A stretch of DNA of 64,000 nucleotides, from positions 1,240,001 to 1,304,000 of the forward strand of contig NZ_FXXL01000006.1 in NCBI RefSeq assembly GCF_900184685.1, in the 5' to 3' direction. This DNA comes from Butyricimonas sp. Marseille-P3923. GTDB taxonomy: Bacteria > Bacteroidota > Bacteroidia > Bacteroidales > Marinifilaceae. A program made the position numbers and the translations under genes. How positions within the stretch are numbered: position 1 is the stretch's first letter; the number at the start of each line of letters is the position of its first letter. Shown in pieces: positions 1 through 64,000 of this stretch. The notes beneath the pieces are model-generated. The model saw only the letters and a list, made by a program, of their open reading frames with translations. It made no database searches and was not told where the DNA came from.

Positions 1-1
1 T

Positions 2-316
2 ATTGATTATTTGAGGCATGAAAAGGTAAAAGAGCGTTTTTCCAGTAAGTATTCGAGTGAACAGGAAATTGAAGAATATTCCATGCAGGCAATCATCGAC
101 GAGGAGAGTCGATTCTTGATTCATAAAGCGATACAAGCTTTAACTCCTCAGGTGCAAGCCGTGATTAAATTGCACTTAGAGGGGAAAAAGAATAAAGAGA
201 TTGCGGAGGAACTGGAAATTAGCGAGGCTACTGTAAAGTTTCACAAGTCTGTTGCCTATAAACGATTGTATCATTCGTTGAAGAGTTTAATCCTGTTTAT
301 TAGCGTGTTAAAATAA
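2..316 (+). CDS. ECF-type RNA polymerase sigma factor, C-terminal part (5' end outside window)
   Basis: The frame is open to the left edge, so this is the last ~105 residues of a longer protein. It ends in a sigma-70 region 4 helix-turn-helix: a helix around ALTPQVQAVIKL, then NKEIAEELEISEATVKFHK, the usual ECF region 4 that reads the -35 element. It precedes a FecR-type anti-sigma gene by 73 bp on the same strand, followed by an STN-bearing SusC. It is therefore the expected cytoplasmic effector of a SusC-FecR-sigma signalling relay that drives transcription of this locus. Regions 1 and 2 cannot be seen. The family is clear; the target genes are inferred from position. Confidence 0.88.
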   Translation: MDYLRHEKVKERFSSKYSSEQEIEEYSMQAIIDEESRFLIHKAIQALTPQVQAVIKLHLEGKKNKEIAEELEISEATVKFHKSVAYKRLYHSLKSLILFISVLK

Positions 317-389
317 ATTTCAAAAAAAATCAATTTTTCACCTATACTGTTTTCCATCTCAACCGTTTTTCTTTTAAACAGCAAAAGGA

Positions 390-1550
390 ATGGAAGATAT
401 AAAACAGTATATAAGTGTAGCCAAGCTGATTTGTAAAAGGAAGCTTTTTAGGTTGAGCGATTCGGAAGAAAAGCTGTTAGATGCGTGGAGACAGGAGGCA
501 GAAATAAAGGAGCGTGTGTTTTTGAATTTGCAGAATATCTCTGTCGATGAACTGGAGAAGCGTTACGAATTACCGGATGTGGATGAGAAATGGGAACATT
601 TCAAAAAGATCCGTTCAAGGAAACAAAGACGATTGGCATGGGGTTTTGGTGTTGCGGCAAGTATCTGTTTGTTAGTGGCGGTTGCTTTGGGATACTGGAC
701 GCAACGTCCCGTTGAGAAAAAATCATTATTGGTGGAAAACGAACGTCCGAATCGTGTCCGTCTTATCTTGTCAACCGGGGAAACGGTTGATGTTTCTGCC
801 GAGTCGGAGAAGATCGTTGCTTTGAACGAGGGAACAAAGCTTTACATGGAAGGGCATTTGAAATATGTACATGATTCTGTACCCGTGAAAGAATTGGAGT
901 ATAATGAGTTGATTGTTCCGCGGGGGACATTTTATCATTTAGTGCTTTCTGATGGGACGAAGGTGTGGTTGAACGCGGATTCCCGGATAAGGTATCCGAT
1001 AGCTTTCGGCAGCGCGGAGCGTAAAGTGGAATTGTACGGAGAGGGGTATTTTGAAGTGGCGAAAGAGGAAGGACGACCTTTTATCGTGAACACGGATAGG
1101 ATGGATGTTCGGGTGTTGGGAACAACTTTTGACGTGAATACCTATGAAGATCGGGGGATGGTGTATGTTGTCTTGAAGGAAGGGCTTGTGGAAGTGGTGG
1201 CGGGAGGAAACAGCTCTCGGATTATAACTCCCGGATATATGGCATTATTGGATGTAAGTGATCCCCGGGGACAGATACAAGTGGAAAAGTGTGATGTGGA
1301 TGTGTATACCGCATGGAAACAAGGAAGTTATAGTTTTCGAAATATGCCGTTGACAGAGATACTAAAGCAAGTGACAAGGTATTATGATGTAACGATTGTG
1401 TACGAGCAAGGATTTGAGGAGGAGTATTACACGGGCGATATATCACGGGATATTTCCTTGGAGTCGTTGTTGTCCGTGATAGAGGCATCAACATCCGTGT
1501 CATTTAAAGTGGAACGCAAAATGGTTTATATACAAAAGAAAAGAGATTAG
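390..1550 (+). CDS. FecR-family anti-sigma factor (locus A)
   Basis: A 386-residue inner-membrane regulator. The N-terminal ~80 residues are cytoplasmic and should hold the sigma factor. One membrane segment lies at about residues 84-104. The periplasmic part has the FecR domain, starting around VPRGTFYHLVLSDGTKVWLN (about 174) and running through the GEGYFEV and VLGTTFDVN motifs. A C-terminal DUF4974-like module (about 315-383) is the likely contact for the receptor's STN domain. Length and order are standard for Bacteroidetes FecR proteins. It follows the sigma gene and precedes susC. Its stop codon lies inside the left arm of a 12-bp inverted repeat at 1540-1577. Confidence 0.93.
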   Translation: MEDIKQYISVAKLICKRKLFRLSDSEEKLLDAWRQEAEIKERVFLNLQNISVDELEKRYELPDVDEKWEHFKKIRSRKQRRLAWGFGVAASICLLVAVALGYWTQRPVEKKSLLVENERPNRVRLILSTGETVDVSAESEKIVALNEGTKLYMEGHLKYVHDSVPVKELEYNELIVPRGTFYHLVLSDGTKVWLNADSRIRYPIAFGSAERKVELYGEGYFEVAKEEGRPFIVNTDRMDVRVLGTTFDVNTYEDRGMVYVVLKEGLVEVVAGGNSSRIITPGYMALLDVSDPRGQIQVEKCDVDVYTAWKQGSYSFRNMPLTEILKQVTRYYDVTIVYEQGFEEEYYTGDISRDISLESLLSVIEASTSVSFKVERKMVYIQKKRD

Positions 1551-1577
1551 GCTAATTGGTCTTTTCCTAATCTCTTT
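1540..1577 (+). other. Perfect 12-bp hairpin between fecR and susC (locus A)
   Basis: AAAGAGATTAGG (1540-1551) is the exact reverse complement of CCTAATCTCTTT (1566-1577), with a 14-nt loop. The fecR stop codon is in the left arm. There is no T-tract after the right arm, so it does not look like a simple intrinsic terminator. Placement matches hairpins between fecR and susC in loci C and D. Attenuation, RNA processing or mRNA stabilisation are all possible; the inverted repeat is observed, the role is inferred. Confidence 0.7.
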
Positions 1578-1621
1578 AACGCAAAATGTTATATAGACAT
1601 AACATACAAATATAGATAAAA

Positions 1622-4600
1622 ATGATGGTAGAAAAGTTTTTTTTCAGGAAATTCAACAAGAGTTGTGCTTTTTTGGTATTGCTGTTGTTCGCATCAAGTC
1701 CCCTTTGGGCGGGACACGTGTCGGAAAAGATTACATTGAAGGTAACGAACGAGAAGTTGGTAAAGGTGCTTGAGGAGATTAAACGTCAGTCCGGGTACAG
1801 TTTCATTTACAACGAGAAGTACGTGAAAGATTTAGGCGGGATTACCGTGGATGTAAAAGAAGTATCGTTGGATAGTGTGATGAAGCTGGTGTTGAAAGGT
1901 ACGGATTTACGTTACCGGATACAAGATCGGATTATTATGTTGGAAAAGGTATCTTCGGATGATGCCGTTCAAAAGTTTAAGGTTATCAAGGGTGTGGTGA
2001 AAGATGATCGGGGAGAGCCATTGCCGGGTGTAACCGTTTTGGTAAAGGGAACCACAATCGGCGTATCGACAGATGCCAATGGAAATTTCGCTTTGAATAT
2101 GCCGGAAGGTTATTCCATTTTGCAGTTTTCTTTCATTGGTATGGAAACAAAAGATGTGAAGTTGGTAGAGGATCAAACCGTTGTAAACGTGGATATGAAA
2201 ATGACCGTGGGGGAGTTGGATGAGGTCATTGTTTCTACCGGTTACACGCAGACAACGCAAAAACGGACGACAGGTTCTGTGGCGGTAGTCGGTAGAGAAG
2301 TTTTCGAGAACAGGGTACCCACGAGTATCGACCAATTATTGCAAGGTCAAGTGGCAGGAGTCAGTATCGTGGCTAAATCCGGACGACCGGGAGAATCCGC
2401 AAAGATTCGGATCCGGGGAACAAACACGCTTACCGGGGATGCCGAGCCTTTGTGGGTAGTTGATGGGGTACCTTTGCAGCGCAATATCCCAAGTATTAGA
2501 GGGGGGCAGATTAAAGCAGGAGATTTTAATGATATTTTTGCTAACGGTATAGCGGGAATAAACCCGAACGATATAGAAAATGTAACTATATTGAAAGACG
2601 CTTCTGCCGCTGCAATTTATGGTTCAAGAGCAGCGGGAGGTGTGATCGTTGTCACAACAAAGAGGGGTAAAGCGGGAAAAATGTCTGTTAATTATTCTGC
2701 AAACTTTTCTGTCGTGATGAAACCTCAGCGTGATGGTAATTTAATGAACTCGAAGGAAAAATTGGCTTGGGAACAAGAATTGTGGGATGAGTTTTCAGTA
2801 AAGGGATATAATTCTCCTGAAGAAGATAAAGAATGGTATCCGGTGATCGGTATTGTTGGAATGTTGCGTGCCAATAAACTAGGGAAGGATGGTAAAGTTT
2901 GGACAGATGAAGGTTTTGAACCCATGAATACGGCGGAGCAGGATGCATATATTGCCGATTTGTCCAAAACAACAACGAATTGGTTTGATGAATTGTTCCG
3001 GACTGCATTTTCTATGAATCATTACCTTTCCATGTCCGGAGGGTCGGATATTGCAACTTATTATTTGTCTTTAGGATATTCCAAAGATAACGGGATTTTA
3101 AAAAAGACTTCTTATAACCGGTATAATGTATCGGCGAAAATGAATCTAAAACCTCATGCCCGGGTTACAGTGGATTTTGGGGTTGATTTTTCACAACAGA
3201 AATCAGATGGCTCTTCTTTAAATGTGAATCCATTTCAATATGCTTATTTTGCAAATCCTTACGAGAAACCTTATAATGAAGACGGGTCATATCGTCCGGA
3301 CTATACTTATTTTAATTTGAATCAGATTAATGGTGGAAGAGAAGCGATACTCCCGCCGAATGGCTATAATATTATGCGGGAAATTGATGAAACTTCAAGT
3401 GTCGCAGAAGATTATTCGGCCAATTTGCAATTAAACCTGAATTACACGATTTCATCAAAATTCCGTTTTTCTGGTTTGGTTTCTTATAGTTTTATAAATA
3501 ATAAGTCGGATAATATTAATGGAATTGAAACTTATGCGGCTTTTGTGGATAAACCGAGTGTTTTGGATGGATGGAATAGCCGGAGAACGTATGGTTCTAT
3601 CACCCAAGCGTCTGCTAATAATACAAATTATAGTGCGAGAGGACAGTTGAATTATTCGGATATTTTTAATTCGATACATCGATTGCAGATTTTAGCGGGG
3701 GTAGAAATTCGAGGTTCAAAGGCAAAGAGTATTCAAGAAAAGCGATATGGCTATGACCCTGTTACAGGTAATTCATCTACTCCGGCTCCCGAGAAGAAAG
3801 GGGAGCAGGTGGACTATACAGAATTGGTAAGCATGTCTACTTTTATAGATGGACTCTCGGGGCAAAGCATAGAAGAAACTCGTTTCGCATCATTTTATGC
3901 TTCATTGGATTATAGCTTGTATGATAAATATATTGCCAGTCTTTCTTTTCGGACGGATGGTTCCAATAATTTTGGTAGTGATGAGCAATTTAACCCGACT
4001 TGGTCTTTGGGATTGGCATGGCATGTCGGGGATGAGTCTTTTATGGATAGATTACGACCTGTGTTGAGCCGATTGAAATTGAGTGTAGCCATGGGATACA
4101 CGGGAAACGTGAATAAAAGTGAGAAGCCAGAATTAATCATGTATTATTCAACATCTTATAGAAAAACCGAAACTGAAAATTTACGGATTGGTAATGTAAG
4201 GGCTGCCCCTAATCCGCATCTACGTTGGGAAAAAACACGAGATATGAAGGTCGCTTTGGATTTCGGACTTTTCGATAATCGGATTAATGGATTGGTAGAA
4301 GCTTACTATCGTTTAAGTAAGGATCTGGTAACTTCAGTTACAGTTCCATATGTAACCGGATTCTATAATCAGGGGTATAATACTTCAGAAATGGAGAATA
4401 AAGGGATTGAGGCTACTTTACAAGCGGTTGTTGTGAAATATAAGGATTTTAAATTTAATGTTTCTGCGAATATTGCTTGGAATGGTAATAAATTGAAACG
4501 TTATACCTCTCCTATTAGTTATGTTGCAAATAATGTAGTGGGTTACCCACAGGGAGCCGTTTTTGCAGGAAAGTCACTAGGTATAGATCCTCAAACCGGG

Positions 4601-5275
4601 TTATATAAATATAAATTACGCTCGGATGCAGATATACTGAAGCCATCAGATTTGAGTGATGTGAATAATTATATTTTTTATAAGGGGACCATGACAGCTC
4701 CTGTGACCGGAGGTTTCAATTTTAATATTTCATATAAAACACTTACCTTGAGCGTCGGAGGAGTGTACTCGTTAAATGGAAAGATTGTGGATGAAATAAC
4801 TTCTCCGGTGAGTTATAATACATTAAGTGCTGGAACTTCAGCTGGAGAAAAAATTCCAACGAGTCAAAATGATTTGTATGTAAATCATTTAAATGTACGA
4901 AAGGATGTAACCAATCGTTGGACTGAAGAACGTAGGACGGGAGTGAAATATCCCAGAATTATTGATTATTACAAGGCTCTTACTGATCATGACGGGAAAC
5001 CTCTTAATTATAGTTTGATATATCCAACTTCAAGTACTATTACGCGAGCATCTATGATGGAGAGTCTTTCTTACTTAAGAGTAAAAAATATGTCATTGTC
5101 TTATGCTTTGCCACAGGATGTAGTAAAAAAGATGGGAGTGTCTTCATTGAGTTTCTCTTTCATTTTGACGAATTTATTCACGATAACGAATTATTCGGGG
5201 ATAGATCCGGAAACACCGGGAGCGACTTATCCTTTGGCTCGTTCCTGTTCGTTTGGACTTAGTTTGGGCTTTTAA
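1622..5275 (+). CDS. SusC/RagA-type TonB-dependent outer-membrane receptor with STN domain (locus A)
   Basis: A 1217-residue outer-membrane importer. In order: signal peptide (about 1-30), STN domain (about 36-86) for signalling to FecR, carboxypeptidase-D-like/DUF4480-type beta domain (about 122-195, with GEPLPGVTVLVKGT), plug domain (about 215-345) with PLWVVDGVPL and ILKDASAAAIYGSRA, then the 22-strand barrel to an aromatic C-terminus (GLSLGF). It should work with the SusD lipoprotein 11 bp downstream, powered by TonB/ExbBD. The STN domain and the upstream sigma/FecR pair indicate ligand-induced autoregulation. Base composition changes inside the gene: hand counts give 58% GC in line 2341-2400 but 25% in line 3481-3540. 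The substrate cannot be read from sequence. Confidence 0.95.
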   Translation: MMVEKFFFRKFNKSCAFLVLLLFASSPLWAGHVSEKITLKVTNEKLVKVLEEIKRQSGYSFIYNEKYVKDLGGITVDVKEVSLDSVMKLVLKGTDLRYRIQDRIIMLEKVSSDDAVQKFKVIKGVVKDDRGEPLPGVTVLVKGTTIGVSTDANGNFALNMPEGYSILQFSFIGMETKDVKLVEDQTVVNVDMKMTVGELDEVIVSTGYTQTTQKRTTGSVAVVGREVFENRVPTSIDQLLQGQVAGVSIVAKSGRPGESAKIRIRGTNTLTGDAEPLWVVDGVPLQRNIPSIRGGQIKAGDFNDIFANGIAGINPNDIENVTILKDASAAAIYGSRAAGGVIVVTTKRGKAGKMSVNYSANFSVVMKPQRDGNLMNSKEKLAWEQELWDEFSVKGYNSPEEDKEWYPVIGIVGMLRANKLGKDGKVWTDEGFEPMNTAEQDAYIADLSKTTTNWFDELFRTAFSMNHYLSMSGGSDIATYYLSLGYSKDNGILKKTSYNRYNVSAKMNLKPHARVTVDFGVDFSQQKSDGSSLNVNPFQYAYFANPYEKPYNEDGSYRPDYTYFNLNQINGGREAILPPNGYNIMREIDETSSVAEDYSANLQLNLNYTISSKFRFSGLVSYSFINNKSDNINGIETYAAFVDKPSVLDGWNSRRTYGSITQASANNTNYSARGQLNYSDIFNSIHRLQILAGVEIRGSKAKSIQEKRYGYDPVTGNSSTPAPEKKGEQVDYTELVSMSTFIDGLSGQSIEETRFASFYASLDYSLYDKYIASLSFRTDGSNNFGSDEQFNPTWSLGLAWHVGDESFMDRLRPVLSRLKLSVAMGYTGNVNKSEKPELIMYYSTSYRKTETENLRIGNVRAAPNPHLRWEKTRDMKVALDFGLFDNRINGLVEAYYRLSKDLVTSVTVPYVTGFYNQGYNTSEMENKGIEATLQAVVVKYKDFKFNVSANIAWNGNKLKRYTSPISYVANNVVGYPQGAVFAGKSLGIDPQTGLYKYKLRSDADILKPSDLSDVNNYIFYKGTMTAPVTGGFNFNISYKTLTLSVGGVYSLNGKIVDEITSPVSYNTLSAGTSAGEKIPTSQNDLYVNHLNVRKDVTNRWTEERRTGVKYPRIIDYYKALTDHDGKPLNYSLIYPTSSTITRASMMESLSYLRVKNMSLSYALPQDVVKKMGVSSLSFSFILTNLFTITNYSGIDPETPGATYPLARSCSFGLSLGF

Positions 5276-5286
5276 TTTGTACGATT

Positions 5287-6678
5287 ATGAAAAAGATAAA
5301 ATATATAAGTTTAGTGATGATGGTATTTTTTGCATGTGTTTCTTGTAAAGAATATTTGGACATAAAACCTAAAGGAGAGGTGATCCCCAAAACTGCAGAA
5401 GAGTTTGCAGCTTTGTTGAATGGCCATTTGGAAGAAATCGATAATGGTTATGACGAATATATTTTGGGGAATGCAATGGAAAAATACGAATTTGAATGTT
5501 TTGGAGATAATTTGGAAAATAGTTTGACCAAAAACGTGACCGGAATGGGTGCGGTTCCGAAATATATAGGGGATAGACTGAATTCGTTTAGAACACAATA
5601 TAGTAAGTTATATGTCTTAATCAGGTCATGTAATTTAGTTATCCACGAGATGAAAGAAGATGACACTGATATGGCAAACGCTTGTTATGCTACGGCTTAT
5701 GCCATGAGAGGAATTGCTTACTATAATCTGATGCGTCTTTTTTGCGAACCTTATAATAAAGAGAAGGCGGATGACCAGTTGGGGCTTTCTATTGCAACGC
5801 GCTTTGATATGGAGGCTCGTCCCAAACGCTCTAGTTTGCGAGAGGTGGCATCGCTTATCGAGGAGGATTTGAAGAAAGCGATTTCTTACAATTCAAAATC
5901 AGAAATCTTTCGTTATACTGTGGATGTCGTGAAAGCATATTTGGCGAGGTTGTATTTCTGGACGCAAAATTGGGAACAAGCAATCCCTATTGCTAAGGAG
6001 ATTTTGGATGCTTACCCGTTGGTTGAAGGGATAGCATATACGGATATGCTGTCGGCACAACATGCCCAAAAGGGGAATATTCTTTTGCGGGCATATTTAT
6101 ATTCAAATTCAAGTGGCGATCAAAATTATAAGTCGGCACAAGGGTATTTGACGGTAAAACCTATTAGTAAGCGGTTTGTTGATTTATTCGTGGAAAAAGA
6201 CAAAGATATTCGTTATGCGTTTTCATTTGATAATAAGCGAGTAGCAACGAAAGTACCGATGGCTTGTGTCAGAAGTGCGGAAATGTGTTTGATTTTGGCT
6301 GAATCACATGCTTATTTGAATAATACGAAAGAGGCCCTTGAATATTTGAATCTGCTTCGTTCGAAACGAATATCGGATTATACGCCTTATACAATGGGAA
6401 ATTTGCCTGCCGTGGATGAAAAAGCTCTGGTTCGTGAAAATGCAGAGGGAAAAGCTTTTACACCTCTGTTGTGGGCGATACATGTTGAACGGCAGAAAGA
6501 ATTATTTATGGAGGGAGATCGTTGGTTTGAATTGAAAAGGAATGGGTGTCCTGAATTTTGGTGTGCCAAAGATGGTTTTAAATACGAAACAAAACAATTT
6601 ATGTATACGGCTCCAATCCCTTCGCAAGATATTGATTTGATACCGGGTATGATTCAGAATGAAGGATACGTGAAATAA
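5287..6678 (+). CDS. SusD/RagB-family surface lipoprotein (locus A)
   Basis: A 463-residue outer-membrane lipoprotein that caps the SusC barrel and binds substrate. A short hydrophobic leader ends in a lipobox (ACVSC, Cys about residue 20), followed by the typical SusD start EYLDIKPKGEVIPKTAEEF. The middle has TPR-like helices (AYAMRGIAYYNLMRLFCEPY). The C-terminal part has the usual MCLILAESHAYLN and HVERQKELFMEGDRWFELKR segments of RagB/SusD proteins. It is 11 bp after susC. It is AT-rich (hand count 28% GC for line 5461-5520), like the 3' half of susC. Family assignment is firm; ligand unknown. Confidence 0.93.
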   Translation: MKKIKYISLVMMVFFACVSCKEYLDIKPKGEVIPKTAEEFAALLNGHLEEIDNGYDEYILGNAMEKYEFECFGDNLENSLTKNVTGMGAVPKYIGDRLNSFRTQYSKLYVLIRSCNLVIHEMKEDDTDMANACYATAYAMRGIAYYNLMRLFCEPYNKEKADDQLGLSIATRFDMEARPKRSSLREVASLIEEDLKKAISYNSKSEIFRYTVDVVKAYLARLYFWTQNWEQAIPIAKEILDAYPLVEGIAYTDMLSAQHAQKGNILLRAYLYSNSSGDQNYKSAQGYLTVKPISKRFVDLFVEKDKDIRYAFSFDNKRVATKVPMACVRSAEMCLILAESHAYLNNTKEALEYLNLLRSKRISDYTPYTMGNLPAVDEKALVRENAEGKAFTPLLWAIHVERQKELFMEGDRWFELKRNGCPEFWCAKDGFKYETKQFMYTAPIPSQDIDLIPGMIQNEGYVK

Positions 6679-6692
6679 AAAAGGAGGTAGTT

Positions 6693-6899
6693 ATGAGAAC
6701 AAGAATATTATTGGGATGTTTAGGATTTATGTTATTGATTTTTTTAGGTGGATGTGATAAACCGGATGGAGAGCCCCCTCGCATATTATCCGAGGGGCAG
6801 GATTACCAACTGCCGGAAATAAAACTTCTAACATTGGAAGAACGGGAAGAAATCCGCTTGTTGAAAGAAGAATACAAGAATGCGATTAAAGACTTGTAA
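6693..6899 (+). CDS. Small lipoprotein, 68 residues (locus A)
   Basis: I do not recognise a family. The first ~22 residues are a hydrophobic leader ending in a lipobox (FLGGC), so the product should be a lipoprotein with only ~46 mature residues. The mature part is charged, with a predicted helix rich in Glu/Lys/Arg at the end (LLTLEEREEIRLLKEEY). A purine-rich AAAGGAGG-like stretch lies just upstream of the ATG. It sits 14 bp after susD and 21 bp before the next lipoprotein gene, so it is probably translated as part of the operon. An accessory role at the SusCD complex is a guess from position. Confidence 0.7.
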   Translation: MRTRILLGCLGFMLLIFLGGCDKPDGEPPRILSEGQDYQLPEIKLLTLEEREEIRLLKEEYKNAIKDL

Positions 6900-6920
6900 T
6901 TGTTTAAGATATAGCGAAAT

Positions 6921-8207
6921 ATGATGAGAAATATATTTATATTGTTTATTTGTCTGACCTTTTCGACGTGCTTTGTTGCATGTCATAGTGATGATAAGGA
7001 GGAAAAAGGTCCACAATTGGCTTTTTCACAATTGATTTATACATTGGAGGCTGAAAATCCTTTGGAAATAGAAGTGCAAGTTTCTGAACCTGTGCAAGTA
7101 AATACCTCTATAAAATTTAATATACGAGGGGCTGCCATACAAGGTGAAGAATATGAACTTTCAGCTGATGAATTCGTGATTCAGGCAGGAGAGAGTAAGG
7201 CGACTATAGCGGTAATTCCTAAAAATAATTATGATGCAGGAAAGACAATAAAGTTAGAATTGTTTCCTGTTGAGGGATATATATTGGGAGAGTTTAGTTT
7301 TACATTGATTGAAGTGCAGACAAAAGGACAGTTAATTTGTTCTTTTGCCGAGGAAAATTATGTGTTACCGGGAGAGATCACAGTTCGGATGGATGTAAAA
7401 GATGCAAATACCGGTAAATATTTTTCAGCAAATACGGATACTAAAATTCCTTTTATTGTCGGAGAGAATTCGACGGCGATAGAACATGTACATTACGAAT
7501 TTGTAGATAATCTCGATAAGGAATTTGTTGTCCCGGCTAAGAGAAGTTATGGTACGATAAAAATTAAATTTTTAAAGTGGGAAGAAGGTAAAACAACTTT
7601 GTTTCTACTCGTACCGGAGGGGAGTAATCGTTTTTTGCCTGGTGATGTTGACCAAACGGAGGTTTATATAAAGGGAATGACAATGCCGGATCGCTTGGAA
7701 GGAAAGTGGGCTTTTAAAGAGGCAACATCAATAGATTATTTGAGAGTAAATAATTGGTACGGAGGACCGGAAGAGGTTGAGCATTTACCGGAAAATAATC
7801 TGCCAACCGATATGTTAGAGTTTGTAAATGGCGGAACTCAATTGAAAGTGCATGCAACAGGAGATATGGCACATTATTTTAGAGATTGTAATGTGAAATT
7901 CTTGAAAGAGCAACAATTGTATCTGTATGAATCTGCTGGAATCGGTAGACCGCCTCTTGTAACGGCTTCTATGTTTGAATTAAGTCAAGCAAATGTAAAC
8001 TTCTCCGGGGCACATGAAAAGCTTAGAGCTGTTCAAGTAGGATTCAGGTTATTGGAGGATAACGAAACATTAGAAGTTACAGTTTTGGATTATGAACCTA
8101 CGGACTTCTTATATGATACATATGAAAGTTGTGCTGCCTACGCTCAAGAGGGGGAGTTCCCAATGGATTTCCACATGGTTCGATATCATTTTACAAAAGT
8201 GAAGTAA
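6921..8207 (+). CDS. Surface lipoprotein with Calx-beta-like repeats (locus A)
   Basis: A 428-residue lipoprotein: leader with a lipobox-like FVAC (Cys about 21), then beta-rich sequence. Residues about 30-125 and 130-245 look like two immunoglobulin-like/Calx-beta or DUF4843-like modules; one contains GEEYELSADEFVIQAGESKA, typical of such repeats. The C-terminal ~170 residues (starting near MTMPDRLEGKWAFKE) form another domain I cannot name. ATG at 6921 and 6924 are both possible starts. Co-directional with susCD. A surface ligand-binding or scaffold role, like SusE/F-type accessory proteins, is inferred. Confidence 0.72.
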   Translation: MMRNIFILFICLTFSTCFVACHSDDKEEKGPQLAFSQLIYTLEAENPLEIEVQVSEPVQVNTSIKFNIRGAAIQGEEYELSADEFVIQAGESKATIAVIPKNNYDAGKTIKLELFPVEGYILGEFSFTLIEVQTKGQLICSFAEENYVLPGEITVRMDVKDANTGKYFSANTDTKIPFIVGENSTAIEHVHYEFVDNLDKEFVVPAKRSYGTIKIKFLKWEEGKTTLFLLVPEGSNRFLPGDVDQTEVYIKGMTMPDRLEGKWAFKEATSIDYLRVNNWYGGPEEVEHLPENNLPTDMLEFVNGGTQLKVHATGDMAHYFRDCNVKFLKEQQLYLYESAGIGRPPLVTASMFELSQANVNFSGAHEKLRAVQVGFRLLEDNETLEVTVLDYEPTDFLYDTYESCAAYAQEGEFPMDFHMVRYHFTKVK

Positions 8208-8210
8208 CAG

Positions 8211-9158
8211 ATGAAGTGGGGTATATTTTTATGGATTGCATGCCTGTGGGCGTGCAATCCTAATAATGAAGTAAAGATTGCGGGAGATTTACTGAATTAT
8301 AAAGGAAATAAGTTGTTTTTTGAGATTTGTACTCAAGACACAACGATATCAGTGGTGTTAGACAGTACCGGTTTTTTTAAGGTGCAACTGCCTTTAAAAG
8401 AGGCTGGATATGTGCGGTTGGTGAATGGTAAAGCTGCCGTGCCTCTTTATTTGAAACCGGGGGACGATGTTAAAATAAAAATGGATGTGAAGAGAGTACA
8501 GGAAGGGAATTATGAGTCCGTTGAATTTCCCGAAGGAGATCGTGCGGAAACACGTATGATGCTTGATTATTACGGGAAACAATGGTTCCCGTCAACACAA
8601 GAGATGTTCGTGTTACCACCCGTCGAGTTTAAAGAGATGATGGATTCTATCGTGCGATATAATGATGCGATAATTTCCGAATTCGTGAAGAAGAATCCTT
8701 GTGATCCGGAATTCGTGCGTTTGTTTCGTATTCAGGTGAAAGTCCCTTTGGCTGCTTCTTATTTTTATTACCCTATGTACCATTCTTTATTGAATCGGGA
8801 AGATCAAAGTGAGGAACCCGATGATTTCAATATCTTTGACAAGACACTGCCCAAGAATGATATTGAGGTCTATCGGAAAGTGTATCGCTATAAAGTCTAC
8901 GAGGTTTCCTATTGGAATAATCTGTTAGGGGGAAAATTGGCAGACCTGATGAGCGAGCCAGTGCAATTCGTGAATGCCTATATTGACGAGTTGAATAAAT
9001 TAGGTTTGAACCAACAGATTCGGGATGATATCGGGAACAATTTTGTAATGCAGTATTATAAAGAATTGCCGACGGAGGCTCAGAATGTTTTAAAAGACAG
9101 GCATAAAGAAGTTGTCGAAAATGTAAAATACCGTTCTGTGATAGAGAAAATGATCTAG
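8211..9158 (+). CDS. Lipoprotein resembling the N-terminal half of TlpA-family thiol reductases, without the thioredoxin domain
   Basis: A 315-residue lipoprotein (lipobox LWAC, Cys about 15). Residues about 20-105 have the DUF4369-like beta pattern seen in Bacteroidetes TlpA/AhpC-TSA lipoproteins (TTISVVLDSTGFFKVQLPL; PLYLKPGDDVKIKMD), followed by a helical region to the end. In that family a thioredoxin fold with a CxxC motif normally follows; here the protein stops after the helical part and has no CxxC. Only 3 bp separate it from the upstream gene, so translation is probably coupled. It is the last gene of locus A. Function unknown; a substrate-binding or structural derivative of a thiol-reductase lipoprotein is plausible. 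Confidence 0.65.
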   Translation: MKWGIFLWIACLWACNPNNEVKIAGDLLNYKGNKLFFEICTQDTTISVVLDSTGFFKVQLPLKEAGYVRLVNGKAAVPLYLKPGDDVKIKMDVKRVQEGNYESVEFPEGDRAETRMMLDYYGKQWFPSTQEMFVLPPVEFKEMMDSIVRYNDAIISEFVKKNPCDPEFVRLFRIQVKVPLAASYFYYPMYHSLLNREDQSEEPDDFNIFDKTLPKNDIEVYRKVYRYKVYEVSYWNNLLGGKLADLMSEPVQFVNAYIDELNKLGLNQQIRDDIGNNFVMQYYKELPTEAQNVLKDRHKEVVENVKYRSVIEKMI

Positions 9159-9185
9159 GAATTTTCAATTTTTCAATTAAATCAC

Positions 9186-9193
9186 TATCTTTG
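9186..9193 (+). promoter_or_regulatory. Bacteroidetes -7 box for rpsP-rimM
   Basis: TATCTTTG matches the TAnnTTTG -7 element of Bacteroidetes housekeeping promoters and is followed by GCGCC. It lies ~50 bp before rpsP and just after the end of locus A. A clear -33 TTTG is not visible 19 bp upstream (only TTTC-like sequence). The motif match is seen; promoter activity is inferred. Confidence 0.6.
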
Positions 9194-9241
9194 CGCCGCC
9201 TATCGAGAATAGGTAGTAATTAATAAGTTAAAAGTAAAAGA

Positions 9242-9823
9242 ATGGCAACTAAAATTAGATTAGCAAGACACGGTCGTAAAGGCCGTCCGTTCTACCATGT
9301 AGTGGTAGCAGATAGTAGAGCGCCGCGTGACGGTCGTTATATTGAGAGAATTGGTTCTTACAATCCGATGACTAACCCGGCTACGATTGATTTGAATTTT
9401 GACAGAGCATTGTATTGGTTACAAACCGGTGCGCAGCCGACCGATACCGCGAAGGCAATATTGTCTTACGAGGGTGTTCTTTTGAAGAAACACTTGTTGG
9501 AAGGAGTGAAGAAAGGTGCGTTTGATATGGCTGCTGCTGATACAAAGTTCGAGGCTTGGAAGAAAGAGAAAATCGCTAAGATTCAGGCTAAGATTGCGCG
9601 TTTGGCTAACGAGTCTGAAAGTGAATACAAAGCTCGTCTGGAAGCTGAGGCTAAAGTAAAAGAAGCTAAAGCAGAGATTGTAGCTAAGAAACAAGCTGAA
9701 ATTGCAGCGGCAAAAGCTGAGGCAGAGGCTGCAGCAAGAGCAGAAGTAGAAGCTGCCGCTACAGAGGCTGTTGCAGCGGAAGTAGCTCCGGAGGCTCCGG
9801 AAGAAACTCCAGCAGCTGAATAA
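9242..9823 (+). CDS. rpsP: 30S ribosomal protein S16
   Basis: Residues 1-80 are a standard S16 ([28 protein letters not shown] at the start, then [12 protein letters not shown]), a small-subunit assembly protein. The protein is 193 residues, about twice the usual bacterial length. The extra C-terminal ~110 residues are Ala/Glu/Lys-rich and predicted to be helical or coiled-coil, ending in a low-complexity [10 protein letters not shown]-type tail. Such extensions are known in Bacteroidetes S16. rimM follows after 3 bp, the conserved rpsP-rimM pairing. Confidence 0.97.
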
Positions 9824-9826
9824 TTT

Positions 9827-10351
9827 ATGATCAAGAGGGAAGATTGTATAAAGATCGGCGAAATCGGTAAGACTCATAACTTACAGGGTGCGTTGATTGT
9901 TTACACGGAAAATGATCTTCTTGAACAATACATGGATGAACCGGTGTTTCTTCTTCTGGAAGGAGCACCGGTTCCCTTTTATATCGCGGAAGATGGTCTG
10001 ACGGCACGGAACCATACTTCTTATATCGTCAAATTTGATTTTGTTGACTCGAAAGAACAGGCAGACCGATTGGTGGGGAGTGATTTGTTGATGGACAAAT
10101 ATCTGCTTGAAGAGGAGGATATGCCTTTGGAACTTTCTGATCTGATCGGGTTTTCCGTGGTTGACGAACCGACAGGTGAAAAAGGGGAGGTTGTGCAGGT
10201 TGATAATTATTCGGGAAATGTAGTTCTTTCTATCCGGATATTCTCGAAAGAAATTCTTCTTCCGGTATCCGATGAATACGTGACAGACATTCTTCATGAT
10301 GAAAAATTGCTGCATGTAAATATTCCTGAAGAAATCAAAGAACTTTATTAA
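9827..10351 (+). CDS. rimM: Ribosome maturation factor RimM
   Basis: A 174-residue cytoplasmic 30S assembly factor that binds S19 and helps 16S rRNA 3' domain maturation. The N-terminal RimM barrel (about 1-95) contains IGEIGKTHNLQGALIV. A C-terminal PRC-barrel (about 100-172) contains LIGFSVVDEPTGEKGEV and the ILLPVSDEYV segment. Start ATG is 3 bp after the rpsP stop, so the two are very likely co-transcribed. Length is normal for the family. Confidence 0.95.
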   Translation: MIKREDCIKIGEIGKTHNLQGALIVYTENDLLEQYMDEPVFLLLEGAPVPFYIAEDGLTARNHTSYIVKFDFVDSKEQADRLVGSDLLMDKYLLEEEDMPLELSDLIGFSVVDEPTGEKGEVVQVDNYSGNVVLSIRIFSKEILLPVSDEYVTDILHDEKLLHVNIPEEIKELY

Positions 10352-10685
10352 ACCTTTTTAGGAATACAAACGTAAGCAGATGTGATTTTTCTATCATCAT
10401 AGTGTCTTATTGGTATTTCCTTGGTAGAGTCGAACTCTCTAAAACTTCAATTTTTATTAAACCAAAATTTTCTACGATTTTTATTTCTACTTTAGAACAA
10501 ATTTATATTTGGAAAATTTTTCAAGAAAAACAGAATTATTAATCGCCTTATTGTCAGTGTTATGACTAATAATTTTGGAAAACTTGCAACAAGTGTTAGT
10601 AAAAATATTTTTCTAAGAAGTTTTTTTTCCATAGTTTTGTTCTGTTGGAAAAGGGACCAAAAAGAAAATTTATTATATACGCTAA
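10352..10685. promoter_or_regulatory. Upstream region of the class II RNR gene, with two candidate -7 boxes
   Basis: This 334-bp AT-rich gap between rimM and the RNR gene holds no convincing gene. Two TAnnTTTG matches are visible: TATATTTG at 10504-10511 and TAGTTTTG at 10632-10639. The second would give a leader of ~40 nt. Neither has an obvious -33 TTTG at 19-20 bp. I saw no B12-box sequence (GCCACTG) that would suggest a cobalamin riboswitch, and no strong hairpin. Confidence 0.4.
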
Positions 10686-13247
10686 ATGGAACAAACTACA
10701 AAGAAAGTGGAGAAACAGAAACAGGCTGTGAACCAAAAGAAAGTGTACACGCAAGAAGAAGCTTATAGTAGTTCTCTTGATTATTTCAAGGGTGACGAGT
10801 TGGCTGCACGTGTTTGGGTGAGCAAATATGCTTTAAAAGACTCTTACGGGAATATTTTTGAGTTGAACCCGAATGATATGCACCGTCGTTTAGCTTCAGA
10901 AATCGCACGCATCGAAAAGACTTACGCCAACCCGATGAGTGAGGAGGAGATTTTTGAAGTTTTACGTGACTTCAAGTATATCGTACCGCAAGGAGGTCCA
11001 ATGACCGGAATCGGTAACGATTATCAGATTGCTTCATTGTCTAACTGTTTCGTGATCGGTCACGACGGGCCTTCTGACTCTTACGGGGGAGTGATGAAGA
11101 TAGATCAGGAGCAAGTACAATTAATGAAGCGAAGAGGCGGGGTGGGACATGACTTGTCGCATATTCGTCCCAAGGGCTCGCCGGTAAAGAATTCGGCCTT
11201 AACGTCAACAGGTATTGTTCCCTTTATGGAACGTTACTCTAACTCTACGCGCGAGGTTGCACAAGACGGTCGCCGGGGAGCTTTGATGTTGAGTGTGTCT
11301 ATCAATCACCCGGATTCCGAGAGTTTTATCGATGCCAAGATGACGGAAGGTAAAGTGACCGGAGCAAATATTTCGGTAAAGATTGACGATGAATTCATGA
11401 ATGCCGTTGTTGAGGAACGTGATTATATACAAAAATACCCGGTTTATTCCGATGAGCCGAAGAACGTGAAACAGATCAATGCCGTTAAGTTATGGAACAA
11501 GATCGTGTACAACGCTTGGAAATCCGCTGAACCGGGAATCTTATTCTGGGATACGATTATTCGGGAAAGTATACCGGATTGCTATGCGGACTTGGGATAT
11601 AGAACGGTATCTACCAATCCTTGTGGGGAGATCCCTTTGTGTCCGTATGATTCTTGTCGTTTGCTGGCGATTAACTTGTATTCATACGTGGTAAATCCTT
11701 TCACGAAAGAGGCTTATTTCGATTACGATTTATTCAAAAAGCACGTGGCTATCGCTCAACGGTTGATGGATGATATTATTGATCTGGAGCTTGAGAAGAT
11801 TGATGCTATTTTGGACAAAATTAGTGCGGATCCGGAAGACGACGAGGTTAAGGGTGTTGAAATCCGTTTGTGGGAGAAGATTAAAACGAAAGCCAGAGAA
11901 GGACGTCGTACTGGAGTGGGTATCACTGCCGAGGGCGATATGCTGGCTGCTTTGGGTTTGCGTTACGGTAGCGATGAGGCTGTTGATTTCTCCGTGGATA
12001 TTCACAAGCGATTGGCTATTGCCGCTTACGGTTCTTCTGTCGAGATGGCAAAAGAACGCGGGGCTTTCAAGATTTTTGATGCCAAGAGAGAGGAAAACAA
12101 TCCGTTTATCACTCGTTTGAGAGAAGCTGATCCGGAGATGTACAAGGATATGGTGAAATACGGACGTCGTAATATTGCTTGTTTGACGATTGCACCCACG
12201 GGAACGACCAGTTTGATGACGCAGACGACTTCCGGTATCGAACCGGTGTTCTTGCCCGTTTACAAGAGAAGAAGAAAGGTAAACCCGAATGATAAGAATG
12301 TGCGTGTGGATTTCGTTGATGAGACGGGAGATGCTTACGAGGAATTTATAGTATTCCATCATAAGTTTGCCCTTTGGATGGAGAAAAACGGGTATGATGT
12401 ACGCGAACGCTATACGGATGAGGAAATCGATGAGATGGTTGCCAAATCTCCTTATTATAAGGCTACATCCAATGATATCGATTGGGTAGCTAAAGTGCGT
12501 ATGCAGGGGCGTGTGCAGAAATGGGTAGACCACTCTATCAGTGTTACCGTGAATCTGCCGGCAGACGTGACGGAGGAATTGGTGGGACAGCTTTATATCG
12601 AGGCTTGGAAGAGCGGTTGCAAGGGATGTACGGTTTATCGCGACGGTTCTCGTGCGGGAGTACTGGTTTCCAATAAAGATAAGAAGGAAGAGGGTGCGAT
12701 GCCGTCAAAACGTCCGAGAGAGTTGGATGCGGAGATCGTGCGTTTCCAGAACAACAAGGAAAAATGGATTGCTTTCATCGGTCTTTATAATGGTCGCCCT
12801 TACGAGATATTCACCGGTATTGCTGATGACGAGGAAGGTATCATGTTACCGAAAGCCGTGACGGATGGTAAGATTGTCAAGAATACGGACGAGGATGGTA
12901 ATAGCCGTTATGACTTCCAATTCTCTAACAAGAGAGGTTTCAAAACAACGGTTGAAGGGTTGTCTTACAAGTTTAACAAGGAGTACTGGAATTACGCCAA
13001 GTTGATTTCGGGAGTCTTGCGTTACGGGATGCCGATCAATCAAATCGTGGATTTAGTGGCAGCCATGGAATTTGATAACGAGAATATCAACACGTGGAAG
13101 AATGGTGTCGAGAGAGCTTTGCGGAAATTCATTCCGGACGGAACCGAGGCTACTGGTTCAGTGTGCGAGAATTGCGGTTCAAAATCTGTCGTTTATCAGG
13201 AAGGTTGTTTGATCTGTAAAGTTTGCGGGTCATCCAAGTGCGGTTGA
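10686..13247 (+). CDS. nrdJ: Adenosylcobalamin-dependent (class II) ribonucleotide reductase
   Basis: An 853-residue cytoplasmic enzyme that reduces ribonucleotides to deoxyribonucleotides using a B12-derived radical. Visible marks: SNCFVIG with an active-site Cys at about 121; NPCGEIPL with the thiyl-radical Cys at about 313; APTGTTSLMTQTTSGIEP near residue 505; and a Cys-rich C-terminal tail with four CxxC-type pairs (CENCG, CLICKVCG, final KCG) that resembles a zinc ribbon and re-reduces the active site. Length fits the NrdJ/NrdZ branch found in Bacteroidetes. No NrdR, activase or second subunit gene is adjacent, as expected for class II. Transcription probably stops at the hairpin at 13267-13296. 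Confidence 0.95.
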   Translation: MEQTTKKVEKQKQAVNQKKVYTQEEAYSSSLDYFKGDELAARVWVSKYALKDSYGNIFELNPNDMHRRLASEIARIEKTYANPMSEEEIFEVLRDFKYIVPQGGPMTGIGNDYQIASLSNCFVIGHDGPSDSYGGVMKIDQEQVQLMKRRGGVGHDLSHIRPKGSPVKNSALTSTGIVPFMERYSNSTREVAQDGRRGALMLSVSINHPDSESFIDAKMTEGKVTGANISVKIDDEFMNAVVEERDYIQKYPVYSDEPKNVKQINAVKLWNKIVYNAWKSAEPGILFWDTIIRESIPDCYADLGYRTVSTNPCGEIPLCPYDSCRLLAINLYSYVVNPFTKEAYFDYDLFKKHVAIAQRLMDDIIDLELEKIDAILDKISADPEDDEVKGVEIRLWEKIKTKAREGRRTGVGITAEGDMLAALGLRYGSDEAVDFSVDIHKRLAIAAYGSSVEMAKERGAFKIFDAKREENNPFITRLREADPEMYKDMVKYGRRNIACLTIAPTGTTSLMTQTTSGIEPVFLPVYKRRRKVNPNDKNVRVDFVDETGDAYEEFIVFHHKFALWMEKNGYDVRERYTDEEIDEMVAKSPYYKATSNDIDWVAKVRMQGRVQKWVDHSISVTVNLPADVTEELVGQLYIEAWKSGCKGCTVYRDGSRAGVLVSNKDKKEEGAMPSKRPRELDAEIVRFQNNKEKWIAFIGLYNGRPYEIFTGIADDEEGIMLPKAVTDGKIVKNTDEDGNSRYDFQFSNKRGFKTTVEGLSYKFNKEYWNYAKLISGVLRYGMPINQIVDLVAAMEFDNENINTWKNGVERALRKFIPDGTEATGSVCENCGSKSVVYQEGCLICKVCGSSKCG

Positions 13248-13266
13248 TGCTTGATGATAGAAAAAT

Positions 13267-13296
13267 AAAACGGGGAGTTTTTGAACTCCCCGTTTT
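13267..13296. terminator. Bidirectional terminator between the RNR gene and rnr
   Basis: AAAACGGGGAGTT (13267-13279) pairs perfectly with AACTCCCCGTTTT (13284-13296) around a 4-nt loop. T-rich sequence follows on the + side and A-rich sequence precedes it, so it can end both convergent transcripts. It lies 20 bp after the RNR stop and 5 bp after the rnr stop. Confidence 0.92.
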
Positions 13297-13301
13297 ATTT
13301 T

Positions 13302-15584
13302 TTATTTCTTTTTGCGGTTTCCTTTTCCACTTTTCCGGCCGGAAGCTGCATCTCCCCGTCGGCCTCGGCGGAATTTACGTTCCGGTTTTTCACGTCGGGA
13401 GGCAGGTGTTTGGGGCGTAACGGCAGGAGTGGTATTTTTACTTTCGCTTTCCACGAGGGCAAAATCGAGTTGGCGGGCAACGAGATTTGCTTTGGCTACT
13501 TTCACGAGTACTTGGTCCCCAAGCTGGTAAACTTTCCGGTGGTGGCGTCCCACGATACAGTAGTTTTCTTCGTCAAATTCATAGTAGTCACCTTCCAGTT
13601 CATTGATGGAAACCAGTCCCTCGCATTTGGTGTCATTCAGCTCCACGTAGAATCCCCATTGCGTGACACCGGAAATCGTTCCCATGAAATTTTCTCCTAA
13701 TTTGTCACTCATGAACTCGACCTGCTTGTATTTGATCGAGGCTCTTTCCGCATTAGATGCCACTTGTTCCATGTCGGAACAGTGCTTGCACATCTCCTCG
13801 TATTTTTCGGCATTGGCAGAACGTCCCCCGTCCAGATACCGTTGCAACAGTCGGTGAGTCATCACGTCGGGGTAACGACGGATGGGTGACGTGAAGTGCG
13901 AGTAATAATCGAAAGCCAGACCGTAGTGTCCCACGTTTACCGTGGAGTAAACGGCTTTTGCCATAGTACGGATAGCTAGTGTTTCGATCATGTTCTGTTC
14001 CGGACGGTTTTGTACATCTTCCATTAATTTGTTCATGGAAGAAGATAGTTGCCGGGGAGAGGTCGTGCGTATTTTATACCCGAATTTTGCTATGAAACGA
14101 CCGAAGTCTTCCAGTTTTTCGGTATTGGGTTGCTCGTGGATACGGTACACGAAAGTTTTTGCTTTTTGCCCTTCTTTTGTTTTGCCGATTCTTTCGGCTA
14201 CTTTTTTGTTGGCGAGCAGCATAAACTCTTCGATCAACTTGTTGGCTTCTTTCGAGCGTTTAAAATATACTCCCGTGGGTTTACCTTTCTCGTCAATGTC
14301 GAAGCGTACTTCAATGCGGTCAAACGCGATAGCGCCGTTTTGGAAACGGGCAGCCCGTAGCTTCTGGGCAAGATCGTTCAGCGTTATTATTTCGGTTTTG
14401 AAATCGCCGTCTTCGCCCTCGATCATGGCTTGCGCTTCTTCATACGTGAAGCGTCTGTCCGATTTGATAACCGTCCGTCCGAACCATTGTTTAATCACTT
14501 CAGCGTTCTCGTTCAGTTCGAAGACTGCCGAGAAACAGAGTTTTTCTTCATTCGGACGCAGGGAACACAGTCCGTTGGATAAATGTTCCGGTAGCATGGG
14601 TATCGTGCGGTCCACGAGGTAAACAGAGGTTGCGCGGTTATACGCTTCTTTATCCAAGGTCGAGTCGGGTGTCACGTAAAAGCTGACATCGGCAATGTGT
14701 ATGCCTACCTCGTAGTTCCCGTTTTTTAATTTTCGGAACGAAAGGGCGTCGTCAAAGTCTTTGGCGTCTTTCGGGTCGATCGTGAATGTCGTGATATCCC
14801 GGAAATCTTTTCGGTTTTTGATTTCTTCCTCGGGAATAGCGTCTTTTATTTTTTTCGCGGCTTTCTCCACCGTGGTGGGGAATTGAACCGGAAGTTCGAA
14901 TTCTGCCATGATGGCGTTCATTTCGGTATCATTATCTCCCGGGGTACCCAGTACTTGGAGTACTTTGCCTATCGGGTTCTTTTGGTTTTCCGGCCATTCG
15001 GTAATCTTGACGATGGCTTTCTCCCCGTCTTTTGCCCCGTTCAATTCGTTCAACGGGATAAAGATATCGTAAGGCAGTTGTTTGCCGGTCGGTACGAGGA
15101 ATGCGTATTGTTTGGAGCATTGGATGATACCCACGAAAGTTTCTTTCTTGCGTTCCAGAATCTCTACCACTTCCCCTTCCGGGCGACGTCTGGAACTTCG
15201 AGCGTAGAGCAAGACCTTTACTTTGTCCCCGTTCAAGGCATGGTTCAAACCGACCTGCGGGATAAACACGTCTTCCTTGCATTCGTCGGAAACCAAGTAG
15301 GCAGTACCCTTGGCAGTCAAGTCGATGATTCCCGTGACGTAAACGGTACTTATTTTGAATTTAAATTGTCCGGTTGATTCTTCCGAGAGCATATTGTCGT
15401 TTTTCATCTCGTAGAGAACCGTCATGATCAACTGTTTCGCGTTCATGTTTTTGATCCCCAATCGCTGCGCCAACTGTTTGTAATTAAAATGTTCGTTGGG
15501 GTTTGCGGAGAATATATCGTATAACATCCGGCGTATTTCTTTTTTACCGATGTCTCGCTTTGTTTTTTTTTCTTTTCTTGGCAT
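13302..15584 (-). CDS. rnr: Ribonuclease R (3'-5' exoribonuclease, RNase II/R family)
   Basis: A 760-residue processive exoribonuclease that degrades structured RNA. Domains in order: N-terminal winged-helix region (about 15-75), cold-shock/OB RNA-binding region (about 85-235), RNB catalytic domain (about 255-590) with the acidic signature DPKDAKDFDDALS near residue 272 and the HIADVSFYV and SPIRRYPD motifs, then an S1 domain (about 636-712; WGFYVELNDTKCEGLVSINEL). A basic, low-complexity tail rich in Lys/Arg/Gly ends the protein. Length and order match RNase R rather than RNase II. It converges on the RNR gene with a shared terminator. Confidence 0.95.
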   Translation of the reverse strand: MPRKEKKTKRDIGKKEIRRMLYDIFSANPNEHFNYKQLAQRLGIKNMNAKQLIMTVLYEMKNDNMLSEESTGQFKFKISTVYVTGIIDLTAKGTAYLVSDECKEDVFIPQVGLNHALNGDKVKVLLYARSSRRRPEGEVVEILERKKETFVGIIQCSKQYAFLVPTGKQLPYDIFIPLNELNGAKDGEKAIVKITEWPENQKNPIGKVLQVLGTPGDNDTEMNAIMAEFELPVQFPTTVEKAAKKIKDAIPEEEIKNRKDFRDITTFTIDPKDAKDFDDALSFRKLKNGNYEVGIHIADVSFYVTPDSTLDKEAYNRATSVYLVDRTIPMLPEHLSNGLCSLRPNEEKLCFSAVFELNENAEVIKQWFGRTVIKSDRRFTYEEAQAMIEGEDGDFKTEIITLNDLAQKLRAARFQNGAIAFDRIEVRFDIDEKGKPTGVYFKRSKEANKLIEEFMLLANKKVAERIGKTKEGQKAKTFVYRIHEQPNTEKLEDFGRFIAKFGYKIRTTSPRQLSSSMNKLMEDVQNRPEQNMIETLAIRTMAKAVYSTVNVGHYGLAFDYYSHFTSPIRRYPDVMTHRLLQRYLDGGRSANAEKYEEMCKHCSDMEQVASNAERASIKYKQVEFMSDKLGENFMGTISGVTQWGFYVELNDTKCEGLVSINELEGDYYEFDEENYCIVGRHHRKVYQLGDQVLVKVAKANLVARQLDFALVESESKNTTPAVTPQTPASRREKPERKFRRGRRGDAASGRKSGKGNRKKK

Positions 15585-15825
15585 ATTTTGAATTTAAATA
15601 TAGGCTTGATTCCTGATCGTTGATTAAAACGAGGCTACTAATATACTAACTTTTTGTTTGAGTTTATACGTTTCTTCACGAGAGAATGATCCGTGTATAA
15701 CTCTTTTCAGTGCTTTAATTATTATGAAATTTAAAAAATACTGAATTGTTGTACCCATTTTTTGTTTTTCTTTCGTTATGGACATGAACTTAATGGATTT
15801 TTTTTTACCAAAAACAAACATTTTT

Positions 15826-17277
15826 ATGAAGAAAAGTATTGGATATTTTTTATGGGTGTCTTTTATCTTTATGCTGTTTGGTTGTGCTGAATTGTATAAA
15901 GGTGATGAGGATGAGCAAGTGGAGGTGATACTTCCTCCGGGGCCGACTTACACGGCTGAAACAGAGCATACTTTAAATGTAGTGTATTATGTGCCTGCCG
16001 ATGAATACGATCGGGAATATTGGCATTGGCGTCTATCCGGCTTCGCTCTTGACATGCAGAAGTATTTTGAATTGTGTTTGCAGAGAAACCGGATTCCCAA
16101 CAAGAAATTCGGTTTGATCGTGAACGAGAATCCCGATTACGTGAAGATGCACTATATCAAGAGTACTCGGACGACAGAGGAGATGACGGAAAAGAATATC
16201 GCTGCGATGGCGGAAGAGGTGTTGGCTTATTTCGAGCAGCACCCGGAGGAAAAAACTAGCGATAATTACTTGGTATTTATGCCTGAATACACGGGTAGTT
16301 TCTGTGCACATTATAGTTTGGGAACTTATTCCGGTATTGCTTTCTGTGGTGTGGATCACGAGAAATTTAGAGTACGTTATTTGACTTCAAGCCGGGGACG
16401 TGAAGCGCATTTGGCTTCTTACGGGGAGGTGCTGTACACTTTGGCACGTTCTTTCGGGGTTCCGTTGGAAACGCACAAAAGGAGTTCCGCAACATTCTCT
16501 CTTTTGGGATCGGTGGAGGCAAAGACTTCTAATAATGCTTATGCATGGCGTTGGTATTACACGCGTTATTGTAGTCAGTTGGCATATACGACAAGTGTGC
16601 CTAAAGGTGGTCTTTTGGACAAAGTGATTTTGCCGGAGGCTTCGGCACGGTTGTTGGAAAAACATCCGTTGTTTAATAATGCTGCCTCTGTGGAACCGGA
16701 ACCGTTGGAAGTGGAGATTGACGAGTGGGATATAAAGAGCTTGCCGGGAAGCCCGACGATACTTGACGATTCTGTCTTTATTTCTTGCACATTCCATAGT
16801 AATAAACTTGTCGATGGGGTGATACTTTATAATGACCCATGGTGCTCTTTTGATGTTACTGTTCCATACTCTCCGGTAAATGCAGCAACTTATGCTCTGT
16901 GTCGCAAAGCGGGAATAGCTTTGGATCGTAATGAAAATTGGGATGGAGGTAACGACGCTTATGGGGTTTATAAAAGTACGTTGCTTGCGGAAGATTTAGG
17001 GAATAATACTTATCGTGTCAATTTTAATATAGCGATGGGTGATTTACTTTTAAAGTGGAAGCCGTTTTACACGGGATTCGCTCCCAAGTGGTATTGGTCG
17101 GAATTCCGGTTTAAATTTATCGGGAAAGATGGATCCCGCTGTCCCTCGTATCCTTCTGTGAAAGGACCTTTGACCAGTGAAACGGAGGGGGATTACAGAC
17201 GTTTGTATCAATTGGAAGGGATTGGAGAAACTGCGAAACACGATATTGCAAAGCGTTATGGTGTCAAGGGGAAATAG
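15826..17277 (+). CDS. Lipoprotein of unknown function heading locus B; possible degenerate metzincin-like domain
   Basis: I place the start at the ATG at 15826, which gives a clean lipoprotein signal (MKKSIGYFLW... to lipobox MLFGC); an in-frame ATG at 15778 would add 16 residues in front of it. The mature protein is 483 residues in total. Residues about 30-245 look alpha/beta; the stretch LYTLARSFGVPLETH followed by SLLGS has the spacing of a metzincin active-site helix and Met-turn, but the zinc histidines are absent (GEVLY where HExxH would be). The C-terminal half looks beta-rich. It lies 33 bp before the SusC start and takes the place where sigma/fecR genes sit in the other loci. The peptidase resemblance is weak and may be wrong; lipoprotein status is clear. 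Confidence 0.6.
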   Translation: MKKSIGYFLWVSFIFMLFGCAELYKGDEDEQVEVILPPGPTYTAETEHTLNVVYYVPADEYDREYWHWRLSGFALDMQKYFELCLQRNRIPNKKFGLIVNENPDYVKMHYIKSTRTTEEMTEKNIAAMAEEVLAYFEQHPEEKTSDNYLVFMPEYTGSFCAHYSLGTYSGIAFCGVDHEKFRVRYLTSSRGREAHLASYGEVLYTLARSFGVPLETHKRSSATFSLLGSVEAKTSNNAYAWRWYYTRYCSQLAYTTSVPKGGLLDKVILPEASARLLEKHPLFNNAASVEPEPLEVEIDEWDIKSLPGSPTILDDSVFISCTFHSNKLVDGVILYNDPWCSFDVTVPYSPVNAATYALCRKAGIALDRNENWDGGNDAYGVYKSTLLAEDLGNNTYRVNFNIAMGDLLLKWKPFYTGFAPKWYWSEFRFKFIGKDGSRCPSYPSVKGPLTSETEGDYRRLYQLEGIGETAKHDIAKRYGVKGK

Positions 17278-17310
17278 ATATAATTGATTTTTAATTATCA
17301 AATACAAATT

Positions 17311-20300
17311 ATGAAAGAATTGAGTTTTCGTTTCAGGTTTCGAGGGAGTCCGAAACCGATAGAATGGATACGAATTATGAAACTATTCGTTTTATTTGTT
17401 ATGTTGTCATCGGGTTCTCTTTTGGCTACTGCGAAGGCACAGCAAGTGAAATTGAATTTAGAAATAGAGAATAAATCGTTGATCGAGGTAATGGATTTGT
17501 TGAAAGAGAAGGCCGGGGTACAATTCGTGTATTCTGGTGCGGATGTGAAAAACGTGAATAATATCTCGGTATCCGTAAAAGATAAAAATGTGATTGAAAT
17601 ATTGGATATGGTGTTGAAAGGGACCAAACTCACGTATGTGCAAGAAGGGAATTTAATTATTTTGCGTCACGCTACTCCTATGCGGGCGAAAGACGAAAAG
17701 CCAAGAGTCGTGACGGGTACCGTGACAGGTGTGATGAAGACTGATACCCTTGCGGGTGTGACCGTGCAAATCAAGGGTACTACAATGGGAACGGCTACCG
17801 ACATCAAAGGACGTTATAGATTGACTCTTCCTGCCGGTAGCGACGTGGAATTGATATTCTCCTTTATCGGGAAAAAAACCAAAACGGTAAAATACACGGG
17901 GCAGACCGAATTGAACGTGATTCTGGAAGACGATGCCGAAACGTTGGATGAAGTGGTCGCCTTGGGATACTTGAACACGGACAAAAAGAAATTGACAAGT
18001 GCGGTAACCACCTTGAAAGCGGAGGACATTATGATGCCGGGAGTATCTTCTCTCGATAAGATGTTGGAAGGGCGCGTACCGGGATTAATCTTTATGCAAA
18101 ATTCCGGGCAAGTTGGAGCTACGCCTCGTTTACGTATCCGGGGAACTTCCACGGTCTTGGGGAGCCAGGAGCCTTTGTGGGTACTGGATGGTGTTGTATT
18201 GAGTGACCCGGTGAATGTTGATCCGGATGACATTAATAATTTGGATTTCGTGAACTTGTTGGGAAATGCCATTTCCGGCTTGAACCCCTATGATATCGAG
18301 GATATCAACATATTGAAAGATGCCTCTGCCACCGCTTTGTACGGGACAAAAGCTGCCAATGGGGTAATTGTTATAACCACGAAAAAAGGGAAAGTAGGGC
18401 CTTTGCGCATGAATTACCACGTAGACGGGAGTTTTGCCCGCCGTCCGCATTATTCGGATCGGGCGATTTACTTGATGAACTCTCGCGAGCGTGTCGATTA
18501 CTCCCGCGAGGCGATCGAGAAAGGGATGAGATACAATAATACCGTGGATGGATGGACCGGCTATGAGGCTTTGGTAGAGCAATACAATAAAGGTTTGATC
18601 AGTTTCGATGAGTTTCAAGAAGGGACTACTCGCTTCGAAACCATGAATACTGATTGGTTGGGAGAGATCACTCGTAATTCTTTTTCACACAATCATACCC
18701 TCTCGTTCTCCGGAGGTTCAGAGAATATGAGATATCATGCTTCCGTGGGTTACGGTCGGGAGAATGGTGTATTAGTCAAGGAATCGGCTGACCGTTATAA
18801 TTCGGTATTGAACTTGAATTTCACGCAAAATAAATTTAGCGCTCAATTCAAATTGTCTGCTAATGTACGTGAGCAAAAGCATACTCCTGCGGATGTAGGT
18901 TTGTTGGATTATGCTTACGGAACTAGTCGTGCGGTGCCTTTATACGATACGGATGGGACATTACATTATCATAAGATTTCAAAAAATGGTCAGTCTGTTT
19001 ATTTTAATGTGTTGAATGAACGGGATAATTCGTATAACACGGTAAAAGGTCATTCGGTGAGTTTTATGACTAATTTGTCTTACGAGATAATTCCCCGTTT
19101 GAAAGCACAGGCCACTTTCTCTTATATGTTATCCGACACGGATAACGAAACCTATCATGCTGAAAATACGGCGTACGCATACAGTTATTCTTACTTCTAT
19201 AAGGACCCGCGGTACAATGATTTCGTTTCCAATAGACTATCCTACTTGCCTTTGGGAGGAGAATTACAAAAGGATAACACGAAAAACAATAGCTATACCC
19301 TGCGCGGACAAGTTAATTACCACCATTATTTGGATGAATACGAGCAGCACATGGTGTCTGTAGACGTGGGGGGGGAGTTGAATTCTTCTAAATATACGGG
19401 ATTTGCTAAAACTATCCGTTGTTATTTACCGGATCGCGGTTTGACGGTCAATAAAGTGGATGAAAAAGTGTATATAAAGTATGCCGAATGGTTGGCTTCA
19501 AATCCCAATGCTTTAGGGAAATTGAAAGATAAAACTTCCAACAAAGTCGGTTTGTACGGGTCGTTGACCTATAGTTTCCGCAATACTTACATTTTCAATA
19601 TGAATGCTCGTTTAGATTTTTCCAATGAATTTGGAAATTTAACAAATGACAAGATTCTTCCGATTTGGTCTTTTTCAGGACGTTGGAACTTGAAAGAGAA
19701 TGTGCTTGCTGGTGTGAATTGGGTGAACGACGTGGCGTTACGTGCCTCTTTCGGTTATCAGGGAAACATCACCAACGAAGCTACCCCGGAATTGATTATC
19801 CAGAAAGGGGAGGTAAATCAGATATTCAATGAGTATCAATCCACGATTAAAACATTTCCGAACCCGGATTTAGGTTGGGAGAAGACAGCTTCATTCAATA
19901 CGAGTCTTGATTTCTCCTTGTTCAATAATTCGATCAAAGGTATGGTTTCCTATTTCTACAAGAAGACTAAGAATGCCTATCTGACCAAAAAGGTGGCTCG
20001 CGTAAACGGAGTTTCCTCCTACAAGGTAAACGAGGGTACAGTAGAGAACTCGGGTTTTGAATTCAGTTTCAATATCGTGCCCATGAACCGCATGCTTTCC
20101 AGTATCAGCGCCGATGGCGAGCGTAAGGGATTCCGTTGGAGTATCGACCCGCAATTAGGTCAAGTGGTAAATAAATTGATCAACAAATTAGGTCGGGGGG
20201 ATGATTTCGATCCCTTGCACGATGATTTTACCTACCAGGATTATTTGAATGGAAAGGCTTACGTGAGCGGACGTCCGTTGAATTCCTTTTTCTCTTATGA

Positions 20301-21000
20301 ATTCACGGGATTAGACCCGTCAGATGGGCGACCCACCTTTGCCCGTGTGGAAGAGGACCTTTGGGACCAATACATTGATATGTCGAAGAGTAAGGTGTTT
20401 ACCACCGTAATGCAATACTCCGGTTGTCGGGTTCCTTATTTGCAAGGTGGTGTTTCCAATACTTTCGAGTATAACAACTTTATCTTGAGTTTTAATCTTG
20501 CTTATAGTATCGGTTCCAAGGTGCGTTTGTTGAAATTGTATGATGGTGCTTCCGGGGAATCGCTTGTTCCACAACCGATAAAAAATATGCGTAAGGAATT
20601 CGTGCGTCGTTGGCGACGTCCCGGGGATGAAGAAATTACCAATATTCCGGGAATGTTGGAAGCAGGGGCTTTTAAAGCTTCGTTGACACCTTGGTGGAAC
20701 AATGAGCCGTTTAAGTTTGCCGATAATATTTGGCAGATGTATGACTTCTCTAATATCCGGGTGGTAAGCGGTAACTATCTGAAATTGCAATCTTTGAGTT
20801 TGCGTTACGTGATGCCGCAAAAGATTTGTAAGCACTTGCACGTGAAGAACATGTACGTGTCTCTCTCGGGAACGAATCTGTTTACATGGAGTGCCAAGGA
20901 GTTGCGCGGGCAGGACCCGACCTCTCAGTCCGGATCGGCCGACCGTATTAACTTGTCCGTGCGTCCCACTTATTCCTTTAGTATAGATGTATCATTCTAA
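17311..21000 (+). CDS. SusC/RagA-type TonB-dependent receptor with STN domain (locus B)
   Basis: I use the ATG at 17311, giving 1229 residues; a TTG at 17284 would only add nine residues. After a basic N-terminus and a hydrophobic signal segment (about 22-43) come an STN domain (about 45-100), a carboxypeptidase-D-like domain (about 135-205, GVTVQIKGTTMGTATD), and a plug (about 208-370) with PLWVLDGVV and ILKDASATALYGTKAANG. The barrel follows, ending in SIDVSF. The plug contains NLLGNAISGLNPYDIE, closely matching locus D (NLIGNAITGLNPQDIA), so the two receptors are of one subtype. Despite the STN domain no sigma or fecR gene is adjacent. Its SusD partner starts 12 bp downstream. Confidence 0.94.
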   Translation: MKELSFRFRFRGSPKPIEWIRIMKLFVLFVMLSSGSLLATAKAQQVKLNLEIENKSLIEVMDLLKEKAGVQFVYSGADVKNVNNISVSVKDKNVIEILDMVLKGTKLTYVQEGNLIILRHATPMRAKDEKPRVVTGTVTGVMKTDTLAGVTVQIKGTTMGTATDIKGRYRLTLPAGSDVELIFSFIGKKTKTVKYTGQTELNVILEDDAETLDEVVALGYLNTDKKKLTSAVTTLKAEDIMMPGVSSLDKMLEGRVPGLIFMQNSGQVGATPRLRIRGTSTVLGSQEPLWVLDGVVLSDPVNVDPDDINNLDFVNLLGNAISGLNPYDIEDINILKDASATALYGTKAANGVIVITTKKGKVGPLRMNYHVDGSFARRPHYSDRAIYLMNSRERVDYSREAIEKGMRYNNTVDGWTGYEALVEQYNKGLISFDEFQEGTTRFETMNTDWLGEITRNSFSHNHTLSFSGGSENMRYHASVGYGRENGVLVKESADRYNSVLNLNFTQNKFSAQFKLSANVREQKHTPADVGLLDYAYGTSRAVPLYDTDGTLHYHKISKNGQSVYFNVLNERDNSYNTVKGHSVSFMTNLSYEIIPRLKAQATFSYMLSDTDNETYHAENTAYAYSYSYFYKDPRYNDFVSNRLSYLPLGGELQKDNTKNNSYTLRGQVNYHHYLDEYEQHMVSVDVGGELNSSKYTGFAKTIRCYLPDRGLTVNKVDEKVYIKYAEWLASNPNALGKLKDKTSNKVGLYGSLTYSFRNTYIFNMNARLDFSNEFGNLTNDKILPIWSFSGRWNLKENVLAGVNWVNDVALRASFGYQGNITNEATPELIIQKGEVNQIFNEYQSTIKTFPNPDLGWEKTASFNTSLDFSLFNNSIKGMVSYFYKKTKNAYLTKKVARVNGVSSYKVNEGTVENSGFEFSFNIVPMNRMLSSISADGERKGFRWSIDPQLGQVVNKLINKLGRGDDFDPLHDDFTYQDYLNGKAYVSGRPLNSFFSYEFTGLDPSDGRPTFARVEEDLWDQYIDMSKSKVFTTVMQYSGCRVPYLQGGVSNTFEYNNFILSFNLAYSIGSKVRLLKLYDGASGESLVPQPIKNMRKEFVRRWRRPGDEEITNIPGMLEAGAFKASLTPWWNNEPFKFADNIWQMYDFSNIRVVSGNYLKLQSLSLRYVMPQKICKHLHVKNMYVSLSGTNLFTWSAKELRGQDPTSQSGSADRINLSVRPTYSFSIDVSF

Positions 21001-21012
21001 AAATATAAACCT

Positions 21013-22560
21013 ATGAAAAAGAGATATACATTCCTGATTTGCTTGTTGGGTTGCCTATGGGGAGCTTGTGGCGATTTCCTAACGGAAGAGTCCCACGAGT
21101 TGATGTATGCCCGTGATTGTAAGGATATGGAAGAGTTGCTGATCGGTAACGGGTACATGAAGGCGTCCTTGGCGGCCAACGTTGCCACCTATGACGTGTC
21201 GGCTGTTAACTCCTATTACTCTTGGTTGTTTGCGATGGACGATGATGTACAGGCAGCCATTGCTGGGCTGGAGATAACCAAAGGTGTGTTTACTAATGAA
21301 TTGCGGGCTTTTTACAAGTGGGAAGCCGCCCCGTTTAATATCAAGGGAGATGCTTTCGAGGATAAGAATTGGGCAACACTGTACGAGCATATTGCGGTGC
21401 TGAACGTGATTTTGGATAAGGTCGAGGAGTTCACGCACGACACGGAGGAGGACCGTAACAGCGTGAGGGGGCAATGCCATTTTCTGCGTGCGGCATATTA
21501 TTACTTGTTGGTGAATATTTACGCTAAACCTTACGATAAAGTGACGGCATACAGTGATTTGGGAGTACCCTTGAAATTATCCCCCGTGGTGGAGGACAAG
21601 AATTTCACCCGTACTCCAGTGGATTCCGTTTACAATCAAATCGTGCATGATTTGCAAATGGCGGTCGATTACTTGGAAGGAATCGAGATGCCTTCCGTCA
21701 ACCGGGCGAACCAAGATGCGGCACGCCTTTTGTTGAGTCGCGTGTATTGTTATATGGGTAAATGGGATTTGGTTCCGGAGCTTTGCCGGGAAATTTTGAA
21801 AGGGAAGTATTCCTTGATGAACATGAAAAGTTCGGGGCAGGCAACATGGTTGTATAACGGTTGTCCCGAGATTATTTTTACCCAGGGACAAAGTTTAGGA
21901 GCGGGGGTGTTCTATCAGGAAAATAATGCTGATATGGTGGACGCTTTAGCGATTTCTCCCGGGCTGTTAGAGGTATTCTCGGAAGAGGAAGGTGATGTAC
22001 GTAAAGATTTGGTGTGTAGAGAGCATAAGTATGGTGGTTTTTTGTTACCGGCAAAATTAACAGGAAAAGATACGCTAACCTTGAACTCTATGAAAACCTA
22101 CGTTTCAGATTGTTTCTTGTTGCGTTTGTCTGAAGTGTATTTGAATTTAGCGGAGGCATTGGCAATGACCGAGCGGGACCCCGAGGCAAGAGAAGTACTT
22201 GCAGATTTGATGGAAACCCGTATCCACGATTTGCGAACCTTGACGGAATCCGGTGAGGCTTTGGTAAAATTGATTCGCAAGGAGAGAAGAAGGGAGTTAT
22301 GCTTCGAGTGCCAGCGTTGGTTCGACTTACGTCGTTATGCGGTCAGTCCCAAGTATCCGGAAGCGATTTCTGTCCACCATGTCATGTTTGAACACAATGC
22401 GGGAAATGCAAGTACGAAAGGGGACTATATCGGGTATTACGAGTTGCCTGCTTATCCGGATGGCAGTTGGGTGATGCCGATTCCTACCTACGAGATCGAG
22501 CAAACCGAAGGAGCTATTATACAAAATGAACGTGTGGATTGTTTTTTAAAAGATGAATAA
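21013..22560 (+). CDS. SusD/RagB-family surface lipoprotein (locus B)
   Basis: A 515-residue outer-membrane lipoprotein, lipobox WGAC (Cys about 19), mature start GDFLTEESHELMYARDCKDMEEL. TPR-like helices (GQCHFLRAAYYYLLVNIYAKPYDK), a VYLNLAEALAMT helix and the C-terminal IRKERRRELCFECQRWFDLRRY segment are typical of RagB/SusD. It should form the lid of the upstream SusC. The last codons overlap the next gene (ATGAATAA), indicating translational coupling to the metallohydrolase-like lipoprotein. Ligand unknown. Confidence 0.93.
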   Translation: MKKRYTFLICLLGCLWGACGDFLTEESHELMYARDCKDMEELLIGNGYMKASLAANVATYDVSAVNSYYSWLFAMDDDVQAAIAGLEITKGVFTNELRAFYKWEAAPFNIKGDAFEDKNWATLYEHIAVLNVILDKVEEFTHDTEEDRNSVRGQCHFLRAAYYYLLVNIYAKPYDKVTAYSDLGVPLKLSPVVEDKNFTRTPVDSVYNQIVHDLQMAVDYLEGIEMPSVNRANQDAARLLLSRVYCYMGKWDLVPELCREILKGKYSLMNMKSSGQATWLYNGCPEIIFTQGQSLGAGVFYQENNADMVDALAISPGLLEVFSEEEGDVRKDLVCREHKYGGFLLPAKLTGKDTLTLNSMKTYVSDCFLLRLSEVYLNLAEALAMTERDPEAREVLADLMETRIHDLRTLTESGEALVKLIRKERRRELCFECQRWFDLRRYAVSPKYPEAISVHHVMFEHNAGNASTKGDYIGYYELPAYPDGSWVMPIPTYEIEQTEGAIIQNERVDCFLKDE

Positions 22561-23581
22561 GATGATGAAAAATATATTGTTAAGCCTTGTGATAGCCTGT
22601 GGCCTATTTATGGCTTGTTCCGATGATGAAACACCAAATCCCTCCTATGCGGAGCGGGATTGGTGGTCACTCGCCTACGATCCGGATGCAGATGAACTGG
22701 ATCAGTTAATCTATGAGATATACGAAGAAAGTGGTTTGCGTTTTTTCTATAACGATACCTTAGGATCGGAAATTCGGTATAATAATGGAGTGCCTTATAC
22801 TCATTATCAAACCTACAAGATGGGATATAATTTTACAACTTCAGGGGTAACAACTTCTGCTAACTATCGTTTGTCATACGATCGGGAGGTAATCAAAGAT
22901 TTTGTCGATTACTATTTTTTAATTGTGGATCCAGTATTGAACACTTCGTCTTTTTCCTATAAACGTTTTTTTGTAGTGGATACGGTATTCAAGGGCAAAA
23001 CAAATGCTGAAGTCTTGTCTTATTGGAATGACATAGCTAATAACACTGTTGTGGTTAGTATGACAGATGTGACTAAGAAGCATTTCAACACGTTGTCGGC
23101 TGAAGAAAGAAGGGGATTGATGATTAATGTTTTGTTGAATCAAGTGTACGATATGTTTGGAGGAGGAGCCTCAAATACTGAAGAGTTGCAAGATTTCTTT
23201 GATATAACGAAAAACTCGGCTACTTGGCCGACAACGATAAATGCCACTAATGCTCCTTACGCTAAAGGTTTTAGAATAAAAGGAGCCACTTTGGATTTTT
23301 TTCCGGATGGAAGCATATTAGACTACGAGAATATAGAGAAATACGGGGCGTTGAGTTTGGGTGCATTGAATGGAAATTATCAATATTTCGTGTCTACAAA
23401 TGTTGATTTTATGGATTATTTAAGATTGATTTTTACTTGTACGGATGCTGAAATTCGAGCACGATACGGGGAACACGAATTGATAATGCAAAAGTACGAA
23501 TACTTGAAAACTCTATTGGAAAAATATGGTTTAGAAAAGTTTTTTGCATACCGCAAAAAACTGGATGAAGTAGAAGATTAA
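22553..23581 (+). CDS. Degenerate zinc-metallohydrolase-type lipoprotein, no HExxH (locus B)
   Basis: A 342-residue lipoprotein (lipobox FMAC, Cys about 22). Its C-terminal half follows the layout of the substrate-import-associated zinc metallohydrolase lipoproteins (Peptidase_Mx1-like) found in SusCD operons: a helix where the HExxH motif belongs, a FVSTNVDFMDYLRLIF segment where family members have a YASSxxxEDFAE-type motif, and a final IMQKYEYLKTLLEKYGLEKF helix. At the first site it reads LLNQVYDMF, so both histidines and the catalytic Glu are missing, and the second acidic ligand is Asp rather than Glu. It overlaps susD by 8 bp. A binding rather than hydrolytic role is the simplest inference. 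Confidence 0.68.
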   Translation: MNKMMKNILLSLVIACGLFMACSDDETPNPSYAERDWWSLAYDPDADELDQLIYEIYEESGLRFFYNDTLGSEIRYNNGVPYTHYQTYKMGYNFTTSGVTTSANYRLSYDREVIKDFVDYYFLIVDPVLNTSSFSYKRFFVVDTVFKGKTNAEVLSYWNDIANNTVVVSMTDVTKKHFNTLSAEERRGLMINVLLNQVYDMFGGGASNTEELQDFFDITKNSATWPTTINATNAPYAKGFRIKGATLDFFPDGSILDYENIEKYGALSLGALNGNYQYFVSTNVDFMDYLRLIFTCTDAEIRARYGEHELIMQKYEYLKTLLEKYGLEKFFAYRKKLDEVED

Positions 23582-23602
23582 TCGTGAACAGATAAACAAT
23601 AA

Positions 23603-23630
23603 AAAATCCGGGTCTTCAAACCCGGATTTT
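23603..23630. terminator. Bidirectional terminator after locus B
   Basis: AAAATCCGGGT (23603-23613) pairs exactly with ACCCGGATTTT (23620-23630) around a 6-nt loop, with T-rich sequence after it on + and A-rich sequence before it. It lies between the convergent ends of the lipoprotein gene and the SDR gene and can serve both. Confidence 0.92.
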
Positions 23631-23650
23631 TTATTTACTTGAACAAGGAA

Positions 23651-24619
23651 TTACTTTATCAATCCCTTGTCAAATTTCTCTTTCACTTTTACCAACATAT
23701 CATTGGTCATGCTGGTAAGGTCGTATTTCGGTGCCCAGCCCCATTCCTCACGGGCGCAAGTGTCGTCCATGCTGTTTGGCCAGCTGTTGGCGATAGCTTG
23801 TTTTACCGGATCGATTTGATAATCCATTTTGAAGTCCGGGATATGTTTGCGGATTTCTGCTGCGATTTGTTCCGGCTCGAAACTCATGGATGCGATGTTG
23901 AAGCTGTTCCGGTGTTTCAGTTTGCTGGGGTCGGCTTCCATCAAAGTAACCACGGCGTTCAAGGCGTCCGGCATATACATCATGTCCATGTAGGTGCCTT
24001 CCTGCACGTTGCAAGTGAATGAACCTTTCCGGATGGCGTCATAGTAGATTTCCACGGCGTAGTCCGTGGTTCCCCCGCCGGGAAGAGTCACGTATGAAAT
24101 CAATCCCGGGAAGCGTACGCTACGCGTGTCTACCCCGAAACGGTGGAAATAATAGTCGCTTAGAAGTTCCCCGGTTACCTTACAAACACCGTAAATCGTG
24201 GTGTTTGAACGTTGCAGGGTATCCTGCGGGGTTTTGTCTTTCGGGGTGTCGTTACCGAAAGCACCGATAGAACTCGGCGTGAACACGGCGCAATTGTTGT
24301 CCTTCGCGATATACAGGGAGTTTGTCAACGCCCCGATGTTAATATCCCATGCCAGTTTCGGGTTTTTCTCTCCCGTGGCAGACAATAAGGCAACCAGGTT
24401 GAAGATGGTATCAATATTGTATTTTTTCACGATGGCACTGAATCCCTCTCCGTCAAGAGCGTTCAATTCCTCGAAAGGACCCGCTTCTGCCAATGCTTTG
24501 CATTTTTCAGCACTGATATCGGCTGCCACTACATTGTTATCTCCATAGATAGATCTCAGATAAGGAACCAGTTCGGAACCGATTTGTCCCCCTGCACCAA
24601 CGATTAATATTTTCTTCAT
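23651..24619 (-). CDS. NAD-dependent extended SDR, L-threonine 3-dehydrogenase-like
   Basis: A 322-residue cytoplasmic oxidoreductase. The Rossmann nucleotide-binding motif GAGGQIG is at residues 8-14, with the acidic residue for NAD in VVAADIS. The catalytic YxxxK is Tyr143-Gly-Val-Cys-Lys147, with Ser residues at 116-117 (TPSS). The sequence (SSIGAFG, FPGLISYVTLPGGGTTDYAVEIY) resembles the SDR-type L-threonine dehydrogenases of Bacteroidetes and related bacteria, which convert threonine to 2-amino-3-oxobutyrate. The usual partner, glycine C-acetyltransferase, is not adjacent, so the substrate is a family-based inference. Confidence 0.8.
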   Translation of the reverse strand: MKKILIVGAGGQIGSELVPYLRSIYGDNNVVAADISAEKCKALAEAGPFEELNALDGEGFSAIVKKYNIDTIFNLVALLSATGEKNPKLAWDINIGALTNSLYIAKDNNCAVFTPSSIGAFGNDTPKDKTPQDTLQRSNTTIYGVCKVTGELLSDYYFHRFGVDTRSVRFPGLISYVTLPGGGTTDYAVEIYYDAIRKGSFTCNVQEGTYMDMMYMPDALNAVVTLMEADPSKLKHRNSFNIASMSFEPEQIAAEIRKHIPDFKMDYQIDPVKQAIANSWPNSMDDTCAREEWGWAPKYDLTSMTNDMLVKVKEKFDKGLIK

Positions 24620-24721
24620 CTCGATAGTTTTTTATGACGAACGATGTTATTTTTCTATATTAGATTGTAGCGCGAAAATAATTAATTTAAAACGTTAGAG
24701 AGTAACAAACGGGATTTTTTT

Positions 24722-25183
24722 TTATACTCCCGCTTCATAATATTCATCTATCTGTAAGTTAGGGGCTTTGTAGGCGGCAACGGCGAGTTGGTCGCAGCGT
24801 TCGTTTTCAGGTATATTGGCGTGTCCTTTTATCCAGACGAATTTCACGTTGTGTTTGCGATAGAGTGCTAAAAATTGTTGCCACAGGTCGGGATTCTTTT
24901 TATCCTTGAATCTTTTTTTCTCCCACCCGAACACCCAACCTTTCTCGACGGCGTCGACGACGTATTTCGAATCAGAGTATATCGTGACGTTGCTTCCCGG
25001 GAAGCGCAGGGCATTCAGCCCGATGATAACGGCAAGCAATTCCATGCGATTGTTCGTCGTGAGCCGGAAGCCTTCCGACAATTCTTTCCGGTGCGGTCCC
25101 GCCATAAGCACGACCCCGTATCCCCCGGGACCGGGATTCCCGCTGGCTGCACCGTCTGTGTATATCGTGATATCTTGTGGCAT
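24722..25183 (-). CDS. rnhA: Ribonuclease HI
   Basis: I start at the ATG at 25183 ([11 protein letters not shown]), giving 153 residues, the usual RNase HI length; an upstream ATG at 25219 would add 12 residues absent from the family. It cleaves the RNA strand of RNA/DNA hybrids during replication and repair. The catalytic set is complete: Asp10 (IYTDG), Glu48 (NRMELLA), Asp71 (IYSDSKYV), and Asp131 (ERCDQLA), with His121 in KGHA. The basic handle region ([17 protein letters not shown]) is present. It precedes the SDR gene on the same strand by ~100 bp. Confidence 0.95.
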
Positions 25184-25227
25184 ATGTAATATTTGAGGAC
25201 GTAAAAGTAAAAAAATCATTTGACATT

Positions 25228-25665
25228 TCAGGTATGTAACCGGTAAGTCATCGCGTATTCCTTCTGTCCGGTAGCCTCGTCTTCCTGTTCTCGTGTAATT
25301 TTGAAGCCTTGGTGTTTATAGAACGTGACGGCTCGTGTGTTTTCCCGGTAAACGTTTAGCTCCAGTTCGGGTTTTAGTGTTTTCACGTAAGTCATCAATG
25401 CTTGCCCGATTCCTTTACCTTGTCGGGCGGGAGCCACGAATAGGGCGGCGAGGTAATTTCCCGATAGGGAAATAAATCCGGTGATTTCTCCGGTTGTATC
25501 ATCCGTGTGAACGAAAGTTTCGCTTTGGGGTATATATATTTCGCGCATGCTTGCCGTGTTGTTTTCCCAGTAGGAATGGGGAATGAAATAGTGGGCGATG
25601 GCGGATGCTTCCAGCCATATCCGGATAACGGCATCTTCATCTCGTGGTTGGAATTTTCTAATCAT
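25228..25665 (-). CDS. GNAT-family N-acetyltransferase
   Basis: Start chosen at the ATG at 25665 ([17 protein letters not shown]), giving 145 residues; an in-frame ATG at 25692 gives nine extra residues that do not fit. The acetyl-CoA pyrophosphate loop is [11 protein letters not shown] (81-91), preceded by the beta-4 strand LAALFVAPA, and followed by [21 protein letters not shown], the usual end of the GNAT fold. It resembles the YjaB/YiaC-like small acetyltransferases. Substrate unknown. It lies 44 bp upstream of rnhA on the same strand and may be co-transcribed with it. Confidence 0.85.
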
Positions 25666-26121
25666 GGACTTTCGTGTGTTATGTAGGAACAAATGTATAT
25701 AAAATAATTTGTAATCGTTGATTATCTTTTAAGCATGGGTTTTACTATGGCATTGCACGGGTTTTGGGTGACTTTTGGGTGACTTTTAGGCGGCATCGCC
25801 TACTCTTTGCCCGTACTTCGCCTACACTTCGCCCACGTTTTAGCAAAGAATATGCTTTTTTAACACACGCGGGAGGAATGTTGTTGCCGGCATTAGAAAC
25901 GCGGGAAATAGGCGAGCTTTACGCTTTACCATAGGCCATTCCCTTGAAATGTTTAGTATAACTATTTATCATTTCATGATGTTTTTACGCGCATGAGAGC
26001 ATATTTTCGAAAAAAAGTCCTTTCTTTGCATAGTGGTTAATCGGGAGGGGGTGATTTCATGTGCCTTATTATCATGAAAAGTTGATGTTCACGGAAGTGC
26101 GCTTGTTTAAATGTATTTACG
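25666..26121. other. Intergenic region with a G-rich, partly self-complementary stretch
   Basis: No gene is visible in this 456-bp divergent gap. From about 25731 to 25790 the + strand has spaced GGG tracts (GCACGGGTTTTGGGTGAC, then another GGGTGAC copy). This leads into a short hairpin TAGGCG-GCAT-CGCCTA (25788-25803), then a C-rich mirror part with CTTTGCCC, CTTCGCC and CTTCGCCC words. The two halves are loosely complementary. TTTCTTTG at 26021-26028 is one base off the TAnnTTTG -7 box and could serve the gene at 26122. Otherwise I see nothing. Confidence 0.4.
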
Positions 26122-28863
26122 ATGATGAATAAGATTGTAAAAGATAAGTCGATTGATATCGTGACTCTTGAGCGTTTGTTTGAAGAGGTATGTTTCACGG
26201 GGGAGGAAGCGGAAGTTCTTGAGAAGTACACTTGTGATTATGATTTTACCTCTGTCGAGAAACAGGGGCCGGAGTGGATTTTTTCTTTGTTGAATGTCAT
26301 TCGGTCGGAACTGGCGGGAGAGGAAATCGTGATAGAGGATTATCGTTACCTGAACGGCGTGTTTATTCGTGTTCTGGAATGGTTGATCGAGGGGTCGACT
26401 TATTTAAAATGTTACGAGGGCGTCAAGTTGAATGACCAGCGGATGCTGGTGGAACGTTACTTGGATGAGGCTCTTGCGTCGAGAGAGGCGATCCGGTTGA
26501 TAGACACGGAGGGCGAGGGGGATTATGTGACGGATAAGTTGCGGAAGTTGACCTTGTCGGGCTATCTGTTTAAAAAGTCGTTGGTGTGGATTACCCTGTC
26601 AACAATCGTGCGTTTCAGTCCCCGCTTGCATCTTTTACCGGCAGAAGGTTTTGTGCTTTTGGTGTATCACACGTTGAACAAGAATTTCCCGCGGGTGACA
26701 GAATGTATGAACGAGCGGGTGGCATTGATGCGGGAACAAGATGATATTTTAAGTTTCGAGGGTAGGACGGAAGAACAGCTTCAAGATACGGTTTGGATTC
26801 TCGGCGCGAAATTGTTGTCGGGAGTTCCCGTGCAGGAAGAATTTGCCTGCCTGCGTTCCATGTTTTTCAGGTACCTGTATATTTTAGGGGAGAAAAAAGA
26901 GGAGTTGTTCCGGGAGAACGCTTTCAATTCCCTCTTGTTTAACCAGAAGAATCCGGTTTTCGCTTGGGAGGATTTGTTGAAATTTTCGCTTGCCGACTTG
27001 AAAGCCGTGATAGAGGAGAAGTCGGTCGCGGCTTTGAGAAATTGTCAAGGACGGATGTTTGACGGGAAGGGACAGGTACTGGTAGACAACAAGGCAATCA
27101 CTTTATCTGCACCGACTTCCACGAAATTCGACATGGTGGCGGAGATTAACGGGATGGCGTTGAAAGTCGGGAGTAACAAGAGAAAATTGGTTTTCGACGG
27201 GGAACTTGCTGAAGTGACAAAGTCATGGAGAGGCGTGTTCGCCGATTTCTCGGATGAACTCAAGAAGAATGTTTTGAAGAAAAGACGTCCGCCCGTGGGC
27301 GTGAGCGTGACGATAAAGATAAAATTGATATATAACCAGAACCCGACGTTGGCGTTCGTGTCGGTTGTGGACGACCAGTACGAGGGGAACGGAGTGCTGC
27401 ACGTGAGCCATATTACACGGGCAAAACTGGATACGATTGAAGATATTTTGCATCCCGGCGATTTGCTGCAGGCGACCGTGGTCGAGTCGAGCGAGGAGAA
27501 ACTTCAGTTTTCGATTTGGGAGGAGTTGAATCGTTCGGCAGCCGTGCGTCTGGATGCCGGGGACGAGTGCAATGCTTTGTTCCTGTACGAGAAAAACGAA
27601 TTGTTGATTTGGCTTTCTGAAAACGGGTATATCGTTTACACGAGTGTCCCGGAAGGAGTGGAGATAAAAGAGAATGATTGTTATTTATTGAGAATAACCG
27701 ATATACCGACCCGGGGACGGATAAGGGGTGAAATGGTTCAGGCCTCGACCGAGTCTTTTGATCGGCATGATGCCGTGTCGAACCTCGTGTACGAGTACTT
27801 GGGTGATTGTAAACGTTTTAGGGAAGGCGACGTGCAGGCGAATTTTAACATGGGCAAGATAGAACGGTCTGTGGATATTTCGCACGGGTACGTGAAGGAA
27901 TTGATTCGTTTGTTACAGTTCTATTTGACACGGGAGGTTAGTCTGGGTAATCTTAATTTGCTTTATTTTATTCGGTTGCTCTCTCACGTGTTGGGCGATA
28001 ATCGGTTGAAAACTTATTACGATTGCTTGATAAATTATTTGATCATAAGATACGAGTTCGTGGAAGAAGGGGATGTCAGGAAGATCGATTTGGATTTTTT
28101 GGAACGTGATTTCCAACGTTTCCCTGCTTTGGAGCGACAGTGGACAATTATCAAGATTCTCGCGGCATGTAAAGACGGTTCGTGCGCGGATGAGCTGGCG
28201 CGTTACTCCCGTTCGGGGGATGAAGATGTCGCAAATGTTGCGAAGTATATACTGGAAAAGGAGTTACCGGGACATACGGTTGGGACTTCCCGCTTGATAC
28301 ATGATGAACTTTTGGCTTTACTATCTTTCAAAAAGGAAGAACAGGAAGAATTGACGTTTGGCGAGCGGAATTTCGTGAGGGAGTTTATGGAGTCAATCGT
28401 GTATCCCGCGGGTTCGAGAGGTGCGGACGTGGAAGCACAAATCGATATGATGATGTGCGCGATATGCGGTTTCTTGAATGAACAGGGCGGGGTGGTCTAT
28501 ATCGGGGTGAATGACGAGGGCGAACCTGTCGGTGTACACGGCGATCTGGAGTATTTGTATTGCGTACCGGACAAGTACGAATTGTTCCTGCATAAGAGAA
28601 TTATTGAGGCATTCGGTGCTAATATAGATAGCTTGACTTTGATTAGATACCGGGAGGTTGATGGTTGTTTGGTTTTTGCTGTATCAGTTCCGCCTTATCA
28701 TCAGGTGGTAGAGTATGATTCCATTGTTTGGGAAAGGAGAGGGGAGGAGTTGTTGGAAATGCAGGGGGAAGACGTGAAAGTTTTGGAAGAGAAGCGGAAA
28801 ACGGTGGAACCGGGTATCATGGCAAGAGAACCGTTATTCCCGGGGGATAAAGGGTATGTTTAA
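26122..28863 (+). CDS. Large protein with C-terminal AlbA_2 (Schlafen-type) domain and a central S1-like region
   Basis: A 913-residue soluble protein with no signal peptide or clear membrane segment. The C-terminal region (about 740-860) matches the AlbA_2/divergent-AAA4 nucleic-acid-binding domain: ERNFVREFMESIVYP, then MMMCAICGFLNEQGGVVYIGVNDEGEPVG. Residues about 388-465 (GVSVTIKIKLIY through GVLHVSHITRAKLDTIED to GDLLQATVVES and LQFSIWEEL) resemble an S1/OB RNA-binding fold. The N-terminal ~380 residues and residues 500-740 are helical and unrecognised. It is a single gene between unrelated neighbours, ending 14 bp from the convergent permease gene. A role in RNA or DNA binding, possibly stress or phage defence, is inference. 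An in-frame ATG at the second codon is an equally good start. Confidence 0.7.
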   Translation: MMNKIVKDKSIDIVTLERLFEEVCFTGEEAEVLEKYTCDYDFTSVEKQGPEWIFSLLNVIRSELAGEEIVIEDYRYLNGVFIRVLEWLIEGSTYLKCYEGVKLNDQRMLVERYLDEALASREAIRLIDTEGEGDYVTDKLRKLTLSGYLFKKSLVWITLSTIVRFSPRLHLLPAEGFVLLVYHTLNKNFPRVTECMNERVALMREQDDILSFEGRTEEQLQDTVWILGAKLLSGVPVQEEFACLRSMFFRYLYILGEKKEELFRENAFNSLLFNQKNPVFAWEDLLKFSLADLKAVIEEKSVAALRNCQGRMFDGKGQVLVDNKAITLSAPTSTKFDMVAEINGMALKVGSNKRKLVFDGELAEVTKSWRGVFADFSDELKKNVLKKRRPPVGVSVTIKIKLIYNQNPTLAFVSVVDDQYEGNGVLHVSHITRAKLDTIEDILHPGDLLQATVVESSEEKLQFSIWEELNRSAAVRLDAGDECNALFLYEKNELLIWLSENGYIVYTSVPEGVEIKENDCYLLRITDIPTRGRIRGEMVQASTESFDRHDAVSNLVYEYLGDCKRFREGDVQANFNMGKIERSVDISHGYVKELIRLLQFYLTREVSLGNLNLLYFIRLLSHVLGDNRLKTYYDCLINYLIIRYEFVEEGDVRKIDLDFLERDFQRFPALERQWTIIKILAACKDGSCADELARYSRSGDEDVANVAKYILEKELPGHTVGTSRLIHDELLALLSFKKEEQEELTFGERNFVREFMESIVYPAGSRGADVEAQIDMMMCAICGFLNEQGGVVYIGVNDEGEPVGVHGDLEYLYCVPDKYELFLHKRIIEAFGANIDSLTLIRYREVDGCLVFAVSVPPYHQVVEYDSIVWERRGEELLEMQGEDVKVLEEKRKTVEPGIMAREPLFPGDKGYV

Positions 28864-28877
28864 AATCATACCCCTGC

Positions 28878-31800
28878 TTATTTACCGATATACTTCCATT
28901 TTACCGCATCGGCAAAAATGATTTGTTCGGGAGCGATTCCTTTGTCGCTTAACGTGATTTTATTTTTCCCTGCAGAAAAATGGAACGTGCCGAGGGGCAT
29001 CCAACCATAGTCCATGAGTCCTATCTTTAACGTGATGTTTTCTTCCCCGTCTCGGGTGGTTAGCGTGTAATACTGCTCGGGGTGTCCCTCGAAGGATACT
29101 TGCCTGTTGACGATGAACGCGGATACTTCATACTGCCCGTCTTCGGGTAAATCTGTTGTCCATTCTACGGGGGTATTGCCTTTTCCCGCTTTCTTGAATA
29201 CCATACTTTTGATGATGTCGCCATAGAAGTTTAATGTCCCGGCACAATATGTCCATTCGGGAATAGGTTGTTGGTGAATGGCATTAAACGTGTACTCGTA
29301 AATGTATTTCTTCTTTTTCTTCGGTGAGAACAATGTACCTAACTTTTTCTTTCGTGAATTCTCGACGATTTGGAATCCGGGGTCTTCGTTATCCACGATA
29401 ATTTCATCCGCGGGAGGTAGGAATGCTTGTTTCCCGATGGCAAATTTGCCCCGTGAGGTATCAGAGGTTACTTCTTGAATATTAGGTAAATTCTGTGTGA
29501 TACCGTTGGGTAGGTTGCCGGACAGGTGGAGGTTGATGGAGAGATAAAGTTGATGTTCGGATTCTTCAATTTCTTTGATTTCCCAACTTGTTTCTGCCGG
29601 GATGTGATAAATCCGCCCTCTTGTTCTTCGTCCCGCTTGTATTGATATAAATCCGTCTGTTTTGCTGTTATTGCATATCTTGAAAGATAATTGATACAGG
29701 TTAGGCTCGTCGGATTCTATTTTCCGGGCTTTTATGTCTTTCACGATGTAACTAGGTATATCACGGGCATTGTACCATCGGGGAAGGATGTCGTTCAAGC
29801 GGATATGGTAATCGTTTTCTAGTCTTGAGCTTAGGGTGTCGAAAGACAATTCCCGGAAAGGAGATTCATTCTTGCACGTGTTTATGAGCTGTTGAAATTG
29901 GTCGGGAGATATTTTGAGGGCGATATAGTTAAGCAGTTCAGATACTTTTAGTTGAAGTATGTTTTCAACCGTCTTCATGGGAAGGGTGGCGTCATTTATG
30001 GCGTCTTTTAGACTACGGGTAGAGAGGTACGTGGTAGCCTCGAACGTTTCATCGGAGCCGATGAAATGGATGTTGTTGCGTTTTCTTTGTGTCTCGAAAG
30101 TGTATAACAATTTATCTATGACAGGATAGTCTTTCGAGTAGAAGTAATTTGAATGATTGAAGAACATGGGGGTTATATCTTGATGGTTGTACGCCATCTC
30201 CGGGGTTGCGCTTCTGTTATCGAGGTAGGGAATGAAGATATTGTATTCCATCAATACCGTGTTGGGTTGGAATAGTTTGCGAAGAAGAAAATCAAGGTAC
30301 ACTTCTTCCCGCGATTGGGTGTAAGGCATTCCCATGTTAGCTCTTTCTTGCATATTTTCTTGGAGTTGCTTCCGGAATCTTCGTGTGAAAATATTATGTG
30401 CCGTGATCCATTTTTCCGGGAAGAGTACGATTTCGGGTTGTACGAGTTCCGTGCCGTTTTCCCATTTCCGGGAGAAGGTCGTGAGAGAAACCGGGGTTTC
30501 CACTAACCGGAATTTCGAGAACGGGTATCGTTTTTTGAAGCGATTTTCCAAATACTTTTTGTTCCCGAGTAAAGCGGTTTTTAGTTTTTCTTCCGTTAAA
30601 TCTTTGAGAGTCTTTGCCAAGTGGTTATGTCCCTTGAAGGTGTATAATTCCATGGTGACAGAGTCTATCTCGATGGAGTTTTTCTCGAGATGGCCGATAC
30701 ATAATGTCAGTCCCGTCAACGGGTGTGTGTTATTGAACCGTATGGTATCTCCTTTGGATTCCGGGGTACCTTGGGATATGACCGTTTTATCTTGTTCCCC
30801 GGTGACTTCCAAGGAAAAACGGGTAAAGTTTTTAATCACGGCGTAAGGGGTACTCAGATTCACGGAAGGGATCGTCGTGGGGTACCACAGGCATTCCGGG
30901 GTCAATAGGGTGTAGTCGTTTCCCGTGTAAGCGTAACGTTTCCCGAAATGCAAGGGAGAGTTCTGGAATTGATCGTTCCAGTAGGAGTCCGTGTTTATAT
31001 CGAGATAGCACACCCGTTCGTCAATGTTTCCCCGGTAATCTATCGTGAACGAAAGCGTGTCGTAAGGCAATAACTTTTGGGGTAAGATAATTACTTGATT
31101 TTCTCTACTGAATGTGATGGCTTCACCATCGTTATTCGATAGTCCCGTGATTTCTAATGCCGGGTTCAGGTATAGTAAAATTTCAGAGAGCGGTGACCCG
31201 GAGGTGTTGGTAATTTGAAGGCGGCTATGACAGAAGAATTGCTCCGCATGCCTGCGTATGCTGATTTCGTGTTCGGTAATTCGGGTGGGAGTATAGTTAT
31301 TGTATTTTAATGCTGTTTCCCGGTAGCATGCCCGGACGGCGTCGTCCTCGCGGAAATGCTGGTAGTAATGCGTGCCGGGGAGGATGCTTAAAAGTAATAT
31401 TCCTGTCGCGATAGTGCGGTTGCGCCCGTTTTCACGGAGGTTGCCGGGAAGTCGTGTTTCCTGCCCGATGGAAAAAATGATACAAGCTATTCCTGTAAGC
31501 AGGAAAAAGGTGCGTTGATTCAAGTAATTTGCTAGCCCGACGTGTCCGGTTATAGCTGAAAAGACATTCGGCAAGCAGGTTGCCCGAAAATCCAGAAGTC
31601 CGTGTAGCATGGTTGGCAGATGGTACAGGGAGATGAAAATGAATATAAATAAAATAAACATGGAGATTCCCCTGTTTTTGACAAGGGCTGTGGCGAGCAT
31701 TGAGAAGCCGAGCAAAAATAGTAAAGAAGGAAACGATAACGTGAACAGGTAAAAAATATACGGGAAGAATTGGAAAGGAGAATCGCTGTCAAAAATATGT

Positions 31801-32192
31801 ATGACCATAACCGAAGCGAGGGATATGATATTCAATGCCAGTAAGGTCACGATTATTCCAAGGCTTTTTCCTGTGGCGTATTCGGTATTGCTGATATTTT
31901 TGGCTTGTATGGTAACCAGCGTGTCCGCGTGTTTCTCTCGTCCTTTCCATTCATTTACGGCTAAAATGATCAGAATGGATTGGAGTATCGTGAATAAATA
32001 CGTGTTGATGAACGGGATTGAAGAGGATAAAGTAATCATGAACCAATGAAAGGTTTGTTCTTTGCTCTGTAAATAATATTGAAAGAAGAGGATAACGAGT
32101 AATCCGATCAAGGCGATACCCGTGAAAATAGGGGTTCTGTGGATGTATTTTATCTCGTAACGGGCTACGGTTTGAATGTTTTGAAGGTTCAT
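28878..32192 (-). CDS. ABC-2-type permease fused to an M1-aminopeptidase-like domain and a golvesin-like C-terminal domain
   Basis: An 1104-residue membrane protein. The N-terminal ~270 residues carry about seven hydrophobic helices in an ABC-2 permease pattern, starting with ARYEIKYIHRTPIFTGI. Residues about 300-480 resemble the N-terminal beta domain of M1 peptidases (YDTLSFTIDYRG, LLTPECLWYPTT). The following ~350 residues occupy the catalytic position but contain no HExxH, so it should be inactive. The last ~130 residues (EWTTDLPEDGQYEVSAF, GWMPLGTFHFSAG, IIFADAVKW) look like the golvesin/Xly carbohydrate-binding-like module. It follows the ECF sigma gene and has a copy of that locus's promoter motif at 32221-32256. 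No ATPase gene is adjacent. Confidence 0.75.
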   Translation of the reverse strand: MNLQNIQTVARYEIKYIHRTPIFTGIALIGLLVILFFQYYLQSKEQTFHWFMITLSSSIPFINTYLFTILQSILIILAVNEWKGREKHADTLVTIQAKNISNTEYATGKSLGIIVTLLALNIISLASVMVIHIFDSDSPFQFFPYIFYLFTLSFPSLLFLLGFSMLATALVKNRGISMFILFIFIFISLYHLPTMLHGLLDFRATCLPNVFSAITGHVGLANYLNQRTFFLLTGIACIIFSIGQETRLPGNLRENGRNRTIATGILLLSILPGTHYYQHFREDDAVRACYRETALKYNNYTPTRITEHEISIRRHAEQFFCHSRLQITNTSGSPLSEILLYLNPALEITGLSNNDGEAITFSRENQVIILPQKLLPYDTLSFTIDYRGNIDERVCYLDINTDSYWNDQFQNSPLHFGKRYAYTGNDYTLLTPECLWYPTTIPSVNLSTPYAVIKNFTRFSLEVTGEQDKTVISQGTPESKGDTIRFNNTHPLTGLTLCIGHLEKNSIEIDSVTMELYTFKGHNHLAKTLKDLTEEKLKTALLGNKKYLENRFKKRYPFSKFRLVETPVSLTTFSRKWENGTELVQPEIVLFPEKWITAHNIFTRRFRKQLQENMQERANMGMPYTQSREEVYLDFLLRKLFQPNTVLMEYNIFIPYLDNRSATPEMAYNHQDITPMFFNHSNYFYSKDYPVIDKLLYTFETQRKRNNIHFIGSDETFEATTYLSTRSLKDAINDATLPMKTVENILQLKVSELLNYIALKISPDQFQQLINTCKNESPFRELSFDTLSSRLENDYHIRLNDILPRWYNARDIPSYIVKDIKARKIESDEPNLYQLSFKICNNSKTDGFISIQAGRRTRGRIYHIPAETSWEIKEIEESEHQLYLSINLHLSGNLPNGITQNLPNIQEVTSDTSRGKFAIGKQAFLPPADEIIVDNEDPGFQIVENSRKKKLGTLFSPKKKKKYIYEYTFNAIHQQPIPEWTYCAGTLNFYGDIIKSMVFKKAGKGNTPVEWTTDLPEDGQYEVSAFIVNRQVSFEGHPEQYYTLTTRDGEENITLKIGLMDYGWMPLGTFHFSAGKNKITLSDKGIAPEQIIFADAVKWKYIGK

Positions 32193-32220
32193 GGTGAATT
32201 TATTTGTGACACACGTTTAC

Positions 32221-32256
32221 ATATAGACACCACCGGAACTTTCACGGGATGAATGA
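32221..32256 (-). promoter_or_regulatory. Predicted ECF-sigma promoter of the permease fusion
   Basis: On the minus strand it reads TCATTCATCCCGT (32256-32244), 11 nt, then TGGTGTCTATAT (32232-32221), 28 nt before the start codon. Both blocks and the spacing are identical to the site before fecR at 33019-33054. GTC in the -10 region is typical of ECF promoters. Probably recognised by the sigma factor encoded next door. Confidence 0.78.
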
Positions 32257-32315
32257 CATTGAATATTTTTTAAGGAGCGTCTTTTTTTTTTAGAATGGAT
32301 GTTTGTCTGACGGGA

Positions 32316-32825
32316 CTATCCGAGTTCGTAATTGCCTGAACTGAAATACACCCGAAGTTTACGAATTGCGGCGTATTTTAAAGTTTTTATCGTGTTCACG
32401 GAAATTCCCATGATTTGAGCGATTTCTCTATTTTCGTAACCGGACAGGACAAGACGCATGATGCGAGCGCTTTGGAGGGGCAAGGTGTTGATAGCGTTTA
32501 TTAAGGTTTGGTTTGTATCCTCGGCAATCAGCTGGTTTAAGACTTGTGGATCTTCCTGCTCTTCAATTTCCAGTTTGGTATATCTTTGGGTTTCGCGTTG
32601 CAATCCTCGCAGGTAATTCAAGGATTCGTTTTTTACCATGGTATAGAGAAAATTGCCTATTGAGTTGATATCTTGTTGATTATGCTGATTTTCCCAGAAT
32701 TTGATAATGACTTCTTGTGCGATGTCTTGAGCCGCATCCGGCGACCCGACAAAACGAACGGCAACGGCGCATAGAGCGGCGTAATGCTCCTTGATAAATG
32801 TCTCTAGCTCATGGGATTTCCTCAT
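32316..32825 (-). CDS. ECF RNA polymerase sigma factor (locus C)
   Basis: Start chosen at ATG 32825 (MRKSHELETFIKEHY), giving 169 residues, normal for the Bacteroidetes FecI-like group; an ATG at 32876 would add 17. Region 2 spans about 8-75 (AAQDIAQEVIIKFWENQ, IGNFLYTMVKNESLNYLR) and region 4 about 105-165 (LPLQSARIMRLVLSGYENREIAQIMGIS). It is transcribed away from the fecR gene, unlike loci A and D where sigma and fecR are co-directional. The repeated promoter motif before fecR and before the permease fusion is the likely target. A 7-bp inverted repeat (32832-32852) lies just upstream of the start. Confidence 0.92.
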   Translation of the reverse strand: MRKSHELETFIKEHYAALCAVAVRFVGSPDAAQDIAQEVIIKFWENQHNQQDINSIGNFLYTMVKNESLNYLRGLQRETQRYTKLEIEEQEDPQVLNQLIAEDTNQTLINAINTLPLQSARIMRLVLSGYENREIAQIMGISVNTIKTLKYAAIRKLRVYFSSGNYELG

Positions 32826-32831
32826 ATCAAT

Positions 32832-32852
32832 AATCGTTCGTTTAAAACGATT
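32832..32852. repeat. Inverted repeat just upstream of the locus C sigma start codon
   Basis: AATCGTT (32832-32838) and AACGATT (32846-32852) are exact reverse complements with a 7-nt spacer, 7 to 27 nt upstream of the sigma ATG. It could be a binding site or an RNA hairpin near the ribosome-binding region; equally it may be chance in AT-rich DNA. Confidence 0.35.
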
Positions 32853-33018
32853 CAAAATGACAGAATATAGCCGCAATTCCGATTTTACAATGCATTAATA
32901 ATGAGCATTGTTAAAATTCTTTTGGTAGGATTGAGAAATAAATACTAAATATTAAAAAACGAAGGTTAAATAATATCGAGATGCAAGTTTATAAATAATT
33001 TTTGAATTTTTCATATTT

Positions 33019-33054
33019 TCATTCATCCCGTCTTTCGTTTTGTGGTGTCTATAT
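33019..33054 (+). promoter_or_regulatory. Predicted ECF-sigma promoter of fecR-susCD (locus C)
   Basis: TCATTCATCCCGT (33019-33031), 11 nt, TGGTGTCTATAT (33043-33054), ending 15 nt before the fecR ATG, so the leader would be very short. The same two blocks with the same spacing occur in opposite orientation before the permease fusion. Two matched copies in one locus beside an ECF sigma gene make this a strong promoter prediction. Confidence 0.8.
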
Positions 33055-33069
33055 AGAAACAAGTGAAAA

Positions 33070-34296
33070 ATGATGACATATAATAAAGCACAAATACTGG
33101 CACAAATAATCATTCGGGTAAAGTTGGGAGCGGCATCCGGGGAGGAGAGAGAAGTTTTGGGTGGATGGCTGGATGAGAGTGAAGAGAATCGCCAGTTGTA
33201 TAAAAGTATTATTCGTTGGAAATGTATCAGGGAAAGATTGAGATTGGAAGATGAGATTAACCAGACAACGGATTTCAAACGGGTACATCGTATCGTGTCA
33301 CGTCGTTTGGCGTACAGGGATACCGGGCAAAGGCGATGGGTCCGGATGGCATGGGCTTCCGGTGTCGCGGCTGTTTGTTTATACGGTGTTTTCTTTGTTT
33401 GGAATTCGATGCGGCAACCGGATGTGCCGATTGCCATGAATAAACAACAAAAAGTGGAGGAAACGGGGCAATCTCCCAAGCGGGGAAAAGTGATGCTGGT
33501 GCTTGAAGACGGTCGGCAGATCGGCTTGGAACGTAATGCTTCCGATAGTGTAAAATTGGCACGAGTGCCTCTTGTCGAGGTGGGAGAAAGTTTGTTGTAT
33601 AAACCGATGGTGGATTCCTTACCCTCGCAAGAGATTATTCATAAAATATACACGACGGTAGGGGGTGACTATTCGCTGGTATTGGGTGACGGCACGCGGG
33701 TTTGGTTGAACGCGGAGACGATGCTGGAGTATCCCGTGCAATTCGTGGGGAAGGAAAGAGTGGTAAAGTTGACCGGGGAAGCTTATTTTGAAGTGGCACG
33801 TGACACGGAAAAACCGTTTATCGTGGAGACGGGCAATATGCGGACTCGTGTTTTGGGAACATCTTTTAATATAAACGCTTACACGAACGAAGAAGCGATT
33901 TACACTACCCTGTTATCCGGTAGAGTGGAGGTGAGTCTGGCAGACGGAGTGGGACAAGATATGGCTCCCATGATATTGGAGCCGGGTATGCAATCCGCTT
34001 GGAAACGGGGTTCGGGTGATTTCGTGTCGAGAGAGGTGGATTTGGATAACGTGATTGCTTGGCGATACGGAGTCTTCATGTTTAATGAAGATGATCTTGA
34101 TGTGGTAACACGAGTGCTGTCCCGGTGGTATGGCGTGCAGTTCGTCGAGAGTCGGGGGAGCGTTGGAAAGCATACTTTTAGCGGGAAGATGAGTAAGGAT
34201 GAAAACCTTGAATCCATTTTGAAGATATTGACCTTGGCAGGAGGTCCTGAATTCAAAAGGGAGGGAGATACAGTATATGTAATTGAGAGAAAATAA
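33070..34296 (+). CDS. FecR-family anti-sigma factor (locus C)
   Basis: A 408-residue inner-membrane anti-sigma factor. Cytoplasmic N-terminus with an AQILAQIIIRVKLGAASGEE-type start; membrane segment about 90-111; periplasmic FecR domain about 195-300 (DYSLVLGDGTRVWLNAETML, TGEAYFEVARD, RVLGTSFNINAY); DUF4974-like end about 330-405 (NEDDLDVVTRVLSRWYGVQF). It should hold the sigma factor encoded divergently at 32316-32825 until the STN domain of the SusC signals. A 15-nt gap separates it from the predicted ECF promoter. Two hairpins follow it before susC. Confidence 0.93.
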   Translation: MMTYNKAQILAQIIIRVKLGAASGEEREVLGGWLDESEENRQLYKSIIRWKCIRERLRLEDEINQTTDFKRVHRIVSRRLAYRDTGQRRWVRMAWASGVAAVCLYGVFFVWNSMRQPDVPIAMNKQQKVEETGQSPKRGKVMLVLEDGRQIGLERNASDSVKLARVPLVEVGESLLYKPMVDSLPSQEIIHKIYTTVGGDYSLVLGDGTRVWLNAETMLEYPVQFVGKERVVKLTGEAYFEVARDTEKPFIVETGNMRTRVLGTSFNINAYTNEEAIYTTLLSGRVEVSLADGVGQDMAPMILEPGMQSAWKRGSGDFVSREVDLDNVIAWRYGVFMFNEDDLDVVTRVLSRWYGVQFVESRGSVGKHTFSGKMSKDENLESILKILTLAGGPEFKREGDTVYVIERK

Positions 34297-34299
34297 GAA

Positions 34300-34355
34300 A
34301 CCGGAAATGCGTGGCAAGCATTCCCGGTGATATCTTCCTTGTTGACAGCAAGGAA
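34300..34355 (+). other. Two tandem hairpins between fecR and susC (locus C)
   Basis: First: ACCGGAAATGC (34300-34310) against GCATTCCCGGT (34318-34328), 10 of 11 paired, 7-nt loop. Second: TTCCTTG (34335-34341) against CAAGGAA (34349-34355), perfect, 7-nt loop. Neither is followed by a T-tract. They fill most of the 87-bp gap and correspond in position to single hairpins in loci A and D. Confidence 0.68.
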
Positions 34356-34383
34356 CGTGTTTAATTAAAAACAAAACAAAGCT

Positions 34384-37300
34384 ATGAAAAAAAATTACAA
34401 GACAAAAAAGTTTTGTAGACTTTCGATCAGATGTAGCCTGTTGTTATGCAGTATTTTGATACTGGGAATAACATCTGTATTCACGAGTTCGACGGTCTAC
34501 GGGCAAAAAACGGTTCAGCGATTTTCTTTGAAACTCGAAAGTGTGAGTGTCTTGGATGCACTTCGGGAAGTAAACCGGTTGAGCGGGAACTCGGTCGTTT
34601 TCAAGAAAGAGGAAGTCGAAAAGGAGAGCAGGCGGGTTACCGTGGATTTGAAGGATGTCACGGCGTTGGAAGCTGTTAGGGCTTGCTTGGCGGGTACGAA
34701 ACTATCGTGTGTGGAGAGCGACGGTAAAGTGGTAGTTATACCGGAAAAGGAGCAGAAGGCGAAGATCGTGTCGGGTGTTATTTACGATGCCTCGGGACAA
34801 CCTTTACCGGGAGCCACGGTGGTCGTGAAAGGAACGGCGTCAAAAATCGGTACCAGTGCGAACGTGGACGGGGAGTATCAGATTGTTGTTCCTGCAGGTA
34901 CGAGTGTTCTGGTCTATTCTTTTATCGGTTATAAATCGAAAGAAGTCGAGATCAAAGAGCAGACGAAAATCAACGTGACGTTGGAAGAGGACGTGAAGAA
35001 CGTGGACGAAGTCGTGGTGGTTGCTTACGGGACGCAGAACAAGCGGGATGTGCTGGGTGCCATGTCCACGGTGAATGCTGATGACATCAAGGATATTCCT
35101 TCACCGTCACTTGCCAATCTTTTGCAGGGACGGGTTGCCGGGATGAGCGTTATCAACATGACGGGAGCACCCGGTGGTGGAGGAACTTCGATTTCCATCC
35201 GCGGGTTCAATAGTTTGTCGGTCGAGGCTGCACAGCGGTTCAGTAACCCGTTGTGGGTGATTGACGGGGTGCCCATGTATAGCTTTACCTCTCCGGTCAG
35301 CGGGTTGAACACCTTGGCGGAAATTGACCCCAAGGACATTGAGTCCGTGCAAGTGTTGAAAGATGCGGCGTCCGCTTCGATTTACGGATCGCGTGCGGCG
35401 AACGGGGTAATTTTGGTTACAACTAAAAAAGGACGTTTCAATCAGAAGGCGAAAGTCAGCGTGAACGTGTCGCAGACTTGGATATTCAATCCCTCTTTGC
35501 CGGATCTCACGGGTGGAAATCGGGAACGCTACCATCGTATGGAAGCATTGAAAAATTATCAAGAGGCCGGTTTTAGTGATTCGCAAAACCGTTACTTGTA
35601 TGTGGATTCGTATAAAGAATCTTATTTACGAGATATCATGTACGATTATTTTTGGGGTAAAGGGAATGGCGCCGGAGTCCCTTTGTACCAAGATAGTTTG
35701 AACAAATTTTATAACAACTCCACTAATCTCTTTGATTATTATTTCCGCACGGCACGAGTGACGGATGCTAGCCTGCAATTGACCGGGGGAGCGGAACGGA
35801 TGACTTATAACTTCGGTTTGGGCTACTACTCGGAAACAGGAGTACTAAAAGGTACTGGGTTCAATCGTATGAAATTGATATCCAATATAACGGTTAAACC
35901 GATGAATAAAATGGATGCTAATTTACGTTTCTACTTGGCATACACGGATCGTAGCCGTTCTTCCGAGGAGATGAATACACTTTCATTTAACACGGGAACC
36001 GATTTGGAGCAAATACCCAAGGAATTGTTGGAAACATCCACGCTTTACCCGGGAAAGGGAACTCCCGCGTTCGATGAGGCTACTAAGCGTTTCCGGGGTA
36101 CGAAAGAGAAAAACGATTCCTACCGGGCAAGAGCCAGTTTTGATGTTAATTATGAGTTTCTCAAAGGTTTGTCTTTCAAGACGTCTGTGGCGTTAGACTA
36201 TTCTCAACAGAACGTGAATATCTTTCTGCCTTCTGATCTGAACGATTACAATGAATCTTATTCTAGCGGGCAGGTTGAACGGTATATGATGTTGTTGAAC
36301 GAGAACTTGTTGACCTATAAGCGTTCTTTTGCTGAAAATCATAACGTAGATTTCTTGGTGGGATTGTCGCTACAATCGGATGAGGCGAATAAAATCGGGG
36401 GATACGGTTACAAGGCTCCCAGCGACTTGATTCATTACGTGCCTTGGTACCACGAGTCGTATGATGTGGCCGGCAGCCGCCAATTGAAAGAGTATTTGTC
36501 GACCCGGAAAAAAAGCACGATGGTTGGTGTATTCGGTCGGTTGAATTACAACTATATGCAGAAATATTTGCTTTCTTTTAGTTTAAGGCGTGACGGAAGT
36601 TCCAAGTTTGGTGAAGATGTACGTTGGGCTACTTTCCCGGCTTACGCTGTCGGTTATGCATTCTCTGAGGAGTCGTTCATGAATTGGGCGAAAAACGTGT
36701 TGGATTACGCGAAAATCCGGCTTAGTTACGGGAAGTCGGGGAAACAATTTTCTGAGCCTTATATTGCTTTGGGATTGCTAGAACCATCGGCTCCGTTCCT
36801 TGGAAACCCGACTGTTGCTCCGGACTGGGACGAAGGATTGTTCAATCCTACTTTGACTTGGGAGGAAACAGACCAGTATGATTTCGGTCTGGATCTTGAT
36901 TTATTCAATTACAGGCTGAATGTGGTGTTGGATTATTATTATCGTTATACTGACAAATTATTATATAACGTGACGCTACCGGGAAACTACTCGGGATACA
37001 TCAAACAGTGGCAGAACGCCTACGCGATTTCCAACGAGGGAATTGAGTTGCAAATCAAATGGGATATTTTGCGTCGGGACAACTTGAAATGGGATATGAC
37101 CTTCAATATTGCCCGGAACTGGAATCGCTTGGAAAAGAGTCTTAACGGTGTGGATTTCCAAACGTACGGGGATGCCGGTTATTTTGACAGTAACGTGAGT
37201 ATTATCGGTAAACCGCTGAATGGACTTTACGTGTATAAGGATAAAGGATACTATAATAGCGACGACGAGGTGCCTTATATCTACGAGAACGGGAACAAAG

Positions 37301-37953
37301 TATACCTGCATGGTAATGGTTATCGTCAGTATTTCCGGGCAGGCGACCGTGTCATGATGGATATGGACGGGAATGGTTCGGTTTACACCTCGTGGCCTTT
37401 GCAAGAAGACCGGGTGTATGCGGGTTCGCCCCTGCCGAAAGCTAGCGGCGGTATCGTTTCGACACTCAACTGGAAAGGTTTTGACGTGAATGTGTTGTTC
37501 ACTTACGTGCTTAGCCGGCATATTTTGAATGCCGGGAAAGGTGCTTCCGTGGGTACGAGCTTGGGATTGGAGATGGATGATCTAACCCTTCCTATTTTTG
37601 CCGATTTGGACAAAGTCACTTTCTGGCAAAAACCGGGCGACAAGACGGACTTCCCTGTTAATCGGCTGGAAGCCGGGTTGGGTAATTTCACGACGATACT
37701 CAGTTCCAACGTGGAAAATGTGAATTACTTGAAATTGAAAACCTTGACAATAGGGTACACTTTGCCGCAAAAATGGACAAGACGTGCGGGAATGGAAAGT
37801 GCGAGGGTATTTATTTCCGGGGAGAATCTATTCACGATCACCAATTACTCGGGTCCCGACCCGGAATCTGTTGACGTGGTTACCGGTGTGGATAATTTTG
37901 GTAATTACCCGCTCAGCACGCGTGTCACGTTAGGTTTAACCCTTAATTTCTGA
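34384..37953 (+). CDS. SusC/RagA-type TonB-dependent receptor with STN domain (locus C)
   Basis: 1189 residues. Signal segment about 13-38, STN domain about 43-95 (VSVLDALREVNRLSGNSVVF), carboxypeptidase-D-like domain about 127-200 (GQPLPGATVVVKGT), plug about 206-345 with NPLWVIDGVPMYS and VLKDAASASIYGSRAANG, then barrel to LTLNF. Its plug differs from loci B and D (longer loop with ISIRGFNSLSVEAAQRF), so it is a different receptor subtype. The STN domain should signal to the FecR 87 bp upstream. The stop codon overlaps an ATG used or passed by susD. Substrate unknown. Confidence 0.95.
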   Translation: MKKNYKTKKFCRLSIRCSLLLCSILILGITSVFTSSTVYGQKTVQRFSLKLESVSVLDALREVNRLSGNSVVFKKEEVEKESRRVTVDLKDVTALEAVRACLAGTKLSCVESDGKVVVIPEKEQKAKIVSGVIYDASGQPLPGATVVVKGTASKIGTSANVDGEYQIVVPAGTSVLVYSFIGYKSKEVEIKEQTKINVTLEEDVKNVDEVVVVAYGTQNKRDVLGAMSTVNADDIKDIPSPSLANLLQGRVAGMSVINMTGAPGGGGTSISIRGFNSLSVEAAQRFSNPLWVIDGVPMYSFTSPVSGLNTLAEIDPKDIESVQVLKDAASASIYGSRAANGVILVTTKKGRFNQKAKVSVNVSQTWIFNPSLPDLTGGNRERYHRMEALKNYQEAGFSDSQNRYLYVDSYKESYLRDIMYDYFWGKGNGAGVPLYQDSLNKFYNNSTNLFDYYFRTARVTDASLQLTGGAERMTYNFGLGYYSETGVLKGTGFNRMKLISNITVKPMNKMDANLRFYLAYTDRSRSSEEMNTLSFNTGTDLEQIPKELLETSTLYPGKGTPAFDEATKRFRGTKEKNDSYRARASFDVNYEFLKGLSFKTSVALDYSQQNVNIFLPSDLNDYNESYSSGQVERYMMLLNENLLTYKRSFAENHNVDFLVGLSLQSDEANKIGGYGYKAPSDLIHYVPWYHESYDVAGSRQLKEYLSTRKKSTMVGVFGRLNYNYMQKYLLSFSLRRDGSSKFGEDVRWATFPAYAVGYAFSEESFMNWAKNVLDYAKIRLSYGKSGKQFSEPYIALGLLEPSAPFLGNPTVAPDWDEGLFNPTLTWEETDQYDFGLDLDLFNYRLNVVLDYYYRYTDKLLYNVTLPGNYSGYIKQWQNAYAISNEGIELQIKWDILRRDNLKWDMTFNIARNWNRLEKSLNGVDFQTYGDAGYFDSNVSIIGKPLNGLYVYKDKGYYNSDDEVPYIYENGNKVYLHGNGYRQYFRAGDRVMMDMDGNGSVYTSWPLQEDRVYAGSPLPKASGGIVSTLNWKGFDVNVLFTYVLSRHILNAGKGASVGTSLGLEMDDLTLPIFADLDKVTFWQKPGDKTDFPVNRLEAGLGNFTTILSSNVENVNYLKLKTLTIGYTLPQKWTRRAGMESARVFISGENLFTITNYSGPDPESVDVVTGVDNFGNYPLSTRVTLGLTLNF

Positions 37954-37958
37954 TGTTT

Positions 37959-39476
37959 ATGAAAAAGAATATATTACTGCTTGTACTTCTTGCGGCATTC
38001 GCTTTTGGCTGTGAGGACTTTTTGACCGAAGAACCGGAAATCGCGGTAACCAACAATAATTTCTGGAAGAACGAGAAGGATGTTGAGAGTGCTGTATACG
38101 GTATGCATTCGGTTTTTCGTACGGTGTTTGGCGATGTGGTCATGCTTTACCGGGATAGGGGGATGCCTTTTGATTTTATGAATGCATTATGGCAATATCC
38201 TTCCAATAACCAACCCAGTTATATGTGGAATGCGAGTTATCCTGCCATCGACTGGAGGAACGAGTATAAAGTGATTGCCCAAGCTAATCTGGTGATCGAT
38301 AATGTCGACCGGGCGAATCTACCGCAAGAAAGACACAATTATTATTTGGGGCAGGCTTACTGTATCCGTGCTTACACCTATTTTTATATCCTAAGGGCAT
38401 GGGGGGATGCACCCTTGATTAAAGAATCGGTGGACGTCGGCGAGAAAGCCCGTACCCCTTGGCAAGAATTGGCTGATTTCGCTATCGAGGATTTGAAGTT
38501 GGCGGCGAAAATGTTGCCGAAAGCTCGGGATTTGTATGATGCCGGAAACGTGAAAGTAACTAGCAAACAGATTCCCTCCAGTGGTACTGCCCACGCCATC
38601 TTGGCTCACTTGTATGCATGGAAGGCTGCATTAAATAATGAGCCGGAACTGAATAAGCTAAGTATTGCCGAGGCGGATTCTGTTATTAAACACGGTGGTT
38701 ATGTGCTGGCGGGAAGCCCGAAGGAAGTTTGTGACGTGGTGATGCTGGGAAATAGCGACGAGGGTATTTTCGAGGTCGATTACCAGAATATGCCGGGAGA
38801 TTTGAAAGGCTCCGGGGCGTTTATTGCCGGGGCTTGCCAGAGATGGCCGATTCAACCGTTGACGACTCCTGCTACACGGCGTTCATTATTGCGTATCAAC
38901 AACACCACGGTCATGGAAATGTATATGGACGAGTCGGATGAGCGACGGGATGAATATTTTTACAAGTTGGACTCCATGGCAGGCGTGGCAACGTCGGTGA
39001 CTCAAGGAGCCGCTTATATCAGCAAGTGGCGGGGCGTGGTGCTTAACGTCGGGGGCTCGGGTGACGGAACCTTGAAGTCGTACGAGGATAACGAGATTTT
39101 GATCCGTTTGGCAGATATCATTCTGCTTCGTGCCGAGGTGAAAGCAAAGATGGGCGATACCCCGGGGGCTATTGCTGATTTGAATGCGATCCGTGATAGG
39201 GCTGGCGCTCCTTTGTATTCCAGCGCCGAGGGTGACTTGCAGGAAGCTATCGCCAAGGAGCGGGACAAGGAATTGTTCTTGGAAACGGGAATTCGTTACT
39301 ACGATATCATTCGGAACGGAACTTTCCGGGAGAAGCTGAGAGGTAAATACAAGACTCTTACCGAGCAAGATGTGGCTGACGGGGGATACTATCTGCCCGT
39401 GGGGAGTGGGGCTTTCACCAACAATACCCTAATGCGACAAACGTTATATTGGAAACGGAATGGATACGCTTATTAA
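37959..39476 (+). CDS. SusD/RagB-family surface lipoprotein (locus C)
   Basis: Start chosen at ATG 37959 (MKKNILLLVLLAAFAFGC), 505 residues; an ATG at 37953 overlapping the susC stop would add two residues. Lipobox AFGC, then EDFLTEEPEIAVTNNNFWKNEKD, a typical SusD N-terminus. TPR-like helices (GQAYCIRAYTYFYILRAWGDAPLI), a NEILIRLADIILLRAEVKAKMGD helix and IAKERDKELFLETGIRYYDIIRNG near the C-terminus confirm the family. Coupled to susC and followed by two further lipoprotein genes. Confidence 0.94.
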   Translation: MKKNILLLVLLAAFAFGCEDFLTEEPEIAVTNNNFWKNEKDVESAVYGMHSVFRTVFGDVVMLYRDRGMPFDFMNALWQYPSNNQPSYMWNASYPAIDWRNEYKVIAQANLVIDNVDRANLPQERHNYYLGQAYCIRAYTYFYILRAWGDAPLIKESVDVGEKARTPWQELADFAIEDLKLAAKMLPKARDLYDAGNVKVTSKQIPSSGTAHAILAHLYAWKAALNNEPELNKLSIAEADSVIKHGGYVLAGSPKEVCDVVMLGNSDEGIFEVDYQNMPGDLKGSGAFIAGACQRWPIQPLTTPATRRSLLRINNTTVMEMYMDESDERRDEYFYKLDSMAGVATSVTQGAAYISKWRGVVLNVGGSGDGTLKSYEDNEILIRLADIILLRAEVKAKMGDTPGAIADLNAIRDRAGAPLYSSAEGDLQEAIAKERDKELFLETGIRYYDIIRNGTFREKLRGKYKTLTEQDVADGGYYLPVGSGAFTNNTLMRQTLYWKRNGYAY

Positions 39477-39488
39477 AAATGCAAAATT

Positions 39489-40112
39489 ATGAAACTACGA
39501 TATTTAATGATTCTATTTATATTCGGTCTGGGTGCGTGTGATGATGATTATTTTCACGATACCGGACTGGCAAACGGACGGCATGATTGCACCGTGTGGG
39601 AATATTTGCATAAAGATTCCTACAATTGGGATTCGACGATACTGGTAATTGAGCGTGCGGGACTGGTGGATTTGTTTGACGGGAAAGACCCGGCGTATCC
39701 CGAGATTACTTTCTTCGGACCGACGAATTTCTCGATTATGCAATTCATGTACAAAACGGTGGACGGTAATGAAGAGATGCTGTACAATCGGATTGCGGAC
39801 ATCCCCGCGGATATGTGCCGGAAAATGATCCTGTGTCATGTCCTTCCCAAGAAAATGATGAAGGAAGAATTTGATTATGAAGTGAAAGGAACCTTAGAGG
39901 GAGGGACCTATATTAATGCTATATCCGGCACAGAATTGCGTGTTTTCCGAGCAAAATCGTCTTACATGGGTATTGCCGACATCGGGGCGGAATCTTTGGG
40001 GCTTCATGCTTTGGCAACCGGTTTCCTCGTGGGAATCGCTTCTGCCGATATTGAAATGAATAACGGGGTTGTGCACTCTTTGAGTTACACGTACCAATTT
40101 TCAGAACTTTAA
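39489..40112 (+). CDS. Fasciclin (FAS1) domain lipoprotein (locus C)
   Basis: A 207-residue lipoprotein; lipobox GLGAC (Cys about 17). The rest is one FAS1-like domain: a TVWEYLHKDSYNWDSTILVIERAGLVDLF start, the EITFFGPTNFSIMQF motif (FAS1 H1-like), and VVHSLSYTYQF at the end (H2-like). FAS1 domains mediate adhesion or ligand binding; such lipoproteins recur in Bacteroidetes SusCD operons. It begins 12 bp after susD. Surface exposure with the SusCD complex is inferred. Confidence 0.82.
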   Translation: MKLRYLMILFIFGLGACDDDYFHDTGLANGRHDCTVWEYLHKDSYNWDSTILVIERAGLVDLFDGKDPAYPEITFFGPTNFSIMQFMYKTVDGNEEMLYNRIADIPADMCRKMILCHVLPKKMMKEEFDYEVKGTLEGGTYINAISGTELRVFRAKSSYMGIADIGAESLGLHALATGFLVGIASADIEMNNGVVHSLSYTYQFSEL

Positions 40113-40123
40113 TAATTTTCAGG

Positions 40124-40549
40124 ATGAAGAATATGTATAGAATAATGATATTATTGGCTTTCGTGACCGTGTCGGCAGTCTGCTGCCAGGATATTACGGT
40201 TGGTTACTTGATGACTGCCAATGCCGCTTACACGCCGGATTCGTTGGTAGTGAAAGCCGTGCTGGATCCGGAGGATGATGCTCACCAGATAAAATTCGAG
40301 ATTCCTTGGCAATCGACTTCTATCGAGGGGGTACAAGGAACCTTTCCGTTGGTTTATTCCATTAAGAGCATTGCGTGTGATAACGGGCATTCGGAAGCGG
40401 CTTCTCAATTTACGATGGCTCGCAAGGGGGTAATCGAATTGCCATGGAACCATACGGTCCCTCCCGGTCGTTATGTGATTACACTGGAAGTTTCTAACGA
40501 GGGATACACACGAGTGTTGGATTCTGTTTTCACAGTCATAGTGAAATAA
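40124..40549 (+). CDS. Small beta-rich lipoprotein (locus C)
   Basis: 141 residues; hydrophobic leader and a Cys-Cys pair (SAVCCQ) consistent with lipoprotein processing. The mature ~120 residues are predicted as a single beta-sandwich (SLVVKAVLDPEDDAHQIKFEI, PLVYSIKSI, GRYVITLEVSNEGYTRVLDSVFTVIV), like an E-set or immunoglobulin-like module. I do not recognise the family. It follows the FAS1 gene by 11 bp and ends the operon before the terminator at 40571. Confidence 0.72.
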   Translation: MKNMYRIMILLAFVTVSAVCCQDITVGYLMTANAAYTPDSLVVKAVLDPEDDAHQIKFEIPWQSTSIEGVQGTFPLVYSIKSIACDNGHSEAASQFTMARKGVIELPWNHTVPPGRYVITLEVSNEGYTRVLDSVFTVIVK

Positions 40550-40570
40550 AGTATCGGGTGTGCTTTTTCA

Positions 40571-40611
40571 AGAGGGAGCCTGAAAAGTTTGGAGAGCTTT
40601 GGGTTCCCTCT
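40571..40611. terminator. Terminator between locus C and the hybrid kinase gene
   Basis: AGAGGGAGCC (40571-40580) pairs with GGTTCCCTCT (40602-40611), all ten positions if one G-T wobble is allowed, with a 21-nt loop. TTGTTTT follows on the + strand. The genes on either side converge here. Confidence 0.75.
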
Positions 40612-40633
40612 TTGTTTTACTGTCTACAAGTGT

Positions 40634-43600
40634 TTACACCAGCGTGAAACTTGAATTTAGTGCTGTTTTGAGTTCTTGAATCAGTTTATTCGCGTTTAGG
40701 GGTTTGGATACATAACTATTGAATCCGTTTTTCATGATTCGTTCCTTATCCGAGGCGAAAGCATATGCCGTGACGGCGATAATGGGAACCGAATCAGAGA
40801 ATTTCCTTATCTCTCGCGTGGCTTCGTAACCATCCATTTTGGGCATATTGATATCCATGATGATGATTTGAGGTTTGTGTTGTTGGTATAATTCAACTGC
40901 TTCCAGTCCGTTCCAGGCGTGGATAAGTTTGTATTTTGAACCAAGAATAGATTGAAACAGCAAATAATTGCTTTCATTGTCTTCTGCTATCAGTATTGTG
41001 ATATCTTTCTGTTTTATGCATTCTTTCTGTATTTCTATAATAACGGGTTTACTTTCTTCGGTGGCAGTCAAGTGCGGGATGGTGAACCAGAAAGTGCTGC
41101 CTTTGCCTTCACCATCGGATTCTACACCAATACGACCTGACATTTTTTCAACGATGCTTTTGCAAATGGAGAGACCGAGCCCGGTTCCCTGCGCGAAATC
41201 GTTCAGTTTGGTGAAACGTTCGAAAATACGTTTTTGTCCTTCTTGTGATATGCCTAATCCGGTGTCGCGGACGAAGAAACGGATTTCATTCTCTTGCAGT
41301 TCATAACCGAAAGTGATACATCCTTTGGGGGTGAATTTGCAGGCGTTTGTCAGTAAGTTTATCAATACTTGGGACAAACGATTGGGTTCTGTTTGGATGT
41401 AACAATCGGCAGCCCCGAGAGTGAAGTTCAATATTACCCCCGGCTGAACTCGTAGGCGTACGGTGCTTTCCACGGAACGAATGAGTTCATTCAAGTCGGT
41501 AGATTGGTAATTGAAATCGAGCGTGTTCGATTCTACTTTTGCCAAATCGAGCACGTCATTAATCAATTGTAGCAGTAATTGATTGTTATTCTCGATGATT
41601 CCTATAAATTGTTGTTTTTGTTCCTCGTCTTCGGTCGTGGTCAACAGGTTCGAGAATCCCACGATAGCGTTTAATGGCGTGCGAATCTCGTGGCTCATGT
41701 TGGCGAGGAAGGCGGATTTCAGACGGTCGGATTCTTTCGCTTTTTCCCTTGCCGAGATAAGAGCCTGTTCTTGTTTTTTGCGTTCGGTAATTAATAACAA
41801 TGAGCCGATAAGAGCGGTGGGGTGCTCGGTATTATCGCATTGGGACACGGCGGCGTTGATTTCCAGCCAGTCAATGTGTTCTTTGCCCGCTTTTTGAGAA
41901 ACAATGCGGAATTCTGCCTTGGTGTATTGTAATTTCCCGTTTAAAAAGTCGTGGTGTATTTGCTTTACCCGGGCAACGTCCTCCGGGTGTATTCTTTGGA
42001 AGTATTCGCTTTCTTCGATGATATGTATCGAGTGAGTCGAGCCTTCCTGCTTGGTGAAGTTCATGTGGCTCAGTACACGTTGTACCTCGCAGGCTATTTT
42101 GTGATTTTTCAAATCCCAACGCCACGGGATAATACGTGCCACGCTCAATGTCATATCCAATTTTCTCGCCGATTCTCTTAAATCGTTCTCTGCTTTGCTT
42201 CGGCTTGTGACATCCAGCCCGAAGATATCAATCACGTTTTCTTCTGCCGACTGGCAAATGATGAATTCATAGAAGGTGTTGGTCTGTTTGAAATAATGCG
42301 TGAACGTGACCGAACTTTCTTTTTGGAAGACGGTTTCGATGAAAGGTGAAATATATTCCACGGGGAAAAGCGAATGCTGCTGGTCGTTATCCGTGTTTTG
42401 CTTGGTTAGCGTGTTGAATGACTCGTTCGTGGAATGGTAAGTCAAGCGTGTCACGTGACTGTCTTTATTGAAATTGACGGCGGCTTGCGCGTAACAGATG
42501 GGCATGTTGCGTACCAGTATGTTGTGTGTTTTGAAGAGGGCGAGTTTCTTGCGTTGGAACAAGGAGTTCAAGACGGCAACGATAATCAGCGACACGAGGA
42601 TAATGATACCGATGATGATCTGCCAGCTATATTGTTGCCATAGGGTTTTCGGTTTGTTGATAAACTTTGTTCCCGGCAGACAATTTTCAATGGAAAGGTG
42701 GTCTTGGACTAGTTGAATGTAGTTGACCACGGGGTGTGATTTTGTAGAATAGATAAAAGGAATGTTGCGCATGGATTTCCCTTCCAGCATTTTGATGACA
42801 AGTGCCGGAAGAGCTTCTTGTGTTTGTTTTCGCTCGGGAAAATAACCGCCAAGAACACCATCTTGAAGATAGGCACTTCGTAGGGCGAAAACGGGATGGG
42901 GGGATGCGGAAATCATACGTGTATCCCCGGAAATGAGCGTGGGGAAGCCGTGCACGTTTTTGCGTTCATAGAACCAAGTGGAGAAAAGTAAACCGATTGT
43001 CAGATCCCGGCTGACCAAGTATTCTTGCAAGTGTTCGGCGTTTTGATCGTTACCCACGAGCCACTCGTATTCGAGGGTAGGGTATTTTGCTAAAATATAC
43101 GCGTGAACAAGTCTGTCCAGATAACGATTCGTGTAAAGTTCGTCCGCGATGAAAACGATTTTCTTTATTTGTGGCTGCATTTGTACCATCATATCGATGG
43201 TTTGTTCGTATAGGAGCGGTATCTCGATATACGCGAAATTGTATTGCTCTCTGACTTGGGATAACGGGGTTAATTTACAGTCCATTAAATTTAGTGTGCC
43301 ACCCGTGTAATAATATTCGTTCGGTGCGAATGAATCCTCGTTACCGATTAATATCATCGGGATATCGCCCCATTCTTGTTTGATACGATCTCTTAAAGTA
43401 AAAGCCATGTTGCCGATTAGTACCAGATAGTCAGGTTTTTTATTTTCGAAACGGGTGAAAATGCCGTCTTCCATCTGTTTGAATAATGTCTTGTTACGGA
43501 TGAACGTGCCGTTCATGTGAATGATTTCGGCAGACACTCCTGCGGTCTGGGCTGTTTGCATTGTGATAGGAGTGATCAATTCCTGACTCCATGGAGCTCC

Positions 43601-43741
43601 TTCGTTATAGGAATTGATAATAAGTAGACGTTGCTGCTCTTTGGCTTCTGTTGTTTGGGGTATGAGCGCCGATGTAAATCCCAAGTATGCAAATAGCATA
43701 ACCACGCACTTGGAAATAAGATAGGATTTTTCGTGTATCAT
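40634..43741 (-). CDS. Hybrid two-component sensor histidine kinase with periplasmic substrate-binding-like sensor
   Basis: Start chosen at ATG 43741, giving 1035 residues with a signal peptide; an ATG at 43837 would put 32 non-signal residues in front. Sensor: periplasmic region about 35-370, like ABC-type substrate-binding sensor domains (RLLIINSYNEGAPWSQE). Membrane helix about 372-395. PAS-like region about 530-660. HisKA about 675-740 with the phospho-acceptor in SHEIRTPLNAIVGF (His about 684). HATPase_c about 785-900. C-terminal receiver about 910-1030 with IIIMDINMPKMDG (phospho-Asp about 961) and SKPLNANKL. There is no DNA-binding output domain, so a separate response regulator or phosphotransfer partner is needed. 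Divergent from the fimbrial operon. Confidence 0.92.
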   Translation of the reverse strand: MIHEKSYLISKCVVMLFAYLGFTSALIPQTTEAKEQQRLLIINSYNEGAPWSQELITPITMQTAQTAGVSAEIIHMNGTFIRNKTLFKQMEDGIFTRFENKKPDYLVLIGNMAFTLRDRIKQEWGDIPMILIGNEDSFAPNEYYYTGGTLNLMDCKLTPLSQVREQYNFAYIEIPLLYEQTIDMMVQMQPQIKKIVFIADELYTNRYLDRLVHAYILAKYPTLEYEWLVGNDQNAEHLQEYLVSRDLTIGLLFSTWFYERKNVHGFPTLISGDTRMISASPHPVFALRSAYLQDGVLGGYFPERKQTQEALPALVIKMLEGKSMRNIPFIYSTKSHPVVNYIQLVQDHLSIENCLPGTKFINKPKTLWQQYSWQIIIGIIILVSLIIVAVLNSLFQRKKLALFKTHNILVRNMPICYAQAAVNFNKDSHVTRLTYHSTNESFNTLTKQNTDNDQQHSLFPVEYISPFIETVFQKESSVTFTHYFKQTNTFYEFIICQSAEENVIDIFGLDVTSRSKAENDLRESARKLDMTLSVARIIPWRWDLKNHKIACEVQRVLSHMNFTKQEGSTHSIHIIEESEYFQRIHPEDVARVKQIHHDFLNGKLQYTKAEFRIVSQKAGKEHIDWLEINAAVSQCDNTEHPTALIGSLLLITERKKQEQALISAREKAKESDRLKSAFLANMSHEIRTPLNAIVGFSNLLTTTEDEEQKQQFIGIIENNNQLLLQLINDVLDLAKVESNTLDFNYQSTDLNELIRSVESTVRLRVQPGVILNFTLGAADCYIQTEPNRLSQVLINLLTNACKFTPKGCITFGYELQENEIRFFVRDTGLGISQEGQKRIFERFTKLNDFAQGTGLGLSICKSIVEKMSGRIGVESDGEGKGSTFWFTIPHLTATEESKPVIIEIQKECIKQKDITILIAEDNESNYLLFQSILGSKYKLIHAWNGLEAVELYQQHKPQIIIMDINMPKMDGYEATREIRKFSDSVPIIAVTAYAFASDKERIMKNGFNSYVSKPLNANKLIQELKTALNSSFTLV

Positions 43742-43816
43742 TATGGCAATATATTTTCTTCGCTTGTAAAATTGTATAGAATTTCTATCCTCGTAATTTG
43801 ATATTTTATGTGTCTG

Positions 43817-43847
43817 CAAAAATATTAAAATCTGCAATGATGATCAA
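43817..43847 (-). promoter_or_regulatory. Promoter of the hybrid kinase gene
   Basis: On the minus strand, TTG at 43847-43845, 20 bp, then TATTTTTG at 43824-43817, matching the -33/-7 layout of Bacteroidetes promoters. Gives a leader of ~70 nt to the ATG at 43741, which supports that start over 43837. Confidence 0.55.
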
Positions 43848-44060
43848 AAAAAAGTAGGTTGTTTTTTGATTTGTTAAAACATTATTATTCAATAATATTC
43901 CTATATTGAAGTATTATTGACTGATATATAATTGTGTTTTTGGGGAGTCTATTTTTAAACCATCGTTAAAAGAGATTGAAAAAAAAGGGGTTAAAAGAAG
44001 TGGTTTTAATAATTATAAAATATCTATATTCATGTATGTACCAAATTATTACATGAAAAT

Positions 44061-44091
44061 TTTGCATTGTCATAGGAACGTATTAATTTTG
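44061..44091 (+). promoter_or_regulatory. Promoter of the fimbrial operon
   Basis: TTTG (44061-44064), 19 bp, TAATTTTG (44084-44091): a full match to the Bacteroides -33 TTTG / -7 TAnnTTTG consensus with ideal spacing. Transcription should begin near 44098, leaving a ~165-nt leader. Confidence 0.72.
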
Positions 44092-44098
44092 TATCATA

Positions 44099-44110
44099 AA
44101 ACGATCGTTT
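44099..44110. promoter_or_regulatory. 12-bp palindrome at the predicted fimbrial transcription start
   Basis: AAACGATCGTTT is a perfect 12-bp palindrome beginning 8 bp after the -7 box. Its place over the predicted start site is where a repressor would bind. The palindrome is seen; operator function is inferred. The rest of the gap 43848-44266 is AT-rich and shows nothing else I can name. Confidence 0.45.
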
Positions 44111-44266
44111 AATGCGATTCGAGTTGTGAGTTTAATTTGATTGATAAATAGATGTTTAACATGGGTGCTGAATGGTGTTATTTATTTTGTTAAGTATACC
44201 TTGTTAAAGTGGATTGCAGTTCGATGAGGTTTACGTTGGGTGTATAAATTACGATGAATCTTGAAT

Positions 44267-44860
44267 ATGGGAAAAATGAGTTTAAAGATTTGCGTGTTTT
44301 TGCTTTTTGGGCTTTTTTTCAGCACGGGAGCGAAATGCCAAAAGATGGCAGTAAAGAGCAACTTGTTGTATGATGCAACGGCAACGATTAATGCCGGTGT
44401 GGAGTTTCGTTTAGCCCCGAGGTGGACGTTTGATCTTTCGGGTAATTATAACGGGTGGACTATATCGGGTGACCGTAAGTGGAAGCATTGGATGATGCAA
44501 CCGGAAGTCCGTTACTGGTTTTGTGATCGTTTCGCTGGACATTTTCTAGGTGCACATGCGTTAGGGGGAAAGTACAATATCGGTAACTTGAAAAACAGCA
44601 TCTCTTTTCTGGGGACTGATTTCTCCAAGTTGACAGATCGTCGTTATCAAGGTTGGTTTATAGGTGCCGGGGTAGCTTACGGTCACTCGTGGATACTTTC
44701 CAAGCATTGGAATTTCGAGGCGGAAATCGGTGTGGGGTACATTTACACGCGTTATGACGTGTATCCTTGTGCCGAGTGCGGGACGAGATTGGCAAAAGGG
44801 CGGTCGCATCATTACGTGGGACCGACAAAAGCGGCGTTGAATTTGGTTTACTTGTTTTAA
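44267..44860 (+). CDS. DUF3575 outer-membrane protein of the fimbrial operon
   Basis: ATG 44267 chosen (197 residues); a TTG at 44261 and an ATG at 44276 are alternatives, all in front of one signal peptide (LKICVFLLFGLFF... to AKC). The mature protein is beta-rich: KMAVKSNLLYDATATINAGVEFRLAPRWTFDLSGNYN is the characteristic start of DUF3575 proteins, with WFIGAGVAYGHSW and a final NLVYLF strand, suggesting a small outer-membrane barrel. DUF3575 genes head Mfa-type fimbrial operons in Bacteroidales. The next gene starts 11 bp later. Confidence 0.85.
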   Translation: MGKMSLKICVFLLFGLFFSTGAKCQKMAVKSNLLYDATATINAGVEFRLAPRWTFDLSGNYNGWTISGDRKWKHWMMQPEVRYWFCDRFAGHFLGAHALGGKYNIGNLKNSISFLGTDFSKLTDRRYQGWFIGAGVAYGHSWILSKHWNFEAEIGVGYIYTRYDVYPCAECGTRLAKGRSHHYVGPTKAALNLVYLF

Positions 44861-44871
44861 AAAGGACGGTT

Positions 44872-46284
44872 ATGAGAAAGATATGGTGTTTTATCATGTT
44901 GATATTATTCGGGGCAAACGTGAGCGGGCAGAAACTTGCCGACGGGCAGGTCGTGGTGAGGAATCTCGACGTGGTGCACGGAGAGAATGCCTTGTTTGTT
45001 TCGATGGATTTGGATGTATCCGCTTTGGATATTGCCACTAACCGGGAATTGCTTTTTGTTCCGGTATTGAAAGGAGATCGGGATAGCGTTCAGTTACCCT
45101 TTGTGATAGTGGCGGGACGGAACCGTTATTTCTATCATTTGCGCAATACTCCCGTGTCGGATGGGGATATGCTGGAACGCGCCGGACAGGCAAAAGTGAT
45201 TCGTTATCGAGCCGCATTGCCGCTCGAGGGATGGATGTCTAAGGCGACGCTGGTAATAGACGAGAGTGCTTGCGGTTGCCGTGGCGAAGGGGAGGACAGT
45301 CGGGTACCCTTGTTGCGGATGGAGCCGAAGGTTTATACCCCGGTGTTCGTGTATTTGCCCCCGGAAGTGGAGACGGTGAAGACGCGGGAGGTGAAAGGTT
45401 CCGCTTATATCGATTTCCCGGTGAATCGCACGGAGATTCATGAGGATTACCGGAATAACCCGTCGGAGTTGCGGAAGATCAGGCAGACGATAGACGTGGT
45501 GCGGAATGATCCGGATGTTCGTATCACTTCGTTAAGCATCAAGGGATTTGCCTCTCCCGAGGGTACTTATGCGAATAATACCCGTCTTGCCAAGGGAAGA
45601 ACGGCAACATTGAAAACGTATGTGCGGGAGTTGTATCACTTCCCGGACAGCGTGATCTTGACTTCCTATGAGCCGGAAGATTGGGCGGGGTTGGAGGCTT
45701 ACGTGGACAGCACGAATTTGAGAAATCGTGATGCGATACTGGCGCTTATCCGTTCCGGTGTGGAGCCGGATGCTAAAGAGAAGATGATAAAATCGACTTA
45801 TCCGGAGGATTACCAGTTCCTGCTGAAGAACGTGTATCCCGGTTTGCGGCACTCGGATTACGTGGTGCGATACGTGGTACGTACTTACACGAGTGCAGAA
45901 GAGATACGCCGAATCATGAAAACACAACCGCAGAAATTGAGCCTTCGGGAGTTGTATATTGCTGCGCAAGGTTTGGAGCCGGGCAGTGACGAGTACAACG
46001 AGGCTTTCGAGATTGCGGTGCGGATGTTCCCGGGGGATGAGGTCGCTAACTTAAATGCTGCCAATGCCGCCATGGCGAAGGGCGACTTGAAGGGAGCTGC
46101 TCGTTACTTGGATAAGGCGGGTGACCGTGGGGAAACTGTTTATGCCCGAGGGGTCTATGCCGCACTATTGAAAGATTATGAAACGGCGATGAGGGTTTTC
46201 ACCGAGGCAGCCCGGAGGGGCATAGCTGAGGCAGAAGATGCCTTGCGCCAAGTAGAAGAAGTAAAAAATGACCAATTTAAATAA
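44872..46284 (+). CDS. DUF3868 domain protein with OmpA-like C-terminal part
   Basis: Start chosen at ATG 44872 (MRKIWCFIMLILFGANVSG), 470 residues with a signal peptide; the longer open frame from 44767 overlaps the previous gene. The N-terminal ~160 residues match DUF3868 (VVRNLDVVHGENALFVSMDLDVSAL). Residues about 185-290 resemble the OmpA peptidoglycan-binding fold (IDFPVNRTEIHEDYRNN, ITSLSIKGFASPEGTYANNTRLAKGRT). The C-terminal ~120 residues have TPR-like helices (DLKGAARYLDKAGDRGETVYARGVYA). Probably a periplasmic or outer-membrane assembly factor for the fimbriae. GC-rich (hand count 60% for line 45361-45420). Confidence 0.85.
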   Translation: MRKIWCFIMLILFGANVSGQKLADGQVVVRNLDVVHGENALFVSMDLDVSALDIATNRELLFVPVLKGDRDSVQLPFVIVAGRNRYFYHLRNTPVSDGDMLERAGQAKVIRYRAALPLEGWMSKATLVIDESACGCRGEGEDSRVPLLRMEPKVYTPVFVYLPPEVETVKTREVKGSAYIDFPVNRTEIHEDYRNNPSELRKIRQTIDVVRNDPDVRITSLSIKGFASPEGTYANNTRLAKGRTATLKTYVRELYHFPDSVILTSYEPEDWAGLEAYVDSTNLRNRDAILALIRSGVEPDAKEKMIKSTYPEDYQFLLKNVYPGLRHSDYVVRYVVRTYTSAEEIRRIMKTQPQKLSLRELYIAAQGLEPGSDEYNEAFEIAVRMFPGDEVANLNAANAAMAKGDLKGAARYLDKAGDRGETVYARGVYAALLKDYETAMRVFTEAARRGIAEAEDALRQVEEVKNDQFK

Positions 46285-46293
46285 AAAGAAAAG

Positions 46294-48279
46294 ATGAAAA
46301 AGATGTGGAATTATTTCGCGAGCATTCTCGTGATGGGTCTGTTCGCCGGGTGTAGCAATGACACCCTTACAGGTGACGATTCAGACGGGGAACTGAATGG
46401 ATCTAAAGATGCCGTTTACATGAACGTGACGGTACAACTTCCTGCCGGGGGAGGGATCGGTGCTCGGAGTAAAACAGACACCCCCGACAAAGGTGATTAC
46501 GTAACCAGTACGGATAAGACGGAAGAGGGGAAAGACTACGAGAATAGAGTCGATGAGGTGTTGCTTGTGTTGGCAACGACTAAGAACGAATTTATCGCTC
46601 ATAGTATTATAGAAACGGATAAAAAAGATGTTATTAAAGAATTGAAATCGTCATCTTTCAACACGACTAAAAAAATTAGTAAATCGGAATTGGCAGCGTA
46701 CTATGATAAAAAAGGAGATGCTAATGGAGATTTGAAAGACGCTAAAGTGCATGTTTACGTGTTCTGCAACCCCACGCAGGATTTAAAAAACAAGATTAAG
46801 AAAGCAGCATTGGAGTCAACAGATTGGGTAAATGAGATTGCAACAGTGGAGGCTGAGAAGGTAGAGACTGAGAATTCTGATGTTTGGGGTGGAAAAGAGC
46901 ATAAGGGTGGTTTTTTGATGTCTAATGCCATGAGAGCAGAAAAGACTTTACCTAAAAACATGGAAGATTGGAAAGATTATGCATCCGAAACTACCGCTTT
47001 CGATTTATCCGGATGGAATAATTATGGCACAGACAAGGAGGTTAATAATAGTGAGTCCGGGGCAATCAAGGTGGAGCGTTCTGTCGCTCGTTTTGATTTT
47101 AGAGACGGAAGCTCTACTGAAACAGATGCTAATACCTATGATGTTGTAAAGAAGGATGGTAACACTATTATGCAAATCCAATTGCAGAAGATTGCATTGG
47201 TAAATATGAGTAAAGAGTTCTACTATTTGCGTCGGGTGTCTAACGACGGATTGGGTGCCGGTACTATTTGTGGTGTGGAAACATCAAATAATTACGTGGT
47301 TGACACGGATGCTGACTACAAGAACGGGACTATTGATATAAATTCTTATGGAGATCATTTTAATTATTGTCTTGGTAATGTGGATGGGGGAATATGGAAA
47401 ATTGACCAAGAGGCTCGTAAACAGTGGGCTGTATATGAAATAGCTAAAATATTAGCTCCTACCGCAGAAGACGATAATTATAAGGATAAAGAGTATAAAA
47501 TTTGGCGTTACGTAACCGAAAACACGATTCCCGGGGAAACAGGCAATCAAAAGCAAGGAATCTCTACCGGGATTGTTTTTAAAGGTAAAATGGTTGTTCC
47601 CAATGGTGCGGATGAAACTTCTTCTTTAGTCAAAGCTATTAATAATGTTAAGGGAGAATCTATGACAGATGATATCCTTTACACGTATTTGACAAATATT
47701 TACGTAACTTGGAAGGAGGTTCGCAAGGCAGCTTTACAACCGGATGCTAGTCAAGAATTTTATAAAGCCGTATTTGGAGATCCCGAAAAGGCAGGCGATG
47801 TTAAGGCAGAGGTATTGAATGCTGCTGGGGAGGTTGAAACACCTGCTAAGTATAGTGACAATATGGATAGTCCAGATTACTTGTGGGCACAATGGCATGA
47901 GAATCAATCAAATATAGGTAAGCCTGAATATTGGGAAAGTTTTAGAGCTGCAGCAGTAAGATCTTTGTTTACAATTTATCAGTCTAGTATAGACGAAACG
48001 ACTAAGATCCCCGGGTATTATTGCTATTATTTTTACTGGAACCGTCATAATGATAATGAGAAGGCAGGAGAAATGGGGCCAATGGAGTTTGCCGTGGTAC
48101 GTAACAATGTATATAAGCTTGCTGTTACTAAAATTGATCGTCTTGGTCACCCGCGCATTTCGGATAACGATCCTGACCCTGTTGACCCGGAAGATCCTGA
48201 CGAAAAAGGCGATGTTTACCTGACGCTTTCCGTTGAGGTGTTGCCTTGGGTAGTTCGTGTAAATAATATCGAATTTTAA
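46294..48279 (+). CDS. Mfa1/FimA-type major fimbrillin
   Basis: A 661-residue lipoprotein precursor: lipobox GLFAGC (Cys20), then a likely A1 strand (AVYMNVTVQLP) and an Arg at about 58 (GIGARSK), where a gingipain-like protease would cut before strand-exchange polymerisation. The C-terminus (YLTLSVEVLPWVVRVNNIEF) matches the donor-strand end of Mfa1-type pilins. Typical Mfa1 is ~560 residues, so this is long; the centre is Asn/Lys/Glu-rich. It lies between DUF3868 and the anchor gene, the normal position for the main shaft subunit. The central part is AT-rich relative to flanking genes. Confidence 0.87.
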   Translation: MKKMWNYFASILVMGLFAGCSNDTLTGDDSDGELNGSKDAVYMNVTVQLPAGGGIGARSKTDTPDKGDYVTSTDKTEEGKDYENRVDEVLLVLATTKNEFIAHSIIETDKKDVIKELKSSSFNTTKKISKSELAAYYDKKGDANGDLKDAKVHVYVFCNPTQDLKNKIKKAALESTDWVNEIATVEAEKVETENSDVWGGKEHKGGFLMSNAMRAEKTLPKNMEDWKDYASETTAFDLSGWNNYGTDKEVNNSESGAIKVERSVARFDFRDGSSTETDANTYDVVKKDGNTIMQIQLQKIALVNMSKEFYYLRRVSNDGLGAGTICGVETSNNYVVDTDADYKNGTIDINSYGDHFNYCLGNVDGGIWKIDQEARKQWAVYEIAKILAPTAEDDNYKDKEYKIWRYVTENTIPGETGNQKQGISTGIVFKGKMVVPNGADETSSLVKAINNVKGESMTDDILYTYLTNIYVTWKEVRKAALQPDASQEFYKAVFGDPEKAGDVKAEVLNAAGEVETPAKYSDNMDSPDYLWAQWHENQSNIGKPEYWESFRAAAVRSLFTIYQSSIDETTKIPGYYCYYFYWNRHNDNEKAGEMGPMEFAVVRNNVYKLAVTKIDRLGHPRISDNDPDPVDPEDPDEKGDVYLTLSVEVLPWVVRVNNIEF

Positions 48280-48287
48280 GAAACGAC

Positions 48288-49295
48288 ATGCAAAGTAGAA
48301 AACGAGATATAGTTTCAAGAATCATCGGTGCGACGCTCTGTGTCGCATCGATGAACTTTGCCTTCTCTTCGTGCGAGAAAATATATGAAGATCTTGATCC
48401 ATGCGCACACGGGGTATCGCTTCGTTTTATCTACGACTACAACATGGAGTTTGCCAACGCTTTCCCCAAGAAGGTGGATTGCTTGACACTTTATATATAT
48501 GACGAGGAAGGCAATCACGTGGGTACCCGTGTGGTGACAGGACCGGAACTGCGTGACGAGGGTTTTCGGATGACGTTGGACCTCGAACCGGGGAATTATC
48601 GTTTCGTGGCTTACGGGGGGATGGCTTGCGGGAAAAGTTCTTTTTCCATGGTACGGACACCGGAATCGGGGTGCAAGTATAGCGATGTGCGGGCAAAGAT
48701 GGATGTGGATTGTTTGACGAATCCCGACCGGAAAAAGTTGCACGATATGTACTGGGGGCAGCTAACGCTTGCCACTGCCGACTTGTATCAAGAGGGCGTG
48801 GTAGAGATGATGAAGAATACCAACAATATCCGAATCATGTTGCAACAGATGAACGGAGAGCCGGTAGATGATAAGGATTTTGATTTCGAGATCACGGATG
48901 ATAACACCTTGTTCGCTTGTGATAACGATTTGATCCCGAACGGGGTCGAGACGTATACCCCTTGGGCTCGAGGACAAGCTTCGACGGGAGTGATGGAGGG
49001 AAGCAAGGAGGTTATCGAGGCGTACGCGGAATTTTCGACTTCACGGCTGATGCTTAAAAATAGCCCGAAACTCGTGATTCGCCGGAAGGATGGCGAGGAA
49101 GTGGTGAACATCCCGTTGAACAATTACTTGCTTTTGTTCAGGAGCGAGTTTCATAAAGATATGGACAAACAGGAGTTCTTGGACCGAAGGAGCGAGTGGT
49201 CGATGCTGTTTTTTCTTGATGAGGATCACACGTGGCTGAAAACGAAGATAAAGATTAATGATTGGACGGTTAGAATCAATGATGCAGAGATATGA
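48288..49295 (+). CDS. FimB/Mfa2-family fimbrial anchor lipoprotein
   Basis: 335 residues; signal with lipobox FSSC (Cys about 29), then the conserved family start EKIYEDLDPCAHGVSLRFIYDYN. Mfa2/FimB proteins attach the fimbria to the outer membrane and limit its length. The C-terminus (WTVRINDAEI) has the beta-strand pattern shared with the shaft subunits. It begins 8 bp after the fimbrillin gene and overlaps the next gene by 4 bp (ATGA). Confidence 0.9.
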   Translation: MQSRKRDIVSRIIGATLCVASMNFAFSSCEKIYEDLDPCAHGVSLRFIYDYNMEFANAFPKKVDCLTLYIYDEEGNHVGTRVVTGPELRDEGFRMTLDLEPGNYRFVAYGGMACGKSSFSMVRTPESGCKYSDVRAKMDVDCLTNPDRKKLHDMYWGQLTLATADLYQEGVVEMMKNTNNIRIMLQQMNGEPVDDKDFDFEITDDNTLFACDNDLIPNGVETYTPWARGQASTGVMEGSKEVIEAYAEFSTSRLMLKNSPKLVIRRKDGEEVVNIPLNNYLLLFRSEFHKDMDKQEFLDRRSEWSMLFFLDEDHTWLKTKIKINDWTVRINDAEI

Positions 49296-50362
49296 TAATG
49301 AAAAAGGTTGCGTATGTTATCATATTGTGGTTAACGGCATCCTTGTTAGCAGGAGGGTGTAGTCGGGATACGAAGGAAGATGCCGGGGAAGAGGTTCTAG
49401 TGAATCTCGATATCAGTGTGGCGTTATCCGACGTGGCTCAAACCTTGGCTCGTGGTGTTAAGGAAGATGCAGGGCCTGCAAATGATGACGAGAAGATGCA
49501 AAAGTTGCGTGTTGTCGTGGTGCGAGAGAATGGTATAGTCGAGAAAAATGGCCTTATGAATCTTTCTCAGCCAGCCGTAATGAATGAACGCTTGAGCGAA
49601 CGTTTGAAGGTGGTTAGCAAGGAATGGAAACAGATTTACCTTTTCGTGAACGAGGATAACGAGAAAATCAAGGTCGGTCATGGAGATAGCGATGAATCGG
49701 TTTCTTTAACAAGTTTTCTTGAAAGCATGGCAGTTGGGTCAGTATTCCCGACAGAAGAGATTTCCGAATTGACTGTCCGGTTGGACATGCCTTCCGGGCA
49801 ATTGGAGGGGGCTTTGCCTATGAGCGAATGTCATTGGGTGTATGTACCCAAAAAGGATCATGAGTGTGAGCTTTTCGTGACGAGGGGTGCCGTGAAATTC
49901 TCGTTCCGAATCACGAATAAAGGTTCGAAAGATAGCAAATTAACCGAATTGACTATCAAAAATATGATGGACAAGGAGTATTACTTGCCGCGTAACGCGA
50001 AATACGAGAACGAGGAAATTGATGGCAATAAATATTTAGCGATACAAACTTATGATATACCTTCGTTTGCCAAAGAATACGATTACAAACAAGAAGGGCT
50101 TGAGATTTCTTTACCTGTTAATAAAGAGGTCGCTTTGAAGCCTATTTATTTGCTGGAGGGGAAACACGAGGGAGCGTATTCCGTGGGAATCAAGGTGAAC
50201 GGTGGCAACATGGAAGGGGTTCTCGAAAATTTACCCAGAAAACTCCCGAGAAACACGCATGTCGTGGTTAATATCACGGTTAATAACAAGAATTTAGAGT
50301 TCGAGGTAAATGTTGAACCTTATAGAGAAGTTGAACTCGAACCGGGTTTCGGGATAAACTGA
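49292..50362 (+). CDS. Minor fimbrillin-like lipoprotein
   Basis: 356 residues; ATG 49292 overlaps the previous stop (ATGATAATG), and an ATG at 49298 is also possible. Lipobox LAGGC (Cys about 23). After the Cys comes a beta strand (VLVNLDISVAL) and an Arg (LARGV) in the position of fimbrillin processing sites. The rest is beta-rich (DEKMQKLRVVVVRENG; WVYVPKKDHECELFVTRGAVKFSF) and ends NLEFEVNVEPYREVELEPG. Likely an accessory shaft or adaptor subunit corresponding to Mfa3/Mfa4; the exact class cannot be set from sequence alone. Confidence 0.75.
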   Translation: MIMKKVAYVIILWLTASLLAGGCSRDTKEDAGEEVLVNLDISVALSDVAQTLARGVKEDAGPANDDEKMQKLRVVVVRENGIVEKNGLMNLSQPAVMNERLSERLKVVSKEWKQIYLFVNEDNEKIKVGHGDSDESVSLTSFLESMAVGSVFPTEEISELTVRLDMPSGQLEGALPMSECHWVYVPKKDHECELFVTRGAVKFSFRITNKGSKDSKLTELTIKNMMDKEYYLPRNAKYENEEIDGNKYLAIQTYDIPSFAKEYDYKQEGLEISLPVNKEVALKPIYLLEGKHEGAYSVGIKVNGGNMEGVLENLPRKLPRNTHVVVNITVNNKNLEFEVNVEPYREVELEPGFGIN

Positions 50363-50376
50363 AAACTTAAGGAGAT

Positions 50377-53300
50377 ATGAAACGGGATATAATATATAGT
50401 CTTTTATGTATGTTGTTCATCTTTGTTATCGCTTGCGAGGATGAACCGTTGGGAGAAGAAGATGATTTTACTCCCGGTGCCAAGAGTGTGGTGACAGCTA
50501 CCGTGGAATTTAAACCATTGGTTCCTGCCTTAAATGGAGCGAGTAGAACAGCGGGGAATGCGATAAAAGAGATTAGCAGTTTATGGATGTTGTTGTACTC
50601 GGAGGATGGAATGTTGGTCGAGAAGTACAAGATTGAAGATTTCACGAAGACAACAATTGGCAGGAATGACCTTACAACAGGTGGACCCTATGCTGAATCG
50701 AAAACCTCTCGTGCATCATTTAAACGGGCTGTTCCTCAAGGACGGTACTATGTTTACGCGGTTGCCAATCTGGATCTGGAACTTGATATTTATAAAGACG
50801 CTATTCAGACTCGGGATGGATTGAAAGGAATATCTTTTAACTGGGTTGCCGAAGATGTGGCAAAGAACAGTCAAATGTTCGGTCACTTTTCAGAGGATGG
50901 AAAGATAGATGCCACGGATGGAACGGTGCTTATTAATAAAAATACGACGAAGTTGTACGCGTGGGTGCGTCGTGCGGCATCGAAAGTGACCGTGGCTTAC
51001 GATGGGACGGATCTTAACGAGAACGTGTACATTTATTTAAAATCAGTACAAATCAAGGATATTCCGGCTACTTGTTTTTTAGGAAAAGAGAATGCTCCCG
51101 ATATTACAAAAGATAAAGCCGCTCTTATAAAGGATGGGGAGTTAATCGATTATTCCGAAGGCAACACCACTTATAACTCTAATTATAAAGCGAGAATCAC
51201 GAAAGGAACTCCTAAATACAGTAGCGCAAATCCGGATAAAAATGAAAAAGATCCTCATGGAGAGACAGTTGAGGCGCTTTACTTCTTCGAGAATATGCAG
51301 GGAGAGGGAGAGGAAGGAACTGAAAGTGATAAGCGGCAAGATGTAAGTGGTAACAATTCCTCGGTAAGCTACCCGACAGGAGGTAAGGAAGATGATAAGG
51401 CTTATAAAGATGCGAAGCCCTCGGGAACCTATATAGAGGTAAGGGCATATTACGTGTCCTCTAATGAAGAACGCGTGGGGAGTGGCGATATAGTCTATCG
51501 TTTTATGCTAGGAAAAGACGTGATCAAGGATTATAATGCTGAACGAAACTATCACTATAAATTAACTCTCAAGTTCAATAAGTTTGCGAACGATGTGGAT
51601 TGGCATATCGAGTATGAAGAGGAAGTACCCGGTATTGAAGTGCCGCAGCCTTATTACATTTCTTATCTTTATAATCGTACCATGGATTTCCCTCTAAAAA
51701 TCAATACTGCCGGGGCTAAACTTTTGTCTTTGGACGCGAGAATTATATTCAACAATTGGGCTCCGGAGGGGGCTTCAACACTGGATTATGCGAGGCAGTA
51801 TGATTGTGCGGTGACGTCCAGTGCTGAAAATGCACCTTGGAATGGTTTTCTGTCGCTTCGCAAGACCACTGCCAGAGTGCTGACAATTGATCCTGACCAA
51901 GCGAATGAGGCGGCTGGCGTGGAGTATGTTGGAACTGAGGATAATACTGCTGGTAATAAACTCTACTATAATAGTAAAGCAAGGGGAAAAAGGAGTTACA
52001 CTATAAGCGAGGGACAAACAGAGTACGTTGATGATGATAATGGTAATTATAGTATAAAACCTACCGAAGGGAATAAAACCGTCAATGTGAAGATTCCGTT
52101 GTATACCCGAGCTAAACAGATGATTATTAGTACAGCTTATACCGGTAATAATCCTTATGTAGCCTATCAACGTCGTGCAGAAGTGGAATTTACCGCGAAA
52201 ATCAAGTTTGATGACGAGAGGGGTGAAAAGATATTAAAAGATACGGCAAAGATTTTTCAGGTGCGACGTGTTGTCAATCCCAAGGGAATTTATCGAAGCG
52301 CGGAGAACACGACTTCCTTTCACGTGAAATTGATGAGATTGCCTAAAGAGGAGGCTACCGAGTTTGAAGTTTTCCCATCCGAAGGACCTTGGCGGGCTTA
52401 TATTCCCGAGGAGGTGGATGGAGTTTCTTTTGAAGGGGATGATTTTATTACACTCAATGGTGGTCAGGAGGTGGTAGGAAAGACGGGAAGTCCTATCGAG
52501 TTCACCGTGAATTTCAAAGGGAAACTCAAAGAGGGGGAGGCTCGTCACACGATTATTCGTGTAGACTATCATAATTATACTTGCCAACACTTGATTTTCG
52601 TGACGCAGGGAGATGCCCCGGTGCAACTTGTGAGCGATGGTGCGAAGTGGCATACCCGCAATTTAGTTAGCGAGACGCGAGAGGCTGCCAATCCTCTTGA
52701 CGAGGGTTCCTTATTCCGTTTTGATAACTTGGAGCAGCCCATTGCGGCATCCAATCAGGTAAATTCTCGAACCCCGTGGACTAATGTTAAAAAAGAAGAT
52801 TTTGAAGATGCTAAAGATAAGGAATTTACAATAGTGGGGAGTGAAAAAAAATTACTGTGGGGAGAGATAGATGCTGGAACTTCTGACACATCTCCCACGT
52901 GGAAGGTGAATTTAGGGAATGGAGCAAGAATTGCAAAGTACGAGGATTACCAAGCTCTTTTTGATGATGCAAATATCCAACAGGGGTATGGGGTGCTTTA
53001 TGGTGATGAGGCTAATGATACTCGCGCAAGTATTCAGGACGTTTATGAATACCGTATCAGTGCAGATGGGAAAGCTAGCGGCTATGGAATGAGAGGATGT
53101 TTCGTGTATAATAAGACTAATGGTAAGCATGTGTTTTTTCCTGTAGGAGCATCGGGATATGGGCACCGAAGGAACTATGATTATGAGCCGTGGGGCGGTA
53201 CTCCATTTAATGAGAATACTAATGGAAGAGGTGTACTTAGATATGCTTCCGGGAGAATAGATTATTACCCCAATCCCAAAAATAATCCTTTATTCTATGA

Positions 53301-53484
53301 TCTATTCCGGCGACCGGGGGCGGTTTATTGGTTGAATAATAAAGTAGAACCGGGTTCTAAAGTTGCTTGGGATATAAATTATTTTACTTTTGATTTTAAC
53401 TCATTAGATGACGCTAATGTCTTTGCGAAGAAAGGAGGGGATAAAAAAAGTGATGCTTGTTTTATCCGTTGCGTGGAAGATTAA
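50377..53484 (+). CDS. Large DUF4906-type fimbrial tip/adhesin protein
   Basis: A 1035-residue lipoprotein (lipobox VIAC, Cys about 20), followed by an Arg processing-like site (GASRTAGN). Its N-terminal ~380 residues look like a fimbrillin module (AVPQGRYYVYAVANLDLEL; VYRFMLGKDVIKDYNAERNYHYKLTL). Middle beta-rich domains follow (about 420-760; VNPKGIYRSAENTTSFHVKL, HLIFVTQGDAPVQL). The C-terminal ~250 residues have a FISUMP-like or C-type-lectin-like pattern (YGMRGCFVYNKTNGKHVFFPVGASGYG, RPGAVYWLNN). Large DUF4906 proteins act as tip subunits of Mfa-type fimbriae. It is the last gene of the operon; ligand unknown. Confidence 0.82.
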   Translation: MKRDIIYSLLCMLFIFVIACEDEPLGEEDDFTPGAKSVVTATVEFKPLVPALNGASRTAGNAIKEISSLWMLLYSEDGMLVEKYKIEDFTKTTIGRNDLTTGGPYAESKTSRASFKRAVPQGRYYVYAVANLDLELDIYKDAIQTRDGLKGISFNWVAEDVAKNSQMFGHFSEDGKIDATDGTVLINKNTTKLYAWVRRAASKVTVAYDGTDLNENVYIYLKSVQIKDIPATCFLGKENAPDITKDKAALIKDGELIDYSEGNTTYNSNYKARITKGTPKYSSANPDKNEKDPHGETVEALYFFENMQGEGEEGTESDKRQDVSGNNSSVSYPTGGKEDDKAYKDAKPSGTYIEVRAYYVSSNEERVGSGDIVYRFMLGKDVIKDYNAERNYHYKLTLKFNKFANDVDWHIEYEEEVPGIEVPQPYYISYLYNRTMDFPLKINTAGAKLLSLDARIIFNNWAPEGASTLDYARQYDCAVTSSAENAPWNGFLSLRKTTARVLTIDPDQANEAAGVEYVGTEDNTAGNKLYYNSKARGKRSYTISEGQTEYVDDDNGNYSIKPTEGNKTVNVKIPLYTRAKQMIISTAYTGNNPYVAYQRRAEVEFTAKIKFDDERGEKILKDTAKIFQVRRVVNPKGIYRSAENTTSFHVKLMRLPKEEATEFEVFPSEGPWRAYIPEEVDGVSFEGDDFITLNGGQEVVGKTGSPIEFTVNFKGKLKEGEARHTIIRVDYHNYTCQHLIFVTQGDAPVQLVSDGAKWHTRNLVSETREAANPLDEGSLFRFDNLEQPIAASNQVNSRTPWTNVKKEDFEDAKDKEFTIVGSEKKLLWGEIDAGTSDTSPTWKVNLGNGARIAKYEDYQALFDDANIQQGYGVLYGDEANDTRASIQDVYEYRISADGKASGYGMRGCFVYNKTNGKHVFFPVGASGYGHRRNYDYEPWGGTPFNENTNGRGVLRYASGRIDYYPNPKNNPLFYDLFRRPGAVYWLNNKVEPGSKVAWDINYFTFDFNSLDDANVFAKKGGDKKSDACFIRCVED

Positions 53485-53718
53485 CTGCTTTAAACATATC
53501 GAAAACCTACTGTACTCCTACCTAAGATCTAGGGTAATAAGTACATGGGGATGCTTTAGGCGTCGTCAATCTTCGGGGTTTCTATATGGGAGATAATAGG
53601 ATGTCCATAGAATGAACGGGGAACGCACGGGGACAGGGTATGATTAGGGTATTATTTGGGTAGGATTGCAGTAGGTTTTCGGTAGGTGTAAAGTCTTTTA
53701 GTTGTTTTATTCGCGGTA
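53485..53718. repeat. Intergenic element with ~25-bp imperfect terminal inverted repeats and G-tracts
   Basis: CGAAAACCTACTG at 53500-53512 is the exact reverse complement of CAGTAGGTTTTCG at 53669-53681, and the next 12 inner bases still match at 9 positions. Between them, about 53615-53660, the + strand has five G-tracts: GGGG, GGGG, GGG, GGG, GGG with spacers of 7, 3, 8 and 8 nt. That pattern allows a G-quadruplex. No ORF of substance lies inside. It could be a small non-autonomous mobile element, a terminator-like structure after the fimbrial operon, or an intergenic repeat family. Confidence 0.5.
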
Positions 53719-53748
53719 TTGAGAAATGAATGAATTTTATTAATTTTG
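53719..53748 (+). promoter_or_regulatory. Promoter of the OmpA-family gene
   Basis: TTG (53719-53721), 19 bp, TAATTTTG (53741-53748) followed by CGGCG: good -33/-7 match. Leads to a ~60-nt leader before the ATG at 53814, so the gene is a separate transcription unit from the fimbrial operon. Confidence 0.65.
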
Positions 53749-53813
53749 CGGCGTTTTTTCGAATTTTGTATATGAGGAATGTTACACGAATAGACACTTT
53801 AATTATTTTAAAA

Positions 53814-54920
53814 ATGAAAAAGAATTTATTGTTTGCATGTATGTTAATGTTGTGCATCTCCACGTTTGCACAATCTAATCAAGAAAAGAATTTACCCGGT
53901 TACAAAACATCTTTTGAAACCAATAATTTTTGGGATAATTGGTTTGTTTCTATGAATTTTGGCGCTCAGACTCTTTATGCAGAAGGTTCTACTGATGCTA
54001 AATTCGGGGATAGATTGACTTTTATGCCGGCATTGTCTGTCGGTAAATGGTTTGCACCTTGGTGGGGAGTGAGAGTACAAGGTTTGGGAGGTGCGTTACA
54101 CGGCTTCCAGAATAACGGGAAAACCATGTTGCACAAGCATTACGGGGCTGTTCACGGGGATTTCATGTTCGGGTTGTTGAATTTCTTCGGTCGATACAAC
54201 GAGAATCGTTGCTTTGACTTGGTTCCGTTTGCCGGAATCGGTGGTGCGTTCATTGGCAGTGACCAGTCCTTCACGATTAATGCCGGGGTGCAGGCTCGTT
54301 TCCGCTTGTGCGAACGTTTTGATTTGAATCTGGAATACTCCGGGATGATTTTAGATGATGACCTTGTGGTTCGCGGAGGATTTCCCAATGATGGAATTAT
54401 GGGGTTAAGCGTGGGTGTTACCTTTAGATTTAAAAATCGTTCTTTCAAGAAAGCCGTTAGCCACAAACAATACGCGGAGCTTCAGAGTTTGACAAAAGCG
54501 CAAGAGGCACAAATTCAGGAATTGTTGAGAAGAGCCCCGGATACCGTGGTGAAAATTGTAAAAGAAGAGGTGCCGACAATGAAGACGGATGTTGAATACA
54601 AGGCATTGCCGACGACGATTAATTTCGCTTTCAATAGCTACAAGATTGATGCAACCCAAGAGGTGGGTATTTATAATTTAGCTCAATTTTTGAAAGAGAA
54701 TCCTGACGTTCGTGTTCGTTTGACCGGTTACGCTGATAAACGCGGAACCCAGAAAGCGAATATGTACATTTCTGAAAAACGCGTAAACGCGGTTGCGGAT
54801 ATGTTTATCGATAAATACGGGATTAACAAGAAACGTGTCGTGAAAGACCATAAAGGTGTTAGCTCCCGTTATGACAAGGATGAATGGAATCGTTGCGTTC
54901 TGGTAGAGATAATTAAATAA
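53814..54920 (+). CDS. OmpA-family outer-membrane protein
   Basis: Start chosen at ATG 53814 (MKKNLLFACMLMLCISTFAQ), 368 residues with signal peptide; the longer frame from 53730 begins inside the predicted promoter. Residues about 40-235 form an 8-strand-like beta barrel (WFVSMNFGAQTLYAEG, AGVQARFRLCERFDLNLEYSG, GLSVGVTFRF). A linker helix (about 245-285) leads to the OmpA peptidoglycan-binding domain (about 290-368; INFAFNSYKIDATQEVGIYNLAQFL, RLTGYADKRGTQKANMYISEKR). It anchors the outer membrane to the cell wall. A strong terminator follows. Confidence 0.92.
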   Translation: MKKNLLFACMLMLCISTFAQSNQEKNLPGYKTSFETNNFWDNWFVSMNFGAQTLYAEGSTDAKFGDRLTFMPALSVGKWFAPWWGVRVQGLGGALHGFQNNGKTMLHKHYGAVHGDFMFGLLNFFGRYNENRCFDLVPFAGIGGAFIGSDQSFTINAGVQARFRLCERFDLNLEYSGMILDDDLVVRGGFPNDGIMGLSVGVTFRFKNRSFKKAVSHKQYAELQSLTKAQEAQIQELLRRAPDTVVKIVKEEVPTMKTDVEYKALPTTINFAFNSYKIDATQEVGIYNLAQFLKENPDVRVRLTGYADKRGTQKANMYISEKRVNAVADMFIDKYGINKKRVVKDHKGVSSRYDKDEWNRCVLVEIIK

Positions 54921-54939
54921 GATACGATAGTGATTTTAA

Positions 54940-54971
54940 AGAAGCCCGGCGGATTTGTCCGCCGGGCTTCT
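54940..54971 (+). terminator. Strong intrinsic terminator after the OmpA-family gene
   Basis: AGAAGCCCGGCGGA (54940-54953) pairs perfectly with TCCGCCGGGCTTCT (54958-54971), 4-nt loop, then TTGTT. It ends the upstream unit before locus D. Confidence 0.93.
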
Positions 54972-55128
54972 TTGTTCGTCTAGCATGGGTATATTCTAAC
55001 GGGTACAAGCTAACCAGTGCCAAAGGTGTCCACCAGTTTGGCTTCCGTCTGGAAATCCAATATTTTAATATTAAAACATTAGAATGTTAAATTGAGAGAT
55101 AATTAGAGGAAAAGTGTTCTGCATTCTC

Positions 55129-55136
55129 TATATTTG
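55129..55136 (+). promoter_or_regulatory. -7 box of the locus D sigma gene
   Basis: TATATTTG matches TAnnTTTG, 22 bp before the sigma ATG, giving a very short leader. No clear -33 TTG at 19-20 bp. This suggests that the sigma gene itself is made from the housekeeping promoter type. The rest of 54972-55128 shows only a weak inverted repeat (GCCAAA ... TTTGGC near 55020-55045). Confidence 0.55.
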
Positions 55137-55157
55137 CCTCGGAAGAATGTTTTTTGT

Positions 55158-55718
55158 ATGGAGAGTAATAAGAAATTAATCGTGGGAATAAATTGTAAAG
55201 CTAAAAAAGCATGGGAAGAGTTTTACAAGACTTATTATGAACCTTTATGTAATCATGTTTATCGTATTTTGCTAAATAAGGAGGTTACAGAGGATATTGT
55301 GCAAGAAATATTTTTAAAGATTTGGGATTCTGAGGTCATTTTTGAGAATGAAAAAGCATTGATTAGTTATTTGTATCGGGCAGGAACGAATAATTCGTTA
55401 AAATATTTACGGGAGCAGAATACGGAGCAGGAGAGATTGAAAATGTGGTGTGATATGGAACAGGAGATGACCGAGGATGATTTCTCAAGTGTTGTTAGAG
55501 AAGAAGTGTTGCGTAAGTTGCGTCATTTAATTGATCAATTACCTGCGGAGCGGCGAAGAATTATATTGATGAGTATGGAAAATATGAGTGGGGAAGAGAT
55601 TGCCAAGCAATTGGGGGTTACCATTAATACTGTAAAGCAGCAAAAATACAGGGCGTATAAATTTATAAAAGAGCAACTTGGTGATCGTTGGATCATCGCT
55701 CTCTATTTTTTCTTGTAA
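55158..55718 (+). CDS. ECF RNA polymerase sigma factor (locus D)
   Basis: Start chosen at ATG 55158 (MESNKKLIVGINC), 186 residues; a TTG at 55134 lies inside the -7 box and cannot be the start. Region 2: about 18-90 (AWEEFYKTYYEPLCNHVYRIL, VTEDIVQEIFLKIWDS). Region 4: about 118-175 (LRHLIDQLPAERRRIILMSMENMSGEEIAKQLGVTINTVKQQKY). Belongs to the Bacteroidetes FecI-like group. It lies 63 bp before fecR on the same strand. Should transcribe the locus D susCD genes when released by FecR. Confidence 0.93.
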   Translation: MESNKKLIVGINCKAKKAWEEFYKTYYEPLCNHVYRILLNKEVTEDIVQEIFLKIWDSEVIFENEKALISYLYRAGTNNSLKYLREQNTEQERLKMWCDMEQEMTEDDFSSVVREEVLRKLRHLIDQLPAERRRIILMSMENMSGEEIAKQLGVTINTVKQQKYRAYKFIKEQLGDRWIIALYFFL

Positions 55719-55781
55719 TTTTTTTCTTTTTTCCTGTTATGCTTTTTTTCTTTTTTGGATTTTATATACAAAAAAGAATGT

Positions 55782-56969
55782 ATGAAGCGTTGCGGATTTA
55801 CAGTATTTGAAATTGTAGAGGAAGTTCTTCGGAACTTTTTAAATGAAAATGATGAGAAAAAGAGAGAAGAGTTTCAAAAGCTAATTAATGAACCCGCTTT
55901 ATTAAATAATGGGAAGGAATTAGCTGATCGTAAACAAGTGGTTGCTTGGTTGAAGGAACCGTCTCGTTTTTCTTCTCAAAAGGCATACAGTGAGTTTAAA
56001 GTGTATGTGCGCGGGCAACAGCGTCAAATCTGGAGAAGACGGATAAGATATGTTGCAGCTGTTTTGGTATTGCCATTTTTAGTGGGGGGTATTTATTATT
56101 GGCATGTTATTAATTCCGAAAAAGAAGATCAGAACTCGGAGACTCAATTAATACACCCGATTGCTTTTAAAGCATCTATCGAGTTGGATGACGGGAAGCG
56201 AGTGTATTTAGGTGCCGAAGAGGGAAAAATAACCTTGAGTGATCAAACAGAAATAATTCGAGATCAAAAACAAGTGGTGTATGCGGCTTCTGATTCGCTA
56301 GATGTGCATAAAATGATTTATCATGACCTTTGTGTACCTCGAGGAGGAGAGTATGCGTTGATTTTGTCGGATAGTACTAAGATTTGGATTAATGCGGATT
56401 CAAAATTACGATATCCGGTTCAATTTAACGGGAAAGAACGGGAGGTATTTTTACTGGAAGGAGAGGCTTATTTCGAGGTAACCAAAAATAGTGAAAAGCC
56501 TTTTTTGGTGCGTACTTCACGGGGAACTGTAAAGGTATTGGGGACGGAATTTAACGTGCGTAATTATAAAGATGAGGGATGTGTGGTAACAACATTAGTC
56601 AATGGTTCCGTTCAATTTGGAAGTAATCAAAATCCTGAAAGTAATACCGTTTTGCGTCCCGGGTATCAAATTATAGCCGGTTCTGTTATAGAGGATTGGA
56701 TTGTTCAAAAAGTGAATTTGAAAGAGTATGTAGGTTGGAAAGAGGGACTATACGTGTTTAATAATATGACATTGGAGGAGTTAATGAGAACGGTGGAACG
56801 TAATTATGATGTGACGGTGTTTTTTGCTAGTGAAGAGTGTAAGTTTTTGCGTTTTTCGGGTGATTTGAGAAAATATGATGATGTTCGAAATTTTTTGCGT
56901 TACATTGAGATTGGTGGGGATGTTCGGTTTGTTATTAAGGAACGTGTAATTACAATATATAAAAAGTGA
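55782..56969 (+). CDS. FecR-family anti-sigma factor (locus D)
   Basis: Start chosen at ATG 55782 (MKRCGFTVFEIVEEVL), 395 residues; the frame is open from a TTG at 55755. Cytoplasmic N-terminus, membrane segment about 86-108 (AAVLVLPFLVGGIYYW), FecR domain about 185-290 (EYALILSDSTKIWINADSKLRY, EGEAYFEVTKNSEKPF, KVLGTEFNVRNY), DUF4974-like end about 315-393 (MTLEELMRTVERNYDVTVFF). Pairs with the sigma gene upstream and the STN-SusC downstream. A 7-bp hairpin begins 3 nt after the stop. Confidence 0.93.
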   Translation: MKRCGFTVFEIVEEVLRNFLNENDEKKREEFQKLINEPALLNNGKELADRKQVVAWLKEPSRFSSQKAYSEFKVYVRGQQRQIWRRRIRYVAAVLVLPFLVGGIYYWHVINSEKEDQNSETQLIHPIAFKASIELDDGKRVYLGAEEGKITLSDQTEIIRDQKQVVYAASDSLDVHKMIYHDLCVPRGGEYALILSDSTKIWINADSKLRYPVQFNGKEREVFLLEGEAYFEVTKNSEKPFLVRTSRGTVKVLGTEFNVRNYKDEGCVVTTLVNGSVQFGSNQNPESNTVLRPGYQIIAGSVIEDWIVQKVNLKEYVGWKEGLYVFNNMTLEELMRTVERNYDVTVFFASEECKFLRFSGDLRKYDDVRNFLRYIEIGGDVRFVIKERVITIYKK

Positions 56970-56971
56970 AA

Positions 56972-57000
56972 AAGGGAGCCCTTGGCCCGGATACTCCCTT
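56972..57000 (+). other. Hairpin between fecR and susC (locus D)
   Basis: AAGGGAG (56972-56978) pairs perfectly with CTCCCTT (56994-57000), loop 15 nt, ending 44 bp before the susC ATG. No T-tract beyond TTGTTATTT. It occupies the same place as the hairpins in loci A and C. Confidence 0.6.
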
Positions 57001-57044
57001 GTTATTTGTGAATAATTACTTGGAATAATTAAACATTCAAATCT

Positions 57045-60000
57045 ATGAAAAAAAATTGGATTAATAGGCGTGATATACCTATTCGTGTTTTAAAAAAAGC
57101 ATTTTTGGCTATGAAATTAACTTTCTTATTAACAGTGTTGTTGAATGTAAACGTTTGGGCAACAGTTTTTTCTCAAGAACATAGGGTCTCTCTGCAGTTG
57201 CAGAATGTTTCTTTGGAAAAAGTAATCATGGAATTGCGTAAACAAACGGAAATTCGTTTTTTCTATAGTATTGATAAGATTAAAGCTATAGAGAATGTTT
57301 CCGTGGATGCGAAAAACGAGACGTTAAAAAGTGTGCTAAGTAGCTTGTTGGTTGGTACGGGACTTACTTATACTCTTTTAGATGATGTCGTGGTAATTAA
57401 GGATGAAGGGGAGGTCGTTGCCAAAGATTCGGTACAAGGTACTCTTATTAAAGGAATCGTGAAAGACAAGGAGGGGATTACTTTACCCGGGGTGTCGGTT
57501 ACGTTAAAGGGAACTTCAGTTGGGGTGGCTACAGACGTGAAAGGTGCATTTGCTTTACAAGTGCCTTCCAAAGACCGGATTGTGTTGGTTTTTTCTTTCG
57601 TGGGTATGCAGACGAAAGAGGTGCTTTATAAAGGAGAAAAGTCGTTGGAGATAGTTCTGGAGGAAGAAACACAGAGTATTGACGAGGTGGTCGTTACCGG
57701 TTACCAAGTGATTGACAAACGAGAGTTGACAAGCGCTATTTCTACGGTGAAGGCAGAACAGTTGGAGCGGATGGGTGCTTTGACGATCGATCAGATGCTG
57801 GAGGGTAAGGCTCCCGGGTTGATGATTATGAATATAAGTGCGCAACCGGGAGCAGCCACGAAGATGAGGGTTCGTGCCGGAGCTACTTTCACGGGAACCC
57901 GTGAGCCGTTGTGGGTTATTGACGGGGTTATTTACGAGGATCCTGTTCCTTTGACTCCTGCAGAGATCAATAGTTTGGATAACGTGAATTTGATTGGTAA
58001 TGCCATCACGGGTTTGAATCCTCAAGATATTGCCCAGATAGATATTTTGAAAGATGCTTCTGCCACGGCTATTTATGGAACTCGAGCAGCGAACGGGGTT
58101 ATTGTCGTGACCACGAAGCGTGGGAAGAGCGGATCGTTGTCTCTCAATTATAATGGATCGATAAGTGTGGTGGATCGTCCGCGTTATTCGGACCTTAATT
58201 TGATGAATTCAAAGGAACGTATTGATGTTTCGAGAGAGATTGCGGAGAGGAATCTGTATTATCCTTCTCAAATTCACCAGTTTGTCGGGTATGAAGGGGT
58301 GTTGAAAAAGTATTATTTCCGGGAGATTGATTATGCTCAGTTTCAAAAGGAGGTCGCAAGATTGGAAGCGTTGAACGAAGATTGGTTCGGGGAGCTTTAT
58401 CGGGTAGCTCTTACGCATGCGCATTCCGTTAATTTATCCGGGGGTAATGAAAAGATGAGGGTTTATGCGGGTTTGAGTTATGATAATCAACGCGGAACGG
58501 AGCTCAATGTGGGGTTGTATCGTGTCAGCGGTCGTGTTAACGGGGATTTTAATTTGAGGAAAAACGTGTTGATATCTGTCGGGTTGAGCGGAAGTTCACA
58601 AAAAGCAAAATACAATCATTCGGCGTATTCGGCTTTTAACGAGGCGTATAATATGAGCCGGGCGGTACCTGCACGAGAGGAAAATGGCGGTTTGTATTAT
58701 ATTGACCGGATATCTATTCAGAATACCACTGGTGATTATCGTTACGTGAAATACAATATCTTGAATGAACTTGCTAATTCGGGTCGTACGGTGTATAACA
58801 GGGATTTTAATGTTCGTGCTTCTGTTGATTGGGAGATTATTCATGGTTTGAAGGTTCGGAGTCAATTTTCTTTCCGAAATACCACTAATTCTTCCGAGGA
58901 GTGGATCGGTGGAGATACGTATTATATGTCAATGTGGCGTTCTATCGGTGATGACGCTGACGAGGAGAGTAAAAAGGGTACGGTGGTACCTTTCGGTGGA
59001 TTGTATTCCAGCGGTATGGTGCTTTCGGAGGCAACTTCCATATTGACACAGATCAACTATAATAAGTCTTTTGGGGAACGGCATTTTTTTAATTTGAATA
59101 TAGGGCAGGAGGCTTCGTCTACTATTTATAAAGGGGCGGAAGGTTGGATGGCTCCCGGTTATAATCACGAGCAAGGTAGGTCGTTTATAAAGATTCCGAC
59201 TTTTTTGATGACGGAGATTGATGATTTGAAATATCCTTTCATGCTTCGTTGGTTGGCGGCTGGAGGAGTAGGTGGAGCTTCAGTTTATCCGACCGTTACG
59301 GATCGCGTGAGGAACGTGATGTCGATGTTCGCTATTTTTAATTATTCGTTTGAGAACAGGTATATTTTCAATTTTAATATCCGAAGTGACGGTTCCAATC
59401 AGTTCGGTCAATATGAACGTTATAAATTCAGACCGGCGTGGTCTACTTCCGTGCGTTGGAATTTGCATAATGAACCTTTTATCAAGAATATGGCGGTGTC
59501 GTTTATGGATGAGTTGGCTCTTCGTTTGTCTTATGGTTTCCGGGGGAATCCGCCTTCGGCTTCACCTTATCTGACGATACAGAATTACGGGCAAGGTAAT
59601 ACAGATTTATCACCGGAGTATGTTTCCGAACTGGCATCTTTCCCGAATGCTAATTTGAAATGGGAGCGAACGAAGACTTTGAATATCGGGTTGAATCACT
59701 CTTGGTTGGGTGGTCGTATCAGCGGGGCTTTGGATTACGGGTATTCGAAGAGTCTCGATTTGTTGTTGACTCGTCCGGTTTCTTTAGTTAACGGTGCTTC
59801 TTCTCAGTTGTATAATGGAGGTTCGAAGGAAGACCATACTTTCGAGTTTAATATTATGACGCAGAATATTAAGACAAAAGATTTCCAATGGAATATGAAT
59901 TTTAATATCACTCGTGTGAAAGAGAAAATTCTGGATGGTATTAACGAGGATGTAAGTTTCAGTACCGTAGAGAGTTTTTTGAACGGTTCGATTTATATGA

Positions 60001-60731
60001 AGGGGTTCCCGATAGACGGTTTTTATTCTTATCGTTTCGGGGGATTGGATTCCAATGGTTTGCCGACGTTCGAGGGAATGGTTGGCGATAAGAATCTTAC
60101 GAACCGGGATGGTTATTGGGATACGAGGACGATATACGCCCAATTACAAAAAGCTCTGGTGTACGAGGGAAGTCGGTTGCCTTTGTTTTACGGGGGATTC
60201 GGGACGGAGTTTAAATATAAGAATTTGAGATTATCTGCAAGTTTCACGTACAAGATAGGGCAGAAGGTTCGTTTGTTGGAGATGTATGGTGAGAATCAAA
60301 CGATGCCGTTGCCGGAGCAGAATATGACGGGCGAGTTTAACAAGAGATGGCGTAAGCCCGGGGATGAGGCTCATACGAATATTCCGGCTTTGTCCAATGA
60401 ACTTTTGACTCCGTCGTATACTTTTGAAGAAGCCGTGTCTCCGTATGTTCTTCCCTGGCAAAAATCTTACTGGTGGGCTTATGACCGGAGTGATGTACGT
60501 ACGGCTAAAGGAGATTATATCCGGTGGCAGCTTTTGACATTGAATTACGATTTGCCCGATCGTCATTTGAAACGGTTAGGTATTTCTAATATGCGCTTCG
60601 GTTTTCAGGTTCAGAATATCGGTTACTTGACTTTTGATAAGAAGTTGAAGGGGAAGGATCCGGAGCAGGTGAACTCTGTGGGAATGCCGGTGTTACCTTC
60701 TTATAATTTTAGCCTTGGTTTTAGTTTTTAA
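57045..60731 (+). CDS. SusC/RagA-type TonB-dependent receptor with STN domain (locus D)
   Basis: 1228 residues from ATG 57045; an in-frame ATG at 57111 would still leave a signal peptide. Signal segment about 23-45, STN about 47-100 (VSLEKVIMELRKQTEIRFFY), carboxypeptidase-D-like domain about 136-205 (GITLPGVSVTLKGTSVGVATD), plug about 215-370 with PLWVIDGVIYEDPV and ILKDASATAIYGTRAANG, barrel to FSLGFSF. Plug and loop sequence group it with locus B, and both have a degenerate metallohydrolase lipoprotein downstream of susD. The STN domain should signal through the adjacent FecR. The stop overlaps an ATG at 60731 by one base. Confidence 0.95.
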   Translation: MKKNWINRRDIPIRVLKKAFLAMKLTFLLTVLLNVNVWATVFSQEHRVSLQLQNVSLEKVIMELRKQTEIRFFYSIDKIKAIENVSVDAKNETLKSVLSSLLVGTGLTYTLLDDVVVIKDEGEVVAKDSVQGTLIKGIVKDKEGITLPGVSVTLKGTSVGVATDVKGAFALQVPSKDRIVLVFSFVGMQTKEVLYKGEKSLEIVLEEETQSIDEVVVTGYQVIDKRELTSAISTVKAEQLERMGALTIDQMLEGKAPGLMIMNISAQPGAATKMRVRAGATFTGTREPLWVIDGVIYEDPVPLTPAEINSLDNVNLIGNAITGLNPQDIAQIDILKDASATAIYGTRAANGVIVVTTKRGKSGSLSLNYNGSISVVDRPRYSDLNLMNSKERIDVSREIAERNLYYPSQIHQFVGYEGVLKKYYFREIDYAQFQKEVARLEALNEDWFGELYRVALTHAHSVNLSGGNEKMRVYAGLSYDNQRGTELNVGLYRVSGRVNGDFNLRKNVLISVGLSGSSQKAKYNHSAYSAFNEAYNMSRAVPAREENGGLYYIDRISIQNTTGDYRYVKYNILNELANSGRTVYNRDFNVRASVDWEIIHGLKVRSQFSFRNTTNSSEEWIGGDTYYMSMWRSIGDDADEESKKGTVVPFGGLYSSGMVLSEATSILTQINYNKSFGERHFFNLNIGQEASSTIYKGAEGWMAPGYNHEQGRSFIKIPTFLMTEIDDLKYPFMLRWLAAGGVGGASVYPTVTDRVRNVMSMFAIFNYSFENRYIFNFNIRSDGSNQFGQYERYKFRPAWSTSVRWNLHNEPFIKNMAVSFMDELALRLSYGFRGNPPSASPYLTIQNYGQGNTDLSPEYVSELASFPNANLKWERTKTLNIGLNHSWLGGRISGALDYGYSKSLDLLLTRPVSLVNGASSQLYNGGSKEDHTFEFNIMTQNIKTKDFQWNMNFNITRVKEKILDGINEDVSFSTVESFLNGSIYMKGFPIDGFYSYRFGGLDSNGLPTFEGMVGDKNLTNRDGYWDTRTIYAQLQKALVYEGSRLPLFYGGFGTEFKYKNLRLSASFTYKIGQKVRLLEMYGENQTMPLPEQNMTGEFNKRWRKPGDEAHTNIPALSNELLTPSYTFEEAVSPYVLPWQKSYWWAYDRSDVRTAKGDYIRWQLLTLNYDLPDRHLKRLGISNMRFGFQVQNIGYLTFDKKLKGKDPEQVNSVGMPVLPSYNFSLGFSF

Positions 60732-60748
60732 TGTATTATATTGAAATT

Positions 60749-62170
60749 ATGAAAACAATTAACCTGTATCTTTTGCTTTTGACAATTATATTGGCTGGGT
60801 GTGATGGTTTTCTTGATGAGTCGTCACAGGATCAGATTAGACCCAATAAGGCCGAGCATCTTGCTTCTCTTGTTTTGAATGAATGCACGTTGTCGCATCC
60901 TTATTTTTACGGGGCAAGCCACATGACGGATGATATTTCCGAGAATATGCTTACCCCGACGAGTAAAAAAAGGAATTATAAGACCATTTATACTTGGAAG
61001 AATGAGATTGAACTTGATGATTACGGTGCGCAGATCGGGACGAATGTGGCGTGGGGAAATTTGTATCGTTCGATCGCTATTTTGAATGATGTGTTGATCA
61101 GTTGTGAAGATATTCATGATGACGAGAAGGGGTTGGCTTTCGTGAAAGGTGAAGCTTATTTTTTACGGGCTTTGGCATATTTTGACTTGGTAAATTTGTA
61201 CGGGTTGCCCTATGATCCGGAAAAGGCTAAAGAACAATTGGGTGTTGCTATTCGTTTGGATCATGGGGTCGAGCAATTTTATTCAAGGAATAGTTTGGAG
61301 GAGTGTTATAATTTGATCGAGCGTGATTTGTCGATTGGTAAGACTGAATTGGAGAAGTCTGGGTTGGAGAAGTCGTTGTGGCACCCGTCTGTGAATGCAT
61401 GTAATTTATTGATGTCGAGAGTGAAGTTATTCCGTCAGGAGTGGCAGGCCGCGGCAGATTACGCTGATTCGGTTACATCGAAAGTCGGAATGACCAAGTT
61501 GTTGGATTCTATGAAGTTTGTAGATCAGTCCAATAGCGAGATTATTTATTCTTTCGTGTATGATAGAAGAGTTTTAAGTATCGAAAATATGGAGAATACC
61601 GGTTTCGTTGTTAGCGAGAATCTGCTTTCTTGTTATGATCAGGATAATGATATTCGTTTCCGGAGCTTTTTTGTAATGCGGGGTGATTCTCGGCAAAAGT
61701 ATTATTACCCGAGAAAGTTTGAATCTTATTTCACTTCTCTTGGCGGGTTTAATATGCGAGTTGCCGAGGCATGGCTGAATAAAGCGGAGGCTTGTGTTCG
61801 GCTGGGAGATATTAATGGTGCCCGTTTGGCGGTGAAAAGGGTGGTTGATCATCGATACAGACATCCCGCGAATGTAGTTATCCCTTTTGATGATGAGGAA
61901 CTTCTGCAATTCATATTCGATGAGAGAAGGCGGGAATTTTGTTTTGAAAGTCATTTCCGTTGGTATGATTTAAGGCGGATGGGTGAGGAATACAGACCGG
62001 AAATTAAGCATGTATTTACCTATGTTAATGATGATGAGGTGAGAGAGGGACAGGAGAGTTACCGTTTACTCAAGAATGATCCTAATTACGTGTTGCCGAT
62101 TCCTTTACAGGAACGCGAGAATAATCCGTTGATTATTAATAATGATCGTTTGGAGAAATTGCCTGAATAA
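60749..62170 (+). CDS. SusD/RagB-family surface lipoprotein (locus D)
   Basis: Start chosen at ATG 60749 (MKTINLYLLLLTIILAGC), 473 residues; an ATG at 60731 overlaps the susC stop and would add six residues. Lipobox ILAGC (Cys 18), then DGFLDESSQDQIRPNKAEHL. Typical TPR-like helices (GEAYFLRALAYFDLVNLYGLPYDPEKA), a MRVAEAWLNKAEACVRLGD helix, and LLQFIFDERRREFCFESHFRWYDLRRMG confirm RagB/SusD. Lid partner of the upstream SusC. Confidence 0.93.
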   Translation: MKTINLYLLLLTIILAGCDGFLDESSQDQIRPNKAEHLASLVLNECTLSHPYFYGASHMTDDISENMLTPTSKKRNYKTIYTWKNEIELDDYGAQIGTNVAWGNLYRSIAILNDVLISCEDIHDDEKGLAFVKGEAYFLRALAYFDLVNLYGLPYDPEKAKEQLGVAIRLDHGVEQFYSRNSLEECYNLIERDLSIGKTELEKSGLEKSLWHPSVNACNLLMSRVKLFRQEWQAAADYADSVTSKVGMTKLLDSMKFVDQSNSEIIYSFVYDRRVLSIENMENTGFVVSENLLSCYDQDNDIRFRSFFVMRGDSRQKYYYPRKFESYFTSLGGFNMRVAEAWLNKAEACVRLGDINGARLAVKRVVDHRYRHPANVVIPFDDEELLQFIFDERRREFCFESHFRWYDLRRMGEEYRPEIKHVFTYVNDDEVREGQESYRLLKNDPNYVLPIPLQERENNPLIINNDRLEKLPE

Positions 62171-62199
62171 TCTTTTGACTTTTAATAAAAATTACCGAG

Positions 62200-63291
62200 A
62201 TGAATAGGATAAGTATTATTTTAGCTATTAGCGCATTATTGTTTTGTTGTGTCGCTTGTGAGGACGAGGATGGGTTGTCTCCCTCGGGCTTGGATGTTGA
62301 CCGGGTGCAAGATTTGCTTGATTGGTCAAATCCCGTTGTCAAAAGATATTATGACGATTATGGTGTGGCATTGATGACGGATTTTGATGAAAATCTGGAT
62401 ATAAAGTTTAATTTTTACGAGAGTTGGGCCAATCGTTTCTGGAGAAATATGGAGATCGGGAAGATGGAGCGAAAATCGGAATGCGATTCGGCGATAGCGG
62501 TTCTTGATACGGCTGTTTTCCGTTATTTTAAAGATGAACTGGAATTTCAAGGGGAGGTGTATCGTTCTGATTTTAAGAAGAAATATTTTCCGAATAAAAT
62601 ATTGATAACAAATAAGTTGATTGTCGGTACGGATGTGAGCGGTCTGATAATGCAGACGGTGAACAGACCGAGTAAGACGGGGGCAGGTTCTACTTTTTGC
62701 CAGAGTAATGATAATGCGATAGTGGTTAATTTGGAGTCCGGTATGTTGAATATTTCACCGGAGAAGTTTGAGCAGGTGACGAAAGCTATTTTGTACGTGA
62801 TGATTATTTATGCTTTTGAAAAGTATGATTTGTATAGTATGATTCCTGACGCTTTCTATGAATTTAGTAAACCGTATTATGGTAAACGTGTTTATCAAGT
62901 TCAGGAGGAACTCGGTGAGGAACAGCACGCTATTTCTCGAATGGAGTGGGTTGAGAATTACCACATGGTTGTTACAAGCGTGGGACCAACGGATAATATG
63001 TTCGGTTTTCTTGCCACGTATCCTATTCCTGATGCGAAAAGAGATGTCCGTATTTGTATCGATCATTTGATTAATCCGGAAACGATTGATGGTGCCCGGG
63101 TTGAAACGGAAAATGCTCCTTTTGTTTACCAGTTGGATTCGCGATGTTCTATCAAGATGTGGTATATCGCCCAAACGTTGATAAAGTTAGGAATTGATGT
63201 TATGGCGATATCTCCGGATCCTAATTTCAGGGAATTTATATCCAACAAGACGCAGGAGGATATTGATGATATAACCAATAATTTGTTTTAA
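62200..63291 (+). CDS. Degenerate zinc-metallohydrolase-type lipoprotein, no HExxH (locus D)
   Basis: A 363-residue lipoprotein (lipobox CVAC, Cys about 20). Like the locus B protein it follows the plan of substrate-import-associated zinc metallohydrolase lipoproteins: a helix at about 200-215 where HExxH should be (ILYVMIIYAFEKYDLY) without any histidine, a NMFGFLATYPIPDAKRDVRI segment in the second-motif position, and a final IKMWYIAQTLIKLGIDV helix. Active-site residues are therefore absent. It lies 29 bp after susD. Similarity to family members is in layout more than identity, so the assignment is moderate. Confidence 0.6.
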   Translation: MNRISIILAISALLFCCVACEDEDGLSPSGLDVDRVQDLLDWSNPVVKRYYDDYGVALMTDFDENLDIKFNFYESWANRFWRNMEIGKMERKSECDSAIAVLDTAVFRYFKDELEFQGEVYRSDFKKKYFPNKILITNKLIVGTDVSGLIMQTVNRPSKTGAGSTFCQSNDNAIVVNLESGMLNISPEKFEQVTKAILYVMIIYAFEKYDLYSMIPDAFYEFSKPYYGKRVYQVQEELGEEQHAISRMEWVENYHMVVTSVGPTDNMFGFLATYPIPDAKRDVRICIDHLINPETIDGARVETENAPFVYQLDSRCSIKMWYIAQTLIKLGIDVMAISPDPNFREFISNKTQEDIDDITNNLF

Positions 63292-63294
63292 GCC

Positions 63295-64000
63295 ATGATG
63301 AGGATGAAAAGTACATATTTATTTATTTTTTTTCTGGTGAGTTTTTTGTTTATAGCTTGTCAGGAAACTCCGGAGTTTCCCGATCCGAAGTTCGATTCGA
63401 CGGATACGCGAGTTTACGAGGTAAGACGCGACACGGCGGATTTCGTGAATCTGGAATGTTTTATGGATGTGCCGAACGGTATTGACCGGATAGAAATCTT
63501 GGAGGGGCGTAGTTATGAGGTTTTAGACGTGTTGGAAGAGTATAAGGGTAAGAAAGAGTTGGATTTTAATTATCAGGTGGATATCAGTGATATCGTGCGC
63601 GATTCTTCTCTTGCTTTTATCGTAAAAGTTTATGATTTGAAATATCGTACGTATAATAAGGCTTTTATGGTACGGGTGAAGAAGTTTTCCGTTCCGGAGA
63701 TTATTTTAGAGGGAGGGGAAACGATTTCGACGGATGTAGATGCTTTTTCTATACGGGCGACTTTGACCACGGGAATGATCCCGATTCGTCAGGTACGTCT
63801 TACGGTTGACGGAGAGAAGCAGGAACTTCCGGTCGTGGAAGAAGATATGACCGAGTACGTGTTGAATTATCGTATACCGTTACGTCGTCAAAAAGAGTAT
63901 TCCGTGCAAATTTTACTGGAGGATGTGGATGGAAGACGAACGACGAAGGTAGTGAAGATTTTTAAAGTTCGGGAGATGGAGAAGCCGGTAAAGATTCTTT
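63295..64000 (+). CDS. Lipoprotein gene, 3' end outside the window (locus D)
   Basis: The frame opens at ATG 63295 (MMRMKSTYLFIFFL), 3 bp after the previous stop, and runs to the window edge without a stop (235 residues visible). Leader with lipobox FIAC (Cys about 22), then QETPEFPDPKFDSTDTRVYEV. The visible part is beta-rich with repeated immunoglobulin-like modules (VNLECFMDVPNGIDRIEI; FSIRATLTTGMIPIRQVRLTVDG), like surface lipoproteins that accompany SusCD. No family can be named from this fragment. Confidence 0.8.
   Translation, partial: MMRMKSTYLFIFFLVSFLFIACQETPEFPDPKFDSTDTRVYEVRRDTADFVNLECFMDVPNGIDRIEILEGRSYEVLDVLEEYKGKKELDFNYQVDISDIVRDSSLAFIVKVYDLKYRTYNKAFMVRVKKFSVPEIILEGGETISTDVDAFSIRATLTTGMIPIRQVRLTVDGEKQELPVVEEDMTEYVLNYRIPLRRQKEYSVQILLEDVDGRRTTKVVKIFKVREMEKPVKIL

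Follow-up and report, generated by a model that had tools for sequence, protein, structure and literature searches.

The FecI/FecR/FecA system of Escherichia coli combines a TonB-dependent outer-membrane protein, the inner-membrane regulator FecR and an ECF sigma factor that transcribes the transport genes, and an inner-membrane transporter is placed under the same sigma factor. Fusions of an ABC-2 permease with an M1 aminopeptidase are also a known kind of protein.

According to the accessible parts of two reports, a SusC-coupled anti-sigma factor and an ECF sigma factor control the SusCD operon in Bacteroides PULs (PMC3878776, PMC11501099), and the excerpt of the first of these, from 2013, calls the prediction of ECF-controlled promoters challenging and requires start-site data for it (PMC3878776). 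Two-element promoter motifs of a non-housekeeping kind are described, within the available portions of the sources, as PM2 in B. thetaiotaomicron and as SM6 in F. psychrophilum, the latter with CGT as its -10 box (PMC7366714, PMC9723704). In 2020, as far as the available text of the source goes, no motif was then known for any ECF sigma factor of B. thetaiotaomicron (PMC7366714), and in the excerpt of a 2025 report PM2-like elements with ‘TGTT’ were suggested for SigW-1 and SigH-1, the SigW-1 motif not being significant (PMC12596196). Among the matches listed in the open-licence literature, we found nothing on the motif presented here, on an unlinked conserved target, on a pairing with the permease family or on Golvesin permeases.

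Two copies of a spaced motif around a sigma gene

We analysed a stretch of 64,000 nucleotides from Butyricimonas sp. Marseille-P3923 (contig NZ_FXXL01000006.1, positions 1,240,001 to 1,304,000), hereafter the window, which contains a FecI-type locus (Table 1). Like the E. coli system, this locus combines a TonB-dependent outer-membrane protein, a FecR-type regulator and an ECF sigma factor, but SusC and SusD take the place of FecA, the sigma gene is divergent from the adjoining fecR, and the motif is a different one. The sigma ORF comprises 186 aa when read from the TTG at 32876, and the ATG at 32825, which would give 169 aa, is likely to be the true start. Its best NCBIfam match is the Bacteroidetes subfamily model TIGR02985 (120.7 bits, just below the cut-off of 126.4). 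The match of the SusC N-terminus to the STN domain is weak, at 19.1 bits under a cut-off of 28.4. On the far side of the permease-like gene lies a gene for a 913-aa protein with a C-terminal SLFN_AlbA_2 domain (26122-28863, + strand), the B. synergistica relative of which is 77% identical and directly adjoins the sigma gene in that species. The window also carries a fimbria-like cluster of DUF3868, Fimbrillin_C, Mfa2 and, by a weak match, DUF4906 proteins (44767-53484, + strand), and a hybrid histidine kinase is encoded beside it (40634-43837, - strand).

Table 1. Features of the FecI-type locus, in coordinates of the window
Feature	Position	Strand	Remarks
Permease-like gene, 1104 aa	28878..32192	-	Membrane segments at the N-terminus (ABC-2 permease-like), an M1-peptidase-like middle lacking HExxH, and Golvesin_C at the C-terminus
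Site A, candidate promoter of the permease gene	32221..32256	-	Same two blocks and 11-nt spacing, different spacer; same core before the Sanguibacteroides permease
FecI-type ECF sigma gene	32316..32876	-	Sigma70_r2 and Sigma70_r4_2 above cut-off
Possible housekeeping -7 box TAAACTTG for the sigma gene	32983..32993	-	Resembles TAnnTTTG
Site B, candidate promoter of fecR-susCD	33019..33054	+	Both blocks exact; core kept before fecR in orthologous loci
fecR, anti-sigma factor / sigma regulator	33070..34296	+	Pfam FecR and FecR_C above cut-off
SusC/RagA TonB-dependent transporter	34384..37953	+	TIGR04056, 766 bits
SusD/RagB surface lipoprotein	37953..39476	+	Domain search
Fasciclin-domain protein, same operon direction	39489..40112	+	Domain search
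141-aa protein, no family assigned	40124..40549	+	Conserved together with the fasciclin gene at the loci of G002 and G003

The window holds two exact matches to TCATTCATCCCGT-N11-TGGTGTCTATAT, one ahead of the permease-like gene (site A) and one ahead of fecR (site B), and these were the only matches when up to three mismatches were allowed; 100 shuffles gave none. A preliminary description of this DNA had claimed that the same 25 bases recur at both sites with an 11-nt spacing, that the spacer itself differs and that the ECF sigma gene lies between the two, and each of these points was borne out by the exact search and the coordinates. It had also proposed that the two-block motif be sought genome-wide. 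In the own genome (5,300,003 bases in 7 contigs), sites A and B proved to be the only two copies at up to three mismatches, and the reversed control pattern had no match anywhere in the genome. Within site B, the -35-like TTCATCC occupies 33022-33028 and the -10-like GGTGTCTATAT occupies 33044-33054. The end of site B is 15 nt from the ATG of fecR, and that of site A is 28 nt from the ATG of the permease gene.

The spacers of the two sites agree at 2 of 11 bases and the 40-nt flanks at 14/40 and 18/40, so that a recent long duplication is an unlikely origin of the pair. Such a duplication would retain the spacer, and the finding that the blocks are kept while the spacer is different therefore points to selection on the blocks. 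It is very likely that the repeated blocks are the promoter served by the adjacent FecI-type ECF sigma factor.

No copy of the motif was found in the window upstream of the sigma gene on the strand of that gene. The possible -7 box listed in Table 1 resembles the housekeeping consensus TAnnTTTG given in the accessible part of its source (PMC7366714), and the presence of this box suggests that the sigma gene is not expressed from the sigma factor’s own motif. Boxes of the form TAnn[TC]TTG were found up to 260 nt upstream of the sigma gene at 14 of the 16 loci examined, with none in L073 and L074, this being a raw count that is uncorrected for chance. A housekeeping-like box together with the lack of an own motif at this position would fit a sigma factor that is made constitutively and held by FecR.

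Conservation of the core in related genomes

Relatives were searched with a core, TTCATCC-N15-GGTGTCT, which is shorter than the full 25-base motif. This core gave 12 exact matches, in 7 of the 56 genomes of the family, and its reversed control gave none in the same 56. Ten of the 12 are not within ORFs and have a gene downstream, which is fecR in six cases (own genome, G001, G002, G003, G010 and G068), a permease gene in two (own genome and G010) and a small gene beside the sigma gene of G001 in two, namely a 91-aa ORF directly upstream of the sigma gene and a 157-aa CarbopepD_reg gene. The other two lie within ORFs and were rejected as targets; one is in G067, and the other, inside a 443-aa ORF at C1:1597298, is the third exact match to this shorter core in the own genome. 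The own one-mismatch matches at C1:1088104 and C6:317327 are both within ORFs as well. Two more one-mismatch sites near the sigma gene of G001 are followed only by short frames. In the G001 locus (L064), the exact core at 8961 (- strand) precedes the 91-aa ORF, which ends 12 bp before the sigma gene, and positive autoregulation of the sigma factor is possible in this species.

The distance from the start of the core to fecR is 36-53 bp in loci with the core or a close variant (48 bp in the window); for the two permease genes this distance is 46 and 61 bp, and for the pair of G001 genes 69 and 87 bp. Over 13 canonical sites, the mean share of the commonest base was 0.52 in the spacer as against 0.88 in the -35 block and 0.84 in the -10 block, both block values being inflated because most of the 13 sites were picked by the core itself.

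At a threshold of E 1e-45, 15 of the 56 family genomes have a match to the sigma factor. An exact core precedes fecR in six of the seven whose best sigma match is at least 58% identical, a limit that was chosen post hoc, and in the seventh (G050) the -35 is exact and the -10 has two mismatches. The exact core is lacking from the eight genomes with a sigma factor 46-57% identical; among them, the cut fecR frame of G048 (57%) is not preceded by a site of this kind, and the stretches examined of G018 and G065 (about 55%) do not contain fecR. A collection of 84,980 species, from which the own genome is possibly absent, was scanned with the pattern CATTCATCC-N15-GGTGTCTWW and gave 10 matches, three of them before fecR or a permease gene in Butyricimonas/Sanguibacteroides and seven elsewhere, six of these seven within ORFs. 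The seventh, in a Lachnospiraceae MAG (L107), which lies outside ORFs of at least 90 aa and 48 bp before a 114-aa ORF, was taken as chance.

Sanguibacteroides sp. GM7 (G010) has its sigma locus on contig C6, and unlinked to it, on contig C7, is the best homolog of the window permease in the 19 genomes searched (about 40% identical), with an exact core 46 bp before its start. No ORF matching the window sigma factor or FecR at E 1e-3 was found in the 18 kb examined around this C7 permease gene. B. synergistica DSM 23225 (G002) possesses an orthologous locus with a sigma factor 86-88% identical to that of the window; the 16 kb examined there contain neither a permease gene nor a second site, and its permease-family genes lie elsewhere in the genome. 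That the second site is missing where the adjacent permease is missing supports the reading of the blocks as a sigma promoter. Two spaced blocks may also form the site of an activator, and the repeat could in that case be bound by a DNA-binding regulator other than a sigma factor. We consider this very improbable, since the position before genes, the GTC-containing -10 and the -35-like block at a fixed spacing all fit a sigma promoter, and the motif co-occurs with the closest orthologs of the sigma factor.

Variation among the loci also bears on the sigma-promoter reading. Clade labels I-V were assigned from promoters and positions before the sigma tree was made. The promoter before fecR is TTCATAC-N15-GGTGTCT in clade II, GTAATACC with GGTGTCTTTA in clade III, TTCATCC-N14-GACGTC in clade IV and TTCATCC-N15-GACGTCT at the one locus of clade V. 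In the sigma tree, which was built without the L079 sigma factor (no frame of at least 140 aa) and has four outgroup rows on long branches, clades II, III and IV+V are supported branches, and clade I, to which the canonical motif belongs, is a polytomy. In clade II (L069, L073 and L074) the promoter is near-identical across three genomes, spacer included, whereas the clade I spacer drifts. The core is thus kept before orthologous fecR genes and its variants follow the sigma sub-clades, which argues for the earlier proposal that the motif is the target of the adjacent sigma factor.

The best explanation of the whole, in which we have considerable confidence, is that a sigma factor freed from FecR would fire both site B, for the import operon, and site A, for the permease. 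The ECF sigma factor encoded between the two sites would recognise the 25 repeated bases, as a -35 (TTCATCC) and a -10 (GGTGTCTATAT) element, and transcription would start just downstream of GTCTATAT at both sites. The sigma factor would be produced from a housekeeping-type promoter and sequestered by FecR; when SusC and SusD engage a ligand, the signal would pass by way of the SusC N-terminus to FecR, and the sigma factor would be released. It would then transcribe rightward from site B through fecR, susC, susD, the fasciclin gene and the gene of the 141-aa protein, and leftward from site A into the permease/Golvesin gene. Transcription of the transport operon by the sigma factor is suggested by the conserved promoter sequence, while sequestration by FecR, signalling by the ligand and the need for the sigma factor are inferred from the FecIRA/SusCD family. 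The permease could also be expressed by transcripts that read through from the sigma gene.

fecR promoters across the genome

In the own genome, FecR was matched 126 times and the sigma family 139 times; five of the sigma matches are weak fragments, which leaves about 134 full ECF sigma matches. For B. thetaiotaomicron, the available portion of one report gives 50 ECF sigma factors (PMC12596196). We compared the regions upstream of 90 of the 126 fecR genes, 80 of the 90 on stretches of only about 4.5 kb, with gene starts set by a first-ATG rule that makes some of them wrong (L150 and L175 seem too long, L186 too short). Many of these 90 upstream regions show an A-tract followed, about 10 nt further on, by a TCACCC-like -35, and an EM motif run converged on the A-tract with the -35 rather than on a -35 with a -10. 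The sequence TCA[CT]CC was present in 29/90 fecR upstream regions versus 11/262 of other genes, a comparison that is partly circular because the motif was first noticed in the same sequences. These 29 regions have a T-rich stretch with G or T at the expected -10 position. Since many fecR genes share the architecture of an A-tract and TCACCC/TCATCC, the window motif is, on sequence grounds, best classed as one variant of a genome-wide promoter class and not as a new promoter type.

This related architecture of the own fecR promoters also speaks for a promoter that is real but not private, in which case several sigma paralogs of the same sub-family would recognise the motif and the regulon would be larger and overlapping. 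The fecR promoter of a paralogous sigma factor on contig C1 (G000:C1:2123865) differs at one core base, so that cross-recognition is possible and the regulon is perhaps not private, and partly overlapping ECF regulons have been suggested in Flavobacterium in the accessible part of one source (PMC9723704). However, the full 25-base motif has no further copy within three mismatches in the own genome, and sub-clades II-V use different -35, spacing or -10 sequences. On balance we think it rather unlikely that the motif is shared in this way, and possible cross-talk with the C1 paralog is the main alternative to a sigma factor that serves sites A and B of its own locus. The two-target regulon put forward in the preliminary description stands in so far as the own genome has just the two occurrences of the full motif; it holds for the canonical sequence only, as the site of the C1 paralog is one mismatch off, and the set of targets varies by species, G001 having extra sites.

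A double promoter is not supported as the rule at fecR loci. Two-block repeats scoring 24/24 were found at 2 of the 90 loci, that of the window and L079 (G000:C6), and both of these pair fecR with a permease-family gene. The next scores were 21 at one locus (L178) and 20 at three (including L145, where the repeat lies before its sigma gene); two of the three repeats scoring 20 look self-inverted, and a control with swapped loci (178 pairs) reached a maximum score of 20. At L178 (G000:C4:48763-53294), the 21/24 copy of the fecR promoter, at about 2958 on the - strand, is 45 bp upstream of a thioredoxin-like gene (195 aa) that is divergent from the sigma gene.

At L079 (G000:C6:196001-214000), near-identical promoters of the form TTGTCACAC-N12-AAGCCGTTATAG precede a permease-family gene and fecR at 7271 and 10782. 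This motif is unrelated to that of the window and is found exactly twice in the own genome, and two-mismatch matches of its type were found in G060 and G009. Because the match runs through the spacer, the L079 repeat may be a recent copy, and site A of the window might likewise be a mere copied piece of the fecR promoter, functionless for the permease. This is very improbable in our judgement: the window spacers and flanks are poorly alike, as if the blocks had been retained while the spacer drifted, and in another genus, Sanguibacteroides, the best permease homolog is preceded by the same core.

The permease-like protein and comparison with described systems

In a Pfam search, the window permease matched Golvesin_C only, at its C-terminus, and six hydropathy peaks, two of which overlap, fall within its first 200 residues. 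The profile built from 18 relatives matched the xanthan lyase C-terminus (E 3.6e-6) and, weakly, aminopeptidase N (E about 0.01) and the NosY permease (E 0.13). When the 18 family members were scanned, Golvesin_C was found in 18/18, Peptidase_M1 in 3/18 and the ABC-2 models in 2-3/18 each; ABC2_membrane_4 was matched in 3/18, and the window protein has no Pfam ABC2_membrane match. The zinc motif HExxH is present in 1/36 family sequences, representing 35 distinct genes with one G010 gene counted twice (L067 and L114), and catalytic M1 activity is therefore unlikely in the members without it. The gene had earlier been called an inner-membrane permease/M1-like protein, and this description survives in its ABC-2-like and M1-like parts, both of them weak matches, to which Golvesin_C is added, with the reservation that HExxH is absent from the window protein. 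A phmmer search of the PDB with the window permease gave no matches, and nothing was found when it served as the query in the search for related loci.

The neighbours of the window permease are the sigma gene and the SLFN_AlbA_2 gene, and the window annotation contains no ABC ATPase gene next to it; an own paralog, L105, adjoins an ABC ATPase gene and an outer-membrane efflux gene. This permease/Golvesin family has expanded: the own genome encodes 17 members, and the Sanguibacteroides genome, of 3.4 Mb, gives 54 match rows. A member lies within about 16 kb of the sigma gene at four of the seven loci with the closest sigma factors (own, G001, G003 and G010), and none was found near the sigma gene in G002, in G068 or in the 11 kb examined of G050. 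The near-sigma members in relatives have differing arrangements and are 29-33% identical to that of the window. A general tendency of permease genes to lie near ECF sigma genes was not supported in the own genome, where 2, 5 and 8 of the 17 permeases were within 2.6, 5 and 8 kb of one of the 134 sigma genes versus 2.4, 4.5 and 6.7 expected (p 0.70, 0.47 and 0.33; permease positions are approximate gene midpoints, and 5 weak partial rows of the 139 sigma matches were left out). These distances are no shorter than chance, and hence no general partnership is shown.

We offer as a tentative and rather doubtful extension that ECF sigma factors of the Butyricimonas group may gain targets by promoter capture, with pseudo-M1/Golvesin permeases as a favoured recruit. 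Within the same sigma clade, different members of the permease family are found, in several species, behind a site of their own, in line after fecR-susCD, or unlinked behind an exact site, and the second own sigma locus, L079, also has a promoter pair for fecR and a permease, with an unrelated motif. If promoter capture were true, SusCD signalling would have in the permease a functional partner at the inner membrane, whose role might be transport or the relief of stress from the imported ligand. The locus further assigns to one sigma factor a specific candidate promoter whose presence can be tested in other species. Comparing a fecR promoter with its orthologs, and with repeats elsewhere in the same locus, would be a simple route to the promoters of other sigma factors, and the locus allows the question of how sigma systems so numerous and so alike are kept apart to be tested directly.

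The permease-like protein resembles the known ABC-2/M1 fusions in its weak profile matches to the NosY permease and aminopeptidase N and in the position of its paralog L105 beside an ABC ATPase, but differs in the rarity of HExxH (1/36), in the constant presence of Golvesin_C (18/18) and in the lack of an adjacent ABC ATPase at the window gene. Compared with the E. coli Fec system, the inner-membrane gene of the window encodes a permease/M1-like/Golvesin_C protein and has its own copy of the promoter. The arrangement of a SusC-coupled anti-sigma factor with a sigma factor is shared with the ECF systems of Bacteroides PULs, as these appear in the accessible parts of the reports, whereas in the present case a specific candidate promoter, with an unlinked conserved target, was obtained purely by comparing sequences. 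PM2 and SM6, in the available descriptions, are common to many genes, in contrast to the full motif of the window with its two copies in the genome. The kind of system and its presumed mechanism are thus known, and what is new is the candidate motif and its target pairing.
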